64,000 nucleotides of DNA, taken from NCBI RefSeq assembly GCF_002157855.1, contig NZ_CP020880.1, positions 3,906,001 to 3,970,000 of the forward strand. The letters are read 5' to 3'. The position numbers and the translations under genes were made by a program. Below are positions 1-64,000 of this stretch, piece after piece; the first letter of the stretch is position 1, and each line of letters starts with the position of its first letter. This DNA is from Sutcliffiella horikoshii (GTDB taxonomy: Bacteria > Bacillota > Bacilli > Bacillales > Bacillaceae_I). Below the pieces are notes generated by a model. That model saw only the letters and a program-made list of their open reading frames with translations. It did not search any database and was not told the DNA's origin.

Positions 1-2
1 CT

Positions 3-1250
3 GCTCCACTTTGGGTCGGCGGATTTTTAATAGGTAGTTTATTATTACAGCTTACGATTTCAAAGCTCTTTGTGGTACACCCTACTTGGGATTTCGGTTC
101 ATTGGTTAATGCAGCGAAAAAGTTTATTGATAGCGGTGAGGTAAGTAACTATTTTTCTATTTACCCGAATAATGTATTTTTGTTTTGCATACTGGTGATT
201 GTTGGGAAGATTTTCACTCCTGATCTTATAACCTATATGCTTTTTAATAGTTTCATTATCCTTATTAGTCAATATTTAATTTACCGCATCGCCACTAAAG
301 TAGCCGGGAAAACAGCTGGAATGATTAGTATAGCTGTAAGTGTATTGTTTTTCCCATATATCTTTTTTGCTCCGATTGTTTATACAGATACCATTTCACT
401 TATTTTTTTATTACTTCCTTTAAATCTGCTTATCGATAAAAATGGTAGATTTAAAAATAATATCTATATTATTTTAGCAGCATCGGTAGTATTTGCTTTT
501 GGTATGTTGCTTAAAGGTTCTCTTATTATTTTTGTCATTGCGTTTGGAATTACTTTGTTACTCTCTATGAAAGGTTGGAAAAAAGTATATTTTATAGTTC
601 CTTTCATAGTCCTTTTCGTGATAAAAACATTATTTAATGTTTCTCTTTATCAGTTGGATATTCTAGATAAGGAGCAGCAGAAGAAGACCAGTTTTCCTGT
701 TTCACATTGGCTTGTCATGGCACAAAATAAGGATAGGTTAGGAAAATTTTCTGAAAACGATGTGAAATGGACACTAAAACTTTTGGCAGAACGCCACAGA
801 AGTGAAGTGTCAGAGATTCATTATGAAGAGTTGAAACAACGTATTGGTGATAAAGGTGTTTATGGGAACTTGATGTTTAATTTAGAGAAGATTAAGCATA
901 CATGGACAGATGGAACTTATTATTCTTTGAACAAATTAAGAAGGCATCCACTCGAACCTGAGAATTTTCAGAGATTGGTTGATTATAAGTCTGGTGAATT
1001 GCTGCAAGGGTTCGCCAGGGTGCAACACTTGATTCTTTTAATGGGGTTACTCTTTGTTGTTCCTTTACTGAAAGAAAAGAAGACATTCGTGACATTTTGT
1101 ATGTTGGCAATCATCGGATACTTCTTTTTCTTCCTATTATGGGAGACAAGGTCAAGGTACCTTGTAAGTGTCACCCCTCTAATCATTTTGTTAAGCAGCA
1201 TGGCGTATTTCAGAGTAAAAGGAGATTCGATAGATGAAAAGACTCCTTAA
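3..1250 (+). CDS. Membrane GT-C type glycosyltransferase, 5' end outside window
   Basis: The reading frame is open from base 3, so the gene starts upstream of the window and the GTG at 72 is internal. The visible 415 residues are very hydrophobic, with about nine membrane segments, then a charged loop (about residues 200-310) and two more membrane helices near the C-terminus. This is the layout of GT39/GT-C enzymes that take sugars from a polyprenyl phosphate on the outer face of the membrane. The next two genes encode a GtrA flippase and a GtrB-like synthase, which together make a three-component glycosylation module (known for serotype conversion and teichoic acid decoration). Its 3' end overlaps the gtrA-like gene by 17 bp, so the two are probably co-translated. 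The acceptor is unknown. Confidence 0.75.
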   Translation, partial: APLWVGGFLIGSLLLQLTISKLFVVHPTWDFGSLVNAAKKFIDSGEVSNYFSIYPNNVFLFCILVIVGKIFTPDLITYMLFNSFIILISQYLIYRIATKVAGKTAGMISIAVSVLFFPYIFFAPIVYTDTISLIFLLLPLNLLIDKNGRFKNNIYIILAASVVFAFGMLLKGSLIIFVIAFGITLLLSMKGWKKVYFIVPFIVLFVIKTLFNVSLYQLDILDKEQQKKTSFPVSHWLVMAQNKDRLGKFSENDVKWTLKLLAERHRSEVSEIHYEELKQRIGDKGVYGNLMFNLEKIKHTWTDGTYYSLNKLRRHPLEPENFQRLVDYKSGELLQGFARVQHLILLMGLLFVVPLLKEKKTFVTFCMLAIIGYFFFFLLWETRSRYLVSVTPLIILLSSMAYFRVKGDSIDEKTP

Positions 1251-1614
1251 ATTTGGAACTGTTGGGGTATTCAATACGCTTATTACATTTGCCAGCTTTA
1301 CCATCCTTTATTATTTGGGATTAAATTATTTGGTGTCGAATGTTATTGGCTATTGTTTAGGTATCGTGAACAGTTATTATTGGAATAAAAAATGGGTGTT
1401 TAAAGATAGCCGGAAAAGGGCCAGCATATTTTATAAATTTATTGCGGTAAACGTGCTGACTCTTGGAATTCAGACCTTATTTCTTTTCTTATTAGTTAAT
1501 AAATTGGGACTTCAACCGGTCTTGGCAAATTTAGGTTCTATTGGAGCAAGCTTATTTATTAATTACTTTTTAAATGCAAAATGGACGTTCTTTCAAGAAC
1601 AGAACGTCAGATAG
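1234..1614 (+). CDS. GtrA family membrane protein, putative lipid-linked sugar flippase
   Basis: The protein has 126 residues with four hydrophobic segments and the family pattern: an early GTVGVFNT motif, a YYWNKKWVF stretch after helix 2, and a closing NYFLNAKWTF motif. GtrA proteins are thought to flip bactoprenyl-linked glucose or a similar sugar across the membrane. The ATG follows AAAAGGAG at a good distance and lies inside the upstream glycosyltransferase gene, so the start is well supported. The gtrB-like gene begins 12 bp downstream, so all three genes form one operon. Confidence 0.88.
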   Translation: MKRLLKFGTVGVFNTLITFASFTILYYLGLNYLVSNVIGYCLGIVNSYYWNKKWVFKDSRKRASIFYKFIAVNVLTLGIQTLFLFLLVNKLGLQPVLANLGSIGASLFINYFLNAKWTFFQEQNVR

Positions 1615-1625
1615 TGGAGGTTACT

Positions 1626-2600
1626 ATGCGAGAATTAATTTCAATTGTTGTACCTATGTATTTTGAAGAAGAGGTCGCACAGGAGTGTTATAACAGACTA
1701 AAGGGTGTTATGGATGCCGAAAATATTCGTTATGAATTCATTTTCATCAATGATGGAAGCACAGATCGAACGCTAGACATTTTAAGTGACATTGCAAGTA
1801 AGGATCCTCATGCGAAAGTCGTCAATTTCGCGCGTAATTTCGGCCATCAAACAGCGGTTACCGCGGGAATCGATTATGCCAATGGTGATGCTATCGTAAT
1901 TATCGATGCTGATTTGCAGGATCCCCCTGAGGTTATCCCAACTCTTATTGAAAAATGGCGTGAAGGATTCGATGTTGTTTATGCCAAAAGGAAAAAACGT
2001 ACTGGAGAAACGAAATTCAAATTACTAACAGCGAAATATTTCTATAAATTCTTGAATTATATGTCAGATATTGATATCCCTAAAGATACAGGAGACTTTC
2101 GTTTAATCGACCGAAAAGTTGCGGATGTGTTTAAGCAGATGACCGAGAGAAATAGGTTCGTGCGTGGCATGTTTTCTTGGATCGGTTTTAAACAAACATT
2201 TATAGAATATGAACGTGACGAAAGATTTGCCGGTGAAACAAAGTACCCATTAAAGAAGATGATCAAATTTGCGTCTGATGGGATCATTGCCTTCTCCACC
2301 AAGCCTTTGAAAATAGTCATGTCACTTGGCTTCTTTTCCGTCCTCGTTTCCTTCGGGGTTTTGGTATATGCCATTTTAGTTAAGCTATTTGGTCAGGAAG
2401 TAGAAGCTGGTTGGGCTTCCATCATGGTCGCAATCACCTTTTTTAGTGGCATTCAGCTTCTAGGCATGGGAATCGTGGGCGAATATATTGCGAGAATTTA
2501 TGATGAAAGCAAAAATAGACCTATTTATATTGTTAGAGACACAGTGAATTTAAACGGACATGATACATCAGAAGTTAAACAGACTGTTGTGCCAAAATAA
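1626..2600 (+). CDS. GtrB-like polyprenyl-phosphate sugar synthase (GT2)
   Basis: This family transfers a sugar from a nucleotide donor to undecaprenyl phosphate on the cytoplasmic side. The N-terminal GT2 fold starts with SIVVPMYFEEE, followed by NDGSTDRT and the metal-binding IDADLQDPP motif. The C-terminal third has two membrane helices (about residues 225-285), as in CsbB, YkcC and GtrB proteins. I place the start at ATG 1626 because GTGGAGG lies seven bases upstream; an in-frame ATG at 1581 lies within gtrA and has no site. At 325 residues it is full length. It ends the glycosylation operon, and a strong terminator follows. Confidence 0.9.
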   Translation: MRELISIVVPMYFEEEVAQECYNRLKGVMDAENIRYEFIFINDGSTDRTLDILSDIASKDPHAKVVNFARNFGHQTAVTAGIDYANGDAIVIIDADLQDPPEVIPTLIEKWREGFDVVYAKRKKRTGETKFKLLTAKYFYKFLNYMSDIDIPKDTGDFRLIDRKVADVFKQMTERNRFVRGMFSWIGFKQTFIEYERDERFAGETKYPLKKMIKFASDGIIAFSTKPLKIVMSLGFFSVLVSFGVLVYAILVKLFGQEVEAGWASIMVAITFFSGIQLLGMGIVGEYIARIYDESKNRPIYIVRDTVNLNGHDTSEVKQTVVPK

Positions 2601-2608
2601 ATGCTGAA

Positions 2609-2648
2609 GGCACCACTAGTAGAGAAATACTAGTGGTGCCCTTTTTTA
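2609..2648 (+). terminator. Rho-independent terminator of the glycosylation operon
   Basis: A perfect 13-bp stem (2609-2621 with 2628-2640, arm GGCACCACTAGTA) closes a six-base loop and is followed by CTTTTTTATT. It starts nine bases after the gtrB-like stop codon. Confidence 0.93.
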
Positions 2649-2762
2649 TTAAATTATGAAAAAAAAAATTGGGCCAAGAATATCGGAAACTCCATATTTA
2701 TAGCAGATATACCCCTTGCCAAAAGACCACAAAACCTTCATATTAAAAGAAGGAGGTGCGAT

Positions 2763-3473
2763 ATGCGAAACGATATTCAACCTAATGAACGGGCATATTC
2801 GACCAAGGAAGTAGCGGAAGAAGTGGGGATTGCCACCCCTACTGTACGGAAGTATGGACAGATACTAGAGCGGAATGGGTACGAGTTTTTAAAGGATGGA
2901 GACAGGCGTATTTTTGTTGAATCGGATGTTAAAGCGCTTGTAGCGCTGCGCGATACGGACAAGCCTCTCGATAGCACGGCTCGCGATATAGTGGAGCAAC
3001 AAAAAGAGCGTTTGGAAAACACATCGCAGACAGACATAGCGCTACCCGATACAGCCGAAACGTTACCAACGGATCCAAACCAGATTAAAGAAGCCTTTAA
3101 ATACTTAGTGAATGAACTTGCTGCAGCACGAGAGATGAATATACAACTTAAAAACGATATGACACATATCAAAACAACGGTCTCTCAGCTTCAACAGGAC
3201 CATCATTTCATTAGTTCCAGCATCGGAAATACGGCACAAAAAACGAATAACAAGATTGAGAAATTAACAGAGCAACAAAGAGAACACTATGAAACTCTTT
3301 TGGAGCAGGAAAGAGAAAGAACAGAACTTTTACAAGAAGAAATACAAAAGATGCGCGACGAACAGAAAAAAGAATGGGTATCTCAGAATGATTTTAATAA
3401 ACGATTAGAAGAAGAGATGCAAAAGCGAGATGGCGGCAATTGGGCTTGGTTGTTTTCCCTTTTTAAAAAATAA
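2763..3473 (+). CDS. MerR-like HTH coiled-coil protein (DUF3967-like)
   Basis: Residues about 10-60 form a MerR/RacA-type winged HTH (YSTKEVAEEVGIATPTVRKY, then a DGDRRIF wing). Residues about 105-215 are a long charged coiled coil, and the tail ends in an aromatic WAWLFSLFKK segment. This resembles the DUF3967 group often seen on Bacillus plasmids and, more loosely, RacA, which binds DNA through such an HTH and anchors it through a coiled coil. I infer a DNA-binding, possibly DNA-organising role; no partner gene is adjacent. AGGAGGTG precedes the ATG. Two TATCG-N5-CGATA palindromes lie just downstream and may be its binding sites. Confidence 0.7.
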   Translation: MRNDIQPNERAYSTKEVAEEVGIATPTVRKYGQILERNGYEFLKDGDRRIFVESDVKALVALRDTDKPLDSTARDIVEQQKERLENTSQTDIALPDTAETLPTDPNQIKEAFKYLVNELAAAREMNIQLKNDMTHIKTTVSQLQQDHHFISSSIGNTAQKTNNKIEKLTEQQREHYETLLEQERERTELLQEEIQKMRDEQKKEWVSQNDFNKRLEEEMQKRDGGNWAWLFSLFKK

Positions 3474-3511
3474 ACACTCATAGGGAACATTTGGTATCCT
3501 TTATAGCAGCG

Positions 3512-3602
3512 TATCGGCGGGCGATATGCCTGTAGTAGAAGTTTCTAATACCCTTTGGGGCTAATACATATTGAATTATATCTACTATATCGGTGCACGA
3601 TA
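3512..3602. promoter_or_regulatory. Pair of TATCG-N5-CGATA inverted repeats
   Basis: Two palindromes of identical design lie 76 bp apart, just after the MerR-like gene: 3512-3526 (TATCG GCGGG CGATA) and 3588-3602 (TATCG GTGCA CGATA, extending to 17 bp with ATATCG/CGATAT). The conserved arms and spacer length suggest sites for a dimeric DNA-binding protein. The adjacent HTH protein is the obvious candidate, but that link is inference. Confidence 0.45.
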
Positions 3603-3621
3603 TGATATGAAAATTCGATAG

Positions 3622-3668
3622 AAAAACCGTCTATGATACAGTAAATGCTATCATAGGCGGTTTTTTCG
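3622..3668 (+). terminator. Terminator after the MerR-like gene
   Basis: AACCGTCTATGATA pairs with TATCATAGGCGGTT around a ten-base loop, followed by TTTTTT. It lies about 150 bp after the stop codon and beyond the two palindromes, so those would be inside the transcript. Confidence 0.8.
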
Positions 3669-3813
3669 AAATTTAAGGATTTTTATGTCAAACCTTGATC
3701 TTTCCCACTATTATAATTCTACAATTTCCCGAGAAATATCTTTAATTTTCGTATTTTCAACACAGTTTATCGACATTATTTCCTTTAGCATCTTCTATTT
3801 CAGAGCAAACATG

Positions 3814-5307
3814 TCACCACAACATAATCTCCCTCTCATTTTCATACCATTTTGTAACGCTTGTGATATCTAGTTGATAGTTAGTTATGCTATTAGGCAT
3901 GTTTGTATGGATGATGAAGGTACCATCATTGGTGACCGTTGTATTTATATCTTCTTTGGCAACCCATTCCTTGTCGCTACTAACTTCCACTATGAAGCTT
4001 TCCAGTTTACTAATTGTTGTTTTACCGATTATGGACACCACCTTGGAATTTGTTGTATTCTCTTCGACTGTAACAGATTCAATGGTCCATCCATTCTTAT
4101 CTGTTTTCTCCATACCTTCAGTCAAAGCAAACTGAGTATTTTCTGGTTCTTCTAATCTAAAACCTTCTAATCTTAAAGTCAGCGCTTCACTACGAGGCAA
4201 ACTTTCTGTAACATCCATACCTTTTACTCGGTTTGCAAAGTCATAATCAAAAATAAAAGACTCTCCCATATGGGATTCAAGATTTACACCATCAATCAAT
4301 AATTCCTCACCTGCACTATTCAAAATGCTAAGCTCAGGCATAATCATTGGTGTTAACTCTTCATTATCTCGCGCTTTCATTATTTCTTTAAGCTGATCCC
4401 TTTTGTCCTTTGTATACTCCGCATAAAATTGCAATTTGTGCGCATTGGTGGAAAGCTCCCACTCTATTGGACCTGCATTAAAATCATCATACATAAAATC
4501 AATATTATATGAGTTGCTTTTAGTAAGTTTCTTTGCCTCTGTAACATCAATTGGAATTTCTAGCTTCCACTCTCCTTCTTGCATGAATAAATCTTTGAAT
4601 TCAATCTGAGCTCGAAACGTATCAGGAAGAGGAAGTTCATCATTTTTAGCAGGCTTGATCACGACTGAGTTTTGCGTCCAACCATTGCTACCTAAAGAAA
4701 CTTCACTTTGAGGCAACTCCTGTCCATTTAAATCCACTATCTTCCCGCTCGGCGGCAAGCTCTCATAGTCATCCCCTACCTGACTTAAATGATTGACATT
4801 AAGTTTCTTTAAAAAATCTTCTAACACCGCTTCCTCGGGTTTTAATCTATAAAAAACTTCTATTTTCAGTGGACTTGCTCTTACATCCGTCACTTCCAGC
4901 AGTACTCCTTCATCCTCTACTGAATACAGCTCTTCCTTTTCTTCTTGTACTACAGGAGTCTCCGAATTTCCTGTATCGCTTTTCTCCATGTCACTTAAAA
5001 AGGATGCACCTAAACCAAATGCGAGGACAATACTTGCCGCAGTCAGCAATTGATAGGGCCAGTTCCATTTTTTCTTTTTTGGCTGATAAGGTTCAAGTTT
5101 GCTTAACACTTCGTCGTCAAATTCAGAGGGCAGCACAGGTGATTGAATGGCTGCTTGTAAAAAAGCATCCTCTTTCTGGAGTGCGGTCACCACTTCGCGA
5201 CACGATGGGCAAAACTCCAAGTGTTTTTCCACATGCTTCTTTTCCTCCTGAGACAGCACATCATCATCCACATAAGCAGCCAGCTGATTAAATTCGAAAC
5301 ATTTCAT
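3814..5307 (-). CDS. Membrane anti-sigma factor with zf-HC2 and DUF4179-like region
   Basis: The N-terminus carries a zinc-binding anti-sigma motif, H29-x3-C33-x2-C36, that would hold the sigma factor. A membrane helix follows at about 87-104, then a large extracytoplasmic part of nearly 400 residues of the DUF4179 type. This is the architecture of membrane anti-sigma factors controlling ECF sigma factors in Bacillus. I choose ATG 5307, eight bases after GGAAGGTGG; a GTG at 5319 sits inside that site. The gene overlaps the end of the sigma factor gene by 20 bp, so the pair is translationally coupled. The signal sensed is unknown. Confidence 0.85.
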   Translation of the reverse strand: MKCFEFNQLAAYVDDDVLSQEEKKHVEKHLEFCPSCREVVTALQKEDAFLQAAIQSPVLPSEFDDEVLSKLEPYQPKKKKWNWPYQLLTAASIVLAFGLGASFLSDMEKSDTGNSETPVVQEEKEELYSVEDEGVLLEVTDVRASPLKIEVFYRLKPEEAVLEDFLKKLNVNHLSQVGDDYESLPPSGKIVDLNGQELPQSEVSLGSNGWTQNSVVIKPAKNDELPLPDTFRAQIEFKDLFMQEGEWKLEIPIDVTEAKKLTKSNSYNIDFMYDDFNAGPIEWELSTNAHKLQFYAEYTKDKRDQLKEIMKARDNEELTPMIMPELSILNSAGEELLIDGVNLESHMGESFIFDYDFANRVKGMDVTESLPRSEALTLRLEGFRLEEPENTQFALTEGMEKTDKNGWTIESVTVEENTTNSKVVSIIGKTTISKLESFIVEVSSDKEWVAKEDINTTVTNDGTFIIHTNMPNSITNYQLDITSVTKWYENEREIMLW

Positions 5308-5854
5308 GAAAATAGCCACCTTCCTCGCGTTTCAACTTTTCCCTCAAGCGATTTTTTGCCCGGTGAATTCTGTTGGCAACTGTGTGTACGGGTATGTCCA
5401 GCACTTCTCCAATTTCCTCATAACTCAAGTCGTTCGTATATTTCAGAAGGACAATGAGGCGATCCTCTTTTTTTAATGTGGCCAATAGGTTTTCCAACTG
5501 CCTGTATTTTTCTTTTTGAAGATAAACGACTTCCGGGGTTAGACTCCCGCCACCAGTTTCATCCGAGTACTCCACCGTTTCTACTTTCTTTTTGCGAAAA
5601 GTATCCATGCAATGATTGACCGAAACCCGGTACAGCCAGCTTGCAAAGGTCCCCTTTCGGTCATATTTATCAAGCTGCCCATACACTTTGATAAAGCACT
5701 CCTGTACAAGATCCTTCGCGTCCTCCGGATTTTTTACCATCCGAAGCACTATCGCAAAAATCCTATTCTTATATCGATTTATAATAAATGCAAACGCCTG
5801 CTTATTCCCGGCAAGCACCTGCTCCACAAAATAAAGATCATCTTGTTGTTCCAC
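5288..5854 (-). CDS. ECF RNA polymerase sigma factor
   Basis: The protein has 188 residues with sigma-70 region 2 (about 23-90, including KDLVQECFIKVY and the FASWLYRVSVN motif) and region 4 (about 125-175, with a helix-turn-helix YEEIGEVLDIPVHTVANRIHRA). No region 1 or 3 is present, which defines the ECF group. It starts at GTG behind AAGGGGGATGA. An ECF-type promoter lies directly upstream, suggesting positive autoregulation, and the next gene encodes its membrane anti-sigma factor. I cannot assign it to SigW, SigV, SigX or SigM with certainty. Confidence 0.92.
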   Translation of the reverse strand: MEQQDDLYFVEQVLAGNKQAFAFIINRYKNRIFAIVLRMVKNPEDAKDLVQECFIKVYGQLDKYDRKGTFASWLYRVSVNHCMDTFRKKKVETVEYSDETGGGSLTPEVVYLQKEKYRQLENLLATLKKEDRLIVLLKYTNDLSYEEIGEVLDIPVHTVANRIHRAKNRLREKLKREEGGYFHEMFRI

Positions 5855-5880
5855 AAGCTCATCCCCCTTACCTACTCAGT

Positions 5881-5909
5881 ATAACGTAATGGAAGACGAG
5901 AAAATTTCA
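5881..5909 (-). promoter_or_regulatory. ECF-type promoter of the sigma/anti-sigma operon
   Basis: On the minus strand TGAAAT (5909-5904) is followed after 17 bases by CGTTAT (5886-5881), matching the TGAAAY-N16/17-CGT form of ECF promoters. It lies 27 bp before the sigma factor start. No sigma-A -35/-10 pair of comparable quality was seen there. Confidence 0.65.
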
Positions 5910-5950
5910 GGAAAAGAAAAAGAATTCTGGGTTGTAGGGACAAAGATGTA

Positions 5951-5993
5951 CAAAAAAAGTAGCACGCGGTTAACTTGTTTAACCTCGGGCTAC
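5951..5993 (-). terminator. Terminator after the thioredoxin-like gene
   Basis: The minus strand has a GTAGC...GAGGTTAA arm and a TTAACCGCG...GCTAC arm, followed by seven T. It lies 10 bp after the stop of the minus-strand gene ending at 6003. Confidence 0.85.
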
Positions 5994-6002
5994 CTAAATC
6001 TA

Positions 6003-6566
6003 CTATTTCTTTTCCATTATGTTCGTTAATGTATTCTTAAAACTATCATATACGTAGGTCCAAAGGATTTCCTCGCTCATATATCTCTCCCTTAAAGTAG
6101 CAATGATTTCCTTCTGCTTTTCTGCAAAAGTAGGATCTTCCTTTGGTGGCAACGCACCGCGGAGTTCATCCACGATTTGTTGTACTTCAGGTGCACGCGG
6201 TCCCCATTTCCCTAGAAGCTCTCCTTGTTCGTTCAAGATCAAAATCATCGGTATTGCTCGTCCTCCATTTGTTAGATGGCGGTCAATCAGGGTCGTATCA
6301 GCATCTCTTAAAGCAACACGGAATTCAATATCTGCAGCCTCAGCCAGCTTACGAATCACTGGATTGATCATCATGGCGTCGCCGCACCAGTCTTCTGTAA
6401 TGGTTAGGAAGTGCAGAGACTGAGTTTCCAACTTTTCTACCAATCCATCATCGGGCAATCGGAAGTTATCGTAAACAGTAAAGCTTTCTTCTTTTAATGT
6501 ACTCATTTCATTCATGTATGTTTGAATGGATTTTCCTTCTTGGAAAAATTGTTGTTCGGTTTTCAT
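6003..6566 (-). CDS. Thioredoxin-like protein with a WCGD motif
   Basis: The thioredoxin fold spans about residues 40-140: a TITEDWCGDA active-site strand, and a cis-proline loop at RAIPMILIL. The usual CxxC is reduced to a single cysteine (WCGD), as in the Thioredoxin_9 group found across Bacillus. It is therefore unlikely to be a classic dithiol reductase and may act in mixed-disulfide or bacillithiol chemistry (inference). The C-terminal 50 residues are helical and charged. It stands alone: its own terminator follows, and AGGAGGGTTTC lies ahead of the start. Confidence 0.85.
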   Translation of the reverse strand: MKTEQQFFQEGKSIQTYMNEMSTLKEESFTVYDNFRLPDDGLVEKLETQSLHFLTITEDWCGDAMMINPVIRKLAEAADIEFRVALRDADTTLIDRHLTNGGRAIPMILILNEQGELLGKWGPRAPEVQQIVDELRGALPPKEDPTFAEKQKEIIATLRERYMSEEILWTYVYDSFKNTLTNIMEKK

Positions 6567-6665
6567 AGTGAAACCCTCCTCAATATAAGTTAAGCCTCAT
6601 ATATATCATAATTAAAGTAAGTGGTAGTCCATTATAAATATTTTACTGCATTTGCTGTCATTCTT

Positions 6666-6965
6666 CTAATCTTCCGGTTCCCAAAAGGCAATATCATCCC
6701 CTGGCATGGCAACCACTAACCATCCTTCTCCATCATCATCTCCAGCTTGCCAGCACTCGTAATGATCATGATGTCCGTTAACGTACAAGGTTTTTTCGTC
6801 TTCAAAATGAATAAGAAGGTGTGGCTCCCTTTCCCCTAAGGACACATTGACCACTTTTTTTCTCCTCAGTTCGATAATATATTGGTACATTTCTTCTTCT
6901 GAAATTGTCGGGATTTCCTGATTGTACACCGGTTCCACTGTAAACACCGCCCACTCACTTTCCAT
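6666..6965 (-). CDS. Hypothetical 99-aa acidic protein
   Basis: I do not recognise this protein. It is strongly acidic, has no signal peptide or membrane helix, and is rich in tryptophan near the C-terminus (ECWQAGDDDGEGW and FWEPED). A strand-rich middle (PHLLIHFEDEKTLYVNGHH) suggests a small alpha/beta fold of the kind seen in immunity-type proteins, but that is only an impression. The ATG follows a poor ribosome binding site. Codon use and an uninterrupted frame support a real gene. Confidence 0.6.
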   Translation of the reverse strand: MESEWAVFTVEPVYNQEIPTISEEEMYQYIIELRRKKVVNVSLGEREPHLLIHFEDEKTLYVNGHHDHYECWQAGDDDGEGWLVVAMPGDDIAFWEPED

Positions 6966-7222
6966 GTTTACCCAAAGAGTAAATGGTTTTTGTTCTAAAG
7001 GCTGTAGATGAATAAAGCGAATCTTTATTTATCCAGGGCCAATTCCAAATTCTAATCCATATAAACGACTACCAACACTGGTGATGAGTATTTTTGAAAA
7101 AACATTCTGCATTTGTTGCAGAGAAAGCGGGAAGCAAGAATGAAAAAGGAAGCCATATTGAGAATCATTTTGTACAAGGGAGCTTTTGATTAGATAGTTG
7201 AGGGGATTTTTTAAGCGGAAAT

Positions 7223-7283
7223 CGAACCTTTTTGTATACTTCAGAGGTTTTTGGTGTAGTTCAGCGACCTTTTTGGATAATTC
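7223..7283. repeat. Degenerate ~21-bp repeat, three units
   Basis: Between 6966 and 7446, a stretch without a gene, a unit of about 21 bp with core (C/G)TTTTTGxATAxTTC recurs three times, with TTTTTG at 7229, 7248 and 7270. The first unit, CTTTTTGTATACTT, closely matches a unit of the cleaner array at 12011-12094, so the two arrays look related. The rest of this gap holds only the palindrome at 7392. Confidence 0.5.
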
Positions 7284-7391
7284 TCCTCACTACTTGAATA
7301 CTTACTCCTTCCTTCATATATATGGTTTCCGTCCTTTAAGGAAGGAGAATCATTAGAGTACGGGAACATTTATTCGGTTCGCTAAATACTT

Positions 7392-7415
7392 GAAGGGATA
7401 CCTAGGTATCCCTTC
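7392..7415. terminator. Perfect 24-bp palindrome 3' of the AHSA1 gene
   Basis: The arms GAAGGGATACCT and AGGTATCCCTTC are exact complements with no loop. It lies 32 bp after the stop of the minus-strand AHSA1 gene. No T-run follows on either strand, so it could be a weak terminator, an mRNA 3' end stabiliser or a protein site. Confidence 0.45.
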
Positions 7416-7446
7416 ATTCTCAGTGGTTCTTCCAAAATATATTCTC

Positions 7447-7953
7447 TTAACGAGACGAAACATGCTCTTCCAAACGATCCCAAGTTTCTTTAATGCCATG
7501 CTCCATTCCCATTTCCAACACCGTTTTCAAAGCTTCTGGAGATTCATACTCTGCGCGATTTACAAGCTTTGTCTTGCCGTCATGCTCCTCAAACGACAAT
7601 GTGGATAATGTTGCAGGCATTTCCGAAGACTCATTGCCTTCTGCATCTGAAAAATAATCGATGTATTCGATTTTTTCATTTGGAACAATTTTTTTGTAAA
7701 CTGCTTTTCCCCAAGATTCAAAGCCAAAAAAGTCGCCTTGGCTCTCATCCACACATTTCATGCAATAATGCCAAACGCCACCTTCTCTAAAGTCCAGATC
7801 GCAAACTGTCAGCTCCCAGCCACGTGGTCCCCACCATTGCCTTAGATGCTCTGCTTCTGAAAAAGCTTTAAATAATACGTCTTTAGGGGCATTGAATTCA
7901 CGCTCTAAAACAAGTACGTTTCCTTCCACTTTTGAGATCATTTTGGTTGTCAT
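7447..7953 (-). CDS. SRPBCC/AHSA1 family protein
   Basis: This is a START-like AHSA1 domain: it begins with a strand followed by REFNAPKDVLFKAFSEAEHLRQWWGP, the family signature, and ends with a long helix (ESPEALKTVLEMGMEHGIKETWDRLEEHV) that closes the ligand cavity. Such proteins bind hydrophobic ligands or act as stress-linked co-chaperones; the substrate is not predictable. I choose ATG 7953 because GGAGG lies eight bases upstream; the open frame extends upstream to 8037 without a better site. It is a single gene of 168 residues. Confidence 0.85.
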   Translation of the reverse strand: MTTKMISKVEGNVLVLEREFNAPKDVLFKAFSEAEHLRQWWGPRGWELTVCDLDFREGGVWHYCMKCVDESQGDFFGFESWGKAVYKKIVPNEKIEYIDYFSDAEGNESSEMPATLSTLSFEEHDGKTKLVNRAEYESPEALKTVLEMGMEHGIKETWDRLEEHVSSR

Positions 7954-8075
7954 ATAACGGTCCTCCATCAATTTTGGCATAACGCTACATGAAGAACGGC
8001 ATATAAGAGGTGGTTTGTCCAAACCTTTCCCCCTCATATCGGCATTTCTTCTCCCTAACTATTCGGCACCGCTCT

Positions 8076-8291
8076 TTAATATCCTTCTTTTTCAAATGCA
8101 TCCAAAAGCCAAATGGCAAGATAGCAGTTCCCGGTGACACCAAACCGCTCTCTATCCTCCTTCATCTGTGATACAGAACGCTGTTTTGGCTTGTTTACTT
8201 GAGCATGATACACCCACAATTTTGTCAAAGTTTCCATCGGAAAAGTCGAAAATTTGTCCCAGATGGAACGGATATAGATTGGTGGCTGCAT
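8076..8291 (-). CDS. Hypothetical 71-aa protein, possibly a truncated gene
   Basis: I do not recognise the family. The protein ends abruptly in GNCYLAIWLLDAFEKEGY, which looks like the start of a folded domain rather than a natural end. In the next frame the sequence stays open for about 30 more codons after the stop. This suggests a frameshifted or truncated remnant of a longer protein. A pyrimidine-rich region with AGGACAGG lies upstream of the ATG. Confidence 0.4.
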   Translation of the reverse strand: MQPPIYIRSIWDKFSTFPMETLTKLWVYHAQVNKPKQRSVSQMKEDRERFGVTGNCYLAIWLLDAFEKEGY

Positions 8292-8375
8292 AGGCTGTAC
8301 ACCTGTCCTTTCTTAAATCAGCTAAGTTCCATTACAATTAATTTAACAAAAACAAGCACTCGAGGAAAATTACAG

Positions 8376-8412
8376 GAATAAAAAAACAGCCCAAAGTTTT
8401 GAACTGTTTTCT
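8376..8412 (-). terminator. Terminator after terC (first copy)
   Basis: On the minus strand AAAACAG and CTGTTTT form a stem around a 14-base loop, and the T-run continues as TTTTTTT. It lies directly after the stop codon at 8418. Confidence 0.7.
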
Positions 8413-8417
8413 TCTGA

Positions 8418-9179
8418 TCAATTTATTACTTCTTCTTCCTGTCTCTTTGAGAAAAACCAGCCTCCTGCTGCAATCAGAAGCAAGACAACGTAGAACGTTA
8501 CTTTCCACTCTGTGGATTTTGGGAACGTTTCAGGTAAGATGCCTAATTGAGGATGCGCTAAAGTATACACGAGCAGCTTTACCCCAACCCAACCGACAAT
8601 GAGGAATGCTGCAATTTCAAGACCTGGTCTAGACTTCAGTAAGGCAACGAATAAGTTAGCTGCAAAACGCATGATGATTAGTCCAATCAATCCTCCTGCA
8701 AATATCACCAGAAATTTTCCGCCGTCCAACCCACCAATGGCAGGAAGCGGGGTATCCGGAAGTGTTACAGCTAGTGCAACGGCGGCTAGAATCGAGTCTA
8801 CAGCAAAAGCGATGTCTGCTAACTCCACCTTAATGACCGTCCCCCAGAAACCAGCCTTCTTTTCCTTTTCTTTTCTTACCTTTTGTTTCTTAAAGACATA
8901 TTTTCGAAGGATATGGTTCAGTGAAATGAAAAGGAGATAAATGGCACCGATTGCCTGTACTTGCCAAACATCCACCAAAAATGAAATAGCAAACAAAGAA
9001 CCAAATCGAAAAACAAACGCACCTGCTAGTCCGTAGAACAATGCTTTTTTGCGCTCTTTTTCCGGTAAGTGCTTTACCATGATTGCTAATACTAGTGCAT
9101 TATCTGCTGCTAAAAGCCCTTCAAGTGCTATAAGCAACAGCAAAACCCATGTGTATTCTAATAAAATGGATACGTCCAT
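8418..9179 (-). CDS. TerC family membrane protein, putative Mn2+ exporter (copy 1)
   Basis: TerC proteins such as YkoY/MeeY and YceF/MeeF of B. subtilis export manganese, partly to metallate secreted enzymes. Seven or so membrane helices are visible. The conserved acidic motifs are present: LEGLLAADNALV in helix 1 and KVELADIAFAVDSILA in the middle, which together form the metal site. I choose ATG 9179, seven bases after AGGAGG, since it aligns with the start of the paralog at 21735; ATG 9182 is also possible. The two proteins are close paralogs along their full length. Unlike the second copy, no riboswitch lies upstream. Confidence 0.88.
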   Translation of the reverse strand: MDVSILLEYTWVLLLLIALEGLLAADNALVLAIMVKHLPEKERKKALFYGLAGAFVFRFGSLFAISFLVDVWQVQAIGAIYLLFISLNHILRKYVFKKQKVRKEKEKKAGFWGTVIKVELADIAFAVDSILAAVALAVTLPDTPLPAIGGLDGGKFLVIFAGGLIGLIIMRFAANLFVALLKSRPGLEIAAFLIVGWVGVKLLVYTLAHPQLGILPETFPKSTEWKVTFYVVLLLIAAGGWFFSKRQEEEVIN

Positions 9180-9300
9180 CATTAATCCTCCTAAAAGCTG
9201 TTGGCTTATCACTAGCGTTTGCAACATGAGTAACTTTTAGTGATGGATGATATAGGTATCCGGCTATCCAACTAAAAAAATGGCGCTAACCTTCTCACTA

Positions 9301-10760
9301 CTACTTACCATCAGCATTAGGAAAACCATGCTTACCGTTGTTTATTTTTTCTAACCTGCCTCTAAAAAAAGTATCTTTGAATTCCTCTATACGAAAAGGG
9401 ATAATTGGTGTCAAGTATGGTACGCCAACGGAGCGAAGGAAGACCATATATAAAATTAAGATGGTCGTCCCAATAACTATTCCAGTAATTCCAATGAAAT
9501 TTCCAATCCATAAAAATGCAAAACGCAGTGTATTTGTAGGGGCTGCCATCTGTTTAGAGGCAAGTAAAAGGCTGGTTAAGTATGTAATAGCCACTAGTAT
9601 AAGGCTAAAAGGGTGTATTATTTTCGCAGATACTGCGGTTTCTCCAATTGCTATAGTAGCTAACAAAGAAACAAAAATAATCGCACACTGAGGGATTCGA
9701 AAGATAGCATCAGCTAATACGGTTAGTAAAAAAATAACACAATCATACTCCAAAATGGGGATAGGAGCTCATCCCCCTTAAATAGAGTTTCAGCGATATT
9801 CTTGGGTATTTGATCCGAAAAAAATTTTGCAACGACCACATAAGCACATGGAATGTATATCGTCAAAATAAAGCTAATCAACCTTATTAAACGAATACTA
9901 AAACGCCCCAACTTCTGATTGTATTCATCCGGTGCTTGAAGGGCAGATACAAACAAGCCTGGTAAGATAATTCCATATGGGTTCCCGTCTACTAACACCA
10001 CTACTTTGCTATCATATAAAGAGGAGACAACCACATCAGGACGTTCTGTGGTTTCAGACATATTAAACAGAAAATCCTTGGAAGAGTCCTCCATAGCTTC
10101 TTCAATCAATCTTGCCTCTAATACATAATTAACTTCCAGCTTATCTATGCGCCTTCTAACTTCCTTTAATACGTCTTGGTCCACGACACCTTGAATATAA
10201 AGGATCGATATCGCAGTTTTGGAAAGGCTCCCGATATTCTTCGTGTCTGTACATAAATTAGAAGTCTTTATCATCCCACGCAGTAAGCCAATATTAGTAT
10301 CAAGTTTTTCTGTTAAACCTACCATAGTCCCCTTCGGAGAGCGTTCACTCACTACTTGTTCCAAGCTTCTTTCTTTCATCTGAGGTGTTTTGGCAATAAT
10401 ACCACTAGCATAGCCATCTGTTAATAAGATGGTATGTCCATCTAGAATACCATCTGCTAATTCTTCTAATGTGCTGGCGACACTGATGCCTGCTATTTTA
10501 ATGACTTTTTGAGCAATATTTTCCATGCAAAAATTTTCCCACTCTATTTTCCCCTCAATTTCTATAAGAGGTTCAATTATCTGGGTCTCAATTTTATCCG
10601 TATTCACCATTTCATCTAAATACACAAGCGCCATATATAATGTATGTTCAGTACCAACTTGTAACTTTCGAATGGAAAGAGAAGTTGTTTGATTAAAACA
10701 ATTTTGGAGAACTTTGATATTATTCTCGAGAGTAGAATGAATGGGCTTTTTCTTTTTCAT
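9301..10760 (-). pseudogene. gerAA-like germinant receptor subunit, frameshifted
   Basis: GerA-family A subunits have a soluble N-terminal domain and five to six membrane helices, and sit in the spore inner membrane. The frame from 10760 covers the soluble domain and first helix (LPGLFVSALQAP) but stops at 9723. The rest of the domain, including the conserved GETAVSAKIIHP motif and the last helices, continues in another frame from about 9755 to 9301. One extra base after the GDE codons (about 9768) would restore the reading frame, giving APIPILE. No gerAB or gerAC neighbour is present. Either the gene is dead or the base is a sequencing error in a C-run. Confidence 0.8.
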
Positions 10761-10975
10761 ATAGCAATCACCTTACAAATATTAGTATGTTGAGGGGGTC
10801 GTTCCTAATATGCTCGTAGAAAGTGAAACTATACTAATAAAGAAATTTGTTACTTTAAGTTAATTAACTAGCAGCCAGTAAGTTTTTTACTTTTCAGCCC
10901 TTTTCCCTTTCTCTTCTCAAAAAAGAAGCACATTCATATATATAGAAATAAAACGATTTTTGAGGAGCGAGGTAT

Positions 10976-11911
10976 ATGGCTATTAAACCACTTGCGCTTC
11001 AAAGGGGAGATACGATTGGTTTAGTTACTTTGGGGAGTCCCCTTGATGCGACGACGATAAATACGAGGGTGCAATATTTGAGGAACATGGGGTTTAACGT
11101 TGTTTTTGGAAAGTACGTGTATTCCATTGACGGGATTGTCTCCGCTCCTGCTGACAAAAGGGCTGAGGACCTCATGGATATGTTCAAGAATCCGAATGTA
11201 AAGATGATCCTAGCGACTCGCGGCGGAACAGGTGTACAAGGGATTCTTCCCTATCTTGATTATGATTTCATCAGAGAAAATCCTAAGTTAGTTTCTGGTT
11301 ACAGTGATATCACCGTCCTGTTGAACAGTCTGAATCAGTTTAGTGATCTCATTACTTTTCACAGTCTGATGCTTATTGATTTCCGGCCGGAAACTCCCGC
11401 TTATAATTTCAGTCAATTTTTTGCAGCTACCTCTACGTTTACCTCTCCGCGTGCTATTATAAATCCTCCGGAAGTTGTGCGAATGGGAATAAACCCTGGA
11501 AACGTGACCGGGCCGATTGTTGGAGGAAATATTACTTCCATTGTTAACACACTTGGCACGCCATATGAAATCGATACAAAAGATAAAATTCTTTTCCTAG
11601 AGGACACGCATACACCAGCCAATATGATACTTCGCTACTTCACCCAATTGTCGATGGCAGGCAAATTCAACGATTGCCTCGGCATCATAATGGGGGAATG
11701 CACCAATTGCCCAGTGGCATATAACACGTCCTATGCTGATTTAATAAATTCGGTTCTCGTTCCAACTGGGAAACCATTGATCACCAACCTCGCCACCGGT
11801 CATGGCAGGTATAAGGCAGCCATTCCCGTTGGAGCTAGGGTGAATATGAATGCTACGAATAATACGATAACGGTGATGGAGCCTGTGGTGTCTTGGGGAC
11901 AGGCAACGTGA
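10976..11911 (+). CDS. S66 family LD-carboxypeptidase (LdcA/MccF type)
   Basis: S66 peptidases cleave the L,D bond in muropeptide tetrapeptides, or detoxify microcin-C-like compounds. The catalytic features are visible: the nucleophile motif VSGYSDIT, a central FLEDTHTPANMILRYF glutamate segment, and the histidine in TGHGRYKAAIPVG. At 311 residues it is full length. GAGGAGCGAGG precedes the ATG. The last residues (GQAT and the stop) are encoded by a copy of the dispersed REP-like repeat, so the natural C-terminus may have been replaced. It is a single gene, so I infer recycling of cell wall peptides rather than self-immunity. Confidence 0.88.
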   Translation: MAIKPLALQRGDTIGLVTLGSPLDATTINTRVQYLRNMGFNVVFGKYVYSIDGIVSAPADKRAEDLMDMFKNPNVKMILATRGGTGVQGILPYLDYDFIRENPKLVSGYSDITVLLNSLNQFSDLITFHSLMLIDFRPETPAYNFSQFFAATSTFTSPRAIINPPEVVRMGINPGNVTGPIVGGNITSIVNTLGTPYEIDTKDKILFLEDTHTPANMILRYFTQLSMAGKFNDCLGIIMGECTNCPVAYNTSYADLINSVLVPTGKPLITNLATGHGRYKAAIPVGARVNMNATNNTITVMEPVVSWGQAT

Positions 11912-11950
11912 TTCAGTTAGGTCCAGGCGCGCTGACCCAGATAGGACGGA
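11893..11950. repeat. REP-like element at the 3' end of the S66 peptidase gene
   Basis: It contains GGGGACAGGCAACGTG and, 20 bp on, GCGCGCTGACCC, which match the two halves of the element seen elsewhere in the window. It covers the stop codon at 11909-11911. It is one of the more diverged copies. Confidence 0.5.
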
Positions 11951-12010
11951 ACATTCAATAGAAGTCGGGAATTTTGTTGTAAATATATGGATTGTCGTCA
12001 ATTTGAATCG

Positions 12011-12094
12011 TTTTATTGAATAATTGGGCGGTTTTATTGTATACTTTGAGTCTTTTATTGAATAATTCGAATCGTTTATTGTATAATTCAGTTC
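12011..12094. repeat. Four tandem copies of a 21-bp AT-rich repeat
   Basis: The core TTTATTG(A/T)ATA recurs at exactly 21-bp steps (units begin at 12011, 12032, 12053 and 12074), with consensus TTTTATTGAATAATTCGAATC. The period is a multiple of three and close to two helical turns. It lies in the 468-bp gap between the S66 peptidase and DUF3889 genes. A plus-strand open frame crosses it, but there is no ribosome binding site and no known protein. Confidence 0.75.
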
Positions 12095-12139
12095 TGCTCA
12101 TCTCGCCTGGAAATCCGAACCAACAAATCATTGCAACTC

Positions 12140-12300
12140 CTCTGCAAACTCACCATTATTTCAATATACCATGCCAAAATAGTCGATATTTGTCCCTTCT
12201 CCCCCATCCTACGTCAGAAGCAAAGAAAAATAAATTTATTCAAACGTTTGTTTTAATTTTTCTATTTTAAAATAGTGGCATCAGAGGGTCATGCACCGTG
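12140..12300 (+). repeat. Diverged copy of the long dispersed repeat
   Basis: The markers ATGCCAAAATAGTCGATATT and TTCAAACGTTTGTTTT appear in the same order and spacing as in the copies at 22560 and 31505. It is followed by GCACCGTGCCCC, a partial REP-like end. The hairpin part found in the other copies is missing here. Confidence 0.5.
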
Positions 12301-12379
12301 CCCCACCTTATAATTCTCCTTACATAAACTAAAATCCCTCCCGTTTGGACACGATAAGTGCTAACTGGAGGGATTATCG

Positions 12380-12745
12380 ATGAAAAAAATTACCATTCTT
12401 TCATGTGTGGCATGTATCTCAGCCCTATTAATAGGGAATCAACCTATTCAAACAGCTGAGGCCACACAACTTTCAACTCAACAAGTCCCGAGTTACGCAA
12501 AGTGGGGACAGCTCGCAATGAAGCGAACGAAGGAAGCCTATCCAAAAGCGGAGATTGTGGACTATTCCCATCTGGGCAGACAGGAAGGACCGATATTAAC
12601 AACGGAAAAGTTTAGATTGTGGTTAAAAGGTGCGGATAAAGAGTTCGGGGTCAATGTGACGATTAGTTTTTATAAAGAGACGGAGGTGGTTAAAGAAGTT
12701 AAGTTGGAAGAAATAAAGCGGAAAGCAAAGAGTAAAAGGCCTTAG
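12380..12745 (+). CDS. Secreted DUF3889 family protein
   Basis: The protein has 121 residues. A signal peptide (KK, then a hydrophobic core, cleavage near TAEA at about residue 28) leads into a small domain with the PSYAKWGQLAMKRTKEAYPKAEIVDYSHLGR pattern typical of DUF3889 (B. subtilis YqzG type). The domain continues through a strand pair ending in NVTISFYKET. The function of the family is unknown. The ATG follows GGAGGG at a good distance, and a terminator ends the gene. It appears to be transcribed alone. Confidence 0.82.
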   Translation: MKKITILSCVACISALLIGNQPIQTAEATQLSTQQVPSYAKWGQLAMKRTKEAYPKAEIVDYSHLGRQEGPILTTEKFRLWLKGADKEFGVNVTISFYKETEVVKEVKLEEIKRKAKSKRP

Positions 12746-12789
12746 ATAGAGAAGCATTCAGAAGGCTTCGTTGAAAAAGGAATGCTTAC

Positions 12790-12832
12790 AAAACAGCCTA
12801 CTCACTTTTATAGGTGAAAAGGCTGTTTATTT
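12790..12832. terminator. Bidirectional terminator between DUF3889 gene and ppx
   Basis: AAAACAGCCT (12789-12799) pairs with AGGCTGTTT (12820-12828) in a stem with a long loop. T-rich sequence follows on both strands, so it can serve both convergent genes. Confidence 0.7.
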
Positions 12833-12846
12833 AAGCTCAAACGAAA

Positions 12847-13788
12847 TTAAAGGTAACTACGGGTCGACTTGCCTGTCCCCTCATCACCCATTCGATACCT
12901 CCCCAACAAAATGCCATCTCTTAAAGATCTTTTGCTGAAGTGGAAATATGGAGCTTGGGTTATTTGAATTAGGGCAGCGATTGTTTCGATACCTGGAAGG
13001 ATGATGTCTTTTCTTTTTTTTGAGAGTCCTGCTACTTTGGTTCGCTCATTATGTGATAGTAGGGCGAGCTCTCTGGCGATAGAGTTAATTTCTTCCACTT
13101 TCATCTCTTGCTCCAAGGAGCTGTATTTGGCTTGATACATTTTCCCTAAGTTACGAGCGGTTCCTCCAATTCCGATCACTGGATGCTTAGCATCTGTAAT
13201 CCAAGATATCGATTGGAAATTAGAAAAGAGAAATGCGCGAAGCTTCTTTAACTGTTTACTAGATACTTGTTTTGTCGAGGTAAATTCATTGTTTAATGAT
13301 ACAGCACCAAAGGAGAAGCTATGATATTGCACCATTTCTCGATTGTGAAACAAGGTGACTTCCGTGCTTCCCCCACCTATATCAATTGTCATCCCTTCCT
13401 TTATTGCAATGGAATCAATCACTCCCAGAAATCCGTAATACGCTTCCTCGTACTCACTCAGGACACTAAAAGAGTAACCTGTACTCATTTTAATGATCGA
13501 TAAGATTTCTTCTTGATTGACTGCTTTTCGAATCACAGCTGTTGCAAACCCAATGACTTCTGAAACTCTTAAAGAATCTATTACCTGTTGAAATTGTTTC
13601 AGTGTGTTGATAATAATGTCAACACCCTCACTGTTTAAATGTGCATTCGTAGTTAAATGATTCATGAGCCGTGCCGCAACTTTATCTTTTTTTATTTCTT
13701 CATAATTTCCATCAGGATGTATTTTATAGATGGCTAACCTAATTGAGTTAGAGCCTAAGTCAATTAGTGCTACAATTTTTTCTTTCAC
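12847..13788 (-). CDS. ppx: Exopolyphosphatase, Ppx/GppA family
   Basis: Ppx releases phosphate from the ends of polyphosphate; GppA-type members convert pppGpp to ppGpp. The actin-like ATPase fold shows phosphate loop 1 (DLGSNSIRLAIYKI, residues 9-22) and phosphate loop 2 (TIDIGGGSTEVTLF, about residue 140). At 313 residues it has the short bacterial form without the C-terminal HD domain. It is divergent from ppk, and the two enzymes act in opposite directions on the same polymer. The last residues (GTGKSTRSYL) and part of the gene end come from a REP-like repeat. Confidence 0.9.
   Translation of the reverse strand: MKEKIVALIDLGSNSIRLAIYKIHPDGNYEEIKKDKVAARLMNHLTTNAHLNSEGVDIIINTLKQFQQVIDSLRVSEVIGFATAVIRKAVNQEEILSIIKMSTGYSFSVLSEYEEAYYGFLGVIDSIAIKEGMTIDIGGGSTEVTLFHNREMVQYHSFSFGAVSLNNEFTSTKQVSSKQLKKLRAFLFSNFQSISWITDAKHPVIGIGGTARNLGKMYQAKYSSLEQEMKVEEINSIARELALLSHNERTKVAGLSKKRKDIILPGIETIAALIQITQAPYFHFSKRSLRDGILLGRYRMGDEGTGKSTRSYL
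12860..12890. repeat. REP-like element inside the 3' end of ppx
   Basis: The sequence GGGTCGACTTGCCTGTCCCC matches the repeat core. It lies upstream of the ppx stop codon, so it encodes the last residues of the protein. Confidence 0.7.
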
Positions 13789-13860
13789 TTCTGTTTTACA
13801 CCGTCCTTATTGGGTAGGGATTTCACTATTATACAGAACTAATAGAATATATTAGAAAAT

Positions 13861-13898
13861 TTTACATGAATTTCATACAACTTTAACATTGATATGAT
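13861..13898 (+). promoter_or_regulatory. Pho box and -10 element of ppk
   Basis: Three hexamers of the PhoP type, TTTACA (13861), TTCATA (13872) and TTAACA (13883), are spaced by exactly five bases, giving the 11-bp period of Bacillus Pho boxes. A -10 element TATGAT starts at 13893, right after the third repeat, where activator-type Pho boxes sit. This predicts induction of ppk under phosphate control by PhoPR. Confidence 0.72.
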
Positions 13899-13939
13899 AG
13901 TTTAATTGGTAGCTGGAGAGAGAAGGAGATGCAGATTAC

Positions 13940-16066
13940 GTGCAAACATCCACTGATAACTCAGAAACTATTCAATTAGACAATCCATCCTTTTACAATA
14001 ATAGAGAGTTAAGTTGGCTTGACTTTAACTATCGGGTGTTACAAGAAGCAATGGATGATCGAAATGCATTATTGGAACGGTTTAAATTTCTGTCTATTTT
14101 CAGTTCTAATTTGGACGAGTTCTTTATGGTGCGTGTGGCTGGTTTACTTGATCAAGTGAAGGCGGGTTATAATAAACCAGAAAATAAGGCAGGTTTAACT
14201 CCAAAAGAACAATTACAAGCCGTTTCTAAAGTCACTCATGAACTTGTACAAGAGCAGGACCTTGTTTTTCTAGAACAATTAACCCCCTATTTACTAAAAG
14301 AAGATGTAAAGTTTGTGTCTTTAGAAGAGCTTTCTCCTAAACTATTATCCTTTTTAGAGAATTTCTTCGATGAACAAGTTTTCCCTGTACTAACTCCTAT
14401 GGCGGTGGATGCCTACCGTCCTTTCCCTATGTTATTAAATAAATCCCTTAATCTAGCAGTGGTAATTGATGAAAATGTTAAAGATAAAAAGAGGCTTTTC
14501 CCATTTGAAGGTCATTTAGTAATTGTTCAGGTTCCATCTGTCATTGATCGCTTTATCGAATTACCGCAAGAAGGAAATCAACGGGTTTTCGTTCTATTAG
14601 AAGAAATAATATCCTCTTTCATCAGTAAACTTCTAGTAGGATACCGTGTAAAATCTGTCACTCCTTTTCGGATTACACGCAATGCAGATTTGAATTTCCA
14701 TGAGGACGAAGCAGATGATCTGTTGTTTGAGATTGAAGAAGAGTTAAAAAAACGAAAAAGGGGTGCAGCTGTCCGGTTAGAAGTACAACATCAACGAAGT
14801 GATGAAGATGTGATTGCATATTTGAAGTCAGAACTAGAAATCCATAATAAAGACGTTTATAAAGTTAGGGCTCCACTAGATTTAACATTTTTATTTTCAT
14901 TCTGTAAAACAATCCAAAAAACTCATGAACACATTGGGACAACAAACCATGTTCCTCACTTTCCTGTTGATTTGGAAGGGGAAGGAGACATTTTTGAAAG
15001 AATTCGTAGAAAAGATGTACTTTTGCATCATCCTTATGATTCCTTTGAACCAATCATTGACTTTATTTCACGCGCAGCAGATGACAAAGATGTATTAGCC
15101 ATTAAACAAACCCTTTATAGAGTAAGCGGAGATTCTCCCGTTATTGGAAGCCTAAAGCGTGCTGCGGCAAATGGAAAACAAGTTACAGTACTTGTGGAAT
15201 TGAAAGCTCGTTTTGATGAAGAAAACAATGTTCAGTGGGCAAAAGAGCTTGAAAGAGAAGGTTGTCATGTTATTTACGGTATGACTCATTTAAAGACACA
15301 TAGTAAAATCACCCTGGTGGTACGACGTGAAGAAATGCGAATCCAAAGATATGTACATTTAGGGACCGGGAACTATAATGATGCAACAGCCAAGATCTAT
15401 ACTGACATGGGGCTTTTGACGGTTGATAAGAAAATTGGCATTGATGCGACTAACTTTTTCAATTATCTAAGTGGGTACATGGGAAAACCGACTTACCATC
15501 ACTTTTCCGTATCACCATTTGGGATTAGAGATAGCTTTATTCGACTTATTAATGATGAGATTCGTTTTCACAAGCAGTCGGGTAATGGACGGATTATATT
15601 AAAGATGAATTCATTGACCGACAAATCCATCATCAAAAAGCTATATGAGGCATCCATTGCAGGGGTCAAGATTGACTTAATAGTAAGGGGAATTTGCTGC
15701 TTACGACCAGGCATAAAAGGAGTAAGCGAAAGTATAACTGTACGGAGCATAGTAGGTAGATTTTTAGAACACACAAGAATCTATTGTTTTCACCACAATG
15801 GCGAAGATAAATTTTTCCTATCATCCGCTGATTTGATGACCCGCAATATGGAAAATCGCGTGGAGATTTTATTTCCCATCTTAAGAGTCCATCTAAAAAA
15901 ACGAATTCATGAATCCCTGAACCTCATGCTAAAAGATAATTGTAAAGCACGAGAACAGGGAAGTAACGGAAAGTACCAATATGTTAAAAGAACAGAGGAC
16001 GAAATAAAAATAGACAGTCAACAATATTTAAGTGGGGCACCGTACCTGTCCCTTCCATCCATATAA
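13940..16066 (+). CDS. ppk: Polyphosphate kinase 1
   Basis: PPK1 transfers the terminal phosphate of ATP to polyphosphate at the membrane. The N-terminal domain starts with NRELSWLDFNYRVLQEA, a family signature. The two phospholipase-D-like catalytic domains follow: the autophosphorylated histidine region reads HLKTHSKITLVVR (about residue 455), and RYVHLGTGNYND and MTRNMENRVEI lie further on. At 708 residues it is full length. The start is a GTG at 13940, preceded by AGAAGGAGATG at a somewhat long distance. The last ten residues (SGAPYLSLPS) are encoded by a REP-like repeat. Paired divergently with ppx behind a Pho box. Confidence 0.95.
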   Translation: MQTSTDNSETIQLDNPSFYNNRELSWLDFNYRVLQEAMDDRNALLERFKFLSIFSSNLDEFFMVRVAGLLDQVKAGYNKPENKAGLTPKEQLQAVSKVTHELVQEQDLVFLEQLTPYLLKEDVKFVSLEELSPKLLSFLENFFDEQVFPVLTPMAVDAYRPFPMLLNKSLNLAVVIDENVKDKKRLFPFEGHLVIVQVPSVIDRFIELPQEGNQRVFVLLEEIISSFISKLLVGYRVKSVTPFRITRNADLNFHEDEADDLLFEIEEELKKRKRGAAVRLEVQHQRSDEDVIAYLKSELEIHNKDVYKVRAPLDLTFLFSFCKTIQKTHEHIGTTNHVPHFPVDLEGEGDIFERIRRKDVLLHHPYDSFEPIIDFISRAADDKDVLAIKQTLYRVSGDSPVIGSLKRAAANGKQVTVLVELKARFDEENNVQWAKELEREGCHVIYGMTHLKTHSKITLVVRREEMRIQRYVHLGTGNYNDATAKIYTDMGLLTVDKKIGIDATNFFNYLSGYMGKPTYHHFSVSPFGIRDSFIRLINDEIRFHKQSGNGRIILKMNSLTDKSIIKKLYEASIAGVKIDLIVRGICCLRPGIKGVSESITVRSIVGRFLEHTRIYCFHHNGEDKFFLSSADLMTRNMENRVEILFPILRVHLKKRIHESLNLMLKDNCKAREQGSNGKYQYVKRTEDEIKIDSQQYLSGAPYLSLPSI
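16033..16060. repeat. REP-like element inside the 3' end of ppk
   Basis: GTGGGGCACCGTACCTGTCCC matches the repeat core and lies in frame upstream of the ppk stop codon, so it forms the C-terminal tail of the protein. Confidence 0.65.
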
Positions 16067-16069
16067 AAA

Positions 16070-16096
16070 AGAGGCGCCCACCCCCGGACGCCTCTT
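16070..16096. terminator. Bidirectional terminator between ppk and the RND gene
   Basis: AGAGGCG and CGCCTCT form a stem over a ten-base C-rich loop, flanked by AAAAA on the left and TTTCCTCT on the right. It ends both convergent genes. Confidence 0.85.
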
Positions 16097-16104
16097 TCCT
16101 CTAT

Positions 16105-19100
16105 CTAATTCTCCTGCACTTCTCTACGATTCTTCTTAAATATCTTCGATAACACCTCATACACTATCGGCACAATGATCAGTGTCAACAGTGTAGAACT
16201 TGTCAGTCCACCGATAACGGTAATTCCGAGTCCTTTAGAGATCAGGCCTCCGCCACCGTCGATTGCTAGTGGGATCAGTGCTCCGATGGTTGCGATAGCT
16301 GTCATTAGAATTGGGCGTAAACGGGTTGCGCCTGCTTCTAGGATGGCTTCGCGCATCGTCAATCCGTCGCGTTCCATGTGGATGATCCGGTCGACTAGTA
16401 CGATGGCGTTCGTTACGACGATACCTATTAGCATGAGTAGACCCATCATAACAGGAACCGAAATCGTCTCCCCAGCCAACAATAATCCGACAAATGCACC
16501 GATTACAGCAAATGGTAAGGAGAATAGGATCGCAAATGGTGCAACTCCTTCACCAAATGTTACAACCAGGATGAAATAAACGATCGCAATCGCTGCAAGC
16601 ATCGCAAGGCCTAGCTGTGTGAATGTTTCTTGCATGTCTGCTGTCACGCCGGCAACTTCCATTGTGACGCCGTTTGGAAGTTCCACGTCACTGATGGCGT
16701 CATCCACTTCTGCCGTAGCTTTGGAAACGTCATCGCCAATGACCGTTCCGCTGACAGACGCGTAGTATTCGCCTTTTGATCGAGCAAGGGTATTCAGCGT
16801 CGTGCCTTCTTCCACTTCCACAAGCTCTGAAAGTGGCATCGTCGTACCCATAGCTGTCGGAACTTCTGTTTCTAATAATTCATCAATCGATTTTGGCTGC
16901 TCTTGTTGTTCTTGTTTTACAATCACATCAAGGGTTTTGCCGTCTTTTTCGACATTCGTCAGTACTTCTTCAAATTGCGGGCTGAGCATCATCACGATTT
17001 GACCTGCTGTCAGACCGTATTGAAGCAGCTCATCTTGACTTACTTTTAACGTATGCTCGACATAGGCTTCTTCAGCAGTGGACGAAACATTTTCGAGTGA
17101 ATCTGTTCCGCTCATCGCGTCTTCTACCTTTTTCACGGCTTCATTTAAGTTATCAAGGTTTTCACTTGAGAACGTATAACTGATCTCGTTAGATGCCATC
17201 GCTCCTCCAGTTGCGAAGTTTTGGCTCTTCCACTCACCGGATTGACCGATGTTGAACACATAGTCTTCCACTTCCGTTCTTGCTTCAGGGAAGTTTTCCA
17301 TGTCTTTGTCAAAAATAAGGTACATCAACACACCGTCAGAGCCGCCGCCCATCATGGCCATCTGCTCATTGGCTCCGTCTGTTACAGACAGCTGGACAAT
17401 ATTAATATCGTCACGTTCCATCATGGCTTTTTCGACTTCTTCCACATTCGCGAGGGTCTCATCTTTAAGTTCCCCTGCCTCAGGTGTGTACGTTAAGTAC
17501 ATTACTTTTTCTTCTTCGCTTCCTAAAAAGCTGAATCCGATAAGCGGTGTCAGTCCAAGACTTCCTACCAATAAAACAACCGCAATAATAGACGTAATGA
17601 TTTTATGATTCAAGGACCAGTTCAAGGCACCTTTGTACCAGTTTGCAAGCTTGCCTACTTCCTTATGACCGCTTTCTGTCTTTTCGCTATAAAGCTTTTT
17701 TCTGAAAAGGAAGTGCGACATCGCTGGAACGATGGTTACCGCCACAATCAGTGACGCTCCAAGCGCGAAGGTCATTGTCAGGGCGAACGGCATAAATAGC
17801 TCTCCAACCATTCCGCCGACGAAGATAAGCGGTGCGAAAACCGCAACCGTTACAAGCGTCGAAGAAAGGATAGGCTTGAACATTTCAAGCGTTGCTTCCC
17901 GAACTAGTTCGCGTCCAGTTAATTTTTCTTCCTTCAGATGCAATCTGCGGTATATATTTTCCACAACAACGATGGAGTCATCGATAACACGACCGATTGC
18001 GACCGTCACCGCTCCAAGTGTCATGATATTTAACGTGATATCCATCCAATTTAAAAGTAAAAATGCCATGAAAATCGACACCGGAATGGACACGATGGAA
18101 ATCAAGGTGGATTTAATATCTCTTAAGAATAAGAGGATAATCAAAATCGCAATTGCGCCACCAAACAAGGCTTTTTCTACCATCGTTGTAACGGATTTCT
18201 CGATCGGTTCCCCTTGATCGAGCGTTACATCGACCACTAAACCGTCAATACGTTTTTCTTCTTCTTCCATTAACGACTTAACATCGTTCACAACATCCAC
18301 TGTGTTTGCTTGTGGATGCTTTAATACTTGGATTGCGATAGCGTCTGCTCCGTTCGTTCTGGAGACAGATTCCACTTTCCCAATTACTTCGATTTCAGCT
18401 ATATCACTTAATTTTACAAAAGGAACTTGAACCGTGTCGGACGGAGTGACAGGAATTAGCATTTCCTCCAGTTCCGCTGCGGTCATGAATTTGCCGTCAA
18501 CAGAAACTGCTTCCTCTCCCTCTTCAAATTCGTAAAGTCCCAAGGAAACATCCATGTTGCTTGCTTGGATCATCTGTTTGACGTCGTCTTCTGTTAACCC
18601 AAATTCTGTCATGCTCTCTGTGTCATACCGAAGCTCGACTTCTTCTATATGCTGTCCCGCAATGGTCGCGGACGCAACGCCTTCAAGCTTTTGGATTTTC
18701 GGAAGCAAGGACTCTTCTACAGTTGCCGAAAGTTCCACGATATCCTCTGTTTCACTGCTTGCACTTAAGGCAACAACAGGCATCATGTTCATGCTGATCG
18801 AGTTTACCATTGGTTCTTGGGCACCCTCAGGAAGTTCCACATCATCCAATGCTGAAGCTAACGCTCGCTTCGCCTCATCCATATCTGTTCCATATTCATA
18901 TTCAATCTGTAAGTTTGCCATGTTGGAATACGAGTTGGAATAAACCGCTTTTACATTGTCTAATCCTTCCGCCACCTGTTCAAGCGGAATAGAGACATCC
19001 TCCATCACAGTTTCTGGTGTAGCTCCAGGATAAACATCCATCACCATCAAAAATGGGATTGAGATATCTGGAATCGTTTCCGTTTTCATCTTTGTACCGG

Positions 19101-19185
19101 AATAGATCCCTGCTACGGTAATAATAATAGTCAGTAACCATACTGCCAGCTTATTTCTAATTACAAAATTGACTAACCCTCTCAC
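16105..19185 (-). CDS. RND family exporter, SwrC/AcrB type
   Basis: RND pumps drive export by the proton gradient. At 1026 residues the protein has the full double layout: a helix at 10-30, a large loop with porter subdomains, six helices (about 330-530) containing the AVTVAIGRVIDDSIVVVENIYR proton-relay motif, then a second loop and six more helices. In B. subtilis the SwrC homolog gives surfactin resistance. No membrane-fusion protein gene is adjacent, as expected for Gram-positive SwrC. It starts at GTG 19185. The divergent TetR gene and the operator within its promoter indicate repression by that regulator. Confidence 0.92.
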   Translation of the reverse strand: MRGLVNFVIRNKLAVWLLTIIITVAGIYSGTKMKTETIPDISIPFLMVMDVYPGATPETVMEDVSIPLEQVAEGLDNVKAVYSNSYSNMANLQIEYEYGTDMDEAKRALASALDDVELPEGAQEPMVNSISMNMMPVVALSASSETEDIVELSATVEESLLPKIQKLEGVASATIAGQHIEEVELRYDTESMTEFGLTEDDVKQMIQASNMDVSLGLYEFEEGEEAVSVDGKFMTAAELEEMLIPVTPSDTVQVPFVKLSDIAEIEVIGKVESVSRTNGADAIAIQVLKHPQANTVDVVNDVKSLMEEEEKRIDGLVVDVTLDQGEPIEKSVTTMVEKALFGGAIAILIILLFLRDIKSTLISIVSIPVSIFMAFLLLNWMDITLNIMTLGAVTVAIGRVIDDSIVVVENIYRRLHLKEEKLTGRELVREATLEMFKPILSSTLVTVAVFAPLIFVGGMVGELFMPFALTMTFALGASLIVAVTIVPAMSHFLFRKKLYSEKTESGHKEVGKLANWYKGALNWSLNHKIITSIIAVVLLVGSLGLTPLIGFSFLGSEEEKVMYLTYTPEAGELKDETLANVEEVEKAMMERDDINIVQLSVTDGANEQMAMMGGGSDGVLMYLIFDKDMENFPEARTEVEDYVFNIGQSGEWKSQNFATGGAMASNEISYTFSSENLDNLNEAVKKVEDAMSGTDSLENVSSTAEEAYVEHTLKVSQDELLQYGLTAGQIVMMLSPQFEEVLTNVEKDGKTLDVIVKQEQQEQPKSIDELLETEVPTAMGTTMPLSELVEVEEGTTLNTLARSKGEYYASVSGTVIGDDVSKATAEVDDAISDVELPNGVTMEVAGVTADMQETFTQLGLAMLAAIAIVYFILVVTFGEGVAPFAILFSLPFAVIGAFVGLLLAGETISVPVMMGLLMLIGIVVTNAIVLVDRIIHMERDGLTMREAILEAGATRLRPILMTAIATIGALIPLAIDGGGGLISKGLGITVIGGLTSSTLLTLIIVPIVYEVLSKIFKKNRREVQEN

Positions 19186-19228
19186 GGTTGCACCTACCCT
19201 TTTATTGACTTTATATACTCCATTTCAT

Positions 19229-19257
19229 ATACTAATGACTATCCGGTCATATGTCAA
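19229..19257 (-). promoter_or_regulatory. RND gene promoter with a TetR-type operator in the spacer
   Basis: On the minus strand TTGACA (19257-19252) and TAGTAT (19234-19229) are 17 bases apart. The spacer contains ATGAC-N6-GTCAT (19235-19250), a palindrome of the type bound by TetR dimers. Binding there would block polymerase directly. Confidence 0.75.
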
Positions 19258-19279
19258 CGAATTAGATAGGAGAAAACAC

Positions 19280-20125
19280 ATGTCTAAAAAACAGCAAATC
19301 ATGGAGAAAGCCACAGAACTTTTTGCAAAACAGGGCTTTGAAGCCACTTCCATTCAACAAATAACAGAGCAATGCGGCATATCCAAAGGGTCTTTCTACC
19401 TGTCTTTTAAATCAAAAGACGAATTGATCATGGAGATGCTTGACCACTTTTTTATGGAGGTCACAGCGGAAACTGACCAGTTAGTCAATTCCAGTAAAAA
19501 TGATGCCAATCTACTTTTCAAATTCTATAAATTGATGTTTCATTTTTTCGCAAAGCACGCCGATTTCGCAAAAGTTCTCATAAAAGAAATGCCCCACTCT
19601 TTGAACCAGGAATTACTGATAAAATCTCGGACCTATGATATTCAGACGTCGAAGAACATTTTGGACATGGTGGAGAGTATCTATGGGGACAAGGTTCAGG
19701 CAACCAAATTTGACCTTGTCTACTGTATAAAGGGATTTCTTCGAATTTATTCGGAGCTGTTTCTTTTTTACGAGGTGGAGTTGGACATGGATTTACTATG
19801 TCAGTCGCTTGTGGAAAAAACGGACAGTTTGGCGAAGCATTCTAACATTCCTTTTATTACGGAAGACCTGGAGTTTTATTTGAAGAATGCTGATAAAATC
19901 GGGGATTCTGATTCTAAGGAGGACGTGCTTGCTTTGATGGATCGGTTTGCCGGGGATATGGAAGATTCGGTGGTTCGCGAATCGTTGCAGATGCTGCGGG
20001 AAGACATTATGGAACCTTCACTGCCGCTTGCAGTTCGAAAAGGCTTGATTGAGAATGTGCGGGTCCGCGCTGACGGGAAGTGGCTGGCGTTGGTGTTGGA
20101 TCGGTGGTTCGAGGGTAGTTTTTAG
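19280..20125 (+). CDS. TetR family transcriptional regulator
   Basis: Residues about 5-50 form the TetR HTH (KATELFAKQGFEATSIQQITEQCGISKGSFYLSFKSKDEL). The remaining 230 residues are helical and would form the ligand and dimer domain; it is longer than usual (281 residues). I choose ATG 19280, eight bases after AGGAG; the frame extends upstream to 19169 but has no start signal there and would overlap the RND gene. It is divergent from the RND exporter and most likely represses it and itself. The ligand is unknown, possibly a lipopeptide or detergent. Confidence 0.9.
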   Translation: MSKKQQIMEKATELFAKQGFEATSIQQITEQCGISKGSFYLSFKSKDELIMEMLDHFFMEVTAETDQLVNSSKNDANLLFKFYKLMFHFFAKHADFAKVLIKEMPHSLNQELLIKSRTYDIQTSKNILDMVESIYGDKVQATKFDLVYCIKGFLRIYSELFLFYEVELDMDLLCQSLVEKTDSLAKHSNIPFITEDLEFYLKNADKIGDSDSKEDVLALMDRFAGDMEDSVVRESLQMLREDIMEPSLPLAVRKGLIENVRVRADGKWLALVLDRWFEGSF

Positions 20126-20176
20126 AGACAGGCACCTCGACCCATTGACGGGTCGGCGTGCCTGTCCCGTCAGCCC
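20126..20176. repeat. Inverted pair of REP-like elements
   Basis: It starts at the base after the TetR stop codon. GACAGGCACCTCGACCC and its inverted partner GGGTCGGCGTGCCTGTC flank ATTGAC, so the two copies form a long hairpin between convergent genes. This is the only clear doublet in the window and shows the full palindromic unit. It may also serve as terminator. Confidence 0.8.
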
Positions 20177-20184
20177 CCAATCCC

Positions 20185-20733
20185 CTATCTCTTCCACTTT
20201 CTCACCCGATACACATACCCCAAATAAGGCAGGCCAGTAAATATTAGGCCGATTAGAGCTAGTATTTCTATAATCGTAAAGGTCACTTTGATTGGTGTTT
20301 CATAGGTTTGATAGAAGGATGCTGAGGTGAATAGATAGAACACGGCTGCAAGGGCAATATTCACAAACAGCATCAAGAGGGCCGCCTTCCCCATCGATTT
20401 TTTCTCGATTTGATACTTTTCTAGAATGGAAGATTGATCAGTATAGATTGGCGCAATGTCCTTTGGCGCACTGAACAGATGAATGTATCCGCCTGATGTT
20501 CCTTCATGCTTCCATCCAGCCTCTTCGAAGTATGCAAAGTAATCTTCGTCTGCTTCCTTTCGATAATCCAATGCATACTGCAATTCCACAGGGGAAGTCT
20601 TTCTCAACTTATATCCCAGAAATGAAAACTTCTCAAAGACCCAGCCTTTTCGAGCAAGACCTGCCAGCTTTTTCATGTCTTTTTCTTCATCAAATGCCAA
20701 CCCACCACTTGCTACATATTTCGTTTGTGTCAT
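20185..20733 (-). CDS. DUF2812 domain membrane protein
   Basis: The first 110 residues form a DUF2812 domain (YVASGGLAFDEEKDMKKLAGLARKGWVFEKFSFLGYKLRK and the DYRKEADEDYFAYFEEAGW motif), followed by two membrane helices (about 118-140 and 150-170). Genes of this family regularly follow a PadR regulator, as here: the PadR gene overlaps its start by one base. The function is unknown; co-transcription with PadR suggests a regulatory or envelope-stress pair. Confidence 0.85.
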   Translation of the reverse strand: MTQTKYVASGGLAFDEEKDMKKLAGLARKGWVFEKFSFLGYKLRKTSPVELQYALDYRKEADEDYFAYFEEAGWKHEGTSGGYIHLFSAPKDIAPIYTDQSSILEKYQIEKKSMGKAALLMLFVNIALAAVFYLFTSASFYQTYETPIKVTFTIIEILALIGLIFTGLPYLGYVYRVRKWKR

Positions 20734-21068
20734 TACTCCTTCACTTCCCCATTTAAAATTTGCTTTGCGTGACGAATCATCATTTCTCGCCTTTGGATGT
20801 CTTTTTTCAATAAATCCAAGCCTTGTTTCGTAGCAATATAGGTTTTGCGTTTGTCCGCTTCCTCCGCCAATTGCTCAATCATCCCTGCAGCCAAAAGCTT
20901 CTTTATTGTCGTGTACATAGATGCCGGACCAATGGAAAATTCGTTGTTTGTCAGCTCTTCAATGTTCTTCATGATCAAATAACCATGCCGCGCCTCTACT
21001 AAGGAAAGCAAGATATAAAAGGAAGTATCAGTCAGCTCCCCTGTCTCCAATGCATCATTTCTCGCCAT
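20733..21068 (-). CDS. PadR family transcriptional regulator
   Basis: A winged helix-turn-helix of the PadR type fills the protein (TDTSFYILLSLVEARHGYLIMKNIEE, then FSIGPASMYTTIKKLLAAGMI), with a C-terminal dimer helix. I place the start at ATG 21068 or 21071, after AAAGGGG. It overlaps the DUF2812 gene by one base, so the pair is co-translated. Repeated palindromes upstream are probable autoregulatory operators. Confidence 0.9.
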   Translation of the reverse strand: MARNDALETGELTDTSFYILLSLVEARHGYLIMKNIEELTNNEFSIGPASMYTTIKKLLAAGMIEQLAEEADKRKTYIATKQGLDLLKKDIQRREMMIRHAKQILNGEVKE

Positions 21069-21083
21069 CATTTCACCCCTTTG

Positions 21084-21131
21084 TATCATTTAATGATATA
21101 TCATTAAATATAATATATCGTTTAATGATAT
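21084..21131 (-). promoter_or_regulatory. PadR promoter region with repeated TATCATTTAATGATA palindromes
   Basis: TATCATTTAATGATA (21084-21098), a half-shared copy ATATCATTAAATAT, and ATATCGTTTAATGATAT (21115-21131) lie in a row. On the minus strand TTGACA just above 21131 and TATATT 18 bases later form a likely promoter that these sites overlap. This fits autorepression by PadR. Confidence 0.65.
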
Positions 21132-21192
21132 AGTGTGTCAACTATTTTTTGAACTGAGGGAACAGCCACGCCCACCCTTAAAAATATTTCTC

Positions 21193-21221
21193 TTGCAAAA
21201 TAATTCAGAACATAATATTAT
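21193..21221 (+). promoter_or_regulatory. Sigma-A promoter for the riboswitch-controlled terC
   Basis: TTGCAA (21193-21198), a 17-base spacer, and TATTAT (21216-21221) lie about 50 bp ahead of the riboswitch aptamer. Confidence 0.6.
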
Positions 21222-21273
21222 AATCTTAATAGCACATGAGTTAGTGCTACGCTCGATTTGAGCCTATATACTC

Positions 21274-21433
21274 CAAAGGGGAGTAGCTGACAGTTATGTC
21301 GACAATACGTGGTAGCAATATCACCGGCTTAACTGGCAACGTTAATGTTGTTTGCGAGACCTTTGCCATTATGGTAAAGGGATATATTTGTGTATATTCA
21401 AACCTTTACCATTTAGTTGGTAAAGGTTTTTTT
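21274..21433 (+). promoter_or_regulatory. yybP-ykoY manganese riboswitch with terminator
   Basis: The conserved blocks are present in order: CAAAGGGGAGTAGCT (21274), GTCGACAATACGTGGTAGCAA..CACCGGC (21299-21328), and GCGAGACCTTTG (21354-21365), which pairs back with CAAAGG to close the first helix. A terminator follows (ACCTTTACC 21402-21410 with GGTAAAGGT 21419-21427, then TTTTTTT). GGTAAAGG at 21373-21380 can pair with CCTTTACC instead, giving an antiterminator. This family senses Mn2+ and switches on exporters of the MntP or TerC type. Confidence 0.9.
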
Positions 21434-21531
21434 GTATTTTCTTAGGAGGGATTCGCGATCTAAACTACACGATCGATAGCAAAAACAATCAAGATAAAAA
21501 ACTCATTTAAAAAGGAGAAAAGCGAACTTAA

Positions 21532-21672
21532 TTGAAATACCTTTTTGAAAAAAATCTATTAGTCTGGTTAACCTTTATTGTCACATTGAAATTGTATGCA
21601 GTATCGATTTTAACCTTGGACCTTCACAACCCGCCAAGATCATTGGCATTACCGTCATCACCAGCCATTTAA
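21532..21672 (+). other. Short TTG-started open frame, possible gene remnant
   Basis: This 46-codon frame lies between the riboswitch terminator and terC. It begins with a hydrophobic stretch (LLVWLTFIVTLKLYAVSILT) that resembles the first helix of LtaS-type sulfatases, then ends. AAAGGAG is 14 bases upstream, too far for good initiation. I think it is a remnant or non-coding. The rest of the 21434-21734 gap shows nothing else. Confidence 0.22.
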
Positions 21673-21734
21673 ATGAACCTTGTTTTACATGATGGACAAA
21701 AATAATAGATTAATGGAGCGGAGGAAGATTATAG

Positions 21735-22505
21735 TTGGATATTGGATTATTGCTTGAATATGGTTGGGTGTTGCTCATTCTGATTGGACTGGAAGGAATT
21801 CTTGCGGCGGATAATGCGCTTGTTATTGCAACAATGGTAAGGCATTTACCGGAAAATCAACGAAAAAAGGCTTTATTTTACGGATTAGCAGGGGCATTTG
21901 TGTTCCGATTCGGATCCTTGTTCCTTATCTCCTACCTTGTACACATATGGCAGGTTCAGGCTGTAGGGGCGTTATATTTGCTGGGGATCGCTGTATATCA
22001 TCTTTTGAAAAAGCATGTATTAAAGCCTAAGCTCCTAAAGCATGCGGAGGAAAAGAAAGGCTCCGGCTTTTGGATGACTGTTATAAAAGTAGAGCTGGCT
22101 GATATCGCCTTTGCTGTTGATGCAATCCTTGCTGCAGTTGCACTTGCAGTCATGCTTCCGACAACAAACCTTCCAACAATCGGTGGTTTGGACGGTGGAC
22201 ATTTCGCCGTCATCTTAGCAGGCGGAATCATCGGATTGGTCATCATGCGCTTTGCAGCTGGTTACTTTGTTACGTTGCTTGAAAAACGCCCTGGACTAGA
22301 ATCTGCTGCATTCTTCGTCGTCGGCTGGGTAGGGGTAAAACTTGGAGTGTACGCACTTTCCCACCCTGAACTGGCAATCCTTTCAGAAGGATTTGCTAAA
22401 GGGGCTCCTTGGAAAATTACATTCTGGACTGTACTTGTGCTAATTGGGGTGTTTGGGTGGATTCTTTCCAAAGAGAAACCAAAGGTGCAACAGGTGGAAG
22501 ATTGA
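21735..22505 (+). CDS. TerC family Mn2+ exporter (copy 2, riboswitch-controlled)
   Basis: The protein is a close paralog of the one encoded at 8418-9179, with the same helices and metal motifs (LEGILAADNALV and KVELADIAFAVDAILA). Family members in B. subtilis (YkoY/MeeY) export manganese to the extracytoplasmic side. It starts with TTG behind GGAGGAAG. The yybP-ykoY riboswitch 300 bp upstream indicates induction by excess manganese, and a strong terminator follows. At 256 residues it is full length. Confidence 0.92.
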   Translation: MDIGLLLEYGWVLLILIGLEGILAADNALVIATMVRHLPENQRKKALFYGLAGAFVFRFGSLFLISYLVHIWQVQAVGALYLLGIAVYHLLKKHVLKPKLLKHAEEKKGSGFWMTVIKVELADIAFAVDAILAAVALAVMLPTTNLPTIGGLDGGHFAVILAGGIIGLVIMRFAAGYFVTLLEKRPGLESAAFFVVGWVGVKLGVYALSHPELAILSEGFAKGAPWKITFWTVLVLIGVFGWILSKEKPKVQQVED

Positions 22506-22511
22506 TGTGAT

Positions 22512-22550
22512 GGGTTGCAGGGACACAGAGTCCTGCAACCCTTTTCTTCT
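22512..22550 (+). terminator. Terminator of terC (copy 2)
   Basis: GGGTTGCAGG (22512-22521) pairs with CCTGCAACCC (22532-22541) over a ten-base loop, then TTTTCTTCTT. Confidence 0.9.
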
Positions 22551-22559
22551 TCCCAAAAA

Positions 22560-22772
22560 ACTATTCACCATACTATGCGTAAATAGTCGATATTCCCCGA
22601 TGCACTGTCACTCCATATTTACCAACATCAAGAACGAAATTAATCAAACGTTTGTTTGAAAATTATTTTACAACAAAAACATACTGAAAAAGGTCTGAGG
22701 AAATTCTCCTCAGACCTTACTTTTTCGCATTAAAGTATAAACGGGGCGTCGTGCCTGTCCCCTCAACCCTCC
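22560..22772 (+). repeat. Long dispersed repeat, copy with hairpin and REP-like end
   Basis: The order is: CATACTATGCGTAAATAGTC and GATATT (from about 22568), TTAATCAAACGTTTGTTTG (about 22638), a terminator-like hairpin AGGTCTGAGGA/TCCTCAGACCT with TACTTTTT (about 22691-22726), then the REP-like core CGTCGTGCCTGTCCCCTCAACCCT (22746-22769). The same order recurs at 31505-31712. On its right side it overlaps the stop codon of the minus-strand hydrolase gene. Confidence 0.75.
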
Positions 22773-23833
22773 AGTTCTATATAATCAATCAAGTAGTTTC
22801 TCAGTAATGCATAGTAAATGCTATAGTCATTGTCCAGAATTCGTGCTGTGAAAACGACGATTAAATCTTCTTCTGGAACGATGAATATGGTTTGCCCTTT
22901 ATCTCCTGCTCCAAAGAAATATTCCTTGCCTCCTTCATATTTTCCTATCCACCACTGGTATCCGTAGCCGTCTGTGTATAAATACCTGCCATCAGAATAG
23001 ATTTCGGTACTTTCCTCCACCCAACCTTCTGGCAATACTCTTTCTTCCTTCCAAATGCCATCGTGTTGCATAAGATAACCTATTTTAGCCAAATCATATG
23101 GGGGAATATGGAGACCTCTACCACCTTCATAGTGTTCTCCGTGCATTTCCCACTGGTAATTACTTATTTTTAATCGACTAAATAGATTTTCCTCTGCAAA
23201 GTCCAGCAATGTTTGACCAGTTGCCCTTTCTAAAATAATGGCTATTATGTCCGTCGTCCCCGAGTTATAAGTGAATAATGTGTCAGGTTCTTGCACGAAT
23301 GGTTTATTTAGGACATAATCAATTATGTCTTTTTGTCCAAACCTAGCAATTTCAAAATCTTTATTCCATCGAAGCCCCGATCTCATCGTCAATAAATCTT
23401 TTATGGTGAGTGTTTTTAGTGTTTCATAATTTTCCATATTACTAATTTCAGGTATAAAATCTTCAATAGGCTGATTAGCACTTTCAATATGTCCGTTATG
23501 TATGGCCATCCCCATAAGGATAGAAATAACACTTTTTGTTACCGAATTGACCGAATAAATAGTGTCATTTGAATTTAATCCATGCCCATAATCTACTACG
23601 ACCTTTCCTTCTTTTATGACAAGCATGGTGTGGATTTCAGGGCGTTTTTCAAGCGCATGATACAGCCCATTTTCCCTCTCGGGTGGGAAAACCACTTCTT
23701 CCTCATTTGCAACCTCCCATGTTTCTTCCGGATACGAGATTTCTTCAGTGGAGGATGCTTTATTAGCGAAAGAATAATAACTTACAATTAATATTAGACC
23801 GAGCAACAGGACGACTCCAAGCGCTTTTTTCAT
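22763..23833 (-). CDS. Serine hydrolase, class C beta-lactamase fold, membrane-anchored
   Basis: The N-terminus is an uncleaved-looking signal anchor (residues 4-24). The beta-lactamase fold shows the nucleophile motif S97-V-T-K100, the Y189-N-S motif, and a late GAGDKG segment in the position of the KTG/HxG motif. Such proteins (PbpE/EstB/ClbP-like) act outside the membrane on D-amino-acid esters or peptides; few are true beta-lactamases. At 356 residues it is full length. AGGAG lies upstream of ATG. Its stop codon (22763-22765) lies inside a REP-like element, so the terminal residues were probably altered by it. No partner gene is nearby. Confidence 0.87.
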   Translation of the reverse strand: MKKALGVVLLLGLILIVSYYSFANKASSTEEISYPEETWEVANEEEVVFPPERENGLYHALEKRPEIHTMLVIKEGKVVVDYGHGLNSNDTIYSVNSVTKSVISILMGMAIHNGHIESANQPIEDFIPEISNMENYETLKTLTIKDLLTMRSGLRWNKDFEIARFGQKDIIDYVLNKPFVQEPDTLFTYNSGTTDIIAIILERATGQTLLDFAEENLFSRLKISNYQWEMHGEHYEGGRGLHIPPYDLAKIGYLMQHDGIWKEERVLPEGWVEESTEIYSDGRYLYTDGYGYQWWIGKYEGGKEYFFGAGDKGQTIFIVPEEDLIVVFTARILDNDYSIYYALLRNYLIDYIELEG

Positions 23834-23909
23834 CGCTTAACTCCTAACAAATAAATTTGTGTAAATTATTTTAAAAAGAAGAACAATGACTTATTCTCCT
23901 TTTTTCTAG

Positions 23910-24020
23910 TTATTTTATGGGGTTGGTTCTGCCACCACCAGAACCTCCTCCGGTACCTGGATCAATATGTACAGGTGTTCCTTGTGGGGTTACCACTAAA
24001 TCACTTGTAACTAATTCCAT
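23910..24020 (-). CDS. 36-aa Gly-rich micro-ORF
   Basis: The frame has an excellent ribosome binding site (GAAAGGTGATAAAC before ATG) and encodes a short peptide with a plausible helper half (MELVTSDLVVTPQGTPVHI) and a glycine run (PGTGGGSGGGRTNPIK). It has no signal peptide and no cysteine. The strong translation signal is unusual for a chance frame. It could be a secreted-peptide precursor with a C-terminal core, or a small regulator. I do not recognise it. It lies between the serine hydrolase and the toxin-immunity genes. Confidence 0.45.
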   Translation of the reverse strand: MELVTSDLVVTPQGTPVHIDPGTGGGSGGGRTNPIK

Positions 24021-24205
24021 GTTTATCACCTTTCTTAACTTAATTATATTGAATATTCTTCCTTTTTTGTATTGAGAAAATAATAAACTTTTGTACTATT
24101 AATCACACCAAATCTTTTGCTTTTTTTCAAATTTTGAAATAGTTTGTGGGGTAATTTTACTAGATCCGCCTTTTATTTTGGTTTTTCCCAAATAATAAAG
24201 CAAAT

Positions 24206-24235
24206 GGCTTGAAGATTTTAATCCTCAAGCCTTAA
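24206..24235 (-). terminator. Hairpin 3' of the immunity region
   Basis: On the minus strand GGCTTGAGGATT and ATCTTCAAGCC pair around AAA, followed by ATTTGCTTTATTATTT. It would end transcripts from the toxin-immunity genes, though the T-tract is poor. Confidence 0.5.
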
Positions 24236-24304
24236 ACACTCTACCAGTTACCAATCGCTTCTTGAAAGCTGTCCTCTAATTACTCATCAAAGGAATTATA
24301 CCTA

Positions 24305-24481
24305 TCAATTTCTTTTAGCTAAATTCACCCTCTTTTGCGTCCAATAACCTTGTGAGAAGAACTCATAGAAATTTTTTGTTGTGTAGCCTCCTACTCTGTT
24401 CCATGCGATAATCGGGCATTCACGATTCTCCATTTTTATTCCGTATGCTTCCCAATTCCAATCCCCACCTATAAGTAAATG
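24305..24481 (-). pseudogene. C-terminal remnant of an unidentified protein, possibly a second immunity protein
   Basis: Immediately downstream of the Im-like gene (overlapping its stop region) the minus strand holds an open frame of 58 codons without a proper start. It encodes a protein-like sequence rich in aromatics: GDWNWEAYGIKMEN, CPIIAWNRVGGYTTK, NFYEFFSQGYW. It looks like the last part of a real domain whose first part is missing. Orphan immunity genes often follow LXG toxin genes, which is why I suggest that role, but I cannot name the family. Confidence 0.4.
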
Positions 24482-24681
24482 TTAGGTTTATAATTAAGTG
24501 CTCTGTTAACAATCTCTTCTGCACTTAATTCCTCCTCATTCCAAAATATCAGGTCACTTACATTGGGATGAGGCACACTTGCTTCTACCTTATCTATCAA
24601 ATTGTCTAATTCTTCTTCTGATCCATCAGCATTTAAAATTTTCTCTACGATACTAACTAATTCTTCTTTAGTTAATTTCAA
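24469..24681 (-). CDS. Colicin E9/pyocin-type DNase immunity protein (Im9-like)
   Basis: The 70-residue protein matches the Im9 family in order of motifs: LTKEELVSIVEKILNADGSEEELDNLI (helix 1 and start of helix 2) and the hallmark HPNVSDLIFW with S-D-L-I and two aromatic residues, where Im9 has SDLIYY that contacts the DNase. EEIVNRAL forms the last helix. These proteins bind and block the colicin DNase domain. The gene lies 22 bp after the LXG toxin gene, whose tip has exactly that domain, so toxin and immunity agree. GAACTTAATTGAAATTAAC precedes the ATG, a weak site; AGTGGAACT is nearby. Confidence 0.9.
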   Translation of the reverse strand: MKLTKEELVSIVEKILNADGSEEELDNLIDKVEASVPHPNVSDLIFWNEEELSAEEIVNRALNYKPNIYL

Positions 24682-24703
24682 TTAAGTTCCACTCCATTCT
24701 TAT

Positions 24704-26503
24704 CTATTTATTCCCAAAATGATAACTCTTACTTAGTATATCTTGATGGAGGCGGGGTGAAACAATTAATAAATTGTCTATATCATATACTCCTCCCCCA
24801 TGATTAATCGGAGTAAGATGATGTAAAACATAGCTTTTCTGCTTCCCATAATGTTGGGATTTCGAGGCAATTGGCGCAAAGCCCTTTTCCATTCTCTTAA
24901 TATTGGCACTACTAAATTCACCTGCGTATGAAGAAGTTGAAACTGTTTTCCAAAATTCACTTCTAAACGCATCAAAATTTTTAAAACTTTTTCCTTTTAA
25001 TCTATCAGCAACTTCTTTAGGTACCACACCTGCATTCCCATCTGTACCCCTCATTATAACTTTTGCATTGGAAACTTTGTTAGTTGTAGCAACACCTGGT
25101 GTATGTCTTATATTTATATTATCAGCATTTTTTTCAACTTTGGATAAGGTTAAGTGATTCTGCGCTTCCACTCTATCACGTATTACCATACTATCCATCA
25201 CATTGTGCGGCACTCCAGCAAACCCTGGTTGCAAATGATGAGCAGGCATTATGTGCCCCATCAACTCACGCACCCGCTCCAACCCAGCCACAGATGAACC
25301 CTTCACAGAACTCGTCACTTTCTCCCGCTGATTCTTCAGCTTAATATCAAGGTCTGTCTCCACCTTGGTACCTAGCTTCCCAGCAATACCACCTACTTTG
25401 GAAAGCCCTTTATCACCCACAACGGAAGTTCCGATGATGGTTGTCGCATAACCTAGCCATTCGCCTCGGCTAGTCGCATCGCCGTGGATGACAGATTCGT
25501 TGAAGGAGTTGTAGAGCTCGTGGCCGATTTCTAGCACCAGGCCCGGGTCAGATACTACTGCGTCTAAGAATTCTATTGTTTCTTTTAGCACTTGGTCCGG
25601 CTCTGTCGCTAAGCGTTTAATGCCATCCCAGGTGTCGGAAGCAGCGCTGATGATTCCTGCTCCAAAGCCATTGGTGAAGTCCCAGAATGCTTCCCCGGTG
25701 GTTTTCTTCTTCGGCTCCGGTCGTGCACAACTCGGATTTGCCCATTGATCAAACGATGCCGCATACCCTATCGGAAAAAACACGCCAAGCTCTGGAAAAT
25801 GTTCGCTGTTCCATCGCTGCATGACAGTTTGGTTATACAGCTTTGTCTGCAGTTTTCCGTAAGCCTCTAGATCCTGAAGCATGACCGGTGAGAAGCTGGT
25901 CAACTTTATCTTACCAGAAGCGAACTGCTGGCTCATTTCTTCTATGTAATTCTGTAGGAGAGATAGGTCCTCGGTTATCGCTGTGAACGACTGGGTTTGT
26001 TGGTGATCGAACTGACGCAGTTTGTCCACGGTTTGATTTGCTGATTGCTTGGCTTGTTGGATGCCTTCGTGGAACTGGTGATCCTGTAGCCTTGGTAGGT
26101 AGACGATGTCACTGATACGGCTAAGCTGGGCATTTGTCTCTCCTGTCAGGTCGGTCACCATTCGGTTAATTTGGTTCAAGCCGTCCTTCAACTCACTAGC
26201 CAGGAAACTCTCGTCAATAAATCCGCGCGAGTTGTCCTCGAGGCCGTCCAATTCATATTGCAGTTGTTGAAGCTTAGATTGAAAGTTTGCCAGGAACGTT
26301 TGAAAAAATTGAAGGAATGGGAGGTGTGCATATTCATAGAACCGCCTGATTGCACTGGCCCCTTTGCCGCGGAAAGAATCTTTTGAAGAAACAAACGACC
26401 GAATTCCGCTCTTTACATGATTTAATTGCTTCTCGAGTTCCGACAGTTGCCAGCTCATTTCCTTGATTCCATCGTGCAGGGAGGATACGTCTAAAACTTT
26501 CAT
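24704..26503 (-). CDS. LXG polymorphic toxin with colicin-E9-like HNH DNase tip
   Basis: Residues 1 to about 210 form the LXG domain (MKVLDVSSLHDGIKEMSWQ start, long helices), the targeting part for type VII secretion in Firmicutes. A middle region (about 265-350, with GAGIISAASDTWDGI and Gly-rich turns) links to the tip. The tip begins at VPKEVADRLKGKSFKNF (about 498) and runs FRSEFWKTVS, then H561-H562, D576-N577 and H586, as in colicin E9 and S-type pyocin DNases. The usual final metal-ligand histidine of the H-x3-H motif is Leu590, though His595 follows. AGGAGGCG precedes ATG. The Im-like gene follows. No LapA-type helper genes were found upstream and no secretion machinery is in the window. 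Confidence 0.9.
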   Translation of the reverse strand: MKVLDVSSLHDGIKEMSWQLSELEKQLNHVKSGIRSFVSSKDSFRGKGASAIRRFYEYAHLPFLQFFQTFLANFQSKLQQLQYELDGLEDNSRGFIDESFLASELKDGLNQINRMVTDLTGETNAQLSRISDIVYLPRLQDHQFHEGIQQAKQSANQTVDKLRQFDHQQTQSFTAITEDLSLLQNYIEEMSQQFASGKIKLTSFSPVMLQDLEAYGKLQTKLYNQTVMQRWNSEHFPELGVFFPIGYAASFDQWANPSCARPEPKKKTTGEAFWDFTNGFGAGIISAASDTWDGIKRLATEPDQVLKETIEFLDAVVSDPGLVLEIGHELYNSFNESVIHGDATSRGEWLGYATTIIGTSVVGDKGLSKVGGIAGKLGTKVETDLDIKLKNQREKVTSSVKGSSVAGLERVRELMGHIMPAHHLQPGFAGVPHNVMDSMVIRDRVEAQNHLTLSKVEKNADNINIRHTPGVATTNKVSNAKVIMRGTDGNAGVVPKEVADRLKGKSFKNFDAFRSEFWKTVSTSSYAGEFSSANIKRMEKGFAPIASKSQHYGKQKSYVLHHLTPINHGGGVYDIDNLLIVSPRLHQDILSKSYHFGNK

Positions 26504-26661
26504 GGTTCGCCTCCTATCTTCAAGTTTTTACAGAAACTGTATATGCATAAGTATGACGGTTCGACATTGGTGGGGAGATTCCTGCTTCGGGGTGGAAAAT
26601 GGGAGGAATGGACTATGGGGAATTGAAATAAGAGGCGGAAAGGTTTTCGCCTCTCTGTTTT

Positions 26662-26835
26662 CTATTGTCTCTTCCCACTTTTAAAAACAAAAAACAACAA
26701 AGAGAGAAAGAATAATATATTTGATAAGTTGACTAGTAGCTTTATTTCTTCGTTTAAGTCTTTTAACCCTAACAGGATGTCTACTGCTGATGTAACCCCA
26801 GTAATAACCAGCACAATTAAAAAAAATAAATACAT
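26662..26835 (-). CDS. 57-aa membrane protein with two helices
   Basis: The frame encodes a hydrophobic helix (residues 2-24), a short polar loop (LKDLNEE) and a second helix (about 34-51), ending KSGKRQ. AAAGGAAG lies seven bases before ATG. It starts 19 bp after the 188-aa secreted protein gene, so the two form an operon. The size, topology and position are those of bacteriocin immunity proteins, but there is no sequence match I can recall. The 26504-26661 stretch upstream of the toxin gene holds nothing else. Confidence 0.6.
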   Translation of the reverse strand: MYLFFLIVLVITGVTSAVDILLGLKDLNEEIKLLVNLSNILFFLSLLFFVFKSGKRQ

Positions 26836-26854
26836 GTTTTACTTCCTTTCAATT

Positions 26855-27421
26855 TTAAAGTAGGAAAAATATTATTGCTCTTGAGGTAACATCTGCTAAA
26901 TAACTAGGTACCCCTACTTTTTTTAAGGCATTAGATAACCCAGCTTCGGCAGTGCCCGTGAAGTCTACTAAAATATCTAAGGCTTCCATTAAGACTTGGT
27001 AACTTAAATAATATTTTAAACTCTTTTTTGCATTAGCAGTCAAAGGCAGTTTATCAACATACTCTTTAATTTGTTCATCCCAAGCTCGAGATCCAACATT
27101 TTTTAGCTTCCTTATCATTTGTTTAGCTGCCGTTTTAGCAGCCATACCTTTTAATCCGTATGTAGTAATCTCACCAGGTTGTGGTGGTGGATTTATACCT
27201 AAATTACTGCTAACAGTACCAAATAATGCATAGTAATCTACCTTACTTAATTCTAGAGCAACCTCTGGATCAAGCTCTACATTCGAAAGTCCAGAATCAG
27301 CATTTATTGCGAATTCAATTTCTTTATTTGCTATTTGTGCCGAATTAGCAGGTGTGGCAATAGTTGACAACATTAAAGCAGATACCGATATCAAACCAAA
27401 CTTTTTAATTTTTTTCATCAT
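26855..27421 (-). CDS. Secreted 188-aa protein, possible bacteriocin
   Basis: A clear signal peptide (MMKKIKKFGLISVSALMLSTIATPANSA, cleavage near residue 28) precedes an acidic segment. Then comes TTYGLKGMAAKTAAKQMIRKLKN, a basic amphipathic stretch, and a helical, increasingly hydrophobic C-terminus ending ADVTSRAIIFFLL. The arrangement, a pro-part, a basic helix and a hydrophobic end, resembles bacteriocin precursors and the SDP type in general style. I see no homology to a named family. The gene is followed by a two-helix membrane protein, which fits toxin plus immunity. Confidence 0.6.
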   Translation of the reverse strand: MMKKIKKFGLISVSALMLSTIATPANSAQIANKEIEFAINADSGLSNVELDPEVALELSKVDYYALFGTVSSNLGINPPPQPGEITTYGLKGMAAKTAAKQMIRKLKNVGSRAWDEQIKEYVDKLPLTANAKKSLKYYLSYQVLMEALDILVDFTGTAEAGLSNALKKVGVPSYLADVTSRAIIFFLL

Positions 27422-27786
27422 TAATCATCCTGTCTATAATCTATAGGTAGCAAGCAATCTTAACCTCTTCACTCACTATATAAAACAAACCTTAATTTTA
27501 CCTTAACCTAACCATAAAGAATCCTTAAAGTAATAAAAAGTGAACAAACTTCTCACATAGTTTAAAGAGTACTCCTTAATGTATATTTAATTGCTTAGGG
27601 CTTGACCATTGAGAACTCCTACTTCATTCAAGGTTCAGTCCCTAATGACTCAAATAAAGCCATAAAAAACCCCAGTAACAAACCTTTACCCCTCCTTAAC
27701 ACACCCTTACAAAAAATCAACATGGCATTAATTATCGTAATCTATCATTAAATTTGTAAAAATAATTTAATGGGGGATCGGTTGCT
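27422..27786. other. Divergent intergenic region, 365 bp
   Basis: This AT-rich stretch separates the divergent secreted-protein gene and phosphoesterase gene and must hold both promoters. I see no repeat, hairpin or operator of good quality. Only weak -10-like words (TATCATTAAAT near 27745) are present. Confidence 0.5.
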
Positions 27787-30700
27787 ATGAAAACACGTTT
27801 TCTTTCTTTTGGTCTTGTTGTACTTTTGCTATTATCTAGTATTTTACAAGTTCCTATTGCGCAAGCTGAGGGCAGTTTAGAGGATGATGGCAAGTTCAAG
27901 ATTGTAATTTTGCCTGATACACAAGTGTACTCTAACCATTTTCCAGAGATTTATGATGCTCAGACGGAGTGGTTAGCAAGTAATTATCAGGAAGAAGATA
28001 TTCAATTTGTGATGCATGTTGGGGATCTTGTGGATGGGAATGAGCAACGCCAATGGGATAATGCGGATCGGTCTATGAAAATGATGGATGATGCAAATGT
28101 TCCATATGGTGTGACGATTGGAAACCACGACATGGGTGGAAACGGTGCGAACTATGTGAAGTACTTTGGAAAAAGTCGCATGGAAGATAAGCCAGGCTAC
28201 TTGTCTCACTCTGAGAATGAACTGAATTCCGCTTATACTTTTGCTGCAGAAGGCCGTGAGTTTTTAGTTTTATTTTTAAACATTGATGCAACTGATGAGG
28301 ACCTGGCTTGGGGGCAAAGTATTCTTGATGCCCATCAGGATAAACCGACGATATTGATTACGCACACATTGATTCAGCCGGACGGAGCGCAGGCTAATGT
28401 CCCATATGTGAGAAAAACGGATGGAAATTCGCCACAATATATTTTTGATGAATTTATTTCCAAAAACAACCAAATTTTTATGACTGCAAATGGGCATGAT
28501 CACGGTGCGTTTAATATCACTCGTACAAATAATGAAGGCCTAGAGGTTAATCAATACCTAGTTGACTATCAAGGGGGTACGAAAGGCGGAAATGGTTACT
28601 TGCGTATGATAGAGTTCGACTTAAATAATGATACTCTATCTCATACGACCTACTCCCCTTATACCGATGACTTTATGACTGATCGCTATAATGCGTTCAC
28701 AGAGACATTTGAATTTGAACGCCGTTTTAATAATGAAAGCAGTACTTTCTCACCTGGAGACATTATTACGCCAATTGTTGCGGGATTCTCCTCTTTTGAA
28801 GAGCGTTGGGGAGAACGATTACCTTCTCAGCTTACGGACGGGTCTGGGATAAAAGGGTATGAAGGACAGACGGAAGTGGATCAAAATTCAATCCACAATA
28901 GTAATAGCTTCAAAAGTGCCAAGGATGGCATGTGGAATTCCCAGTACTTAGGGGTAAAACAAAATGGAAATTTAGAAGGCGATAAGACAAACGTGAAACC
29001 TCTAGAAGAACGCGGAGAGTACTTAATCTTCGACCTCGGCCAACGTGTTAACATTAAGAATGCATTAATTTGGCAATATGGGGAAGGCTCCCTTGATGCC
29101 GAGCTTGAAAAGATGGGTGCAAAAGGGATAGATGTTTATGTATCATCTGATATGACAATTACAGACGCATCCTTTACGAAATTAACGTCGATTGAATTGA
29201 AAAAGCATGAAGCAGGACAGCCTTTAGCAGCACAAATCAAAGCAATCAATGCTACGAATGCTAAGTTTATAAAATTTGTTTTCACTTCCAACCATGGGGA
29301 TATCCGTTCTGTCGGATTAAGTGAAGTAAGATTCAGTGTGGATGGTAAAGAAATAGTTCAGGAGCCGCTGAATATTCAACCAGAAATACAAGTTAAGCCT
29401 GCTGATTATGTAGTAGGTACAGGCGAAGAATTCACCATTGCCAAAACCGATTCCGCTACACCAGATGGTTGGGCTAACTATATCGGTCAGTCCATTACCC
29501 CTTACCAACAAGGAATTGAGGGTACTGGAACAATCAATGAAAACGCAGAATATGCCTTGTTAAAAGAATTCACCGTGTTTATTTTTAACCCTAATCGCAT
29601 TCCGGAGCACCTGGATGCTTATAAACCGAGCGATGCACCTGGGGACTCTGATACACTTGGTGATAAAAAGTATGAGTTTACAACAACTAGCAACGAAGCA
29701 TATTCCTTTGACTCTCTTCCTTTAAGTAGAGCACATTACTCTGAAGAAAAATCAGAACCATATCAAATCAACAGTACAAGAACTGGTATGAAAGCGACTT
29801 ACGTGTTTGAAGAACCGTTAAAAGTAAAGATGGATGAAGAAGTGATGTTAGTCTTCAATAAATCAACTGGTTTGAGATATTGGCAGTCTTCCCATTATGA
29901 TGGGGGAAGTTCTTTATTTACAAACGGTCCAAGTGAATCAGGGAACTATCGCTTGTTACCTTTTAAAACAGACATCGATTTCATTGCAACTTTAGAAAAT
30001 GCAGTAGTAAAAGAGGAAGTAACGGAGCGCGTAAGAGGTGCCAATCGCTATGAAACAGCAATTGCTATATCTGAAAAAGGCTGGGCTGATGGAGCCGACA
30101 CAGTTGTATTAGTAAGAGGAGACGCTTTCCCAGATGCTCTAGTAGGTACACCACTGGCGAAAAAACTGGATGCGCCTATCTTACTTACAAAAAATAATAA
30201 GATCGAGGATAAGACATTAGCAGAAATTGAAAGACTTGGTGCTTCCAAAGTAGTTATATTAGGTGGAGAAGCAGCCATTTCTTCTGATGTATCGGAGACG
30301 CTAGAGAAGAAAGGCTTAACCGTAGAGCGAATTTCAGGAAAATCTCGCTATGATACTGCAGTAAAAGTAGCCGAACAAGTCGGCGGTCAGAAGTCCAGAG
30401 CCTTTTTGGTAGATGGAAAAAAATTCGCTGACGCCTTGTCGATCGCATCTTATGCGGCGAAGCACGGGTACCCAATCTTCTTGACACGTCAAGACTCCTT
30501 GCCTAGTGAAACATATCAAGCTATTAAAGGATATAGAGAAGTGGTCGTTCTTGGTGGGCAAGGTGCCGTATCAAGTGGCGTATTCAGTCAACTACCAAAT
30601 AAGCAAAAGACAAGAATCGGTGGCGAAAATCGCTATGACACTGCGGCTGAAATTGCCGAATATTTTGGATTAGACAATGACCATCTTGTTGTAGCAACAG

Positions 30701-30903
30701 GCTATGACTTTGCAGATGCTCTCTCCGGATCTGCGTATGCGGTAGAGACTGATAGCCTACTTGTCCTAACGAGAAAAGATCACTTACCTGCAGAAACTGC
30801 TTCTATTATCAAAGATAGAGAGTTTAAGACTTCTACTATTTTAGGTGGAGCAGAGGCTGTGTCGGATGAGGTAAAGGCAATGGTGGAGAGTTTAATAAAA
30901 TAA
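27787..30903 (+). CDS. Secreted calcineurin-type phosphoesterase with cell-wall-binding repeats
   Basis: A signal peptide (1-27) leads into a metallophosphoesterase domain. Its motifs are D44, HVGD(L/V)D (about 77), GNHD (about 111), ITHT (about 195) and NGHDHG (about 236), so the metal site is intact. Residues about 410-520 look like an F5/8-type carbohydrate-binding sandwich (FDLGQRVNIKNAL). From about 747 to the end there are three CWB2 repeats (ERVRGANRYETA, ERISGKSRYDTA, TRIGGENRYDTA, each with a VLGG end), which anchor the protein to anionic wall polymer. It probably cleaves extracellular phosphomonoesters, phosphodiesters or nucleotides. It is transcribed alone. Confidence 0.9.
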   Translation: MKTRFLSFGLVVLLLLSSILQVPIAQAEGSLEDDGKFKIVILPDTQVYSNHFPEIYDAQTEWLASNYQEEDIQFVMHVGDLVDGNEQRQWDNADRSMKMMDDANVPYGVTIGNHDMGGNGANYVKYFGKSRMEDKPGYLSHSENELNSAYTFAAEGREFLVLFLNIDATDEDLAWGQSILDAHQDKPTILITHTLIQPDGAQANVPYVRKTDGNSPQYIFDEFISKNNQIFMTANGHDHGAFNITRTNNEGLEVNQYLVDYQGGTKGGNGYLRMIEFDLNNDTLSHTTYSPYTDDFMTDRYNAFTETFEFERRFNNESSTFSPGDIITPIVAGFSSFEERWGERLPSQLTDGSGIKGYEGQTEVDQNSIHNSNSFKSAKDGMWNSQYLGVKQNGNLEGDKTNVKPLEERGEYLIFDLGQRVNIKNALIWQYGEGSLDAELEKMGAKGIDVYVSSDMTITDASFTKLTSIELKKHEAGQPLAAQIKAINATNAKFIKFVFTSNHGDIRSVGLSEVRFSVDGKEIVQEPLNIQPEIQVKPADYVVGTGEEFTIAKTDSATPDGWANYIGQSITPYQQGIEGTGTINENAEYALLKEFTVFIFNPNRIPEHLDAYKPSDAPGDSDTLGDKKYEFTTTSNEAYSFDSLPLSRAHYSEEKSEPYQINSTRTGMKATYVFEEPLKVKMDEEVMLVFNKSTGLRYWQSSHYDGGSSLFTNGPSESGNYRLLPFKTDIDFIATLENAVVKEEVTERVRGANRYETAIAISEKGWADGADTVVLVRGDAFPDALVGTPLAKKLDAPILLTKNNKIEDKTLAEIERLGASKVVILGGEAAISSDVSETLEKKGLTVERISGKSRYDTAVKVAEQVGGQKSRAFLVDGKKFADALSIASYAAKHGYPIFLTRQDSLPSETYQAIKGYREVVVLGGQGAVSSGVFSQLPNKQKTRIGGENRYDTAAEIAEYFGLDNDHLVVATGYDFADALSGSAYAVETDSLLVLTRKDHLPAETASIIKDREFKTSTILGGAEAVSDEVKAMVESLIK

Positions 30904-30907
30904 GTAT

Positions 30908-30937
30908 GAGGACGGAGGTTTTGCTTCCGTCCTTTTT
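30908..30937 (+). terminator. Terminator of the phosphoesterase gene
   Basis: AGGACGGAGG and CTTCCGTCCT form a stem over TTTTG, followed by TTTTTAAT. Convergent to the small gene that ends at 30936. Confidence 0.9.
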
Positions 30938-31130
30938 AATGCTTTAATTTTGGAAGAATAAATAATCTAGCTATTAGGTAGGGAACGAATGCAGATGTAA
31001 ATAAATATAAAGCTTTTAAAATAAGGTTATCTATTTTTAAATAATAGATTTCAATTTCGAAAGCAAGAATATGAACTAGAAATATGATAATGGCTAATAT
31101 CCACTGGGCTTTTTTGGATACATTATTCAT
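30936..31130 (-). CDS. 64-aa membrane protein, hypothetical
   Basis: The protein has two hydrophobic helices (about residues 9-29 and 36-58) with a polar turn containing KIDN, and ends in PKLKH. I do not recognise it. Its ATG overlaps the stop codon of an upstream 26-codon frame (ATGA), which would give coupled translation. The size and topology resemble small immunity or regulatory membrane proteins. Confidence 0.6.
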   Translation of the reverse strand: MNNVSKKAQWILAIIIFLVHILAFEIEIYYLKIDNLILKALYLFTSAFVPYLIARLFILPKLKH

Positions 31131-31207
31131 GTAGAAGCAATGTCCTGTTTATTACTACTGTTAGCTGACTTAATATTCATATTTAGGCATGGTTCTTTTT
31201 TCTTCAA
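31127..31207 (-). CDS. Possible 26-aa micro-ORF coupled to the 64-aa membrane protein
   Basis: A TTG codon seven bases after the very strong AGGAGG opens a 26-codon frame (MKKKEPCLNMNIKSANSSNKQD and so on) ending at TGA, which overlaps the ATG of the next gene. It could be a leader peptide or a small product with one cysteine. The evidence is the strong site and the ATGA overlap only. Confidence 0.35.
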   Translation of the reverse strand: MKKKEPCLNMNIKSANSSNKQDIAST

Positions 31208-31504
31208 ACAGCCCCCTCCTTAAATAACTGTTAAATACCCGTATATCTTCTTTAGTTACCAATAATTGTAATCTTCTAAACGATTTAATAGGATAGTTAT
31301 TTTGTACAGAAAGTTTTTTTCCTCAAGAAATTATGACAAGCTATGGTATTCTCTCCTTACAACACATCATAAATGGATAGAAAAAGATAAATAGGGGTTC
31401 AGAAAGATATCATGTACTTTATCTACCTAAACCACAAAATATATAATAATCTGTAGGGCTTGTTATATTAAATAGTAAATAGATTGGCGATAACCTTTGA
31501 AAAC

Positions 31505-31712
31505 TATCTCACTATACTATGCGAAAATAGTCAATATTACTCGTTGGGCTCTAATCCATCACGTACCAACGGAAAAAAAAATATTAATCAAACGTTTGTT
31601 TAGAAATAATTATTCGAAAAAGATTTAATATAAAGAGGTCTGAGAAAATCCTCAGACCTTACTTTTTCACATGAATTTGCTGACGGGTGGACGTGCCTGT
31701 CTCCTTAACCTT
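31505..31712 (+). repeat. Long dispersed repeat, copy with hairpin and REP-like end
   Basis: The same blocks as at 22560 occur in the same order: TACTATGCGAAAATAGTC and ATATT (31514), TTAATCAAACGTTTGTTT (31584), the hairpin GGTCTGAG/CTCAGACC with TACTTTTT (about 31638-31669), then GACGGGTGGACGTGCCTGTC (31682). It sits directly 3' of the minus-strand AAA+ gene. The remaining part of the gap (31208-31504) holds nothing I can identify. Confidence 0.75.
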
Positions 31713-31722
31713 CTATGATTAA

Positions 31723-34700
31723 TTATGCTCGCACCAATATGTCTTCAAAAAGAATTTCGTTCATATGGTTTGCATGTCTATTTTCTTTCGGTATTCTTGC
31801 AATTCGGAAGTCGGCATTTTTTATTGCTTTATTTACGATGTTTCTAACAAACCCAGCATTTCCGAATGTATGGTTACGACCGTTATAGCATTCCGTGTAA
31901 TAGTTGTGTAATTCTTCATCTACTCCACCTGCTAAAGAATATCCTTTTTCACTAAGAATGAGTTTTGTTATTTTCATTAGTTCATCCGGTGTGTAGTCTT
32001 CGAAAGTCAGATGGTTGGCAAACCTTCTTCTTAATCCTGGGTTGCTATCTAAGAACTTTTCCATTTCCCGTTCGTAACCAGCTACAAGAACTAAGAATTT
32101 GCCTCGATCATCTTCCATTCTTTTAAGAAGAATTTCAATAACCTTGTGTCCTGGGTCCTCGGCACCGTATTGTGTTAACTGATATGCTTCATCAATAAAG
32201 AGGGTCCCCCCCATTGCTTGGTCCATGTATTGAGTAATGAGTTTTTCACTTTCCCCAACATGAGTCCCAATTAATTTATCTCTATTAACTTCAATGAGGC
32301 TTCCACGCTCTAATACTCCGAGTGCTTTATAGATTTTGGAAATGATTCTGCTTACTTCTGTTTTACCTGTACCGGGATTACCTCGTAATACGGTATGAAG
32401 TGCAAGCTCTTGAATGTTTTTGTTCTCTTCTTTATAGTAACGAACAAGGGTAACGAGTTTTTCTATTTCCTCTTTGACGTTTGATAAACCAATCATCCTA
32501 TTTAATTCCCCAAGTGCTTCGGTTAACAGCTCTTCATTAATTGGCACTTGGAATTGCTTGTTTTCGACTCGTTTTGTCGCCGCTAACACATCTTGTTCAT
32601 TTAACGTTTCTAGCAACTCTTTTGTCCACTGATCCCGTGGAATGCTTGAACACCTATTAGACTGTTTTTGGATAGTTTTCTCGACAATATTTCGTACTGT
32701 CCTTCCATTAGAGAAGAAGCGGTCTCTTTTTCTCCATAAAAGGGTAAATTCATCAAATAGTGCTTTTTCACCTAGTTCGCTCAGGCAATGGTTTTTTTCA
32801 TGGATCATCTTTTTAGCTATCGCTACCATTTCTTCAGGCGTGTAGTCTTCCAGGTATTCTTTTTTCGCAATTCTACTATCTAAACCTGGATTTGATTCTA
32901 AAAATTGTTGCATTTCTTTTTCATACCCAGCAACAATGACCATAAATTCTCCACGTCGGCTTTCCATCTCTTCTAATAAAACAGCAATAGCCTCTAAGCC
33001 GAAGTCGTTACCTCCGCCTTTATTTGTTAGTTCATATGCTTCATCAACAAAAAGTACTCCACCGATAGCCTCGTCAATTTTCCCCTTTGTTTTAGGAGCG
33101 GTATGACCAATAAATTCTCCAACGAGTTTTTCTCGGTTAACCTGTATAACATGACCCTTCTCCAACAGGCCCATTGCTTTATATAGCTTTCCAAACAACT
33201 TTGCTACGGTTGTTTTTCCGGTCCCCGGGTTTCCATAGAGTACAGTATGGGGAGCAGCCGGCATTATTTGTTCCGGGCTACCCACTCCTAGAGATGCTTT
33301 TAGTTTATTTACCTCAATCAGGGTAATCATTTCTCTAATATCTTGCTTTAATGGTTCCATACCTATTAGAGAATCTATTTCATCTAGGATAGTTTGCAAT
33401 TCCGGGTTTGTGGTGGAGGCAGATGAAGTTTGGTTAGCTGACACTTTACTACTAGAGTCTTTCATTAACTTGGGTTTTAATTCCAATTCATGCATTCCAA
33501 TATTATAATATATCTCCATACCTTTAAACTCTTCTACCTTTAATAATTCATCAAGTTTTGAAGTAAAATTAGGCACATAGTAATTATCTGAACTATAAAT
33601 ATACCCTTTTACTCCCATTTCAACTACTAGGTCTTCCAATTCGTATTTTTTAATCTCACTTAATTTTTCTTTACCATTAAAGAAATCATAAGGATCATTT
33701 ATTGACAAGGGTATTTTGCAATCGCCCAAGAAGTAATCAATTTTTCCATTATCCTCAAAAAGTTTCTTGAATCCAGGGATATCAATTGTGGACCCTTGTA
33801 GCGAAAATCCTGCAAATGTTACTCCCTCGTAATCAAACGTTCTACCATCTAAATATATAATGTCAGTATCTACGAAAAGGTCTGTTTTGTTTCTTTCATA
33901 ATAATGTGTCACTGCTAACTTTGGAACAGAGTAATAATGATCAATCCTTCTAATAGTATATTTATTTATTCCACCTAATAAAATAACAAGGTCTGGTTGC
34001 TCAACCGGGAAGCGAATATCGTTAAACTCCATGTTGCTATACATAACTATTTTCAGCTTGCTTCCTTTACTATCCTTTCCATTAACCACTGAAGTTGATT
34101 TTACCGTCTTTTCATTTAAATTTAGATAACTTTGCTCACAGACATTATTATCTTTTACATTATTTCTTATAGAACACTCAAAAAAGGCACCTGTGCTTTT
34201 GGTAAGTGATACGCCAAAACCTGGACTATCTACAATTGTACAGTTACGGAATAAAGGGTTTTTCCCCTCTATAATTTGCACATTACAGTTTAAGTTATTG
34301 GAAATTTGACAGTGATTAAAATACCCTATCCCATTCTTATCGATGAATACACCTGAATTGGCACAATCAGAAATTTTGCATTGAGTAAATTCAGGATAAG
34401 AATATTTTGAAATAACAACCCCATAACCAACTTCATTAGAGATGTGGCAATCCTGAATTTTACCTTCTCCATGGTTATCGTTTCGAAAAAAACCGTACAA
34501 CTTACTGTTTTTTATAATGGGATTTCCACCATCAATAAATATCGAGTGCGATTTATTGGTATGGACATGGCAATCTTCCATTACACCGTCTCCAAAAAAT
34601 GTTACTCCACCCTCATCGGAGTTATGAATGGTACAAGCTTTCAATTGTGGATTAGCATACTTTTTAACCAATACGTTAACCTTTTTATTATGGTGAATTG

Positions 34701-35769
34701 TACAGTTCTCAAACGTTCCTGTTTTTTTCTCTTTAATATGTATTCCATTGTTTTCTCCACTATGAATATCACATTTTTGGAAAGAAGGGTTGTTTTCACT
34801 TTCGATTAAAGCATTTACAGAGTTATTTTTTATCTCGGTATTATTTACTATTCCAGTAGAAGTATTTCCGAAATAAATACCGGCAACTCCATTTTTATAT
34901 AGGGTACTTTCATTTACCATTATTTCTTTATCCATTACATTAATGCCGTGCAATTTATTATCGTAAACTGTGCAACCTTCCAAAGTGGCTTTTGCGCCTG
35001 TGTCTATGAGTATTCCAGACAAACGACTTTGATATATTTCAGAGTGTTTCACCGTTATGGTAGCATCTTGATGAACCCTGATATTATTTTCTTCATGGCT
35101 GTATACTGGGCAGTTCTCTATTAGAAGGTTGCTATTTGTCTCGACTGATACCCCATTTTTACTTCCTTTATATATTTCACTGCCATTTATATGACCGCTT
35201 GATTGATTGATAAGATATAGTCCGTTACCAGCGTTACTATAAACCTTGCTATCTACAATACTAAAAAACGCACCATCGGCATGTATACCATTGTTGCTAT
35301 TATGATGTATTTTACAGCCAATAATCTTAGGGAAAGCTCCGTTTGAAACATATACCCCACTATTATTACAAGTACTTATTTCGCAATTTTCTATTGTTGG
35401 TTTAGAAGAATCGCCAACAATTATAATTCCATTTCCTGTTTCTGAAGTAATAGAACAGTTGGCTATGATAGGTGTACCGCTTAAATGAACAGCATCCCCA
35501 TTCCCAACATGTTTGATTGAAAGATTTTCTAATTTAGCATTTGAATTATTTATTCGTATGGCATAGTCATCATTGGATTGAATGACGACTGGGGCATCTT
35601 CGGAGTTCCCTACAATTTCTACAGCTGCATTAATGGTTAAGCTTTCTTTATACATACCAGGTTGTACGATTATTTTAGTACCATCTTTTGCTTTATTTAA
35701 AGCCTGTGAAATAGTTCTGCAACCAAAGATAGAAGTCTTTGAAACTGTAATTTGATTTGAGTTAAACAT
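31723..35769 (-). CDS. Right-handed beta-helix / phosphoesterase-like / tandem CbxX AAA+ protein
   Basis: The 1348-residue protein has four parts. Residues about 10-560 are a long series of NosD-type beta-helix rungs (repeating NG(I/V)xI..N..I..C.I). Residues about 569-735 look like a calcineurin-type phosphoesterase fold without its metal ligands: DLVILLGG, then THYY in place of GNHD, and a late YIYSSDNYY in place of GHxH. Two CbxX/CfqX AAA+ modules follow, each complete: Walker A GNPGTGKT at about 844 and 1126, Walker B (L/I)FVDEAY or LFIDEAY, and sensor-type residues. Related AAA+ proteins include SpoVK and type VII EccA. I infer a remodelling ATPase with a large target-binding part; its target is unknown. 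Confidence 0.85.
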   Translation of the reverse strand: MFNSNQITVSKTSIFGCRTISQALNKAKDGTKIIVQPGMYKESLTINAAVEIVGNSEDAPVVIQSNDDYAIRINNSNAKLENLSIKHVGNGDAVHLSGTPIIANCSITSETGNGIIIVGDSSKPTIENCEISTCNNSGVYVSNGAFPKIIGCKIHHNSNNGIHADGAFFSIVDSKVYSNAGNGLYLINQSSGHINGSEIYKGSKNGVSVETNSNLLIENCPVYSHEENNIRVHQDATITVKHSEIYQSRLSGILIDTGAKATLEGCTVYDNKLHGINVMDKEIMVNESTLYKNGVAGIYFGNTSTGIVNNTEIKNNSVNALIESENNPSFQKCDIHSGENNGIHIKEKKTGTFENCTIHHNKKVNVLVKKYANPQLKACTIHNSDEGGVTFFGDGVMEDCHVHTNKSHSIFIDGGNPIIKNSKLYGFFRNDNHGEGKIQDCHISNEVGYGVVISKYSYPEFTQCKISDCANSGVFIDKNGIGYFNHCQISNNLNCNVQIIEGKNPLFRNCTIVDSPGFGVSLTKSTGAFFECSIRNNVKDNNVCEQSYLNLNEKTVKSTSVVNGKDSKGSKLKIVMYSNMEFNDIRFPVEQPDLVILLGGINKYTIRRIDHYYSVPKLAVTHYYERNKTDLFVDTDIIYLDGRTFDYEGVTFAGFSLQGSTIDIPGFKKLFEDNGKIDYFLGDCKIPLSINDPYDFFNGKEKLSEIKKYELEDLVVEMGVKGYIYSSDNYYVPNFTSKLDELLKVEEFKGMEIYYNIGMHELELKPKLMKDSSSKVSANQTSSASTTNPELQTILDEIDSLIGMEPLKQDIREMITLIEVNKLKASLGVGSPEQIMPAAPHTVLYGNPGTGKTTVAKLFGKLYKAMGLLEKGHVIQVNREKLVGEFIGHTAPKTKGKIDEAIGGVLFVDEAYELTNKGGGNDFGLEAIAVLLEEMESRRGEFMVIVAGYEKEMQQFLESNPGLDSRIAKKEYLEDYTPEEMVAIAKKMIHEKNHCLSELGEKALFDEFTLLWRKRDRFFSNGRTVRNIVEKTIQKQSNRCSSIPRDQWTKELLETLNEQDVLAATKRVENKQFQVPINEELLTEALGELNRMIGLSNVKEEIEKLVTLVRYYKEENKNIQELALHTVLRGNPGTGKTEVSRIISKIYKALGVLERGSLIEVNRDKLIGTHVGESEKLITQYMDQAMGGTLFIDEAYQLTQYGAEDPGHKVIEILLKRMEDDRGKFLVLVAGYEREMEKFLDSNPGLRRRFANHLTFEDYTPDELMKITKLILSEKGYSLAGGVDEELHNYYTECYNGRNHTFGNAGFVRNIVNKAIKNADFRIARIPKENRHANHMNEILFEDILVRA

Positions 35770-35850
35770 GATTTACCTCTCTCTGTTAGAATGATTCATA
35801 ATTTGCAAGATAATATGAGAAAAAAGAATAAGACAAAAGGTAAGATTATA

Positions 35851-36090
35851 TTAGAGTGTTAAAAAAAGTGGAATTAACACAAGGGGGATGCTCATTGAGA
35901 AACAAAAACTAGAAATCTTACTTGGGATTTGAGTTTCTCTATTCTTATTTCTATTATTTTTACTCTGCAAAGTGCTAGTTAAGAATACGATTAACACACC
36001 TAAAGGAAGAGAATAGTAGATAAAACTTTCTCGACCATGAATTAGTAATAAGATAATGGTTAGAATTAATCCGACTAATAGACCTCTCAT
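35851..36090 (-). CDS. 79-aa membrane protein upstream of the AAA+ gene
   Basis: Three hydrophobic segments are visible (about 3-16, 22-38 and 62-79), separated by a polar KNNRNKNRE stretch. I place the start at ATG 36090, behind GGAGGGCAAA; a TTG at 36102 is inside that site. It lies 81 bp ahead of the AAA+ gene on the same strand, so it may be co-transcribed with it. No family recognised. Confidence 0.6.
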   Translation of the reverse strand: MRGLLVGLILTIILLLIHGRESFIYYSLPLGVLIVFLTSTLQSKNNRNKNRETQIPSKISSFCFSMSIPLVLIPLFLTL

Positions 36091-36308
36091 TTTGCCCTCC
36101 AATCAATTTTACTACGAGACATTTTATTAACACTATTTTACCAAAGTATTTATTGTAACAAAAGTAAAATAAATGTAACATTTGAAGAAACAGGAGGGTT
36201 TTACGCTCAGTTACTTGACTATTTTCTAATCAGTTAAGCTTCCAAAATTATGTTATAAAGTTCACATTATGCTATTTCTTCCTTTTCATTTGGCTAGCCT
36301 AAAATACA

Positions 36309-36350
36309 GAAAATAGACCTGTCGCGATGACAAGTCTCTTTTCTGTATAC
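36309..36350 (-). terminator. Terminator after the coiled-coil membrane gene
   Basis: On the minus strand AGACTTGTC and GACAGGTCT pair imperfectly around ATCGC, followed by ATTTTCTG. It separates the 36384 gene from the downstream minus-strand genes. Confidence 0.55.
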
Positions 36351-36383
36351 AGTATAGTTGTTTTGATTGGTATGGACTGTCTC

Positions 36384-37193
36384 TCAACGTTCTCTTCTTT
36401 TTAATCGAACAATCTCATCTTCCATTCCGCTAACTTTGCGTTCGAATGCTTCGTTTGCGTTCTGGAATTGCCACTCCACATCTTCCATTTGCTCTGTATA
36501 ACGGTCTTCCATTTCTTGCATGGTATCGTGCATATATTGTTGTTGCTGGTGATGATTTCTTTCTAAATGATAAAGATTCAAGGCTTCTTTTAAAGAATCC
36601 GCTCTGCCGGTTTCTAAATATATTTTAAGGGTGCGTAAGGTTTCTACCTGATGGTAAGAATGGTTAATAAATCCTCTTTGTTGCATTTCTCTACGAATTT
36701 GAATGATTAGCTTCCCTTGATTCTCATTGAAATTTTTTTGTATTTTGTTCCATTCTTCACTATGTAACTCTTTATATTTTTGTTTTTGTTCATTTATGTA
36801 TTCAAATCTACGTCTCTCATATTCTGCATCATTCTTTTTATTATATTTAAAGATATAATTATTTATTATCGAAATTATTGGCCAGATAATAATAAATATC
36901 CCAATTCCTCCAGCTAAGATAGAAATTATAATTATTTCTATGTCTTTAGTTATAACGCATAGCAATACTAACAACCCAATATATGTCAATACTATCAAAC
37001 CAAACTGGTTTTCACTTATTTCTCTTTTTCTCCCAGAGTCTGGAAAACGTTTGTAATATTGCTCACTTAAGGAACGTTCGTTATCTGTCACCCCTTTCAA
37101 AGAAACCCTCGGTTTGAATGCTTCCAGTTGTTGGATTCTTTCCGCCTTGGATAATAGAAGATTAATTTCTTGTAGAGATTGTACTTTATCCAT
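36384..37193 (-). CDS. Coiled-coil protein with two membrane helices
   Basis: The N-terminal 60 residues are charged; two helices at about 65-83 and 88-112 cross the membrane, and the rest (about 120-269) is a highly charged helical region ending in a coiled coil (MEDRYTEQMEDVEWQFQNANEAFERKVSGMEDEIVRLKRR). I start at ATG 37193, eight bases after AGGAG; a GTG at 37202 lies in that site. The layout suggests a cytoplasmic scaffold tethered to the membrane. No family recognised. It is divergent to the 37588 gene. Confidence 0.65.
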   Translation of the reverse strand: MDKVQSLQEINLLLSKAERIQQLEAFKPRVSLKGVTDNERSLSEQYYKRFPDSGRKREISENQFGLIVLTYIGLLVLLCVITKDIEIIIISILAGGIGIFIIIWPIISIINNYIFKYNKKNDAEYERRRFEYINEQKQKYKELHSEEWNKIQKNFNENQGKLIIQIRREMQQRGFINHSYHQVETLRTLKIYLETGRADSLKEALNLYHLERNHHQQQQYMHDTMQEMEDRYTEQMEDVEWQFQNANEAFERKVSGMEDEIVRLKRRER

Positions 37194-37393
37194 ATTTAAC
37201 ACTCCTTCTCAAAAAATACTTTAGTATCATATCACAAACTGGTAAGTAAAAGGACCTATTTTTATGGAAATACTGACTAATTTATTGTCTCCTTCAATGT
37301 CCGTTGCTTTCTCACTTACCTAAATTAGATTTACCTGTGGCCAGAATTTCCTTATCGACACAAACACTTTCAAGTTTTAATAAATTATATATA

Positions 37394-37424
37394 GACGGGT
37401 CAGCCTGCCTGTCCCCTCAACCCT
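37394..37424. repeat. REP-like element in the 37.2-37.6 kb gap
   Basis: The sequence AGACGGGTCAGCCTGCCTGTCCCC matches the element core closely. It lies in the 394-bp divergent gap between the 37193 and 37588 starts; a -10-like TATAAT stands at 37544 for the plus-strand gene. Nothing else was seen in this gap. Confidence 0.7.
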
Positions 37425-37587
37425 CTTTTTTTGAGATTTTAATATATTCGAAAAGATAATTTAATATAAACTTAATGAAAAATAATACTATATATTCTTA
37501 AATTGTTTAAAAATAAGTATTTTAGAATATTATTCCTTCATGTATAATAGGTGATTGTAACTATTAGACATAGGGGGAAAATACATA

Positions 37588-38013
37588 ATGAGTGGTTTTG
37601 TAGTAAACAAAACTTTGCGCGGATCACAGCATACTGTGGACTCTGTGAAGGGTGAGATTCTTACATATTTGGAAGATAAGTACCAAACAGTTATTAAAAA
37701 TGAGGATAATAAGGCTATTAAAGTAGCTCTAACTCCTCTTCATTCTGCAAAGTTTTCAAAAAGTGAAGGTAGCATTTTAATAAAGAAACAGGATGACAGA
37801 GTAAAAGTTTCTTTTACAGGAAAACACAAAATGGCAGCTCGTACCATAGTTGGTTTTTGTTGCTCTGCCTTACTTATTCCTGCTGGTGGTTTAGGAATTG
37901 CCTTATTAATCTTGTGGATCTTCATTTATACGAAAAGTACTAAAACTAATGAAGGCCTAATAAAAGAAGTTTTCGAAGAAGCGGCGGAAGAGCTTAATCA
38001 CAAGCAAGCATAA
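37588..38013 (+). CDS. Hypothetical 141-aa protein with membrane hairpin
   Basis: The first 85 residues are soluble and strand-rich (GSILIKKQDDRVKVSFTGKHKM), then two closely spaced hydrophobic helices (about 86-117: a hairpin with a GGLG turn) and a short helical tail. I do not recognise the family. The GGGGGAAAA site precedes ATG, and a terminator ends the gene, so it is a monocistronic unit in the unknown cluster. Confidence 0.65.
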   Translation: MSGFVVNKTLRGSQHTVDSVKGEILTYLEDKYQTVIKNEDNKAIKVALTPLHSAKFSKSEGSILIKKQDDRVKVSFTGKHKMAARTIVGFCCSALLIPAGGLGIALLILWIFIYTKSTKTNEGLIKEVFEEAAEELNHKQA

Positions 38014-38019
38014 GTAAGA

Positions 38020-38052
38020 AGCAGGGGAGGATTTCCCTGCTTTTTGCGTTTT
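38020..38052 (+). terminator. Terminator after the 37588 gene
   Basis: AGCAGGG and CCCTGCT pair over GAGGATTT and are followed by TTTTGCGTTTTTT. Confidence 0.88.
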
Positions 38053-38139
38053 TTATTAGGGGAGGTTTAAATCCCCCTATACGTAACAACTTTAGGTTTT
38101 ATAATATTTTTTACATATTAAAGGGGAACGATTAAAAAA

Positions 38140-41100
38140 ATGAAAAAAATAATTTTATGGTTGTTAATTATAGCCGGGGTATTCGGGGCCGGTTATGGGG
38201 GCTATTCTCTTTTTCTAAGTGACAAGACTGCTGCCAACAGTCTTTTAGAGAATAATGTTGAAAATATGGATCCGGATGAAATGATAGATACAAAGTTTGA
38301 TGTTCCTATTGATCACGTTTGGAAGATTTCATTTGATGACGAATTAGAGTCTGCTACTGTGACAAAGAAAAATGTAAAGGTATTAGATGAAGAAGGGGAG
38401 GAGTTGGATGTTCCGGTTGTTTTAAGTGACTCATTAAAAACGATTGAAATCTCTCCTCCTTCAGAAAATTATAAAAAAGGGGCTTATTATGAAGTCCATA
38501 TTTCGAGCGAAGTTGCTTATACAGATGGTTTTCAAGTAAGTAAACCGTTTGCGATGGCTTTTGTTACCGCACGTGACGAGGTAGAAGAAGTCTCTTTTAA
38601 TGAAGCGTTGATATACATAGAAGAAACAGATGTAGTAGAAGTTGGAGATACTGTCATCACATTAAAAAACAATGAAGAAACTGCTTTACTGGTTGAAGAA
38701 GATATTATTCTGATTCCTAAAGAAGAGTTAATAGCTGGTTATCATCAAGCTTATAAAATAATTTCTTCCAAAAAAGAGAACGATTCGATTGTTCTGGCAG
38801 TTGAGCTTCCAGCATTTCATGAGCTTTTTGAAAGTATAGATATTTATAAAGAGTATGAAGTGCTTACAGATCAAACGGTAATTATTCCTGCTGAAGGGGT
38901 GGATGTTGAGTTATCCACTGCTTATAGTCCAGATAATATGATTGGTTCAGACCGTTCTGAGACAGTCTCGAAAAAGGGGGAATATGAGGTAAATACTCCT
39001 CCTAAAGAGATTAAAGCTAAAATTGATAAGGAAAGCATCAGACTTTCCTTTAAAAATTTCAAGTTTGACATTGAAGATACAACTATAGAATTGGATGGCT
39101 ATATGGATATGCATTATCCTACCTTTCTATTGGACTATCAGCTAGGTTTAGGTGGCCTAAAACGATTAAATGCTCTCTATTCCAGTGAAATGGAAGCGGG
39201 CGTTGAGAGTGCTATGGAGGTTGAGCTTAGCGATTACATTAAAACATTAAAAAGAGAGAAAAAGTACAATGGTATTCGCAAACGCGACGGTTGGCTAATT
39301 GAACGCGATATTCCTTTGGCGAAAATACTTGCTCCAACAGGGATTCCTCTGGTCTTCATTGAAAATAGGGTGAATTTGACGGCAGGAATCGACGGCAAAG
39401 GAAAAGTAGTGTCCCTCGCTTCCGTTGATAAAACGGTACAGAAGCAGTTTGGAATTGTAAAAGCAAAAGGTAAGTATAACGGTCATATGAAGGTGGATCG
39501 AGAAATCAGTACCAGTGTAATTGGCAGTGGAATGCTTTCCTTAAAGGCCGGCCCACTTGCTGCTATAGCCCTTAAAGGTGGAGACGTATTAGGTTTGGGT
39601 ATGGAGGGTACTGCGAAAGGTTATGCGGATGGAGAAGTAAAAATTGGCGGTAAACAGTCCAGTTTACCGGTTGATGAAACTGCTTTAACTTTAGAAAAGT
39701 TAAATGATACAGATTTTGTTTTTTGCTCCAATTTTGATGTCGGTTTCTTATTAGGTGCTAGTTTTGTCGTAGACTCTGTAAAAGATTATACGCTATGGGA
39801 ACTTGTGATTTCTCAAAAGAAATATCCGGCTTTCCAATACAATTCTTGTAAGGAGTTAGTTAGTTTGAAGGCTTCTGAAGATAGTGTCAATACCAACTCC
39901 GGGAGCGAATTAAAGCTTGATATAGTTGGTAAATTTAAAGATGCAGGCTCTGGTAAAACTTCTGATTCTTCCCTGCTGACTGGGGATAAGGTCATGGATA
40001 TGACAGTCACTACCTTAGATAAAAATATTGCAAAGGCAAAGTTTATCCAGATCAACAAAAAGGATGAGAAGAATCCGAAAAGCAAAAAGGCTAAGTATAA
40101 ACTTTCCATCACTACTCTGGCAGAGCCTGATGGGGAACAGACAGAGGTTATTGTTACCTATAATGACAAAAAGACAAGACAGGAACATTCTGTTACCATT
40201 CCGATCGTTTTGGAAGATCAAAAAAAGCTTACGGATGATGAAATTCAAAGTGTAATGAATCAATACTTAGAATGGTTTTTGTCAGCGAAGGAGTTTATGG
40301 CCGCACCCTCTCCAACAGATAATCTTACGGAGTATGTTGATGCTAATTTAAGCAGTTTTGAAGAGTCGGTATCCACTCTTGTGACGGAACGTTTTTCTAG
40401 AGATAATGAGTCCTTTATTAGAAATAATATTTCTACTTTCGGAAAACTAGAAAATGCTCCAAAGTTTGATGTTAGGTTTGAGATACTAGAAAACACCCCT
40501 TCAAAAATCATGGTTAAATCAGTAATTATGCCGCAAGTCTATCCAGCTGCCTATATTGAATTCGGTTCTAACGTTATATTAACGGCTATTAAAGATGGAA
40601 CTGAGTGGTATATTGATGAGATTGCTTATTCTCAAGCTCCTGAGGATCCGGTTAATTTCACCTGGCCGGAACTAAAATATTATGAATTGGAATATTTAGG
40701 TGAGATGGATTTACGAACTACCGTCGGCTATCAAGCGACAACCTTTGATTATGCTGAAGGAGAAACGAAAGTATACCTTGTGAGGAACCCGTTTGGGGAA
40801 GGCATTGACGGAATGACCGCAGCAAGCGGGAATATTGTTAAGATACCAGAAGGATCACTTCCTGAACATTTAAAACCCAAGCCAGTCAGTACCGGAGAAC
40901 AAGATACAGATACGATTGTATTGGAGTATTCCATGGAAGAAGACGGCACCGTATCTGCAAATTTTGAACAAGAATCTACGATTACTATTCAGGTTGGGCA
41001 ACGCTTGGAGATTCAAAGGATAGACAACCTGGATAGAAATAAATTTTATGACAATATAATGGTTTCAGCAGGTCCTGTTGAATGGGATGCGTCAGGAGGC

Positions 41101-41211
41101 AATTCTCCTGTACTTGTCGGCAAGAAGGCGGGGGTAACGGAGCTGTCGATTATTCCATTTTCCTATGAACATGACTTAGCACATGTGATAAATATTGAAG
41201 TGATAGAGTGA
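38140..41211 (+). CDS. Large membrane-anchored extracellular protein, Ig-like
   Basis: The protein has 1023 residues. An N-terminal anchor helix (about 4-24) is followed by an SbsA/Big_5-type Ig-like domain (about 45-150: the FDVPIDHVWKISFDDELESATV start and the KTIEISPP strand), then mainly strand-rich regions. A late segment (about 705-850) has an NTF2-like or helical feel (DEIQSVMNQYLEWFLSAKEFM), and the end (ITIQVGQRLEIQ ... VTELSIIP) is another beta domain. No enzyme motif was seen. It leads an operon with two further small genes. I infer a surface-exposed structural or binding role. Confidence 0.7.
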   Translation: MKKIILWLLIIAGVFGAGYGGYSLFLSDKTAANSLLENNVENMDPDEMIDTKFDVPIDHVWKISFDDELESATVTKKNVKVLDEEGEELDVPVVLSDSLKTIEISPPSENYKKGAYYEVHISSEVAYTDGFQVSKPFAMAFVTARDEVEEVSFNEALIYIEETDVVEVGDTVITLKNNEETALLVEEDIILIPKEELIAGYHQAYKIISSKKENDSIVLAVELPAFHELFESIDIYKEYEVLTDQTVIIPAEGVDVELSTAYSPDNMIGSDRSETVSKKGEYEVNTPPKEIKAKIDKESIRLSFKNFKFDIEDTTIELDGYMDMHYPTFLLDYQLGLGGLKRLNALYSSEMEAGVESAMEVELSDYIKTLKREKKYNGIRKRDGWLIERDIPLAKILAPTGIPLVFIENRVNLTAGIDGKGKVVSLASVDKTVQKQFGIVKAKGKYNGHMKVDREISTSVIGSGMLSLKAGPLAAIALKGGDVLGLGMEGTAKGYADGEVKIGGKQSSLPVDETALTLEKLNDTDFVFCSNFDVGFLLGASFVVDSVKDYTLWELVISQKKYPAFQYNSCKELVSLKASEDSVNTNSGSELKLDIVGKFKDAGSGKTSDSSLLTGDKVMDMTVTTLDKNIAKAKFIQINKKDEKNPKSKKAKYKLSITTLAEPDGEQTEVIVTYNDKKTRQEHSVTIPIVLEDQKKLTDDEIQSVMNQYLEWFLSAKEFMAAPSPTDNLTEYVDANLSSFEESVSTLVTERFSRDNESFIRNNISTFGKLENAPKFDVRFEILENTPSKIMVKSVIMPQVYPAAYIEFGSNVILTAIKDGTEWYIDEIAYSQAPEDPVNFTWPELKYYELEYLGEMDLRTTVGYQATTFDYAEGETKVYLVRNPFGEGIDGMTAASGNIVKIPEGSLPEHLKPKPVSTGEQDTDTIVLEYSMEEDGTVSANFEQESTITIQVGQRLEIQRIDNLDRNKFYDNIMVSAGPVEWDASGGNSPVLVGKKAGVTELSIIPFSYEHDLAHVINIEVIE

Positions 41212-41259
41212 GTTGCTGAGTGCAACGAGCTTCTTTGGTAGTAATTTGGAGGTAAGAAG

Positions 41260-41712
41260 TTGATACGTAAGATAGAGCATACACTTAGACCATACTTATA
41301 TGCATTTATTGGCTTTACAGGACTTTATATAGTGACCCATCAAGCATTAGAAGAGTTCCTAGTTATAAAACTGTTTTTTTATTTTTTACTTGCAGTGATT
41401 AGTGTTCCTTTCGGGAAAAGTATGCACAAGTATGTGAACATAATTTTTGGCAGGATTAATTGGGAAGAACAGTGCGAGATTAAGGAATATCGCATCTTAA
41501 AACGAATGATGCAAGGGGTTGGGGTCGTCATACTTTACTTCTACCTTCAACTAGGAATCTTCTTTGTGTTCTTACCAGGACTTCTTTCTTTTACGGTTTA
41601 CGGAGGAATTCCTCTATTTATACCATTAATGTTAGCTAACTTGTATCCTATTGTTTTACTTCATAAGCGCTATATATGGAAGGAATTTAAAAAGAATGAT
41701 ATGGGGGTGTGA
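41260..41712 (+). CDS. 150-aa membrane protein, hypothetical
   Basis: Four hydrophobic helices are visible (about 12-28, 34-52, 88-108 and 118-138). The central loop is charged (GRINWEEQCEIKEYRILKRM). GGAGGTAAGAAG precedes a TTG start. It lies 48 bp after the large surface protein gene on the same strand and is probably co-transcribed. I do not recognise the family. Confidence 0.65.
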   Translation: MIRKIEHTLRPYLYAFIGFTGLYIVTHQALEEFLVIKLFFYFLLAVISVPFGKSMHKYVNIIFGRINWEEQCEIKEYRILKRMMQGVGVVILYFYLQLGIFFVFLPGLLSFTVYGGIPLFIPLMLANLYPIVLLHKRYIWKEFKKNDMGV

Positions 41713-41716
41713 CACT

Positions 41717-41836
41717 ATGAAACGTATTGTAAATAAATTTGTGAGATTTCGTTGGACTTCTTGTGATAGCTGTGGAGAACTAACACATTATCTAAATGAC
41801 TATTGTGATAGATGTGGAGCTTACATGAATAGATAG
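41717..41836 (+). CDS. 39-aa zinc-ribbon protein
   Basis: Two CxxC pairs (CDSC and CDRC, spaced 12 residues) form a zinc ribbon; the N-terminus is basic (KRIVNKFVRFRWTS). GGGGGTG lies before the ATG. It follows the upstream membrane gene by four bases, so it is the third gene of the operon. It may be a nucleic-acid or protein-binding adaptor. It is short but has the conserved spacing of a real domain. Confidence 0.7.
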   Translation: MKRIVNKFVRFRWTSCDSCGELTHYLNDYCDRCGAYMNR

Positions 41837-41846
41837 ATTTAATTTT

Positions 41847-41883
41847 AAGGCAATAGGCAGGATATTATTCTGCTTATTGCCTT
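41847..41883 (+). terminator. Hairpin after the zinc-ribbon gene
   Basis: AAGGCAATA(G)GCAG pairs with CTGC(T)TATTGCCTT over GATATTATT. The following T-tract is weak (GCTTTGC). Confidence 0.65.
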
Positions 41884-42193
41884 GCTTTGCAAAAAAGAGA
41901 CTTAGTAGCGCTTAATTTACCCCAATACCCACTCACCTAATCCAATTCACTTAAACTCTTAATTTGTATATTATTTAACGGCCTATTAACAATACTTTTT
42001 ACAGAGAATTCACATGATGATTTCGTTGAAGTTTATATTCTCTTTCATTTAGAAATTCTCCTTAGTATATTTGTAAAGCAAAAGTAACACCCCCACCCGC
42101 ATCACTATCTCCTTAATTATATCGATAAAAACTAAAAATAATTTGCTGTTTTTGTATATTCATGTAAAATATACTGGATTATTTATATACAGA

Positions 42194-42224
42194 GAAAAGA
42201 GGCACATGGGATTGTGCCTCTTTC
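42194..42224 (-). terminator. Terminator of the long catabolic operon
   Basis: On the minus strand AGAGGCACA and TGTGCCTCT pair over ATCCCA, followed by TTTCTCT. It lies 80 bp after the LacI stop codon; the region 41884-42193 shows nothing else. Confidence 0.85.
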
Positions 42225-42270
42225 ACTATAATCTTTCAGTTTACCATCCACACCTTAGCTTGAAAGCAAA

Positions 42271-42300
42271 GACAGGTCGGCGTACCTGTCCCTTCAGCTC
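42271..42300. repeat. REP-like element 3' of the lacI-type gene
   Basis: GACAGGTCGGCGTACCTGTCCC matches the element core. It ends two bases before the regulator's stop codon region at 42303. Confidence 0.7.
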
Positions 42301-42302
42301 CC

Positions 42303-43319
42303 CTACCTCTTGGTTGTCCCCCGCACTACGAGTTCCACATCCAACTTCAGTTCAGCTGTTTCATCTTCGACGTTGTCGATGAGGCTGATGAGTGTGTTGG
42401 TTGCTTTGACTCCGATTTGGTAAATGGGTTGTTGGATTGTGGTGATTTCCGGTTCGACCATTTTGGTCAAGGTGATGCCGTCAAATCCGATAATGGCGAT
42501 GTCTTCTGGCACTTCCTTTTTCATTTGCTTCAGTTGTTTTAAACAACCTAGGGCCATAAGATCATTGGCCAAAAAAATACCATCTATATCTGGGTTATTG
42601 TTTAACAGTTGCTTTGTCAGGTGCATGCCGCTTTCGAGGGTGAAATCACCTTCTAGAACGATGGGGCCTTTGTTATAGGCAGGACTTTCAATTAATGTAT
42701 CTACAAAACCTTTTGTTCTTTCAATTGCAGGCAAGAAGGTTTGAGGTCCAGCAATGTGAGCTACATTTTGGCAGTTTATATCTAACAAATGTCCTGTAGC
42801 CAGTCGTGCCCCTTTGTAATTATTGACCCCTATTGAGTTGTTCTTCTTATCGTCAGCAGCACGGTCTATCTTCACATAAGGGATATTCATTGCTTCAAGT
42901 TCTGTTAAAGTTCCTTTATTGAATTGATAAGATGCCAAAATTACTCCATCTACATAGCGATTTTTGAAGTTCTGCCAAAAACTGTTCTCTTGGAGATCGT
43001 CCTGCTCAGTGTTGACGAGAATCAAGTTATAACCTTTAGATTTTGCAACTTTTTCGATAGAAACGACTAATTCCGGAAAAAATGGGTTGGTGATGTCTGG
43101 AATGATAAGTGCTATGGTGTTCGTCTTCTTTTTGGCTAGACCACGAGCGATTTCGTTTGGCCGGTAGTCCAGTTGTTCCATGACAGATTTAATTTTCACT
43201 TCTGTTTTTTTTCCGATATAGCCGCTCTTATTTAAGTATCTGGATATGGTAGCGACAGATAAACCTGCCTCTTTTGCCACTTCTCGGATGGTAACGGTGG
43301 ATCGTTGCACGCTTTTCAC
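42303..43319 (-). CDS. LacI family transcriptional regulator
   Basis: The HTH is at residues about 10-55 (TIREVAKEAGLSVATISRYLNKSGYIG...), with a hinge helix (RPNEIARGLAKKKT). The rest is a periplasmic-binding-like sugar domain, with the typical IALIIPDITNPFF and IDGIFLANDLMALGCLKQL motifs. It is 338 residues, full length. It is the last gene of the operon it probably controls, behind the two TGTAACCGGTTACA operators in front of the first gene. The effector is probably the imported sugar or its phosphate. Confidence 0.92.
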   Translation of the reverse strand: MKSVQRSTVTIREVAKEAGLSVATISRYLNKSGYIGKKTEVKIKSVMEQLDYRPNEIARGLAKKKTNTIALIIPDITNPFFPELVVSIEKVAKSKGYNLILVNTEQDDLQENSFWQNFKNRYVDGVILASYQFNKGTLTELEAMNIPYVKIDRAADDKKNNSIGVNNYKGARLATGHLLDINCQNVAHIAGPQTFLPAIERTKGFVDTLIESPAYNKGPIVLEGDFTLESGMHLTKQLLNNNPDIDGIFLANDLMALGCLKQLKQMKKEVPEDIAIIGFDGITLTKMVEPEITTIQQPIYQIGVKATNTLISLIDNVEDETAELKLDVELVVRGTTKR

Positions 43320-43359
43320 CTACTTTATGTATTATTCTCTAGATAACAAAGCAGGCAAA

Positions 43360-45477
43360 TCACTTTGCCTGCTGCTGCTTTTCTTCTATTATAAAGGAAT
43401 TCAGGCTCCCTTTCCCCTTTGAAACGGTACCGAAGCCAAACATACCTCGGCTGTAACGGTTGTCCTTTGCTTTTAAGACCTCCACTCCATTCAGGAAAAA
43501 CGAAATCTCTTCTCCAATACAACTTACTCTCATTTTGTAATCCTCACCGTATTTCCAATTATATGTGGCACTAGCCAACTCGGAATATCCAAAATCATTT
43601 TTTAGCAGCGACACGGTACCTTCTCCATTAAAGCCGACAAAGTAATGACGTCTGATTCCTTCAGCTCTAAAAATCACCCCATGACTTGTTCCACCTTCTG
43701 GCGTTACTGTTGTCTCTACTGTGTAATCACTAGAATAATAGTTCCCTGTGTACGAAGAGCAATCTGTGGAGGATTCATAAGTCATTGTTTCTCCATTGAG
43801 CTGCCATTCTCCCCTATGGTGAGAAAATGGGGTAATACTTAGGAATTCGGTAGACTGTTTGGCAAGATCAATTTCATATTTACTATTTCCATGCACATGG
43901 AATTGGCCAAGGTATATTGCTCCAAGGGCACGATTAGATAAAGGAGACGGCGAGGAGATAATGAAACCTATTTCATCTATCATTGCTCCTTCTGTATCCG
44001 GAACCACAAAATTAACATCATTCCAAGCTTGATGATCAAGAGCAACCCGCGCGAGCCTGATTATTTCTTCCGTGTATGTATTGCGTACATATGGAATGAC
44101 AAATATCTCCTCACCTTCCCATTTATCCAGGAAGAGCTTCATTGTTACCTGTTGGCCGCTATAGACGGTAGGTGCGAAGGTTGGTTTGTATTTTTCATCG
44201 CTAAATTCGTTTCTTCTGTAAAAGGGTTTATAGAAAACCTTGCTTTCATCACCCTCTATCATTCTATCCATCACAATTTTAAGCGATCCGTTACTCTCAT
44301 ATCCAAAATCATCACATGGATGCAGCAATGCTTTAAATGTATTATCTGTACGGAAGCCATGCGTACTTCCCGGAAGGGCAAAGTCAAAATAGAGTTCACC
44401 GTTTCTTACACTATTCTTGAATTCTTGTGGAGCCTGTTCACCAAACAGTTTGTAGCCAAATAACGCAACTTCCTTAGAAAAAGTGGGAATATCTAGTACG
44501 TTCAAATACCCAGAGACACTTGATGTACAGATAAAATCATTGATTGGTTTTCGGTAGTGCATGGGAATACCCTCTATTCCACCCATGACACCGACAATGG
44601 TCCCGACATTACCAGCATTACAGTCGGTATCCCATCCACACATGGTGGCGATTTCAATAGTTCTTGCAAAATTACCCTCTCCATACAAAAGGGATAACAC
44701 GCAAACACCTGCATTTGGAATGATATGACAGACACCTGTATATTTGTCATACCCCCACTCTTCTTCTAAGTACTGTCGACAAGCCCTGAAATCATTCGGA
44801 TACTTTGCGTGAAAATCTACAACCGCTCGCACAAGTTGAGCGTAGGTAGAGTCTTTAGGAATTGTCCTCAATCCCGCATCCACTACATCACTAATAGAGC
44901 TTGTGTCAAAGGCTTTTGAGATACATGCAGCCATGAATCTAGCGCCATAAAGTCCATTTCCATCATGGGATACACTTGCCGCAATTTCTGCATAGTCTGC
45001 CGCTTTTTCTACATCTCCAGGCAGGACAAGTCCCCAAGTATCTATAAATATTTGCCCGCCAATCTGTTCTGCTTCTATGAGTCCGTTCATCTCGATAGAT
45101 CCTGATTTCGGTGCAGGTATCCCTCTGGATAGATTCATATAGGCAGTATGCTCTGTACTTACTCCTTCTCCACCCCACCAAAACATTCCGATTCCTTCCC
45201 GTGAGTAGTTCAGCCAAGCTTTTCCTACATCATCAGGTGTCAATTCCCTGTCTTTTGCATCATCATATAAGGCACGGAGGAAAAATACTGGACCATTGGC
45301 ATCGTCGTCAGCTGCAAATGTTTTGTAAGGTTTGGTGTAATCTGTGATGTCACCAAATACATCTCTTATTCTTTCATAAGTCCAGGAAGGAGCTTCGACT
45401 GGTGCTCCGAGTCGTATGCCTACATTCATTCCCAGAAATCCTGCATATACCTTTTCTACATAGTTGTTTGGAATCAT
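43360..45477 (-). CDS. ADP-ribosylglycohydrolase-family protein with C-terminal jelly-roll
   Basis: Residues about 1-370 form the DraG/ADPRGH fold: MNVGIRLGAPVEAP, the metal-binding ADDDANGP and the late GWDTDCNAGNVGTIVGVMGGI motif (D-x-D). A linker region follows, then a concanavalin-like domain (about 540-700: GNYYSSDYTVETTVTPE...GVIFRAEGIRRHYFVGFNGEG) of the LamG/DUF1080 type, which normally binds glycans. No signal peptide is present, so it acts inside the cell. I choose ATG 45477, behind AAGGGGAGAG. A paralog without the extra domain is encoded just upstream. I infer hydrolysis of an N- or O-glycosidic bond to a ribose-like sugar. Confidence 0.85.
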   Translation of the reverse strand: MIPNNYVEKVYAGFLGMNVGIRLGAPVEAPSWTYERIRDVFGDITDYTKPYKTFAADDDANGPVFFLRALYDDAKDRELTPDDVGKAWLNYSREGIGMFWWGGEGVSTEHTAYMNLSRGIPAPKSGSIEMNGLIEAEQIGGQIFIDTWGLVLPGDVEKAADYAEIAASVSHDGNGLYGARFMAACISKAFDTSSISDVVDAGLRTIPKDSTYAQLVRAVVDFHAKYPNDFRACRQYLEEEWGYDKYTGVCHIIPNAGVCVLSLLYGEGNFARTIEIATMCGWDTDCNAGNVGTIVGVMGGIEGIPMHYRKPINDFICTSSVSGYLNVLDIPTFSKEVALFGYKLFGEQAPQEFKNSVRNGELYFDFALPGSTHGFRTDNTFKALLHPCDDFGYESNGSLKIVMDRMIEGDESKVFYKPFYRRNEFSDEKYKPTFAPTVYSGQQVTMKLFLDKWEGEEIFVIPYVRNTYTEEIIRLARVALDHQAWNDVNFVVPDTEGAMIDEIGFIISSPSPLSNRALGAIYLGQFHVHGNSKYEIDLAKQSTEFLSITPFSHHRGEWQLNGETMTYESSTDCSSYTGNYYSSDYTVETTVTPEGGTSHGVIFRAEGIRRHYFVGFNGEGTVSLLKNDFGYSELASATYNWKYGEDYKMRVSCIGEEISFFLNGVEVLKAKDNRYSRGMFGFGTVSKGKGSLNSFIIEEKQQQAK

Positions 45478-45493
45478 GTAACTCTCCCCTTCC

Positions 45494-46654
45494 TTAACAG
45501 TGTTTTCCAAAGTAAGCCAAGCGCCTCTCTTGAATACGTAAATCCTCATAGATAATTGTTGTGGCTACCTCACTAAATCGGTCAGCAATCTCATAAAGGT
45601 CCATTCTATTTGTTTCTTGAAGCAACGCTATGTCCTCTTTATTCACAACTTTTTCTCCATACATTGCTCCAAGAATAACTCCTATCATTACGCCAATAGA
45701 ATCTGTGTCGCGGCCGGAGTTAATACCGTCGAAAATTGATTGATAGAATTCTCCATCATTCAACACCATGAAAGCCAGAGCCATCGGAAGCTCTTCAATG
45801 GAAAAGAGTCTGCTTGGTGTGTAGTGATTGGAAGGCTGGCCTATTTTCTCCAACTTGCGATGCACATCGTCTCCCATTGGAGAATATTTATACATGATAG
45901 TTTGGAAGACTCCTATCACCTGATCCATCTCGAACTTTTCAGAACGCAATTCCCTCGCAGCCTCCGACAGTTCAATAATTGCCTGTTTAGTGCCGTCCTT
46001 TGCTAGTTTGATAGCCACCTGAACAATTTCATCGACCGTGACGTCTTCTTCAAATGCTTTTGCCACACAAGCTGCAAGCACTCCTGCTGCCTCCAACCCG
46101 TAGCTACTTTGATGGCCCATCGCAAAAAGAATTGCTTCATCATAGGCCGCTTTTGGGTTGCACGCGTTCACGATTCCAATTGGGGCAATGTACATAGCTG
46201 CTCCACAATTAATCATGTTGCCAATACCGGCCTCGCGTGGGTCACAGTTTGCAAGCACATGACGCATAAATATATACTTCTCAGGATAGAAGAGGCGATC
46301 GATTATCATTGCTTCTTTCCCGAATTCAGGAATATAGGTTTTTTTATAGGCGATTTCTTTTACGAATTCATTACCGCAGTCAAACGCATCAAGATGCCTT
46401 TTTTCAGTTGCATAGACGTTCATCAGTGCAATAGTCATAAGGGTGTCGTCGGTGACAATGCCATTTCCGCGCTTTTTTCCCAGGGTTACTTCGTAAGGAG
46501 CATCGGCTTTGTACCAATCTGTTTTCAATGACTCGACTTTATTGTACTTCTCTTTAATTTGTTCATATGTCAGTTTTTCTATGGTCGCGCCAAGTGCGTC
46601 TCCAAGGGCTGTGGAGAACACAACCCCTCTGACGCGTTCTTTGAAAGATATCAT
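45494..46654 (-). CDS. ADP-ribosylglycohydrolase-family hydrolase
   Basis: The protein has 386 residues and a complete DraG/ADPRGH domain: GDALGATIE at 17-25, the first metal motif (TDDTLMTIAL, about 70), and the second (GRDTDSIGVMIGVILGAMYG, about 312). Family members remove ADP-ribose from proteins or small molecules, and several non-canonical ones act on other glycosides. It lies 17 bp upstream of the larger paralog and directly after the binding protein gene. In this operon the substrate is likely the imported compound, not a protein. Confidence 0.88.
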   Translation of the reverse strand: MISFKERVRGVVFSTALGDALGATIEKLTYEQIKEKYNKVESLKTDWYKADAPYEVTLGKKRGNGIVTDDTLMTIALMNVYATEKRHLDAFDCGNEFVKEIAYKKTYIPEFGKEAMIIDRLFYPEKYIFMRHVLANCDPREAGIGNMINCGAAMYIAPIGIVNACNPKAAYDEAILFAMGHQSSYGLEAAGVLAACVAKAFEEDVTVDEIVQVAIKLAKDGTKQAIIELSEAARELRSEKFEMDQVIGVFQTIMYKYSPMGDDVHRKLEKIGQPSNHYTPSRLFSIEELPMALAFMVLNDGEFYQSIFDGINSGRDTDSIGVMIGVILGAMYGEKVVNKEDIALLQETNRMDLYEIADRFSEVATTIIYEDLRIQERRLAYFGKHC

Positions 46655-46666
46655 AAGAAGAACTCC

Positions 46667-48133
46667 TTACTTAATGGTCTTGTTGGCGTATTCTGTGATT
46701 TGTGTTCCGCCCGCTTCCATCCATGCATCTACAAATTTATCAAAATCATCAATTGGACGTTTGCCTGTGATGATGTCTGTTGTATATTCTCTATATAGGT
46801 TTTCCATTGCATCCCAGTTTGCCACATATTCTTCCGGTAAGATAAACGAGTTGTCTTCTTTAAAATACTCAATTGTCATTTCTTGTGATTCTGTTGCAGG
46901 TCCACTTAATAATGGAGTTTTTAATGGCTGATCAAAAGTAAGTTCAGTCGGCTCCCAGAACCTAGCGTACCATTCTCCATAATACTTTTCGGTTACTTCG
47001 ATTTCACCGTCTTTCACATTATAATGTTCCCCTTCAAATCCTAAACGGTCCAGTTTTTGGCCTTCTGGGCTTGCCAGGTAGTCGAGAATATCAAACACAA
47101 GTTCCTTATGTTCTGATTGAGAGGAGATTGCTACACCTCGAGATTCCTTTGTTACGTCCGTCACGCCAAATCCTTGATCGATTCCTTTTGCAGGTGGCAG
47201 GACTACAAGTTCCGCTTCATCTCCATTAACTTGTTTCATTTTACCGTTATAAATATCAATTACTTTACCTGCTGTTCCAGATACTACAGCCGCTTCCCCA
47301 TCATAAAACGCTTTTTCTTTCGTATCCCACTGCTTTGTAACGAATTGTGGATCAAGTAAACCATCTTCATAGAGTTTCTGATAATAGGCAATTTTCTCTT
47401 TTTCATTTTTGGAAACTTTATAGTATTCATACGTTCCGTCACTCTTTTCCAACCAAGATTGGCTGATTCCGAATGCCATATTAAATGTAAAGTTGATTTC
47501 CTCCAAGTCACCCGCTACTGTTACTGCATAATTCGGTGTGCTTCCACCTGGCTTCTTCTCTACCAGTTCTTTAAAAAATGCATGATAATTCTCTACAGTT
47601 GGGTCAGCCATCAGTTTTTCGGAAGTTTCCATTTGTTCAAACCAGTCTTTCCTTATTACTGGCGTTTTAGCAGATAATGGTTTAATCCAAAGCAGATACG
47701 GATAATTTTCTAGACGCTTCTGGTTGTATGGGCTGAGTGCATCTTTTAGATACTCAGATTCTTCGATGTATGGGGTAAGGTCTTCAAGAAGTCCTTGTTG
47801 TGTAAGGGACTGATCCCCGCCTTGGAAGTAAATCATATCTGGGATGTCTCCTCCATATAGGAGCAATGTAAGCTTTTCGGCATAGTTTCCTTGTGGCAGA
47901 TCTACAAGTTCAAAGTTCACCTTGATATCTTTGTCTTTTTCTAGCGCTTTTTCCAACTCGTCAAAATATTTCACAGATACTGGATTAGAGTTTGTTTCAT
48001 CCTTATAGACGACACGGATGGTGGTGCCATCTCCTGAATTTTCCTTTTCCTTATCCGATGTTGTTTCATTTGAGCATGCAATCAATCCAAAGACAGTCAC
48101 TGCAGTTATTAGCGTTAACAAAAACTTTTTCAT
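46667..48133 (-). CDS. Lipoprotein extracellular solute-binding protein (CUT1)
   Basis: The signal peptide ends in a lipobox (VFGLIAC, lipid-modified Cys at about residue 20), so the protein is anchored to the outer membrane surface. The remainder is a family 1 solute-binding fold (VYKDETNSNPVSVKYFDELEKALEKDKDIKVNFELVDLPQGNYAEKL) of the LplA/YtcQ type. Together with the two permeases it forms a CUT1-type importer for carbohydrates or glycosides. No ATPase gene is in the operon; in Bacillus such systems share MsmX. GGGGGAAATGGA precedes ATG. Confidence 0.9.
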   Translation of the reverse strand: MKKFLLTLITAVTVFGLIACSNETTSDKEKENSGDGTTIRVVYKDETNSNPVSVKYFDELEKALEKDKDIKVNFELVDLPQGNYAEKLTLLLYGGDIPDMIYFQGGDQSLTQQGLLEDLTPYIEESEYLKDALSPYNQKRLENYPYLLWIKPLSAKTPVIRKDWFEQMETSEKLMADPTVENYHAFFKELVEKKPGGSTPNYAVTVAGDLEEINFTFNMAFGISQSWLEKSDGTYEYYKVSKNEKEKIAYYQKLYEDGLLDPQFVTKQWDTKEKAFYDGEAAVVSGTAGKVIDIYNGKMKQVNGDEAELVVLPPAKGIDQGFGVTDVTKESRGVAISSQSEHKELVFDILDYLASPEGQKLDRLGFEGEHYNVKDGEIEVTEKYYGEWYARFWEPTELTFDQPLKTPLLSGPATESQEMTIEYFKEDNSFILPEEYVANWDAMENLYREYTTDIITGKRPIDDFDKFVDAWMEAGGTQITEYANKTIK

Positions 48134-48206
48134 TCCATTTCCCCCTTGTTTAATTGTTGTTTCCCCTTTGTTAAGTCGTGTAGTATGAAGATAAATTAAG
48201 TCCTCT

Positions 48207-49085
48207 TTAGTCCTTCACTCCGCCTTCCAATGCACCTTTGGCATAGAACTTGAGAATGAGAGGATATAAGATTAATAGCGGAATCATCGCGATGATGATG
48301 GTTCCAGCTTGTAAAGAGGTAAAGTCAAGACTTGCCACCTGCTCATATGACAACAGGTTTTGTGCACCAAGGATAGCCGTGTTATCTCGTTGGACGACAA
48401 ATTGCCGCAGCACCACTTGTAACGGCCATTTTGCAGGGTCAGTGATATAGATAGTGGCACGGAAATATTCGTTCCAGTGATAGACTCCATAAAACAAGCC
48501 CATTGTTGCAAGTCCTGGCTTGGATAACGGAAGCATAATCTTTGTATAAATGCGGAAATGCCCTGCTCCATCAATCCTTGCCGCCTCTAGGATGCTGTCG
48601 GGAACTTCCTGGAAGAATCTCATCAAAATAAATAAGTAATAAATGTTGATAGCTTTATATAGAATGACGGATGCGTAAGTATTAAGTAATCCCAGGTCTT
48701 TAACAAGCAAGTATTCTGGGATCAATCCTGGTTCAAATACCATGATGACAATGAGGAAAATGACTACTAATCTTTTACCAACGAATGTTGTTTTGGCTAA
48801 TATATACGCCATCATCGATGTAAGTAAAAGATTTAGAAGCGTTCCCACAGTTGTGATTAGAAATGTGTTAAAGATACTTTTTGTAACTAATGGATTGGAT
48901 AATAAAACTTTATAATTGATCAGAGAAAAGCCGGCAGGGAAAATACTCAGTCCGTTCAGCTCGTGTACTTTAAGTGGATCTGATAAGGACAATGCCAACA
49001 AATTCAATATTGGGATTAAAACTGCTAGTGTTAGTAAAAATAAGAAAGGATAGAGTATCCACTTTGTTGTATCAAAATTCTTCAT
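48207..49085 (-). CDS. CUT1 ABC transporter permease (LplC/YtcP type)
   Basis: Six membrane helices and the cytoplasmic EAA loop (EAARIDGAGHFRIYTKIMLPLSKPGLA at about 180-207), which docks the ATPase. The start FDTTKWILYPFLFLLTLAVLIPILNLLALSLS is typical of the YtcP group. It is encoded 15 bp after the partner permease and 73 bp ahead of the binding protein. Confidence 0.92.
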   Translation of the reverse strand: MKNFDTTKWILYPFLFLLTLAVLIPILNLLALSLSDPLKVHELNGLSIFPAGFSLINYKVLLSNPLVTKSIFNTFLITTVGTLLNLLLTSMMAYILAKTTFVGKRLVVIFLIVIMVFEPGLIPEYLLVKDLGLLNTYASVILYKAINIYYLFILMRFFQEVPDSILEAARIDGAGHFRIYTKIMLPLSKPGLATMGLFYGVYHWNEYFRATIYITDPAKWPLQVVLRQFVVQRDNTAILGAQNLLSYEQVASLDFTSLQAGTIIIAMIPLLILYPLILKFYAKGALEGGVKD

Positions 49086-49100
49086 ACTTGCCCTCCTCCC

Positions 49101-50006
49101 CTACCATACGCCTTTACCTGTAAATCTCTTGGAGATAAAATGTGTGCCAAGAATCAGTACGACACCTATAAATCCTTTGAATAAACTTGCTGCTGTTGCA
49201 TAAGAATACTGCCCGTTCACGATCCCGATTCTGTACACGTACGTATCAAGAATGTCCACAACGCTGATGACAGAAGCGTTCATCATGTTGAATACTTGGT
49301 CAAAACCAGCATTCATGAAGAATCCAAGATTTAAAATAAAGACAGTCACCACAGTCGTCATCATGGCCGGCAAGGTTATATACCTCATTTGTTGAAGGCT
49401 TGAAGCGCCATCGATTTTCGCTGCTTCATAGAGCGTCGGGCTAATTTTCATAATGGCCGCCAAATAGATGATAGAATCCCAGCCGGCGCTTCTCCACATT
49501 TCTGAAAATACTAAAACCCAACGGATATGCTCTTTGCTTGTCATGAAATCTAGAGATGGAAGTTGGAAAAAGTTTCGAATGATATTAATTCCTCCATCAG
49601 TCGGATTCAGTAGGCTTATCCAAATACCTGCAATGACAACCCATGATAAAAAATGGGGCAGATACACGACCGATTGGACATACTTCCGATACCTTCCACT
49701 TCTCACTTCATTAATAAGAAGTGATAGAATGATAGGGATCGGGAAGAAGAATACTATCTTCATCGTGCTTATAATAATGGTGTTCTGAAGCACATCCATA
49801 AAAGCCGGGGAGCTGAACAAAATCTTGAAGTGTTTAAGCCCTACCCATACATTGTCCCCGATAATCCGGTAGTCCTGAAATGCCAGTTTCATCCCAATCA
49901 AAGGGATGACATGGAATACAACAAAGTATAAGAGCCCAGGAAAGAGCATGGCATAGATAACCCAGTCTTTCTTAACCTGTTGTAAAGAGGCCTTTATTAT
50001 CCTCAT
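49101..50006 (-). CDS. CUT1 ABC transporter permease (LplB type)
   Basis: Six membrane helices, with the LplB-type opening (DWVIYAMLFPGLLYFVVFHVIPLIGMKLAFQDY) and the EAA loop EAAKIDGASSLQQMRYITLPAM at about residue 195. It overlaps the kinase gene by 35 bp, which means tight co-expression. AGAGGTGAG precedes ATG. Confidence 0.93.
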   Translation of the reverse strand: MRIIKASLQQVKKDWVIYAMLFPGLLYFVVFHVIPLIGMKLAFQDYRIIGDNVWVGLKHFKILFSSPAFMDVLQNTIIISTMKIVFFFPIPIILSLLINEVRSGRYRKYVQSVVYLPHFLSWVVIAGIWISLLNPTDGGINIIRNFFQLPSLDFMTSKEHIRWVLVFSEMWRSAGWDSIIYLAAIMKISPTLYEAAKIDGASSLQQMRYITLPAMMTTVVTVFILNLGFFMNAGFDQVFNMMNASVISVVDILDTYVYRIGIVNGQYSYATAASLFKGFIGVVLILGTHFISKRFTGKGVW

Positions 50007-50904
50007 GGTTTCTCACCTCTTTGTTTAATAAAGCGTCGACATCTTTGCGATAAGGCATCCCACTCTGTGCCCCTTTTTGTGTTATGGAAATACCTGCTGC
50101 GACTGTACCAAACCGGATGCTTTCGGGTAGGGACATCCCTTCACTAATGGCAAGAGCAAATGCCCCTGAGAACGTATCACCAGCACCTGTTGTATCTACC
50201 GGAGTTACTTTAATAGAAGGGATGATAATCTCCTTTTTATCGTCCCAGTAGAGTATGCCTTTTTCACCTCTTGTGATGATGAGTTTGTTCGGATATTTCC
50301 TGATTACTTCGTGACAAGACATTGAGGTATCCAATACTAGTTGATATTCGTGTTCGTTTGGAGTCAAATAAGTAATCATGTCGATTATTTCCTGATTTAG
50401 TTTGAACGCTGGAGCTGGATTGACGATGATGGTTTTTCCCGCGTTATGTAGAATAGGAACTAGCTCCTCCAATAATTCCAGGGGTGTTTCAAATTGGAAC
50501 AGGATACAATCGGCTTGTAGTAGTTGGTCTATTTTTGATTTCATGTAAGCATTATTCGTATAGTCATTGGCGCCAGATATAATGAGAATTCGGTTGTCTC
50601 CTTGGCATAATTCAATAAATGCTGCACCAGTAGGTATATCTGGAATATCATTTACATGTGTTACATCAATGCCTTCCTTTTCGAGGTTGCTCTTAAGGTA
50701 AGTTCCGTTTATATCTGTCCCTACAGACCCGAACATAGTAACTTTTCCACCAAGCCTGGCAGCCGCTACTGCCTGATTGGCCCCCTTGCCGCCTGGGGAG
50801 CAGAAAAATGTCTTCCCTTTTATTGTTTCCCCAAGCTCAGGTAAACTGTCTGTTTCTATGACATAATCCAAGTTGATACTGCCTACTACTGCTATTTTTG
50901 CCAC
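49972..50904 (-). CDS. PfkB family sugar kinase, ribokinase-like
   Basis: At 310 residues it has both PfkB signatures: GGKGANQAVAAARLGG (about 38-53) and DTTGAGDTFSGAFA (about 250-263), whose aspartate is the catalytic base. The closest family is ribokinase (opening IAVVGSINLDYVIETDSLPELGETI). It would phosphorylate a sugar released in the cell, most simply ribose to ribose-5-phosphate. This gives the operon a route into central metabolism and is the best hint that its substrate carries ribose. Confidence 0.9.
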   Translation of the reverse strand: MAKIAVVGSINLDYVIETDSLPELGETIKGKTFFCSPGGKGANQAVAAARLGGKVTMFGSVGTDINGTYLKSNLEKEGIDVTHVNDIPDIPTGAAFIELCQGDNRILIISGANDYTNNAYMKSKIDQLLQADCILFQFETPLELLEELVPILHNAGKTIIVNPAPAFKLNQEIIDMITYLTPNEHEYQLVLDTSMSCHEVIRKYPNKLIITRGEKGILYWDDKKEIIIPSIKVTPVDTTGAGDTFSGAFALAISEGMSLPESIRFGTVAAGISITQKGAQSGMPYRKDVDALLNKEVRNHEDNKGLFTTG

Positions 50905-50918
50905 AATGCTCCTCCATC

Positions 50919-51230
50919 CTACTTGATTATAATATTCATTAACGGTGCATGCTGCTGTGCCCCATATACGTCCCTATCTCCCACCGTTCCAGACGAAGTC
51001 TCCCTAGCAAATGTTATTTTAAACCCAAGTGCCTGGTCGAAAAAGACCAAATGGTGTATCTGCTGCTCCGATATATGGTAAAGGTCCGCTATCAAGCTTT
51101 TGGTAATAATACCTGCATCTTTTACTCTAAAGTAGTTTTCTTTGCTATTAAAAAGGACATCCAGAGTGATTTCAAACGGGCCTGAATTCTTGCTTCTTAA
51201 TACCTTTGCCAGTTCAAACAATGTGGTCAT
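50919..51230 (-). CDS. DUF4387 family protein
   Basis: This is a small (103 aa) domain of the DUF4387 type, with the patterns LAKVLRSKNSGPFEITLDVLF and GDRDVYGAQQHAPLM. It is regularly found next to or fused with the AtuA/DUF1446 domain, and here the genes overlap by four bases. The two are expected to form one enzyme. The reaction is not established. Confidence 0.85.
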   Translation of the reverse strand: MTTLFELAKVLRSKNSGPFEITLDVLFNSKENYFRVKDAGIITKSLIADLYHISEQQIHHLVFFDQALGFKITFARETSSGTVGDRDVYGAQQHAPLMNIIIK

Positions 51231-52591
51231 TGCAAGACCTCCTCCAAAAACTCAATTCGGAACGGATTCTCCGTAATTTCCATCAGATGATAGATGGAAA
51301 ATTCATAGACAGGTCCAAATTCCACATCACTAGGGGCAAAAGGAAAGGCAAGATTTCCTGCTGTGGATTTCCTGTTTTCATAGCCATAATGTAGAAAGGT
51401 TGAACGGACTGTTGCACAAATGCTTGTTGCAAGTTCTTGTGTTTTGGCAATCACTTCGAACATGACACCAATCTCATGGCCATGGAAGGCAGTTGTTTCC
51501 TTGTTTCCAAGTACACCGTTTTTTCCATAGTTATAAAAATTTATTTGATAGTCTTCCTGAGGAATCTCTTTGTAATAGTCCTGTACTTGCTGGATGACGA
51601 TGTCTTCTATGTCTTCGATGGATCCTAAAAGGATGGGGTCTCTTATTCCAGCTATGACAAATGTCCGATACGCTACCAACTTAGCAGCTTCCAATTTGAT
51701 TCGATGTTGATCATTTTTGATATATTTACTGTTTTTCACACTGATAACACCTGGTAATGTCTCATTAAATTCACATTCACTAAGGTCGAGTGTGAATCCA
51801 GGTCCATGAAGTATGTATGGATGCTCTTTCTCATAAAAGGTGTGGGCAGCCAGACTTATTGTTGTACATTTCCTTTTGGGGTTTAGCGACTCCACTGTAA
51901 AATAATCCTCGTGAATTGTTCCGAGTATACTGTCCTTTGTCGTTCCAGGCTCCGCACAGAGAGCACCGCATTCTAGAATTTTCCCTAAGTGATAGGAGAG
52001 GCCAAGGTCTTTCTGATGAAAAGCTCCGACCGCTGCAAAAGGTGATGGATCGTAAGCTCTTCCGCAGACGATAACATCAGCCCCTTGTTCAAGAGCTTCA
52101 ACAATTGGTTCGTGTCCCATTTGTGCAACAATATTGAAGGAGTCTTCTATTTGACTAGTAGTTAGTTCAGGAATGTTACTGCTAAGTGGGTTAATCTTGT
52201 TAGCTTTGTTTGCTTGTAGAATCTCTTCTGTTGTAAAGTCAGCCCATATGACTGCTGTATTTGCTTTTAGGTTGTTCTCGTTCAAGATTTCCTTGATGAT
52301 CTCCAATGTCCATTCTACATGCGGTTTTGCTCCGGCACCTCCTGCGGAACCGATGATAATGGGGATTTTCTTTGGCACACCGTTTTTAAGGAGTATTTCC
52401 AAATCTTTTTTTGCTGCCCGTCTGCTGACTATGGGTACTCCTGCGCCAAGCTTATGTGGACCTGCATCTGTGGAACCTGCATCCACTACAATTCCGTGTA
52501 TCTCTTCTTTTAGTCCATTTAGAAAAGACGTTTCAGGAAAACCGTAACCTAGCATCCCGCAGGGGGAAAGTATTCTAATATGTTTGCTCAT
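51227..52591 (-). CDS. AtuA-like / DUF1446 family protein
   Basis: The protein has 454 residues and the family opening RILSPCGMLGYGF, then DAGSTDAGPHKLGAG and GSAGGAGAKPHVEWT, with a DVIVCGRAYDPSPFAA motif in the middle. AtuA proteins were named for acyclic terpene utilisation, but most homologs lie in other catabolic operons. It is the first gene of the operon and overlaps the DUF4387 gene. I infer that the pair works on the non-sugar part of the substrate. AAGGATGTGTCAAT precedes ATG. Confidence 0.85.
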   Translation of the reverse strand: MSKHIRILSPCGMLGYGFPETSFLNGLKEEIHGIVVDAGSTDAGPHKLGAGVPIVSRRAAKKDLEILLKNGVPKKIPIIIGSAGGAGAKPHVEWTLEIIKEILNENNLKANTAVIWADFTTEEILQANKANKINPLSSNIPELTTSQIEDSFNIVAQMGHEPIVEALEQGADVIVCGRAYDPSPFAAVGAFHQKDLGLSYHLGKILECGALCAEPGTTKDSILGTIHEDYFTVESLNPKRKCTTISLAAHTFYEKEHPYILHGPGFTLDLSECEFNETLPGVISVKNSKYIKNDQHRIKLEAAKLVAYRTFVIAGIRDPILLGSIEDIEDIVIQQVQDYYKEIPQEDYQINFYNYGKNGVLGNKETTAFHGHEIGVMFEVIAKTQELATSICATVRSTFLHYGYENRKSTAGNLAFPFAPSDVEFGPVYEFSIYHLMEITENPFRIEFLEEVLQ

Positions 52592-52630
52592 ATTGACACA
52601 TCCTTTGGAGGATTGGCTTGTAAGTATTTT

Positions 52631-52680
52631 ATGTGTAACCGGTTACACATAAAGCTAAAAAATATATGTAACCGGTTACA
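52631..52680 (-). promoter_or_regulatory. Two LacI-type operators in front of the catabolic operon
   Basis: Operator 1 is the perfect 20-bp palindrome ATGTGTAACCGGTTACACAT (52631-52650); operator 2 is TGTAACCGGTTACA (52667-52680). Their centres are 33 bp apart, three helical turns, so both face the same side of the DNA. On the minus strand TATATT lies just after operator 2, a likely -10. The regulator is presumably the LacI protein at the end of the operon. Confidence 0.9.
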
Positions 52681-52840
52681 CACTTTATATTCACTAAATT
52701 AAATGATAAATGAAAGAAAGTCAAGATGTTTTTGTAAATATTCTGAAAAGTAGACTTTAGTTGGTATGGGTGGTGAACTTGTGCTATTTTATATAAATTC
52801 TTTTACTCCCTCTCTTCAGCAGTTTAGTAAATAGGATTGC

Positions 52841-52862
52841 AGGGGCACATGTCCCTTCAGAG
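52841..52862. repeat. Diverged REP-like element
   Basis: GCAGGGGCACATGTCCCTTCAG keeps the palindromic GGGGCAC/TGTCCC part of the element but not its outer arm. It is in the 442-bp gap between the operon and the 53034 gene, which otherwise shows no gene. Confidence 0.4.
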
Positions 52863-53033
52863 GATGGGCGACATTTAAATACAGCAAGATAAATCATCCT
52901 TCAAACAAAAAAATTTGTTTCTCCTAACCAACAAAATCCGATATACACCATAAAGCTTCGACATCTACATGATGTATAGAACCAAGATATTTTGTTAATG
53001 ATAGTACCGAATTTAAATTAAGGCGGTGCTATT

Positions 53034-54671
53034 ATGCTAACAAATAAACAAAAACAGATAAAAACCAAGTTATCGAATTACTATATAGAAAATGGAGTAA
53101 TGCCAACAATTCAAATGCTGAGGAGTAATCCTGACCTACCGTCTGATTCTGTCATTCTTAGGGCCTTTGGATCTACATCCTATCCTCGTGTTATTGAATC
53201 TATGGGCTTCCCAAGCAACAAGAGCGCAGTATACACAAAAGAGGAAGTACTAAAATACATGAATGAATTCGTAAATGAATTCGGAGAGGAGAAGCTTACT
53301 CATCAAAATTTTGAGGAGTGGATGGTTAATAATGGTCGGAGTACTAGCTTTAGAAAGAGATACGGGTGGAATAAGTTAAAAAAGGAATTCAAATTCTCCC
53401 TTTTAAAAGAGACAGGATATGATCCAAAAGATGTGTACGACAGGCTTATTGAGTTTGTACGGGATTATGAGTTAAAGAACGGTTATTATCCAATTATCAA
53501 TGAAATTAACAAAGCATTATCACCATTGCACATAAGTACAATTGAAAAATTGAATGGAAAGAAATACCGAGAAATTTTAGAGGAAAATGAGATCTACATT
53601 CCCGCTTATACATATACAAATGATTACTTATTAGAAGCTCTTCATAAAGAAAGAGAAGAAACAGGCGCGACCCCGTTATTTGAATCTTTTCAAAAGAGAA
53701 AGAATCAAACTGCAACTTTTAAAGACGGGAGCCAAAAGCCTGATTGCGGTTGTTTTATTAGGGCTTTTGGAAGTTTTAGAGAAGCTTTGTCCCAAGCAGG
53801 ATATGAACCAAACCCTCGCGGTGATGGACACTGTTATTTAAGTAATCATAACCACCGCAACCCATCTCGCCTACAAGGCATGGTAGATGATCTCTTACAA
53901 TTTGTTCCCCACGAAAAAGAAGACCATGGTTTGTTATATAAAAAAATACCAGGGTTTGAGCATTATAAGGGTGCTAAAGATGCGGATATTGTATTGTTAA
54001 ATACCCCGGGATTAGACAAAGATTATATTATCGAGGTAACATCTTACCTTACAAGAGAACAATTTGAAGGAAAGCAACACATTTCACCAAATGGCCGGCA
54101 AATGCAATATTATAAGAATTTACATGAGAAATTAGAAATGGTGAAGAGTTCAAATTTCAAAGGTGAGTTTATTATTATTTTCAAAGACGATGATATCGAA
54201 GAACATTTAAAGCCGATTCTGTCTAAATTTGCTAGACCAACTAAAGTTGGTAAGATCATAAAGAAGAGACTGGTTAATAGGGAAAGAAACCCTCAACTTT
54301 ATACAGATAGGGAGTTACTAGAAAACCTAAGGAAAAGGGCTAAGGAAGTTGCGTCCAAAAAGAATGGCATGCCCCCGTACCTCAAAGATATGGTACAACC
54401 TGAAAGAGGATGGGCTCACCCATCTAGATATTTCCAACGATTTGAAGTCAAAACTTGGGATGGAGTACTCTCTTATGCCGGATTAGAAAATCACCGACAG
54501 TACCGTGATAGAATCCTATTTTCGACTTTTAAAAAAATCGAAGATTCAATGGGAAGAATCCCAGTTTACTCAGAAATTGATAACGGTCTTTATAGGAAAG
54601 CACTCTATCGGTTTGGTACCTGGAAAGCATTCTTACAAAAGTATGAATTATTTAAGAATGATAAGGAATAA
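53034..54671 (+). CDS. Homing-endonuclease-associated repeat protein with nuclease-like core
   Basis: The 545-residue protein has several copies of a DNA-binding repeat (HNH_repeat type: G-x-P-T...L..AFGS....I...GF): about 21-60, about 213-265 and about 510-540. In the middle a core DADIVLL (about 317) and DYIIEVTSY (about 333) has the D...E-x-T pattern of PD-(D/E)XK-like nucleases, with no lysine in the usual place. I infer a sequence-specific DNA-binding, possibly DNA-cutting protein. No methylase or second subunit is adjacent. AAGGCGGTGC precedes ATG. A terminator follows the stop codon. Confidence 0.65.
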   Translation: MLTNKQKQIKTKLSNYYIENGVMPTIQMLRSNPDLPSDSVILRAFGSTSYPRVIESMGFPSNKSAVYTKEEVLKYMNEFVNEFGEEKLTHQNFEEWMVNNGRSTSFRKRYGWNKLKKEFKFSLLKETGYDPKDVYDRLIEFVRDYELKNGYYPIINEINKALSPLHISTIEKLNGKKYREILEENEIYIPAYTYTNDYLLEALHKEREETGATPLFESFQKRKNQTATFKDGSQKPDCGCFIRAFGSFREALSQAGYEPNPRGDGHCYLSNHNHRNPSRLQGMVDDLLQFVPHEKEDHGLLYKKIPGFEHYKGAKDADIVLLNTPGLDKDYIIEVTSYLTREQFEGKQHISPNGRQMQYYKNLHEKLEMVKSSNFKGEFIIIFKDDDIEEHLKPILSKFARPTKVGKIIKKRLVNRERNPQLYTDRELLENLRKRAKEVASKKNGMPPYLKDMVQPERGWAHPSRYFQRFEVKTWDGVLSYAGLENHRQYRDRILFSTFKKIEDSMGRIPVYSEIDNGLYRKALYRFGTWKAFLQKYELFKNDKE

Positions 54672-54673
54672 AA

Positions 54674-54699
54674 AAACTCGTCCTGTGGCGAGTTTCTTT
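54674..54699 (+). terminator. Terminator after the repeat-protein gene
   Basis: AAACTCG and CGAGTTT pair over TCCTGTGG, followed by CTTTA. It starts three bases after the stop codon. Confidence 0.8.
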
Positions 54700-54740
54700 A
54701 TGAGCTCCCATCTAAGCTCAGTTTTAACGCACTAATGTAT

Positions 54741-54770
54741 AGACGGGTCAGCGTACCTATCCCCTTGGCT
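54741..54770. repeat. REP-like element beside the transposase remnant
   Basis: AGACGGGTCAGCGTACCTATCCCC is a copy of the element, followed by CTTGG. It lies six bases 3' of the remnant described next. Confidence 0.7.
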
Positions 54771-54775
54771 CGAAA

Positions 54776-54862
54776 TTACGCTTTGAAGATGAGGTTTGGG
54801 GATATGCCCAGGATTCTGGCGGCTTGCCTTTGGGAAATGCCTTTTTTTTTTTTTATTTTTCT
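54776..54862 (-). pseudogene. C-terminal HTH remnant of a RAYT-type transposase
   Basis: On the minus strand the frame ending at TAA 54776 encodes LPLLRKIKKKKGISQ and RQAARILGISPNLIFKA. The HTH (GISQRQAARILGIS) resembles the tail of REP-associated Y1 transposases (RAYT) of Bacillus. The catalytic part is missing, and a stop codon precedes the fragment. The poly-A run encoding KKKK suggests slippage decay. Confidence 0.5.
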
Positions 54863-54905
54863 GAGTAGTGGTAGACGTTGCTAGCGCTTTTTTCGCGGGT
54901 TTTTC

Positions 54906-55225
54906 TTATTGGTTATCCTTTTGTTGGATTTGGCATGACTCGTCTGTTATGTTTTTCTCTCCTGCTAAATCAGAAATGGTTCTGGCTAATCTTATGGTTT
55001 TCATTTGGACTCGGTTGCTCAATCCTAGTTTTATTTCTTTTCTACTAGAGGAAATCCCATATAATGTAGTAGTGCGGATGAAACTCTTTCTTTCGACTCT
55101 TTTACATAGGCGTCGGGTAAGCCAACAATTGCAATGGATTCCATTCCTTCTTTCACATGCACTTCCACACGAATCCGATACCCCTCCAATCCTTTTAAAC
55201 CGATACTAGTGACGTTTATAGACAT
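54906..55225 (-). pseudogene. yifB/comM Mg-chelatase-like gene with internal deletion
   Basis: The first 64 codons (55225-55034) match the N-terminus of YifB/ComM (SINVTSIGLKGLEGYRI, IVGLPDAYVKESKERV) and stop. In another frame the sequence continues as LGLSNRVQMKTIRLARTISDLAGEKNITDE (about 55025-54930), which is the C-terminal end of YifB. About 400 residues including the AAA+ core are missing. It is a clear deletion pseudogene. Confidence 0.85.
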
Positions 55226-55459
55226 AAAAAATCCTCCTATCTTATAGTAATTTTGTTTTATATAATGGTTGAGTTGTATAACTGTTTGGGGATATTACTT
55301 TTTTAGGATTCTAGTAGATTGGTATGTTGGGTATAATAATTAGGGGAATTTCAAGTCGCGTATTCAAGTAGCAGTGAAGCTGTTAATTATTACTATACAC
55401 TTATTATAAAAAAATTCAAATAATTCACTAGGTTTTTATACCTATAAGAAAGTGCTTGA

Positions 55460-55487
55460 GGAAGCAGAGAACCGTCCCCATGCTTCC
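55460..55487. repeat. Second type of REP-like element
   Basis: GGAAGCA and TGCTTCC bracket GAGAACCGTCCCCA. The same design occurs at 55942. This is the GGAAGC/GACGGT class of Bacillus short repeats, not the CCTGTCCCC class. The surrounding gap (55226-55627) holds no gene. Confidence 0.6.
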
Positions 55488-55627
55488 ACAAACAATCAGA
55501 CAGCAAATACAAAAAGCCGCAGTTATCTATTCCATCTTTTTTACAGAACAGAAGATCAGCTACAGCTTTATAACGGACGGGAAGAAGCGTCCGGTTCGAT
55601 AAAACTTTTTGGGATGGGGTAATATAT

Positions 55628-55831
55628 ATGACAACAATCAATCAATAGATACTTTGTCCTGTTTGCCGACAACCCTTTGCCAATAATGAACTGGTAGAAT
55701 TAGATGCCGTGAACACCGTGTATCACATTAAATGTAACGGTAATTTTGTAGAACCTTCGAGCGGACTGGTTACTTATAAAGAGATGTGCAAAAGGTATGA
55801 GTTTTTGATTATGGTTGACCAGGTTCATTAA
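55628..55831 (+). pseudogene. Small CxxC protein interrupted by an in-frame TAG
   Basis: ATG 55628 follows GGGGTAATATAT, and after six codons (MTTINQ) a TAG occurs, followed in the same frame by ILCPVCRQPFANNEL and 45 more protein-like codons with a third cysteine (HIKC) and the ending YKEMCKRYEFL. The frame then closes with TAA. A protein with a zinc-knuckle start was probably encoded here and lost to an amber mutation. A weak hairpin (55875-55902) follows. Confidence 0.55.
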
Positions 55832-55941
55832 CGACATATAAAAATCTATAATAAGATTAATTACCAAAATTCTCAAGGGTGGAGGAACTTACCTCCTCCC
55901 TTAAATCATATCCTCAAGATATTATTCTATATTAGCAATGA

Positions 55942-55969
55942 GGAAGCAGAGGTTCGTCCCTGCGCTTCC
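55942..55969. repeat. Second type of REP-like element, copy 2
   Basis: GGAAGCAGAGGTTCGTCCC and GCGCTTCCC match the copy at 55460. It ends two bases before the rmlB stop codon. Confidence 0.6.
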
Positions 55970-55970
55970 C

Positions 55971-56993
55971 TTATTGCAAGTCATACTGTTTCTCAAAATA
56001 ATTTTTATACTCACCACTTAAAATTTGCTCCCACCATGCTTGATTATCTAGGTACCATTGTATAGTTTGAGCAATTCCGGTATCAAACGTGTAGGTAGGT
56101 CTCCACCCCAATTTTTCTAATTTCGTAGGGTCTATTGCATAACGTTTATCATGTCCCAGTCGATCTTTTACAAATTCAATTAACTCTTCGGATTTACCTA
56201 AAGTTTTTATAATCGTCTTAACCACTTCTAAATTTGTCCGTTCATTATGTCCACCTACATTATATACTTCACCATTAATACCTTCATGCAATACTAAGTC
56301 AATTGCTGCACAATGATCAATTACATGCAACCAATCTCGAATGTTTTTTCCATCTCCATAAACAGGTACCTTTTGCTCATTTAGAACACGTGAAATTGTT
56401 AAAGGAATCAATTTTTCTGGAAAATGGTATGGACCATAGTTATTTGAGCAACGTGTAATATTTACTGGCAATCCATAAGTTTCATTATATGCACGTACTA
56501 ATAAATCTGAGGATGCTTTACTGGCACTATAAGGACTATTTGGTTGTAGCGGTGTTTCTTCTGTGAAGAATGTGTTAGGATTAAAATCTAACTCACCATA
56601 AACTTCATCTGTTGAAACATGGACAAACTTAGTAACTCCAACTGCTCTTGAAGCATCTAATAATACTTGTGTTCCGACTACATTTGTCTGCACAAAGATT
56701 CCTGGATTTGAAATCGAACGGTCAACATGGCTCTCTGCAGCAAAATGAACAACGTAGTCAAATTCCTTTTTACCAAAAAGTGACATTATTATTTCACGGT
56801 CAGCAATGTCCGCTTTAACAAAGTGATAATTGTCTTTTGCTTCAATATATTTGTGCTTTGTTAAATCCCCGGCATATGATAATAAATCTAAATTATAAAT
56901 ATCATATTGAGGATACTTGTCCACCATATATTGAACAAAGTTACCGCCTATAAATCCGGCACCACCTGTAACAAGAATTTTATTTCGCGCCAC
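55971..56993 (-). CDS. rmlB: dTDP-glucose 4,6-dehydratase
   Basis: RmlB forms dTDP-4-keto-6-deoxyglucose. It has the NAD Rossmann motif GGAGFIGGNF (8-17), the substrate loop HFAAESHVDRS, and the catalytic T-D-E and Y-x3-K residues (STDEVYG, YSASKAS at about 154-160). At 340 residues it is full length. It is the last gene of the rmlACDB operon, and its end touches a REP-type repeat. Confidence 0.96.
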   Translation of the reverse strand: MARNKILVTGGAGFIGGNFVQYMVDKYPQYDIYNLDLLSYAGDLTKHKYIEAKDNYHFVKADIADREIIMSLFGKKEFDYVVHFAAESHVDRSISNPGIFVQTNVVGTQVLLDASRAVGVTKFVHVSTDEVYGELDFNPNTFFTEETPLQPNSPYSASKASSDLLVRAYNETYGLPVNITRCSNNYGPYHFPEKLIPLTISRVLNEQKVPVYGDGKNIRDWLHVIDHCAAIDLVLHEGINGEVYNVGGHNERTNLEVVKTIIKTLGKSEELIEFVKDRLGHDKRYAIDPTKLEKLGWRPTYTFDTGIAQTIQWYLDNQAWWEQILSGEYKNYFEKQYDLQ

Positions 56994-56998
56994 TTATT

Positions 56999-57847
56999 TC
57001 ACCTCTCTGCTAATTCATTTAAATAATGTTTTAATGCATTCTGCCACTTTGGTAATGGCTCAAATCCATTGTCAATTAACTTCTGCTTTGACATTCGTGA
57101 GTTTTTTGGTCTAACAGCACGTTTTGGATATTCTTCTGTTAAAATTGAGTTTACTGTAACTTCTTTATTTGCTTGCTGAAAGATTTCAGAAGCAAACTCT
57201 GCCCATGAACAAAAGCCCTCGTTTGCTGCATGGTAGACACCATACTTTTCCGTTTGAATCATATCAATTAATAAACGTGCTAAATCAAATGTATACGTTG
57301 GTGAACCATATTGATCTCCTACAACATTTAATTTATTATGGGTTGCAGATAATCTAAGCATGGTTTTTATAAAATTATTTCCATTAATTCCGAATACCCA
57401 CGAAATACGAACGATAAAATACTCTTCTAGTAAACCTCTTACAACATTTTCTCCCTCATATTTCGTTAACCCATAGTAGCCTACCGGGTCAGGCTTATCA
57501 ATTTCTGAAAAGAGTTCTTCGCCTTTACCATCAAATACATAATCAGTACTTATATACATCAACGTTGCATTTACTTTCTTAGCTGCAGTAGATATAAATT
57601 TTGTACCTAATACATTTACATTCCAGCATGTTTCTTTATCATCTTCAGCTTTATCAACCGCTGTATATGCAGCGCAATGAATGATTACGTCAGGATTGGT
57701 TTTTTGTACATATTGATATACTTCTGCTTCATTAGTAATGTCTAAGTCTTCTCTACCAACTCCTAACATACTAATTCCACGTTTTTTACCTTCTCGTACA
57801 ACATCATAACCAAGTTGGCCAGTGTAACCCGTTACTAAAACCTTCAT
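56999..57847 (-). CDS. rmlD: dTDP-4-dehydrorhamnose reductase
   Basis: RmlD reduces dTDP-4-keto-rhamnose to dTDP-L-rhamnose. The NAD(P) motif GYTGQLGYDV (7-16), STDYVFDG and the catalytic YGLTKYEGE (Y-x3-K) are visible. It is 282 residues, full length, five bases from rmlB and six from rmlC. Confidence 0.95.
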   Translation of the reverse strand: MKVLVTGYTGQLGYDVVREGKKRGISMLGVGREDLDITNEAEVYQYVQKTNPDVIIHCAAYTAVDKAEDDKETCWNVNVLGTKFISTAAKKVNATLMYISTDYVFDGKGEELFSEIDKPDPVGYYGLTKYEGENVVRGLLEEYFIVRISWVFGINGNNFIKTMLRLSATHNKLNVVGDQYGSPTYTFDLARLLIDMIQTEKYGVYHAANEGFCSWAEFASEIFQQANKEVTVNSILTEEYPKRAVRPKNSRMSKQKLIDNGFEPLPKWQNALKHYLNELAER

Positions 57848-57853
57848 AATAAA

Positions 57854-58414
57854 CTACTCTCCATAATTAAAATTATTTTCAGCATCTTCTAAAAGAGGGG
57901 CTTTTTGGTCTTTTTCTGAAAGAATAGGGTTTATATCAATTGGCCACTCAATACCAATATCAGGATCATTCCAAATAATACCACGATCGTTTTCTGGTGA
58001 GTAAAGTTCATCCACCTTATACTGCACCTCAACATTATCAGTTAAAGTTATAAAAGCATGCGCAAAACCTTTTGGTACTAATAATTGTTTTTTATTTTCT
58101 TCAGTTAATTCAATTCCAAACCATTCGCCAAAAGAAGGACTATTTTTTCTGATATCAACAGCCACATCAAAAATAGCACCCTTTGTGCAACGTATTAACT
58201 TTGTCTGCGCTTTAGGGTTTAACTGATAATGCAATCCTCTTAATGTCCCTTTAGCTGTAGAAAAAGATTGATTATCTTGGATAAAGTTTAATTCTAATCC
58301 AGCTTCCAAGAACCTAGCCTCACTAAACGTTTCCATAAACCAACCTCTACGATCACCAAACACTGTTGGTTCAATAACCAAAACCTCTTTTAAATAAGTT
58401 TTAATAACGTTCAT
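57854..58414 (-). CDS. rmlC: dTDP-4-dehydrorhamnose 3,5-epimerase
   Basis: RmlC has a double-stranded cupin fold. The motifs DNQSFSTAKGTLRGLHYQ (the general-base histidine) and VPKGFAHAFITL are present. The 186-residue length is typical. AGGAGGTGAAGT lies before ATG. Confidence 0.95.
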   Translation of the reverse strand: MNVIKTYLKEVLVIEPTVFGDRRGWFMETFSEARFLEAGLELNFIQDNQSFSTAKGTLRGLHYQLNPKAQTKLIRCTKGAIFDVAVDIRKNSPSFGEWFGIELTEENKKQLLVPKGFAHAFITLTDNVEVQYKVDELYSPENDRGIIWNDPDIGIEWPIDINPILSEKDQKAPLLEDAENNFNYGE

Positions 58415-58433
58415 ACTTCACCTCCTACACCAA

Positions 58434-59312
58434 TTAATACTTAATTTCTCCTTTTGCAACTTTTAATAAATATTGACCATATGCAGTTTTAGAAAATAAT
58501 TCACCAGATTTAATTAACTCTTCCTTCCCAATCCAACCATTAATATATGCAATTTCTTCAGGTGCGGCAATTTTAACTCCTTGATGTTCTTCTACAGTCT
58601 TAACAAAATTAGTTGCTGCAACTAAACTTTGATGAGTACCTGTATCCAGCCAAGTATATCCTCGACCTAAAAGTTCAACTTCTAGATCTCCAGTATTTAG
58701 ATATATTTCATTAATAGATGTAATTTCTAATTCACCACGTTCAGAAGGCCTAATTCCTTTGGCAATCTCTACAACACGGTTATCATAAAAGTAAAGACCT
58801 GTAATGGCATAATTTGATTTGGGAAACTTAGGTTTTTCTTCTACACTAATTACTTTTCCTTCTGAATCAAATTCTACAACTCCGAATCTTTCTGGGTCTT
58901 GTACATGATAGCCAAACACAGTTGCCCCAGATTCTTTGTTTGCGGCACGTTGGAGGATTTTTCTCATTCCACTTCCATAGTAAATGTTATCACCAAGAAT
59001 CATAGCAACAGAATCAGCACCAATAAAATCCTTACCAATTATAAATGCCTGAGCTAAACCATCTGGGCTAGGCTGGATCTTATATTGAATATTTACACCA
59101 AATTGAGAACCATCTTTTAATAATGACTCAAAACGAGGTGTGTCTTCTGGGGTCGAAATGATTAAAATTTCACGAATTCCTGCAAGCATCAGAGTAGATA
59201 GTGGATAGTAAATCATCGGCTTATCATAAATAGGTAATAATTGTTTACTAGTTACCATCGTTAAAGGATATAAACGTGTTCCACTTCCACCCGCTAAAAT
59301 TATTCCTTTCAT
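58434..59312 (-). CDS. rmlA: Glucose-1-phosphate thymidylyltransferase
   Basis: RmlA makes dTDP-glucose. The nucleotide-binding [11 protein letters not shown] (8-18), the KPMIYYPL motif and ILGDNIYYG are in place. At 292 residues it is full length, and AAAGGAG precedes ATG. It is the first gene of the operon, which shares the strand with the glycosyltransferases upstream. Confidence 0.96.
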
Positions 59313-59438
59313 TTCTTTGACTCCTTTAAATTTAGATTCGTCCTAAGATTATAGACATGATATTCAATCAAATAATTAGAATAGTTAATAAGTACAACAA
59401 CTTCTATAAATTTTTGTATAATAGTCTTACGTTATTCA

Positions 59439-59472
59439 AAAAAAAAAAAAGAAGAGCAACTTTAACTCTTCA
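59439..59472 (-). terminator. Terminator between the transferase block and rmlA
   Basis: On the minus strand GAAGAG and CTCTTC pair over TTAAAGTTG and are followed by 13 T. This ends the 59513 transcription unit, so rmlACDB probably has its own promoter in the 59313-59438 stretch. Confidence 0.85.
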
Positions 59473-59512
59473 TTAGGTATATTTTTCATTGATAAATCAA
59501 TTTGTTTGAAAA

Positions 59513-60709
59513 TTAGATTTTATCAAACATCTGATTGAAGTTTTGAAGAGATTTAGTTATTAAATAATCCCTTTTAGTTTCTAATTCCATTTTTGGTATT
59601 TTAGAATATTTAATGAAAGTATCATATAATTCTTCAAACTCAACATTACCCTCATAATCTTCAATATCCCAAGTTTTAGTGAAAGAATCTAATTTATATA
59701 TTTTTTTTCCTAACCCAATATGTGGTACCGCATAAGAAGAGGCTGTGATGTTACCATGTAAACTCGTACCTGCAAAAAATTGTGATTTTGCTATTAGATA
59801 CATGATATCATAAATATTCAGATCAACCATTAAGTCAGCAAAAGGATTTATATAAGTAAGAATTTTTTGTAGTGCTATTTGGTTATCGTGGCCAGAAGCA
59901 AAGCCAATTGGTAAAAGTAATATCCGTAAATTACTTTTTTGTGAAATTCTTTTTAATTGACTTGCAATAATTTTTTCTTTTCCAACACTAGAAGTTAAAT
60001 TAGTTTGAAAACAAATAAAGCTGTTTTCTTCAACATACTCTTTAACCTTTGGGTTAATTAGTTCTTTCAATACTTCTTCTGTAAAGAATGTAGACATGAT
60101 AATGGCAGAATCAGGTGCCATTATGGGTGAGATATCTTCAAAATTACTCATGGTTAAATTATCTCTTACAGAAAAATAGTCTATTTTTCTTAGGTTGGAC
60201 TTAACATAAGCTAATTCTATTGAGGAAAAATTAGAGATATTTGAGCCCCCTACAGTATTATAAAAAATCTTTGAATTAATACCTACATCTTCTTTAATGA
60301 AGATCCAAGGAAATTTCCCCTCTACACCAAGTCGTCTTCTAACATACGCTTCAAGTATTTCTTTTCCAATAGTTTTTCTAATAACTTTTTTTATATAATG
60401 GATTAAACTATTTCTAGATAAATGTTCATACATTTGATACCATCTTGCTGGTAAAACCTCTCCACCCGATATTAATATAACATTTTCATCTGATGAATTT
60501 TTAAATCTTTTAATTAAGTTTCTAATTTCATCTGTTTTTTTACCACCCACACTACTAAGGTCACTACTTATTAATCCATAATAACCAAGTGAGTATTCTT
60601 GTAGTAACTCTGGTCTATATTTTTTAATATAATTTTCAATAATTATTGGAAATAATAAATCACCATAATTATATCTGTCAAATGCTCCTACAATGGCTAT
60701 TTCTTTCAT
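59513..60709 (-). CDS. Polysaccharide pyruvyl transferase family protein
   Basis: The family (PF04230, like CsaB and EpsO) adds pyruvate ketal groups to sugars. The opening EIAIVGAFDRYNYGDLLFPI is the characteristic glycine/asparagine loop, and the C-terminal SQFFAGTSLHGNITASSYAVPHI with the conserved SLH motif is the substrate site. At 398 residues it is full length. It lies next to GT2 genes of the same locus. Confidence 0.85.
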   Translation of the reverse strand: MKEIAIVGAFDRYNYGDLLFPIIIENYIKKYRPELLQEYSLGYYGLISSDLSSVGGKKTDEIRNLIKRFKNSSDENVILISGGEVLPARWYQMYEHLSRNSLIHYIKKVIRKTIGKEILEAYVRRRLGVEGKFPWIFIKEDVGINSKIFYNTVGGSNISNFSSIELAYVKSNLRKIDYFSVRDNLTMSNFEDISPIMAPDSAIIMSTFFTEEVLKELINPKVKEYVEENSFICFQTNLTSSVGKEKIIASQLKRISQKSNLRILLLPIGFASGHDNQIALQKILTYINPFADLMVDLNIYDIMYLIAKSQFFAGTSLHGNITASSYAVPHIGLGKKIYKLDSFTKTWDIEDYEGNVEFEELYDTFIKYSKIPKMELETKRDYLITKSLQNFNQMFDKI

Positions 60710-60744
60710 AGTCTCACAATCCTTTTCATTAAGGTCTTACCATA

Positions 60745-61623
60745 CTAATATCTTATCTCACCATTCATTAGCTTTAAAAATTGTTCAGCTGATTGTATTA
60801 CATTTTTATATTTAAATCTGCGTTTTTTCTTATTTTTTGAATAAGTGGCATCCGTTGAAGAATCCTCCTTGTGGTAAATAACTACATTAGGAGAGTACAT
60901 CGTTTTCAAGCCATCTCTATTTGCCAAATAATATAGAATATCTTCTTCCATATACATAAAAGTTTTATCAAAAAAACCTTCAAACCTCTCAATATATCCC
61001 TTAGAGAATATCAAACAACTACCATGTAGTTGGACATTATACTGAATATTTTCATGATCATTATTACCTATTAAATCTAATTGACGTTTTTTTATTTTTT
61101 TTTGCATGATTTTTCTAAGAGGTCCTTCAACACCTATATAATTTAAAATTAGTAATCTTTTATATACATTTATAATTTTATATAATTGTTCTTTTGTGAT
61201 AACGCTATTACCTACTGGATTTTGATGGTTATTATCTTTTAAGGAAATTATATCTGGCCCTAAAATATCAAAACCAAAAGTCTCATATTCATTTATTACC
61301 TTATTAATAAATGCTCTTTGTTTAATTACTGTATCATTATTTACTACCATAATAAAATCTGAATTATACTCATATTTCCCAAGTTTATAACCAATATTAT
61401 TGCCTCTTGCAAAGCCTTCGTTTTCTCCATTTAGAATTATTTTAACTTTTGCATTCATACTGTACTTTTCTTTTAATTCTATTCCCGATCCATTTGGCGA
61501 ACAATTATCTACGACTATAATATTATAGTTTAGATAATCTATATTACTTAGAATAGATTCAATACATTCTATGGTGTCCTCTTTAACTAAGTAATGTAAA
61601 ATTACAAATGTAAAATGATACAT
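60745..61623 (-). CDS. Glycosyltransferase family 2, probable rhamnosyltransferase
   Basis: GT2 fold with FVILHYLVKEDTIECIESIL, the nucleotide-binding VVDNCSPNGSG (about 38), and the metal-binding VVNNDTVIK (about 93). A later loop has HGSCLIFSKGYIERF and the ED motif (YMEEDILYYL). The type is common for rhamnosyltransferases of surface polysaccharides, which fits the rml genes. It is 292 residues. Confidence 0.85.
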   Translation of the reverse strand: MYHFTFVILHYLVKEDTIECIESILSNIDYLNYNIIVVDNCSPNGSGIELKEKYSMNAKVKIILNGENEGFARGNNIGYKLGKYEYNSDFIMVVNNDTVIKQRAFINKVINEYETFGFDILGPDIISLKDNNHQNPVGNSVITKEQLYKIINVYKRLLILNYIGVEGPLRKIMQKKIKKRQLDLIGNNDHENIQYNVQLHGSCLIFSKGYIERFEGFFDKTFMYMEEDILYYLANRDGLKTMYSPNVVIYHKEDSSTDATYSKNKKKRRFKYKNVIQSAEQFLKLMNGEIRY

Positions 61624-61647
61624 TTTGTTTCTCCTTTTTGTAACTTA

Positions 61648-62946
61648 CTATTTTTTTAATTTTATATAAGAGGATAATAGTTTAATATCATTTTTATTAA
61701 TAATGAGTACATCTCTCAAAGATATACTTTCTTTTCTAGCATAAACCCACGCAAACAAAAAACCACCAATTAGATAGGAAATTGTAGAAGCTATAGCAGC
61801 ACCTTCTATCCCTAAACTCGGAATTAAAATTAAATTTAATATTACATTTGTTATTAATGGAAAAATTAATATCTTTAGAGCAAACAATGGATATCCTCTT
61901 GCAGCTAAATCCGGATGTAAAATCTTTACAATTACTATGGATAATACTCCAGGTAACAAAAGTCTTATGACTTCTGAAGCAGCACTAAACTCTTTTCCGA
62001 ATAGTAAATTTATAATTTGTGGTGCTAATAACCAAATCATTAGGCTCCCTAGAATTAGAAATGGTAACGAAATTCTTAATAATTTTATAGCTCTAAGATA
62101 TGCTATTTCATCAGTCTTAGCATTTACATTTTTTGAAAAAATAACTAAACCTATAGCTGCTGGTAATTGCCAGATTAATTCAGAAATACTCACCCCTATA
62201 GAATAAACTCCTACCTCGGCTGAACTGGTTAGCCTTTCTAGGAAAATAATATCAATCCGGTAATTTAGAGATATAATAAATAGTGCCAGCGCAAAAGAAA
62301 AACCTCTTTTAACAATTAAATTTGTAATTTTTCTTTTAACAATAGTTCTAAAATTTATAAGTTTTTTTACATGCCACAAAATATAAATTATTGTACATAA
62401 TGAAATAAAAATTTGAACAATAACAGCACCCAAAACGCCCATTTTAAACCACCAAACTAAGATTAAAACACCTAGAAAGTTGATTACAAAACTAATAATA
62501 ATTTTAGTGTTAAAAACTCCTATTTTTTCCTTCCCTAATAATATTCCAGAAAGATACTGATTTAACAAATTAAGTGGAATAGTTAATAAGACTATTAATA
62601 ATAGATTCCATCCATACAATTTATCTGGTCCAGTTAAAAAGTAGCTGATTCCTATTAAAATAGATATACCCGATGAAACAATCCATAATATTATTATAGA
62701 TGGTAACATTTCTTCTACTCTGTATATCTTTTTACCTATGTAATAAGCTGTAGATTGTTTTATTCCAAGGTCTGCTATAGATATTAATAAGTTGGGTAAC
62801 ACAAAAATAGCTGTAATAATCCCTTTACCTTCAGGGCCAAGTAGTCTAGCTAATATAATTGAGACAATAAAACTACCAAAAAGTACAATTACTCTTGTTC
62901 CCAATGTAGAAATTACATGGAATCCTGTAGATCTTTTTTTCTTCAT
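61648..62946 (-). CDS. Polysaccharide flippase, Wzx/oligosaccharide MATE family
   Basis: The 432-residue protein has about twelve to fourteen membrane helices and the family start (GFHVISTLGTRVIVLFGSFIVSIILARLLGPEGKG). It moves lipid-linked repeat units across the membrane. Spacing to the GT2 gene is 24 bp, so they are co-transcribed. Confidence 0.9.
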   Translation of the reverse strand: MKKKRSTGFHVISTLGTRVIVLFGSFIVSIILARLLGPEGKGIITAIFVLPNLLISIADLGIKQSTAYYIGKKIYRVEEMLPSIIILWIVSSGISILIGISYFLTGPDKLYGWNLLLIVLLTIPLNLLNQYLSGILLGKEKIGVFNTKIIISFVINFLGVLILVWWFKMGVLGAVIVQIFISLCTIIYILWHVKKLINFRTIVKRKITNLIVKRGFSFALALFIISLNYRIDIIFLERLTSSAEVGVYSIGVSISELIWQLPAAIGLVIFSKNVNAKTDEIAYLRAIKLLRISLPFLILGSLMIWLLAPQIINLLFGKEFSAASEVIRLLLPGVLSIVIVKILHPDLAARGYPLFALKILIFPLITNVILNLILIPSLGIEGAAIASTISYLIGGFLFAWVYARKESISLRDVLIINKNDIKLLSSYIKLKK

Positions 62947-63027
62947 AAAAAATCCTTTACAATAATTTTATTGTTATTTTTATATACAGTTGGTTATTTC
63001 TCATAACATCACTTACCATTAATAAAT

Positions 63028-63951
63028 CTATATATTAAAACCGTAGCATTGCTTTAGTAGTTTCCGTTTTACGAGGTACATAATATGTTTGAACTGTAGT
63101 AAGTTACTTATATTATTTTCTTCATTATATTTAATTAAATCTCTTAACTTTTTCCTTTCTATAAAATATCTACTACTCAATAAGCTCTGTGAAAGAATAA
63201 TATCTTCTTGGTCCTTTAATGGTAATTCTTTAATAAAGTCAGAAAAAGTTTCTAGGTATTGCCTCTTATTATTTTCTAAATCCCATATATTTTTAAAAGT
63301 ATTTTGTCTATCATCTTTGTTTATAATTAAGCATACTTTATTAACGTGTGCAATTTTCGTTATTTTTGAGGCTCTAATCAAAAATTCTAAATCCTGCCTT
63401 CTCTGGAATTTTTCATTAAACCCTTTAATTTTAAGGACTACATCCCTTTTTAAAAGCATATTTGAGCCTGAGCTGATATAAAATGTCCCCATTAAGATTT
63501 CTCTTGTAAGATTTCCTTCTCTGTTCTCTACTCCTCTATCAATTAATTTACCCGACTTTCTTCTTATAAATTTTGTATAACAAATTCCATATTCATTTGG
63601 CAATTCTTCTAACTTTTTGACCTGAAGTTCTATTTTATCTGGTAAGAATTCATCATCATTATCTAAAAAAGAAATATAGTCGCCTGTTGAATGTTTAATT
63701 CCTGTATTTCTTGCTGCTGAACCGTTCTTATTTTTAGAATGTTTTATATATTTAATTTTTTTAATCTTCAAATATAAGTTCATGACCTTTTCAGTAGATA
63801 TCCTATCTTCTGAATTTGGTGAATTATCATCAACTACTATAATCTCTGTATTTTGATATGTTTGTTTAAGGGCGCTCTCGATCGTCTTTTTCAACATATC
63901 TGCCCTCTTATAAGAAGGAATTATTATTGATACTTTTTTAGCCATATACAT
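63028..63951 (-). CDS. Glycosyltransferase family 2
   Basis: The GT2 start (VSIIIPSYKRADMLKKTIESAL), VVDDNSPNSEDR (about 39) and SFLDNDDEFLPDK (about 95) are complete. At 307 residues it is intact. AAGGATGG precedes ATG 63951; an ATG two codons on is equally close. It belongs to the same polysaccharide locus, which goes on beyond the window. Confidence 0.9.
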   Translation of the reverse strand: MYMAKKVSIIIPSYKRADMLKKTIESALKQTYQNTEIIVVDDNSPNSEDRISTEKVMNLYLKIKKIKYIKHSKNKNGSAARNTGIKHSTGDYISFLDNDDEFLPDKIELQVKKLEELPNEYGICYTKFIRRKSGKLIDRGVENREGNLTREILMGTFYISSGSNMLLKRDVVLKIKGFNEKFQRRQDLEFLIRASKITKIAHVNKVCLIINKDDRQNTFKNIWDLENNKRQYLETFSDFIKELPLKDQEDIILSQSLLSSRYFIERKKLRDLIKYNEENNISNLLQFKHIMYLVKRKLLKQCYGFNI

Positions 63952-64000
63952 AATTAAACCATCCTTATTTGATTTTTTGGTAAAGTTTGAGATATAGCAC

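Follow-up and report, generated by a model that had tools for sequence, protein, structure and literature searches.

A Sutcliffiella horikoshii operon joining ADP-ribosylglycohydrolase-family hydrolases, a ribokinase and a CmlAB-like lyase: possible catabolism of a ribose-type conjugate of a citramalate-type acid

The Salmonella cluster STM4065-STM4068, which we take to combine a riboside kinase with an ADP-ribosylglycohydrolase, resembles the operon reported here in that an ADP-ribosylglycohydrolase lies beside a PfkB-family kinase, and presumably differs from it in having one hydrolase, another transporter and no acid lyase. Levanase, a fructan-cutting enzyme, carries a module (PDB 4azz, 4b1l, 4b1m) similar to the C-terminal domain of one of the operon hydrolases, ADPRG2; there the module is found on a secreted fructanase, whereas here it is part of an ADP_ribosyl_GH protein in which no signal peptide is visible. 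The citramalate lyase CmlA/CmlB of the enterobacterial methylaspartate-cluster type (PDB 9erq, 9evf) is matched nearly full length by the AtuA and DUF4387 subunits of the operon. In that system the acid is derived from glutamate, whereas here no methylaspartate ammonia-lyase was found and the pair is accompanied by an importer, hydrolases and a ribokinase.

The available part of Kronen 2015 (PMC4682846) covers a CoA-transferase with a citramalyl-CoA lyase and a CitDEF-type citramalate lyase. The same gene kinds replace AtuA/DUF4387 in relatives of our operon, where, unlike in the citramalate breakdown systems of that source as far as available, the modules are tied to a sugar pathway. The same sections report that citramalate lyase activity was not detected in cells grown on citrate, acetate or propionate, describe the fate of citramalate in the methylaspartate pathway as unclear, and place in the methylaspartate cluster a DUF1446 protein without explained function. 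The match of AtuA/DUF4387 to 9erq fits the step left open there. Each part of our operon belongs to a known family; in the open-licence literature, partially covered, neither a characterised operon with this combination nor a ribosyl-citramalate compound was found described, in agreement with the initial annotation, which knew of no described pathway with this set. The same literature yielded nothing on DUF4387 or linking AtuA to citramalate, and the titles listed for cmlA/cmlB, for citramalate lyase since 2020 and for 9erq/9evf did not concern this pair.

Gene content and family assignments

The window analysed is a stretch of 64,000 nt from Sutcliffiella horikoshii (GCF_002157855.1, NZ_CP020880.1 positions 3,906,001-3,970,000), in which nine minus-strand genes occupy positions 42303-52591. 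In transcription order they encode AtuA, DUF4387, a PfkB/ribokinase, two CUT1-type permeases, a solute-binding protein, two ADP_ribosyl_GH proteins and a LacI regulator. The genes for AtuA and DUF4387 overlap by 4 bases, and those for the kinase and the first permease by 35 bases. The initial annotation had proposed a nine-gene unit with its own operators, and all nine genes and two perfect operators are indeed present. Gene identities, their conservation, the operators, the family matches and the replacement by other lyase modules are direct observations. Promoter and terminator scans gave no signal above shuffled expectation; a minus-strand stem-loop 3' of the LacI gene (42195..42224), a 12-pair hairpin by folding at which the terminator scan called no site, is a possible terminator.

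The AtuA family protein (454 aa, 51227..52591) scored 80.4 bits against PF07287 (cut-off 22.8) and matched PDB 9erq_A, 'Citramalate lyase, subunit A (cmlA)', over residues 1-448 of 454 (E=5.8e-130). The DUF4387 protein (103 aa, 50919..51230; PF14330, 133 bits) matched 9erq_B, 'Citramalate lyase, subunit B (cmlB)', over residues 3-100 of 103 (E=1.5e-29); the name citramalate lyase is the depositors' own. The two subunit types are adjacent, as in CmlAB, and the operon copy is the sole DUF4387 match in the whole genome. Judging from these matches, AtuA is likely the large (CmlA-like) and DUF4387 the small (CmlB-like) subunit of a citramalate-type lyase. In view of the 9erq match, terpene use, to which AtuA owes its name, was set aside as a reading.

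Identity to the E. coli methylaspartate-cluster pair was 48% for AtuA and 53% for DUF4387, with 44-51% identity between operon AtuA and the methylaspartate-cluster proteins. In the AtuA tree, 34 of 35 operon proteins formed one separate clade (100/100), joined to L165/L166 and lying outside the clade of methylaspartate-cluster CmlA. Therefore we name the pair CmlAB-like rather than CmlAB, and its acid may differ from citramalate. The AtuA of locus L047 sits on a long branch in another part of the tree, a position that suggests a second recruitment.

Relatives of the pair adjoin methylaspartate ammonia-lyase in E. coli, Salmonella and Prevotella, and the 9erq protein closely resembles a Salmonella plasmid copy over the parts compared. 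Three of nine annotated plasmid loci with AtuA/DUF4387 are methylaspartate clusters and six have other settings, so the family is broader than one pathway. Among 20 fetched Firmicutes loci, mostly the best-scoring ones from 93 positive genomes of 398, the pair was beside methylaspartate ammonia-lyase in 14 and CitF was seen in none. Outside the operon the pair also adjoins a CoA-transferase and CoA ester lyase in Halomarina (L044) and CitDEF in L193, and thus is not always an alternative to other lyase modules in such settings. A role in glutamate fermentation was rejected for S. horikoshii because methylaspartate ammonia-lyase was not found in its genome: a search run without a positive control gave no match at E<=1e-10. 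The same query recovers Firmicutes copies at 390-530 bits (phmmer).

The kinase (310 aa, 49972..50904) passed the ribokinase model TIGR02152 (311.9 bits, cut-off 299.65) and fell under the cut-off of a second ribokinase model, PRK11142 (260.8 vs 341); all 13 distinct PDB sequences matching it at E<=1e-30 are named ribokinase. Ten other operon kinases all scored best with a ribokinase model, three of them (L053, L033, L085) below the TIGR02152 cut-off, so that 8 of 11 kinases tested passed (the window and 7 of 10 others).

The importer comprises two permeases (49101..50006, PF00528 44 bits; 48207..49085, PF00528 38.7 bits) and a solute-binding lipoprotein (46667..48133, PF01547 68.4 bits) in which a signal peptide and a LIAC lipobox were recognized by eye. 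It is a putative member of the CUT1 class. As the initial annotation had noted, the operon contains no ATPase gene; elsewhere in the same genome five UgpC-like ATPases (E<=1e-50) are candidates to serve this importer.

ADPRG1 (386 aa, 45494..46654; PF03747, 137.7 bits) has no signal peptide by eye and gave weak matches to DraG and ARH3. ADPRG2 (705 aa, 43360..45477; PF03747, 186.2 bits) likely starts at 45477, the longest reading frame starting at 45549. Both carry the paired acidic motifs of the ARH/DraG fold, presumably the metal site of ADP-ribosylglycohydrolases: D69, D70, D316 and D318 of ADPRG1 were invariant in 29 of 29 aligned rows, and D57-D59, D283 and D285 of ADPRG2 in 44 of 44, the window included in both. 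A search with the ADPRG2 sequence alone gave no PDB match at E<=0.1; in the profile search its hydrolase part matched only MJ1187, weakly (E=1.8e-4). The protein is longer than a plain ADP_ribosyl_GH, and its profile positions 550-689 match the levanase module (4b1m, 4b1l, 4azz; E about 1e-8), which we assume to be of CBM66 type. This C-terminal similarity fits recognition of a furanoside.

Lyase modules and kinases in related loci

ADPRG2 was used to scan 84,980 genomes, and the best 80 matches were kept, so that the sample leans to close relatives. Adding the window, two loci from Firmicutes and five from plasmids gave 88 loci, and the counts out of 88 below refer to this set of best matches plus eight. 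All nine gene kinds were found within 9 kb of ADPRG2 in 8 of the 88 (window included), and eight kinds, all but the LacI regulator, in 22; thus, the grouping is not due to chance.

AtuA and/or DUF4387 was present in 37 of the 88 loci and both in 34, the incomplete cases being L076 and L078 (no DUF4387 call) and L061 (no AtuA call). A CoA-transferase took their place in 21 loci, 19 of them with a CitE-like lyase, and CitF of the citrate-lyase type in eight, seven of them with CitE. One locus had a CitE-like gene at a contig end. The 21 loci lacking a lyase module include several short contigs or distant hydrolases. Two kinds of module were never found in one locus (0/88). Two or more of the three importer genes were present in 74 loci, of which 66 had a module or part of one; the eight operon-form loci without a module were L033, L034, L081, L090, L093, L097, L107 and L123, with L090 and L097 on short contigs.

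Pfam confirmed CitF in all five ORFs tested, and family models confirmed CitD in L085 and CitC in L080, where CitE and CitF exceeded citrate lyase cut-offs. The CoA-transferase and lyase of L032 and L057, the two loci tested, fell below every NCBIfam cut-off. Among solved structures, the Ensifer lyase is closest to 5vxc, 'Citrate lyase subunit beta-like protein, mitochondrial', whose activity we take to be that of a citramalyl-CoA lyase. A UgpC label was found near 15 of the 21 CoA-transferase loci.

In a hydrolase tree of 86 of the 88 loci, the four module labels required 18 changes (minimum 3, shuffled mean 41.7), and the CoA-transferase loci of Sporosarcina were nested among AtuA-bearing Bacillaceae. 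Module swapping has therefore happened repeatedly; as the labels are clustered by descent, the zero count of double modules is not a count of independent events.

CitF was also searched in 398 Firmicutes genomes without the hydrolase as query, and 26 of 31 near-full-length CitF places were fetched, two of which (G205, G275) had already been met near hydrolase matches. These two of the 26 (L206, L207) are operons combining importer, kinase, ADPRG and CitEF. Each has the importer, four ADPRG-labelled genes, CitE/CitF and a ribokinase-like kinase, of which the L206 stretch includes only the end, and the L207 operon also encodes a CitX-CitG fusion. Four other places of the 26 were methylaspartate clusters. 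CitF proteins of the ADPRG loci were scattered in the CitF tree, where a methylaspartate-cluster CitF groups with one of them and an aconitase-cluster CitF with another; thus, CitF trees do not separate citrate from citramalate.

A ribokinase-like label lay within 9 kb in 36 of the 88 loci, distributed by module as 27 of 37 with AtuA, 3 of 8 with CitF, 2 of 21 with CoA-transferase (both Sporosarcina) and 4 of the 21 lacking a module. The kinase of many Paenibacillaceae and Clostridia loci lies downstream of the hydrolase and is less similar to that of the window (about 120-220 bits) than are other operon proteins, and yet the kinases of L052, L066 and L080 pass the ribokinase model as well; this combination suggests a separate recruitment. 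A LacI-kinase fusion is encoded in L075 and L083.

Predicted substrate and competing readings

Import, cleavage, phosphorylation of the sugar and processing of the other part had been outlined in the initial annotation. This outline is still the best-fitting reading of the operon, given the 9erq match, the two alternative acid-cleaving modules elsewhere, and the ribokinase family model with its nearest structures. From the swapping of lyase modules and the ribokinases, the most likely substrate would be a ribose-type furanoside of a citramalate-type acid. We therefore propose, with slightly more confidence than doubt, that the operon serves LacI-controlled catabolism of a furanoside built from D-ribose (or a close sugar) and citramalate (or a close 2-hydroxy acid). 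Uptake of the intact compound would be through the CUT1 importer, powered by a shared ATPase, and ADPRG1 and ADPRG2 would cut the sugar-acid bond (ether or ester) in the cytosol. The ribokinase would convert ribose to ribose 5-phosphate, and AtuA/DUF4387 would cleave the acid to give acetate and a 2-oxo acid, the latter being pyruvate in the case of citramalate. We infer that sugar and acid belong to one molecule, as we do their identities, their linkage and all enzyme activities. For the acid half, a 2-hydroxy acid of the citramalate type is most likely. We are surer of this class of acid than of the sugar, and least sure of the connection between the halves.

The same logic could apply to other halves, which we regard as unlikely though worth serious consideration: the acid could be citrate, 2-isopropylmalate or a further 2-alkylmalate, the sugar could be a ketose (fructose or psicose, for instance), or both. 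The separate clade of operon AtuA, the citrate lyase scores of CitE and CitF in L080, and the levanase-like domain of ADPRG2 are consistent with such substrates. Citrate, however, would require no lyase in aerobes such as Ensifer and Devosia, which can route it through the TCA cycle, and a ketose is at odds with the preference of the ten other operon kinases for the ribokinase model, even with three below its cut-off.

Nucleoside-type catabolism appears improbable to us. Here an N-riboside of a nitrogenous base would be imported, the hydrolases would free ribose, and a product of the base would be the substrate of AtuA/DUF4387. Salmonella offers a precedent for an ADP-ribosylglycohydrolase next to a riboside kinase, in that STM4066, the neighbour of STM4067, is presumably an aminoimidazole riboside kinase; STM4067 itself is listed as a putative ADP-ribosylglycohydrolase in the available part of PMC3161100. 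Yet among the labelled core genes of the related operons, which many ORFs without an identification flank, there is no deaminase, amidohydrolase or base-degrading gene, and the three interchangeable modules are all acid-cleaving lyases. Stripping proteins or nucleic acids of ADP-ribose or other marks, which would make the operon regulatory or protective, has a very small probability in our estimate, although the family is named for ADP-ribose and ADPRG1 combines acidic motifs where the metal site of the fold is expected with its weak DraG and ARH3 matches. The hydrolases are inherited together with an importer, a ribokinase and a lyase module, the set contained no identified ADP-ribosyltransferase, and for the hydrolase part of ADPRG2 the structural matches are confined to a weak one, MJ1187; protein de-ADP-ribosylation was rejected for its poor fit with the operon neighbours.

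Returning to the sugar-acid conjugate, a broader claim is offered tentatively, with doubt somewhat outweighing confidence. Bacteria of three phyla may eat an undescribed ribofuranosyl (or near-ribosyl) citramalate conjugate, three unrelated citramalate-cleaving modules being interchangeable in this task, and enzymes of the ADP-ribosylglycohydrolase fold, usually two per operon and up to four, may hydrolyse small-molecule glycosides or esters as a source of carbon. The operon family would then predict a nutrient by its two halves, possibly one not yet described; the ADP-ribose-type hydrolase fold would gain a possible catabolic (feeding) job, and the AtuA/DUF4387 pair would find a place in sugar catabolism.

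Distribution and operator sequences

Counterparts of the operon were found in three phyla. At E<=1e-150, ADPRG2 was detected in its own genome, in 0 of 15 other genomes of the genus, 0 of 2 others of the family and 2 of 43 other genomes of the order in the sample. The operon is thus rare among close relatives, and is probably an acquired, accessory catabolic unit. Its G+C content is 41.4% against 37.2% for the rest of the window, parts of which reach 44%, so composition says little.

The LacI-family regulator (42303..43319; PF00356 plus PF00532/PF13377) had lactose_RbsR as its top NCBIfam model (262.4 bits, under the cut-off of 382). Two near-identical palindromes precede AtuA, operator 1 (TATGTGTAACCGGTTACACA, 52630..52649) and operator 2 (TATATGTAACCGGTTACACA, 52663..52682). 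Their 14-base core, TGTAACCGGTTACA, has two copies in the 4.30 Mb genome, each of them at the operon, and the reversed control has none. In the other scanned related loci, which carry a LacI or GntR label, the exact core was absent, L073 being nearest with one mismatch; it is present upstream of the operon in L046, L053, L054, L056, L059 and L061.

AtuA/DUF4387 genes and operon components at other loci

The AtuA/DUF4387 subunit pair was also found outside the nine-gene operon, in three of the compared loci (L165, L166 and L193), where small operons combine AtuA and DUF4387 with a binding protein of the tripartite tricarboxylate transporter type; the operon of L193 additionally carries an aconitase-like gene and CitDEF. 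In the tree, the AtuA proteins from L165 and L166 come out as the sister of the operon AtuA clade. At the Robertmurraya locus (L061, 1378-4261), two copies of the operator core (the 14-base centre of the palindromes preceding the operon) were found together with DUF4387 and the remaining operon genes, and ORF calling yielded no open AtuA frame for the gap preceding DUF4387. A LacI-type regulator and a PfkB kinase are fused into a single protein at two further loci, L075 (1704-3656) and L083 (1004-2920).

A dispersed repeat bordering the operon

The operon is flanked on either border by copies of a dispersed repeat centred on (G/A)C(C/A)TGTCCC, with window copies at 12871, 16044, 20160, 22753, 37407, 42284 and 52847. 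Copies mostly lie near gene ends, often preceded by letters resembling GGTCGGCG.

Multidomain proteins encoded in the window

An LXG-domain protein with a C-terminal colicin/pyocin-type DNase domain (24704-26503; PF04740, PF21431) is probably a secreted toxin targeting other bacteria. The product of 27787-30903 carries a metallophosphoesterase domain and three cell-wall-binding-2 repeats. A 1348-aa protein (31723-35769) combines right-handed beta-helix repeats (PF13229) with two AAA ATPase modules (PF00004 twice), an architecture of which we know no other instance. Adjoining the operon, on the opposite strand, is a gene for a protein with three HNH-associated repeats (53034-54671; PF18780).
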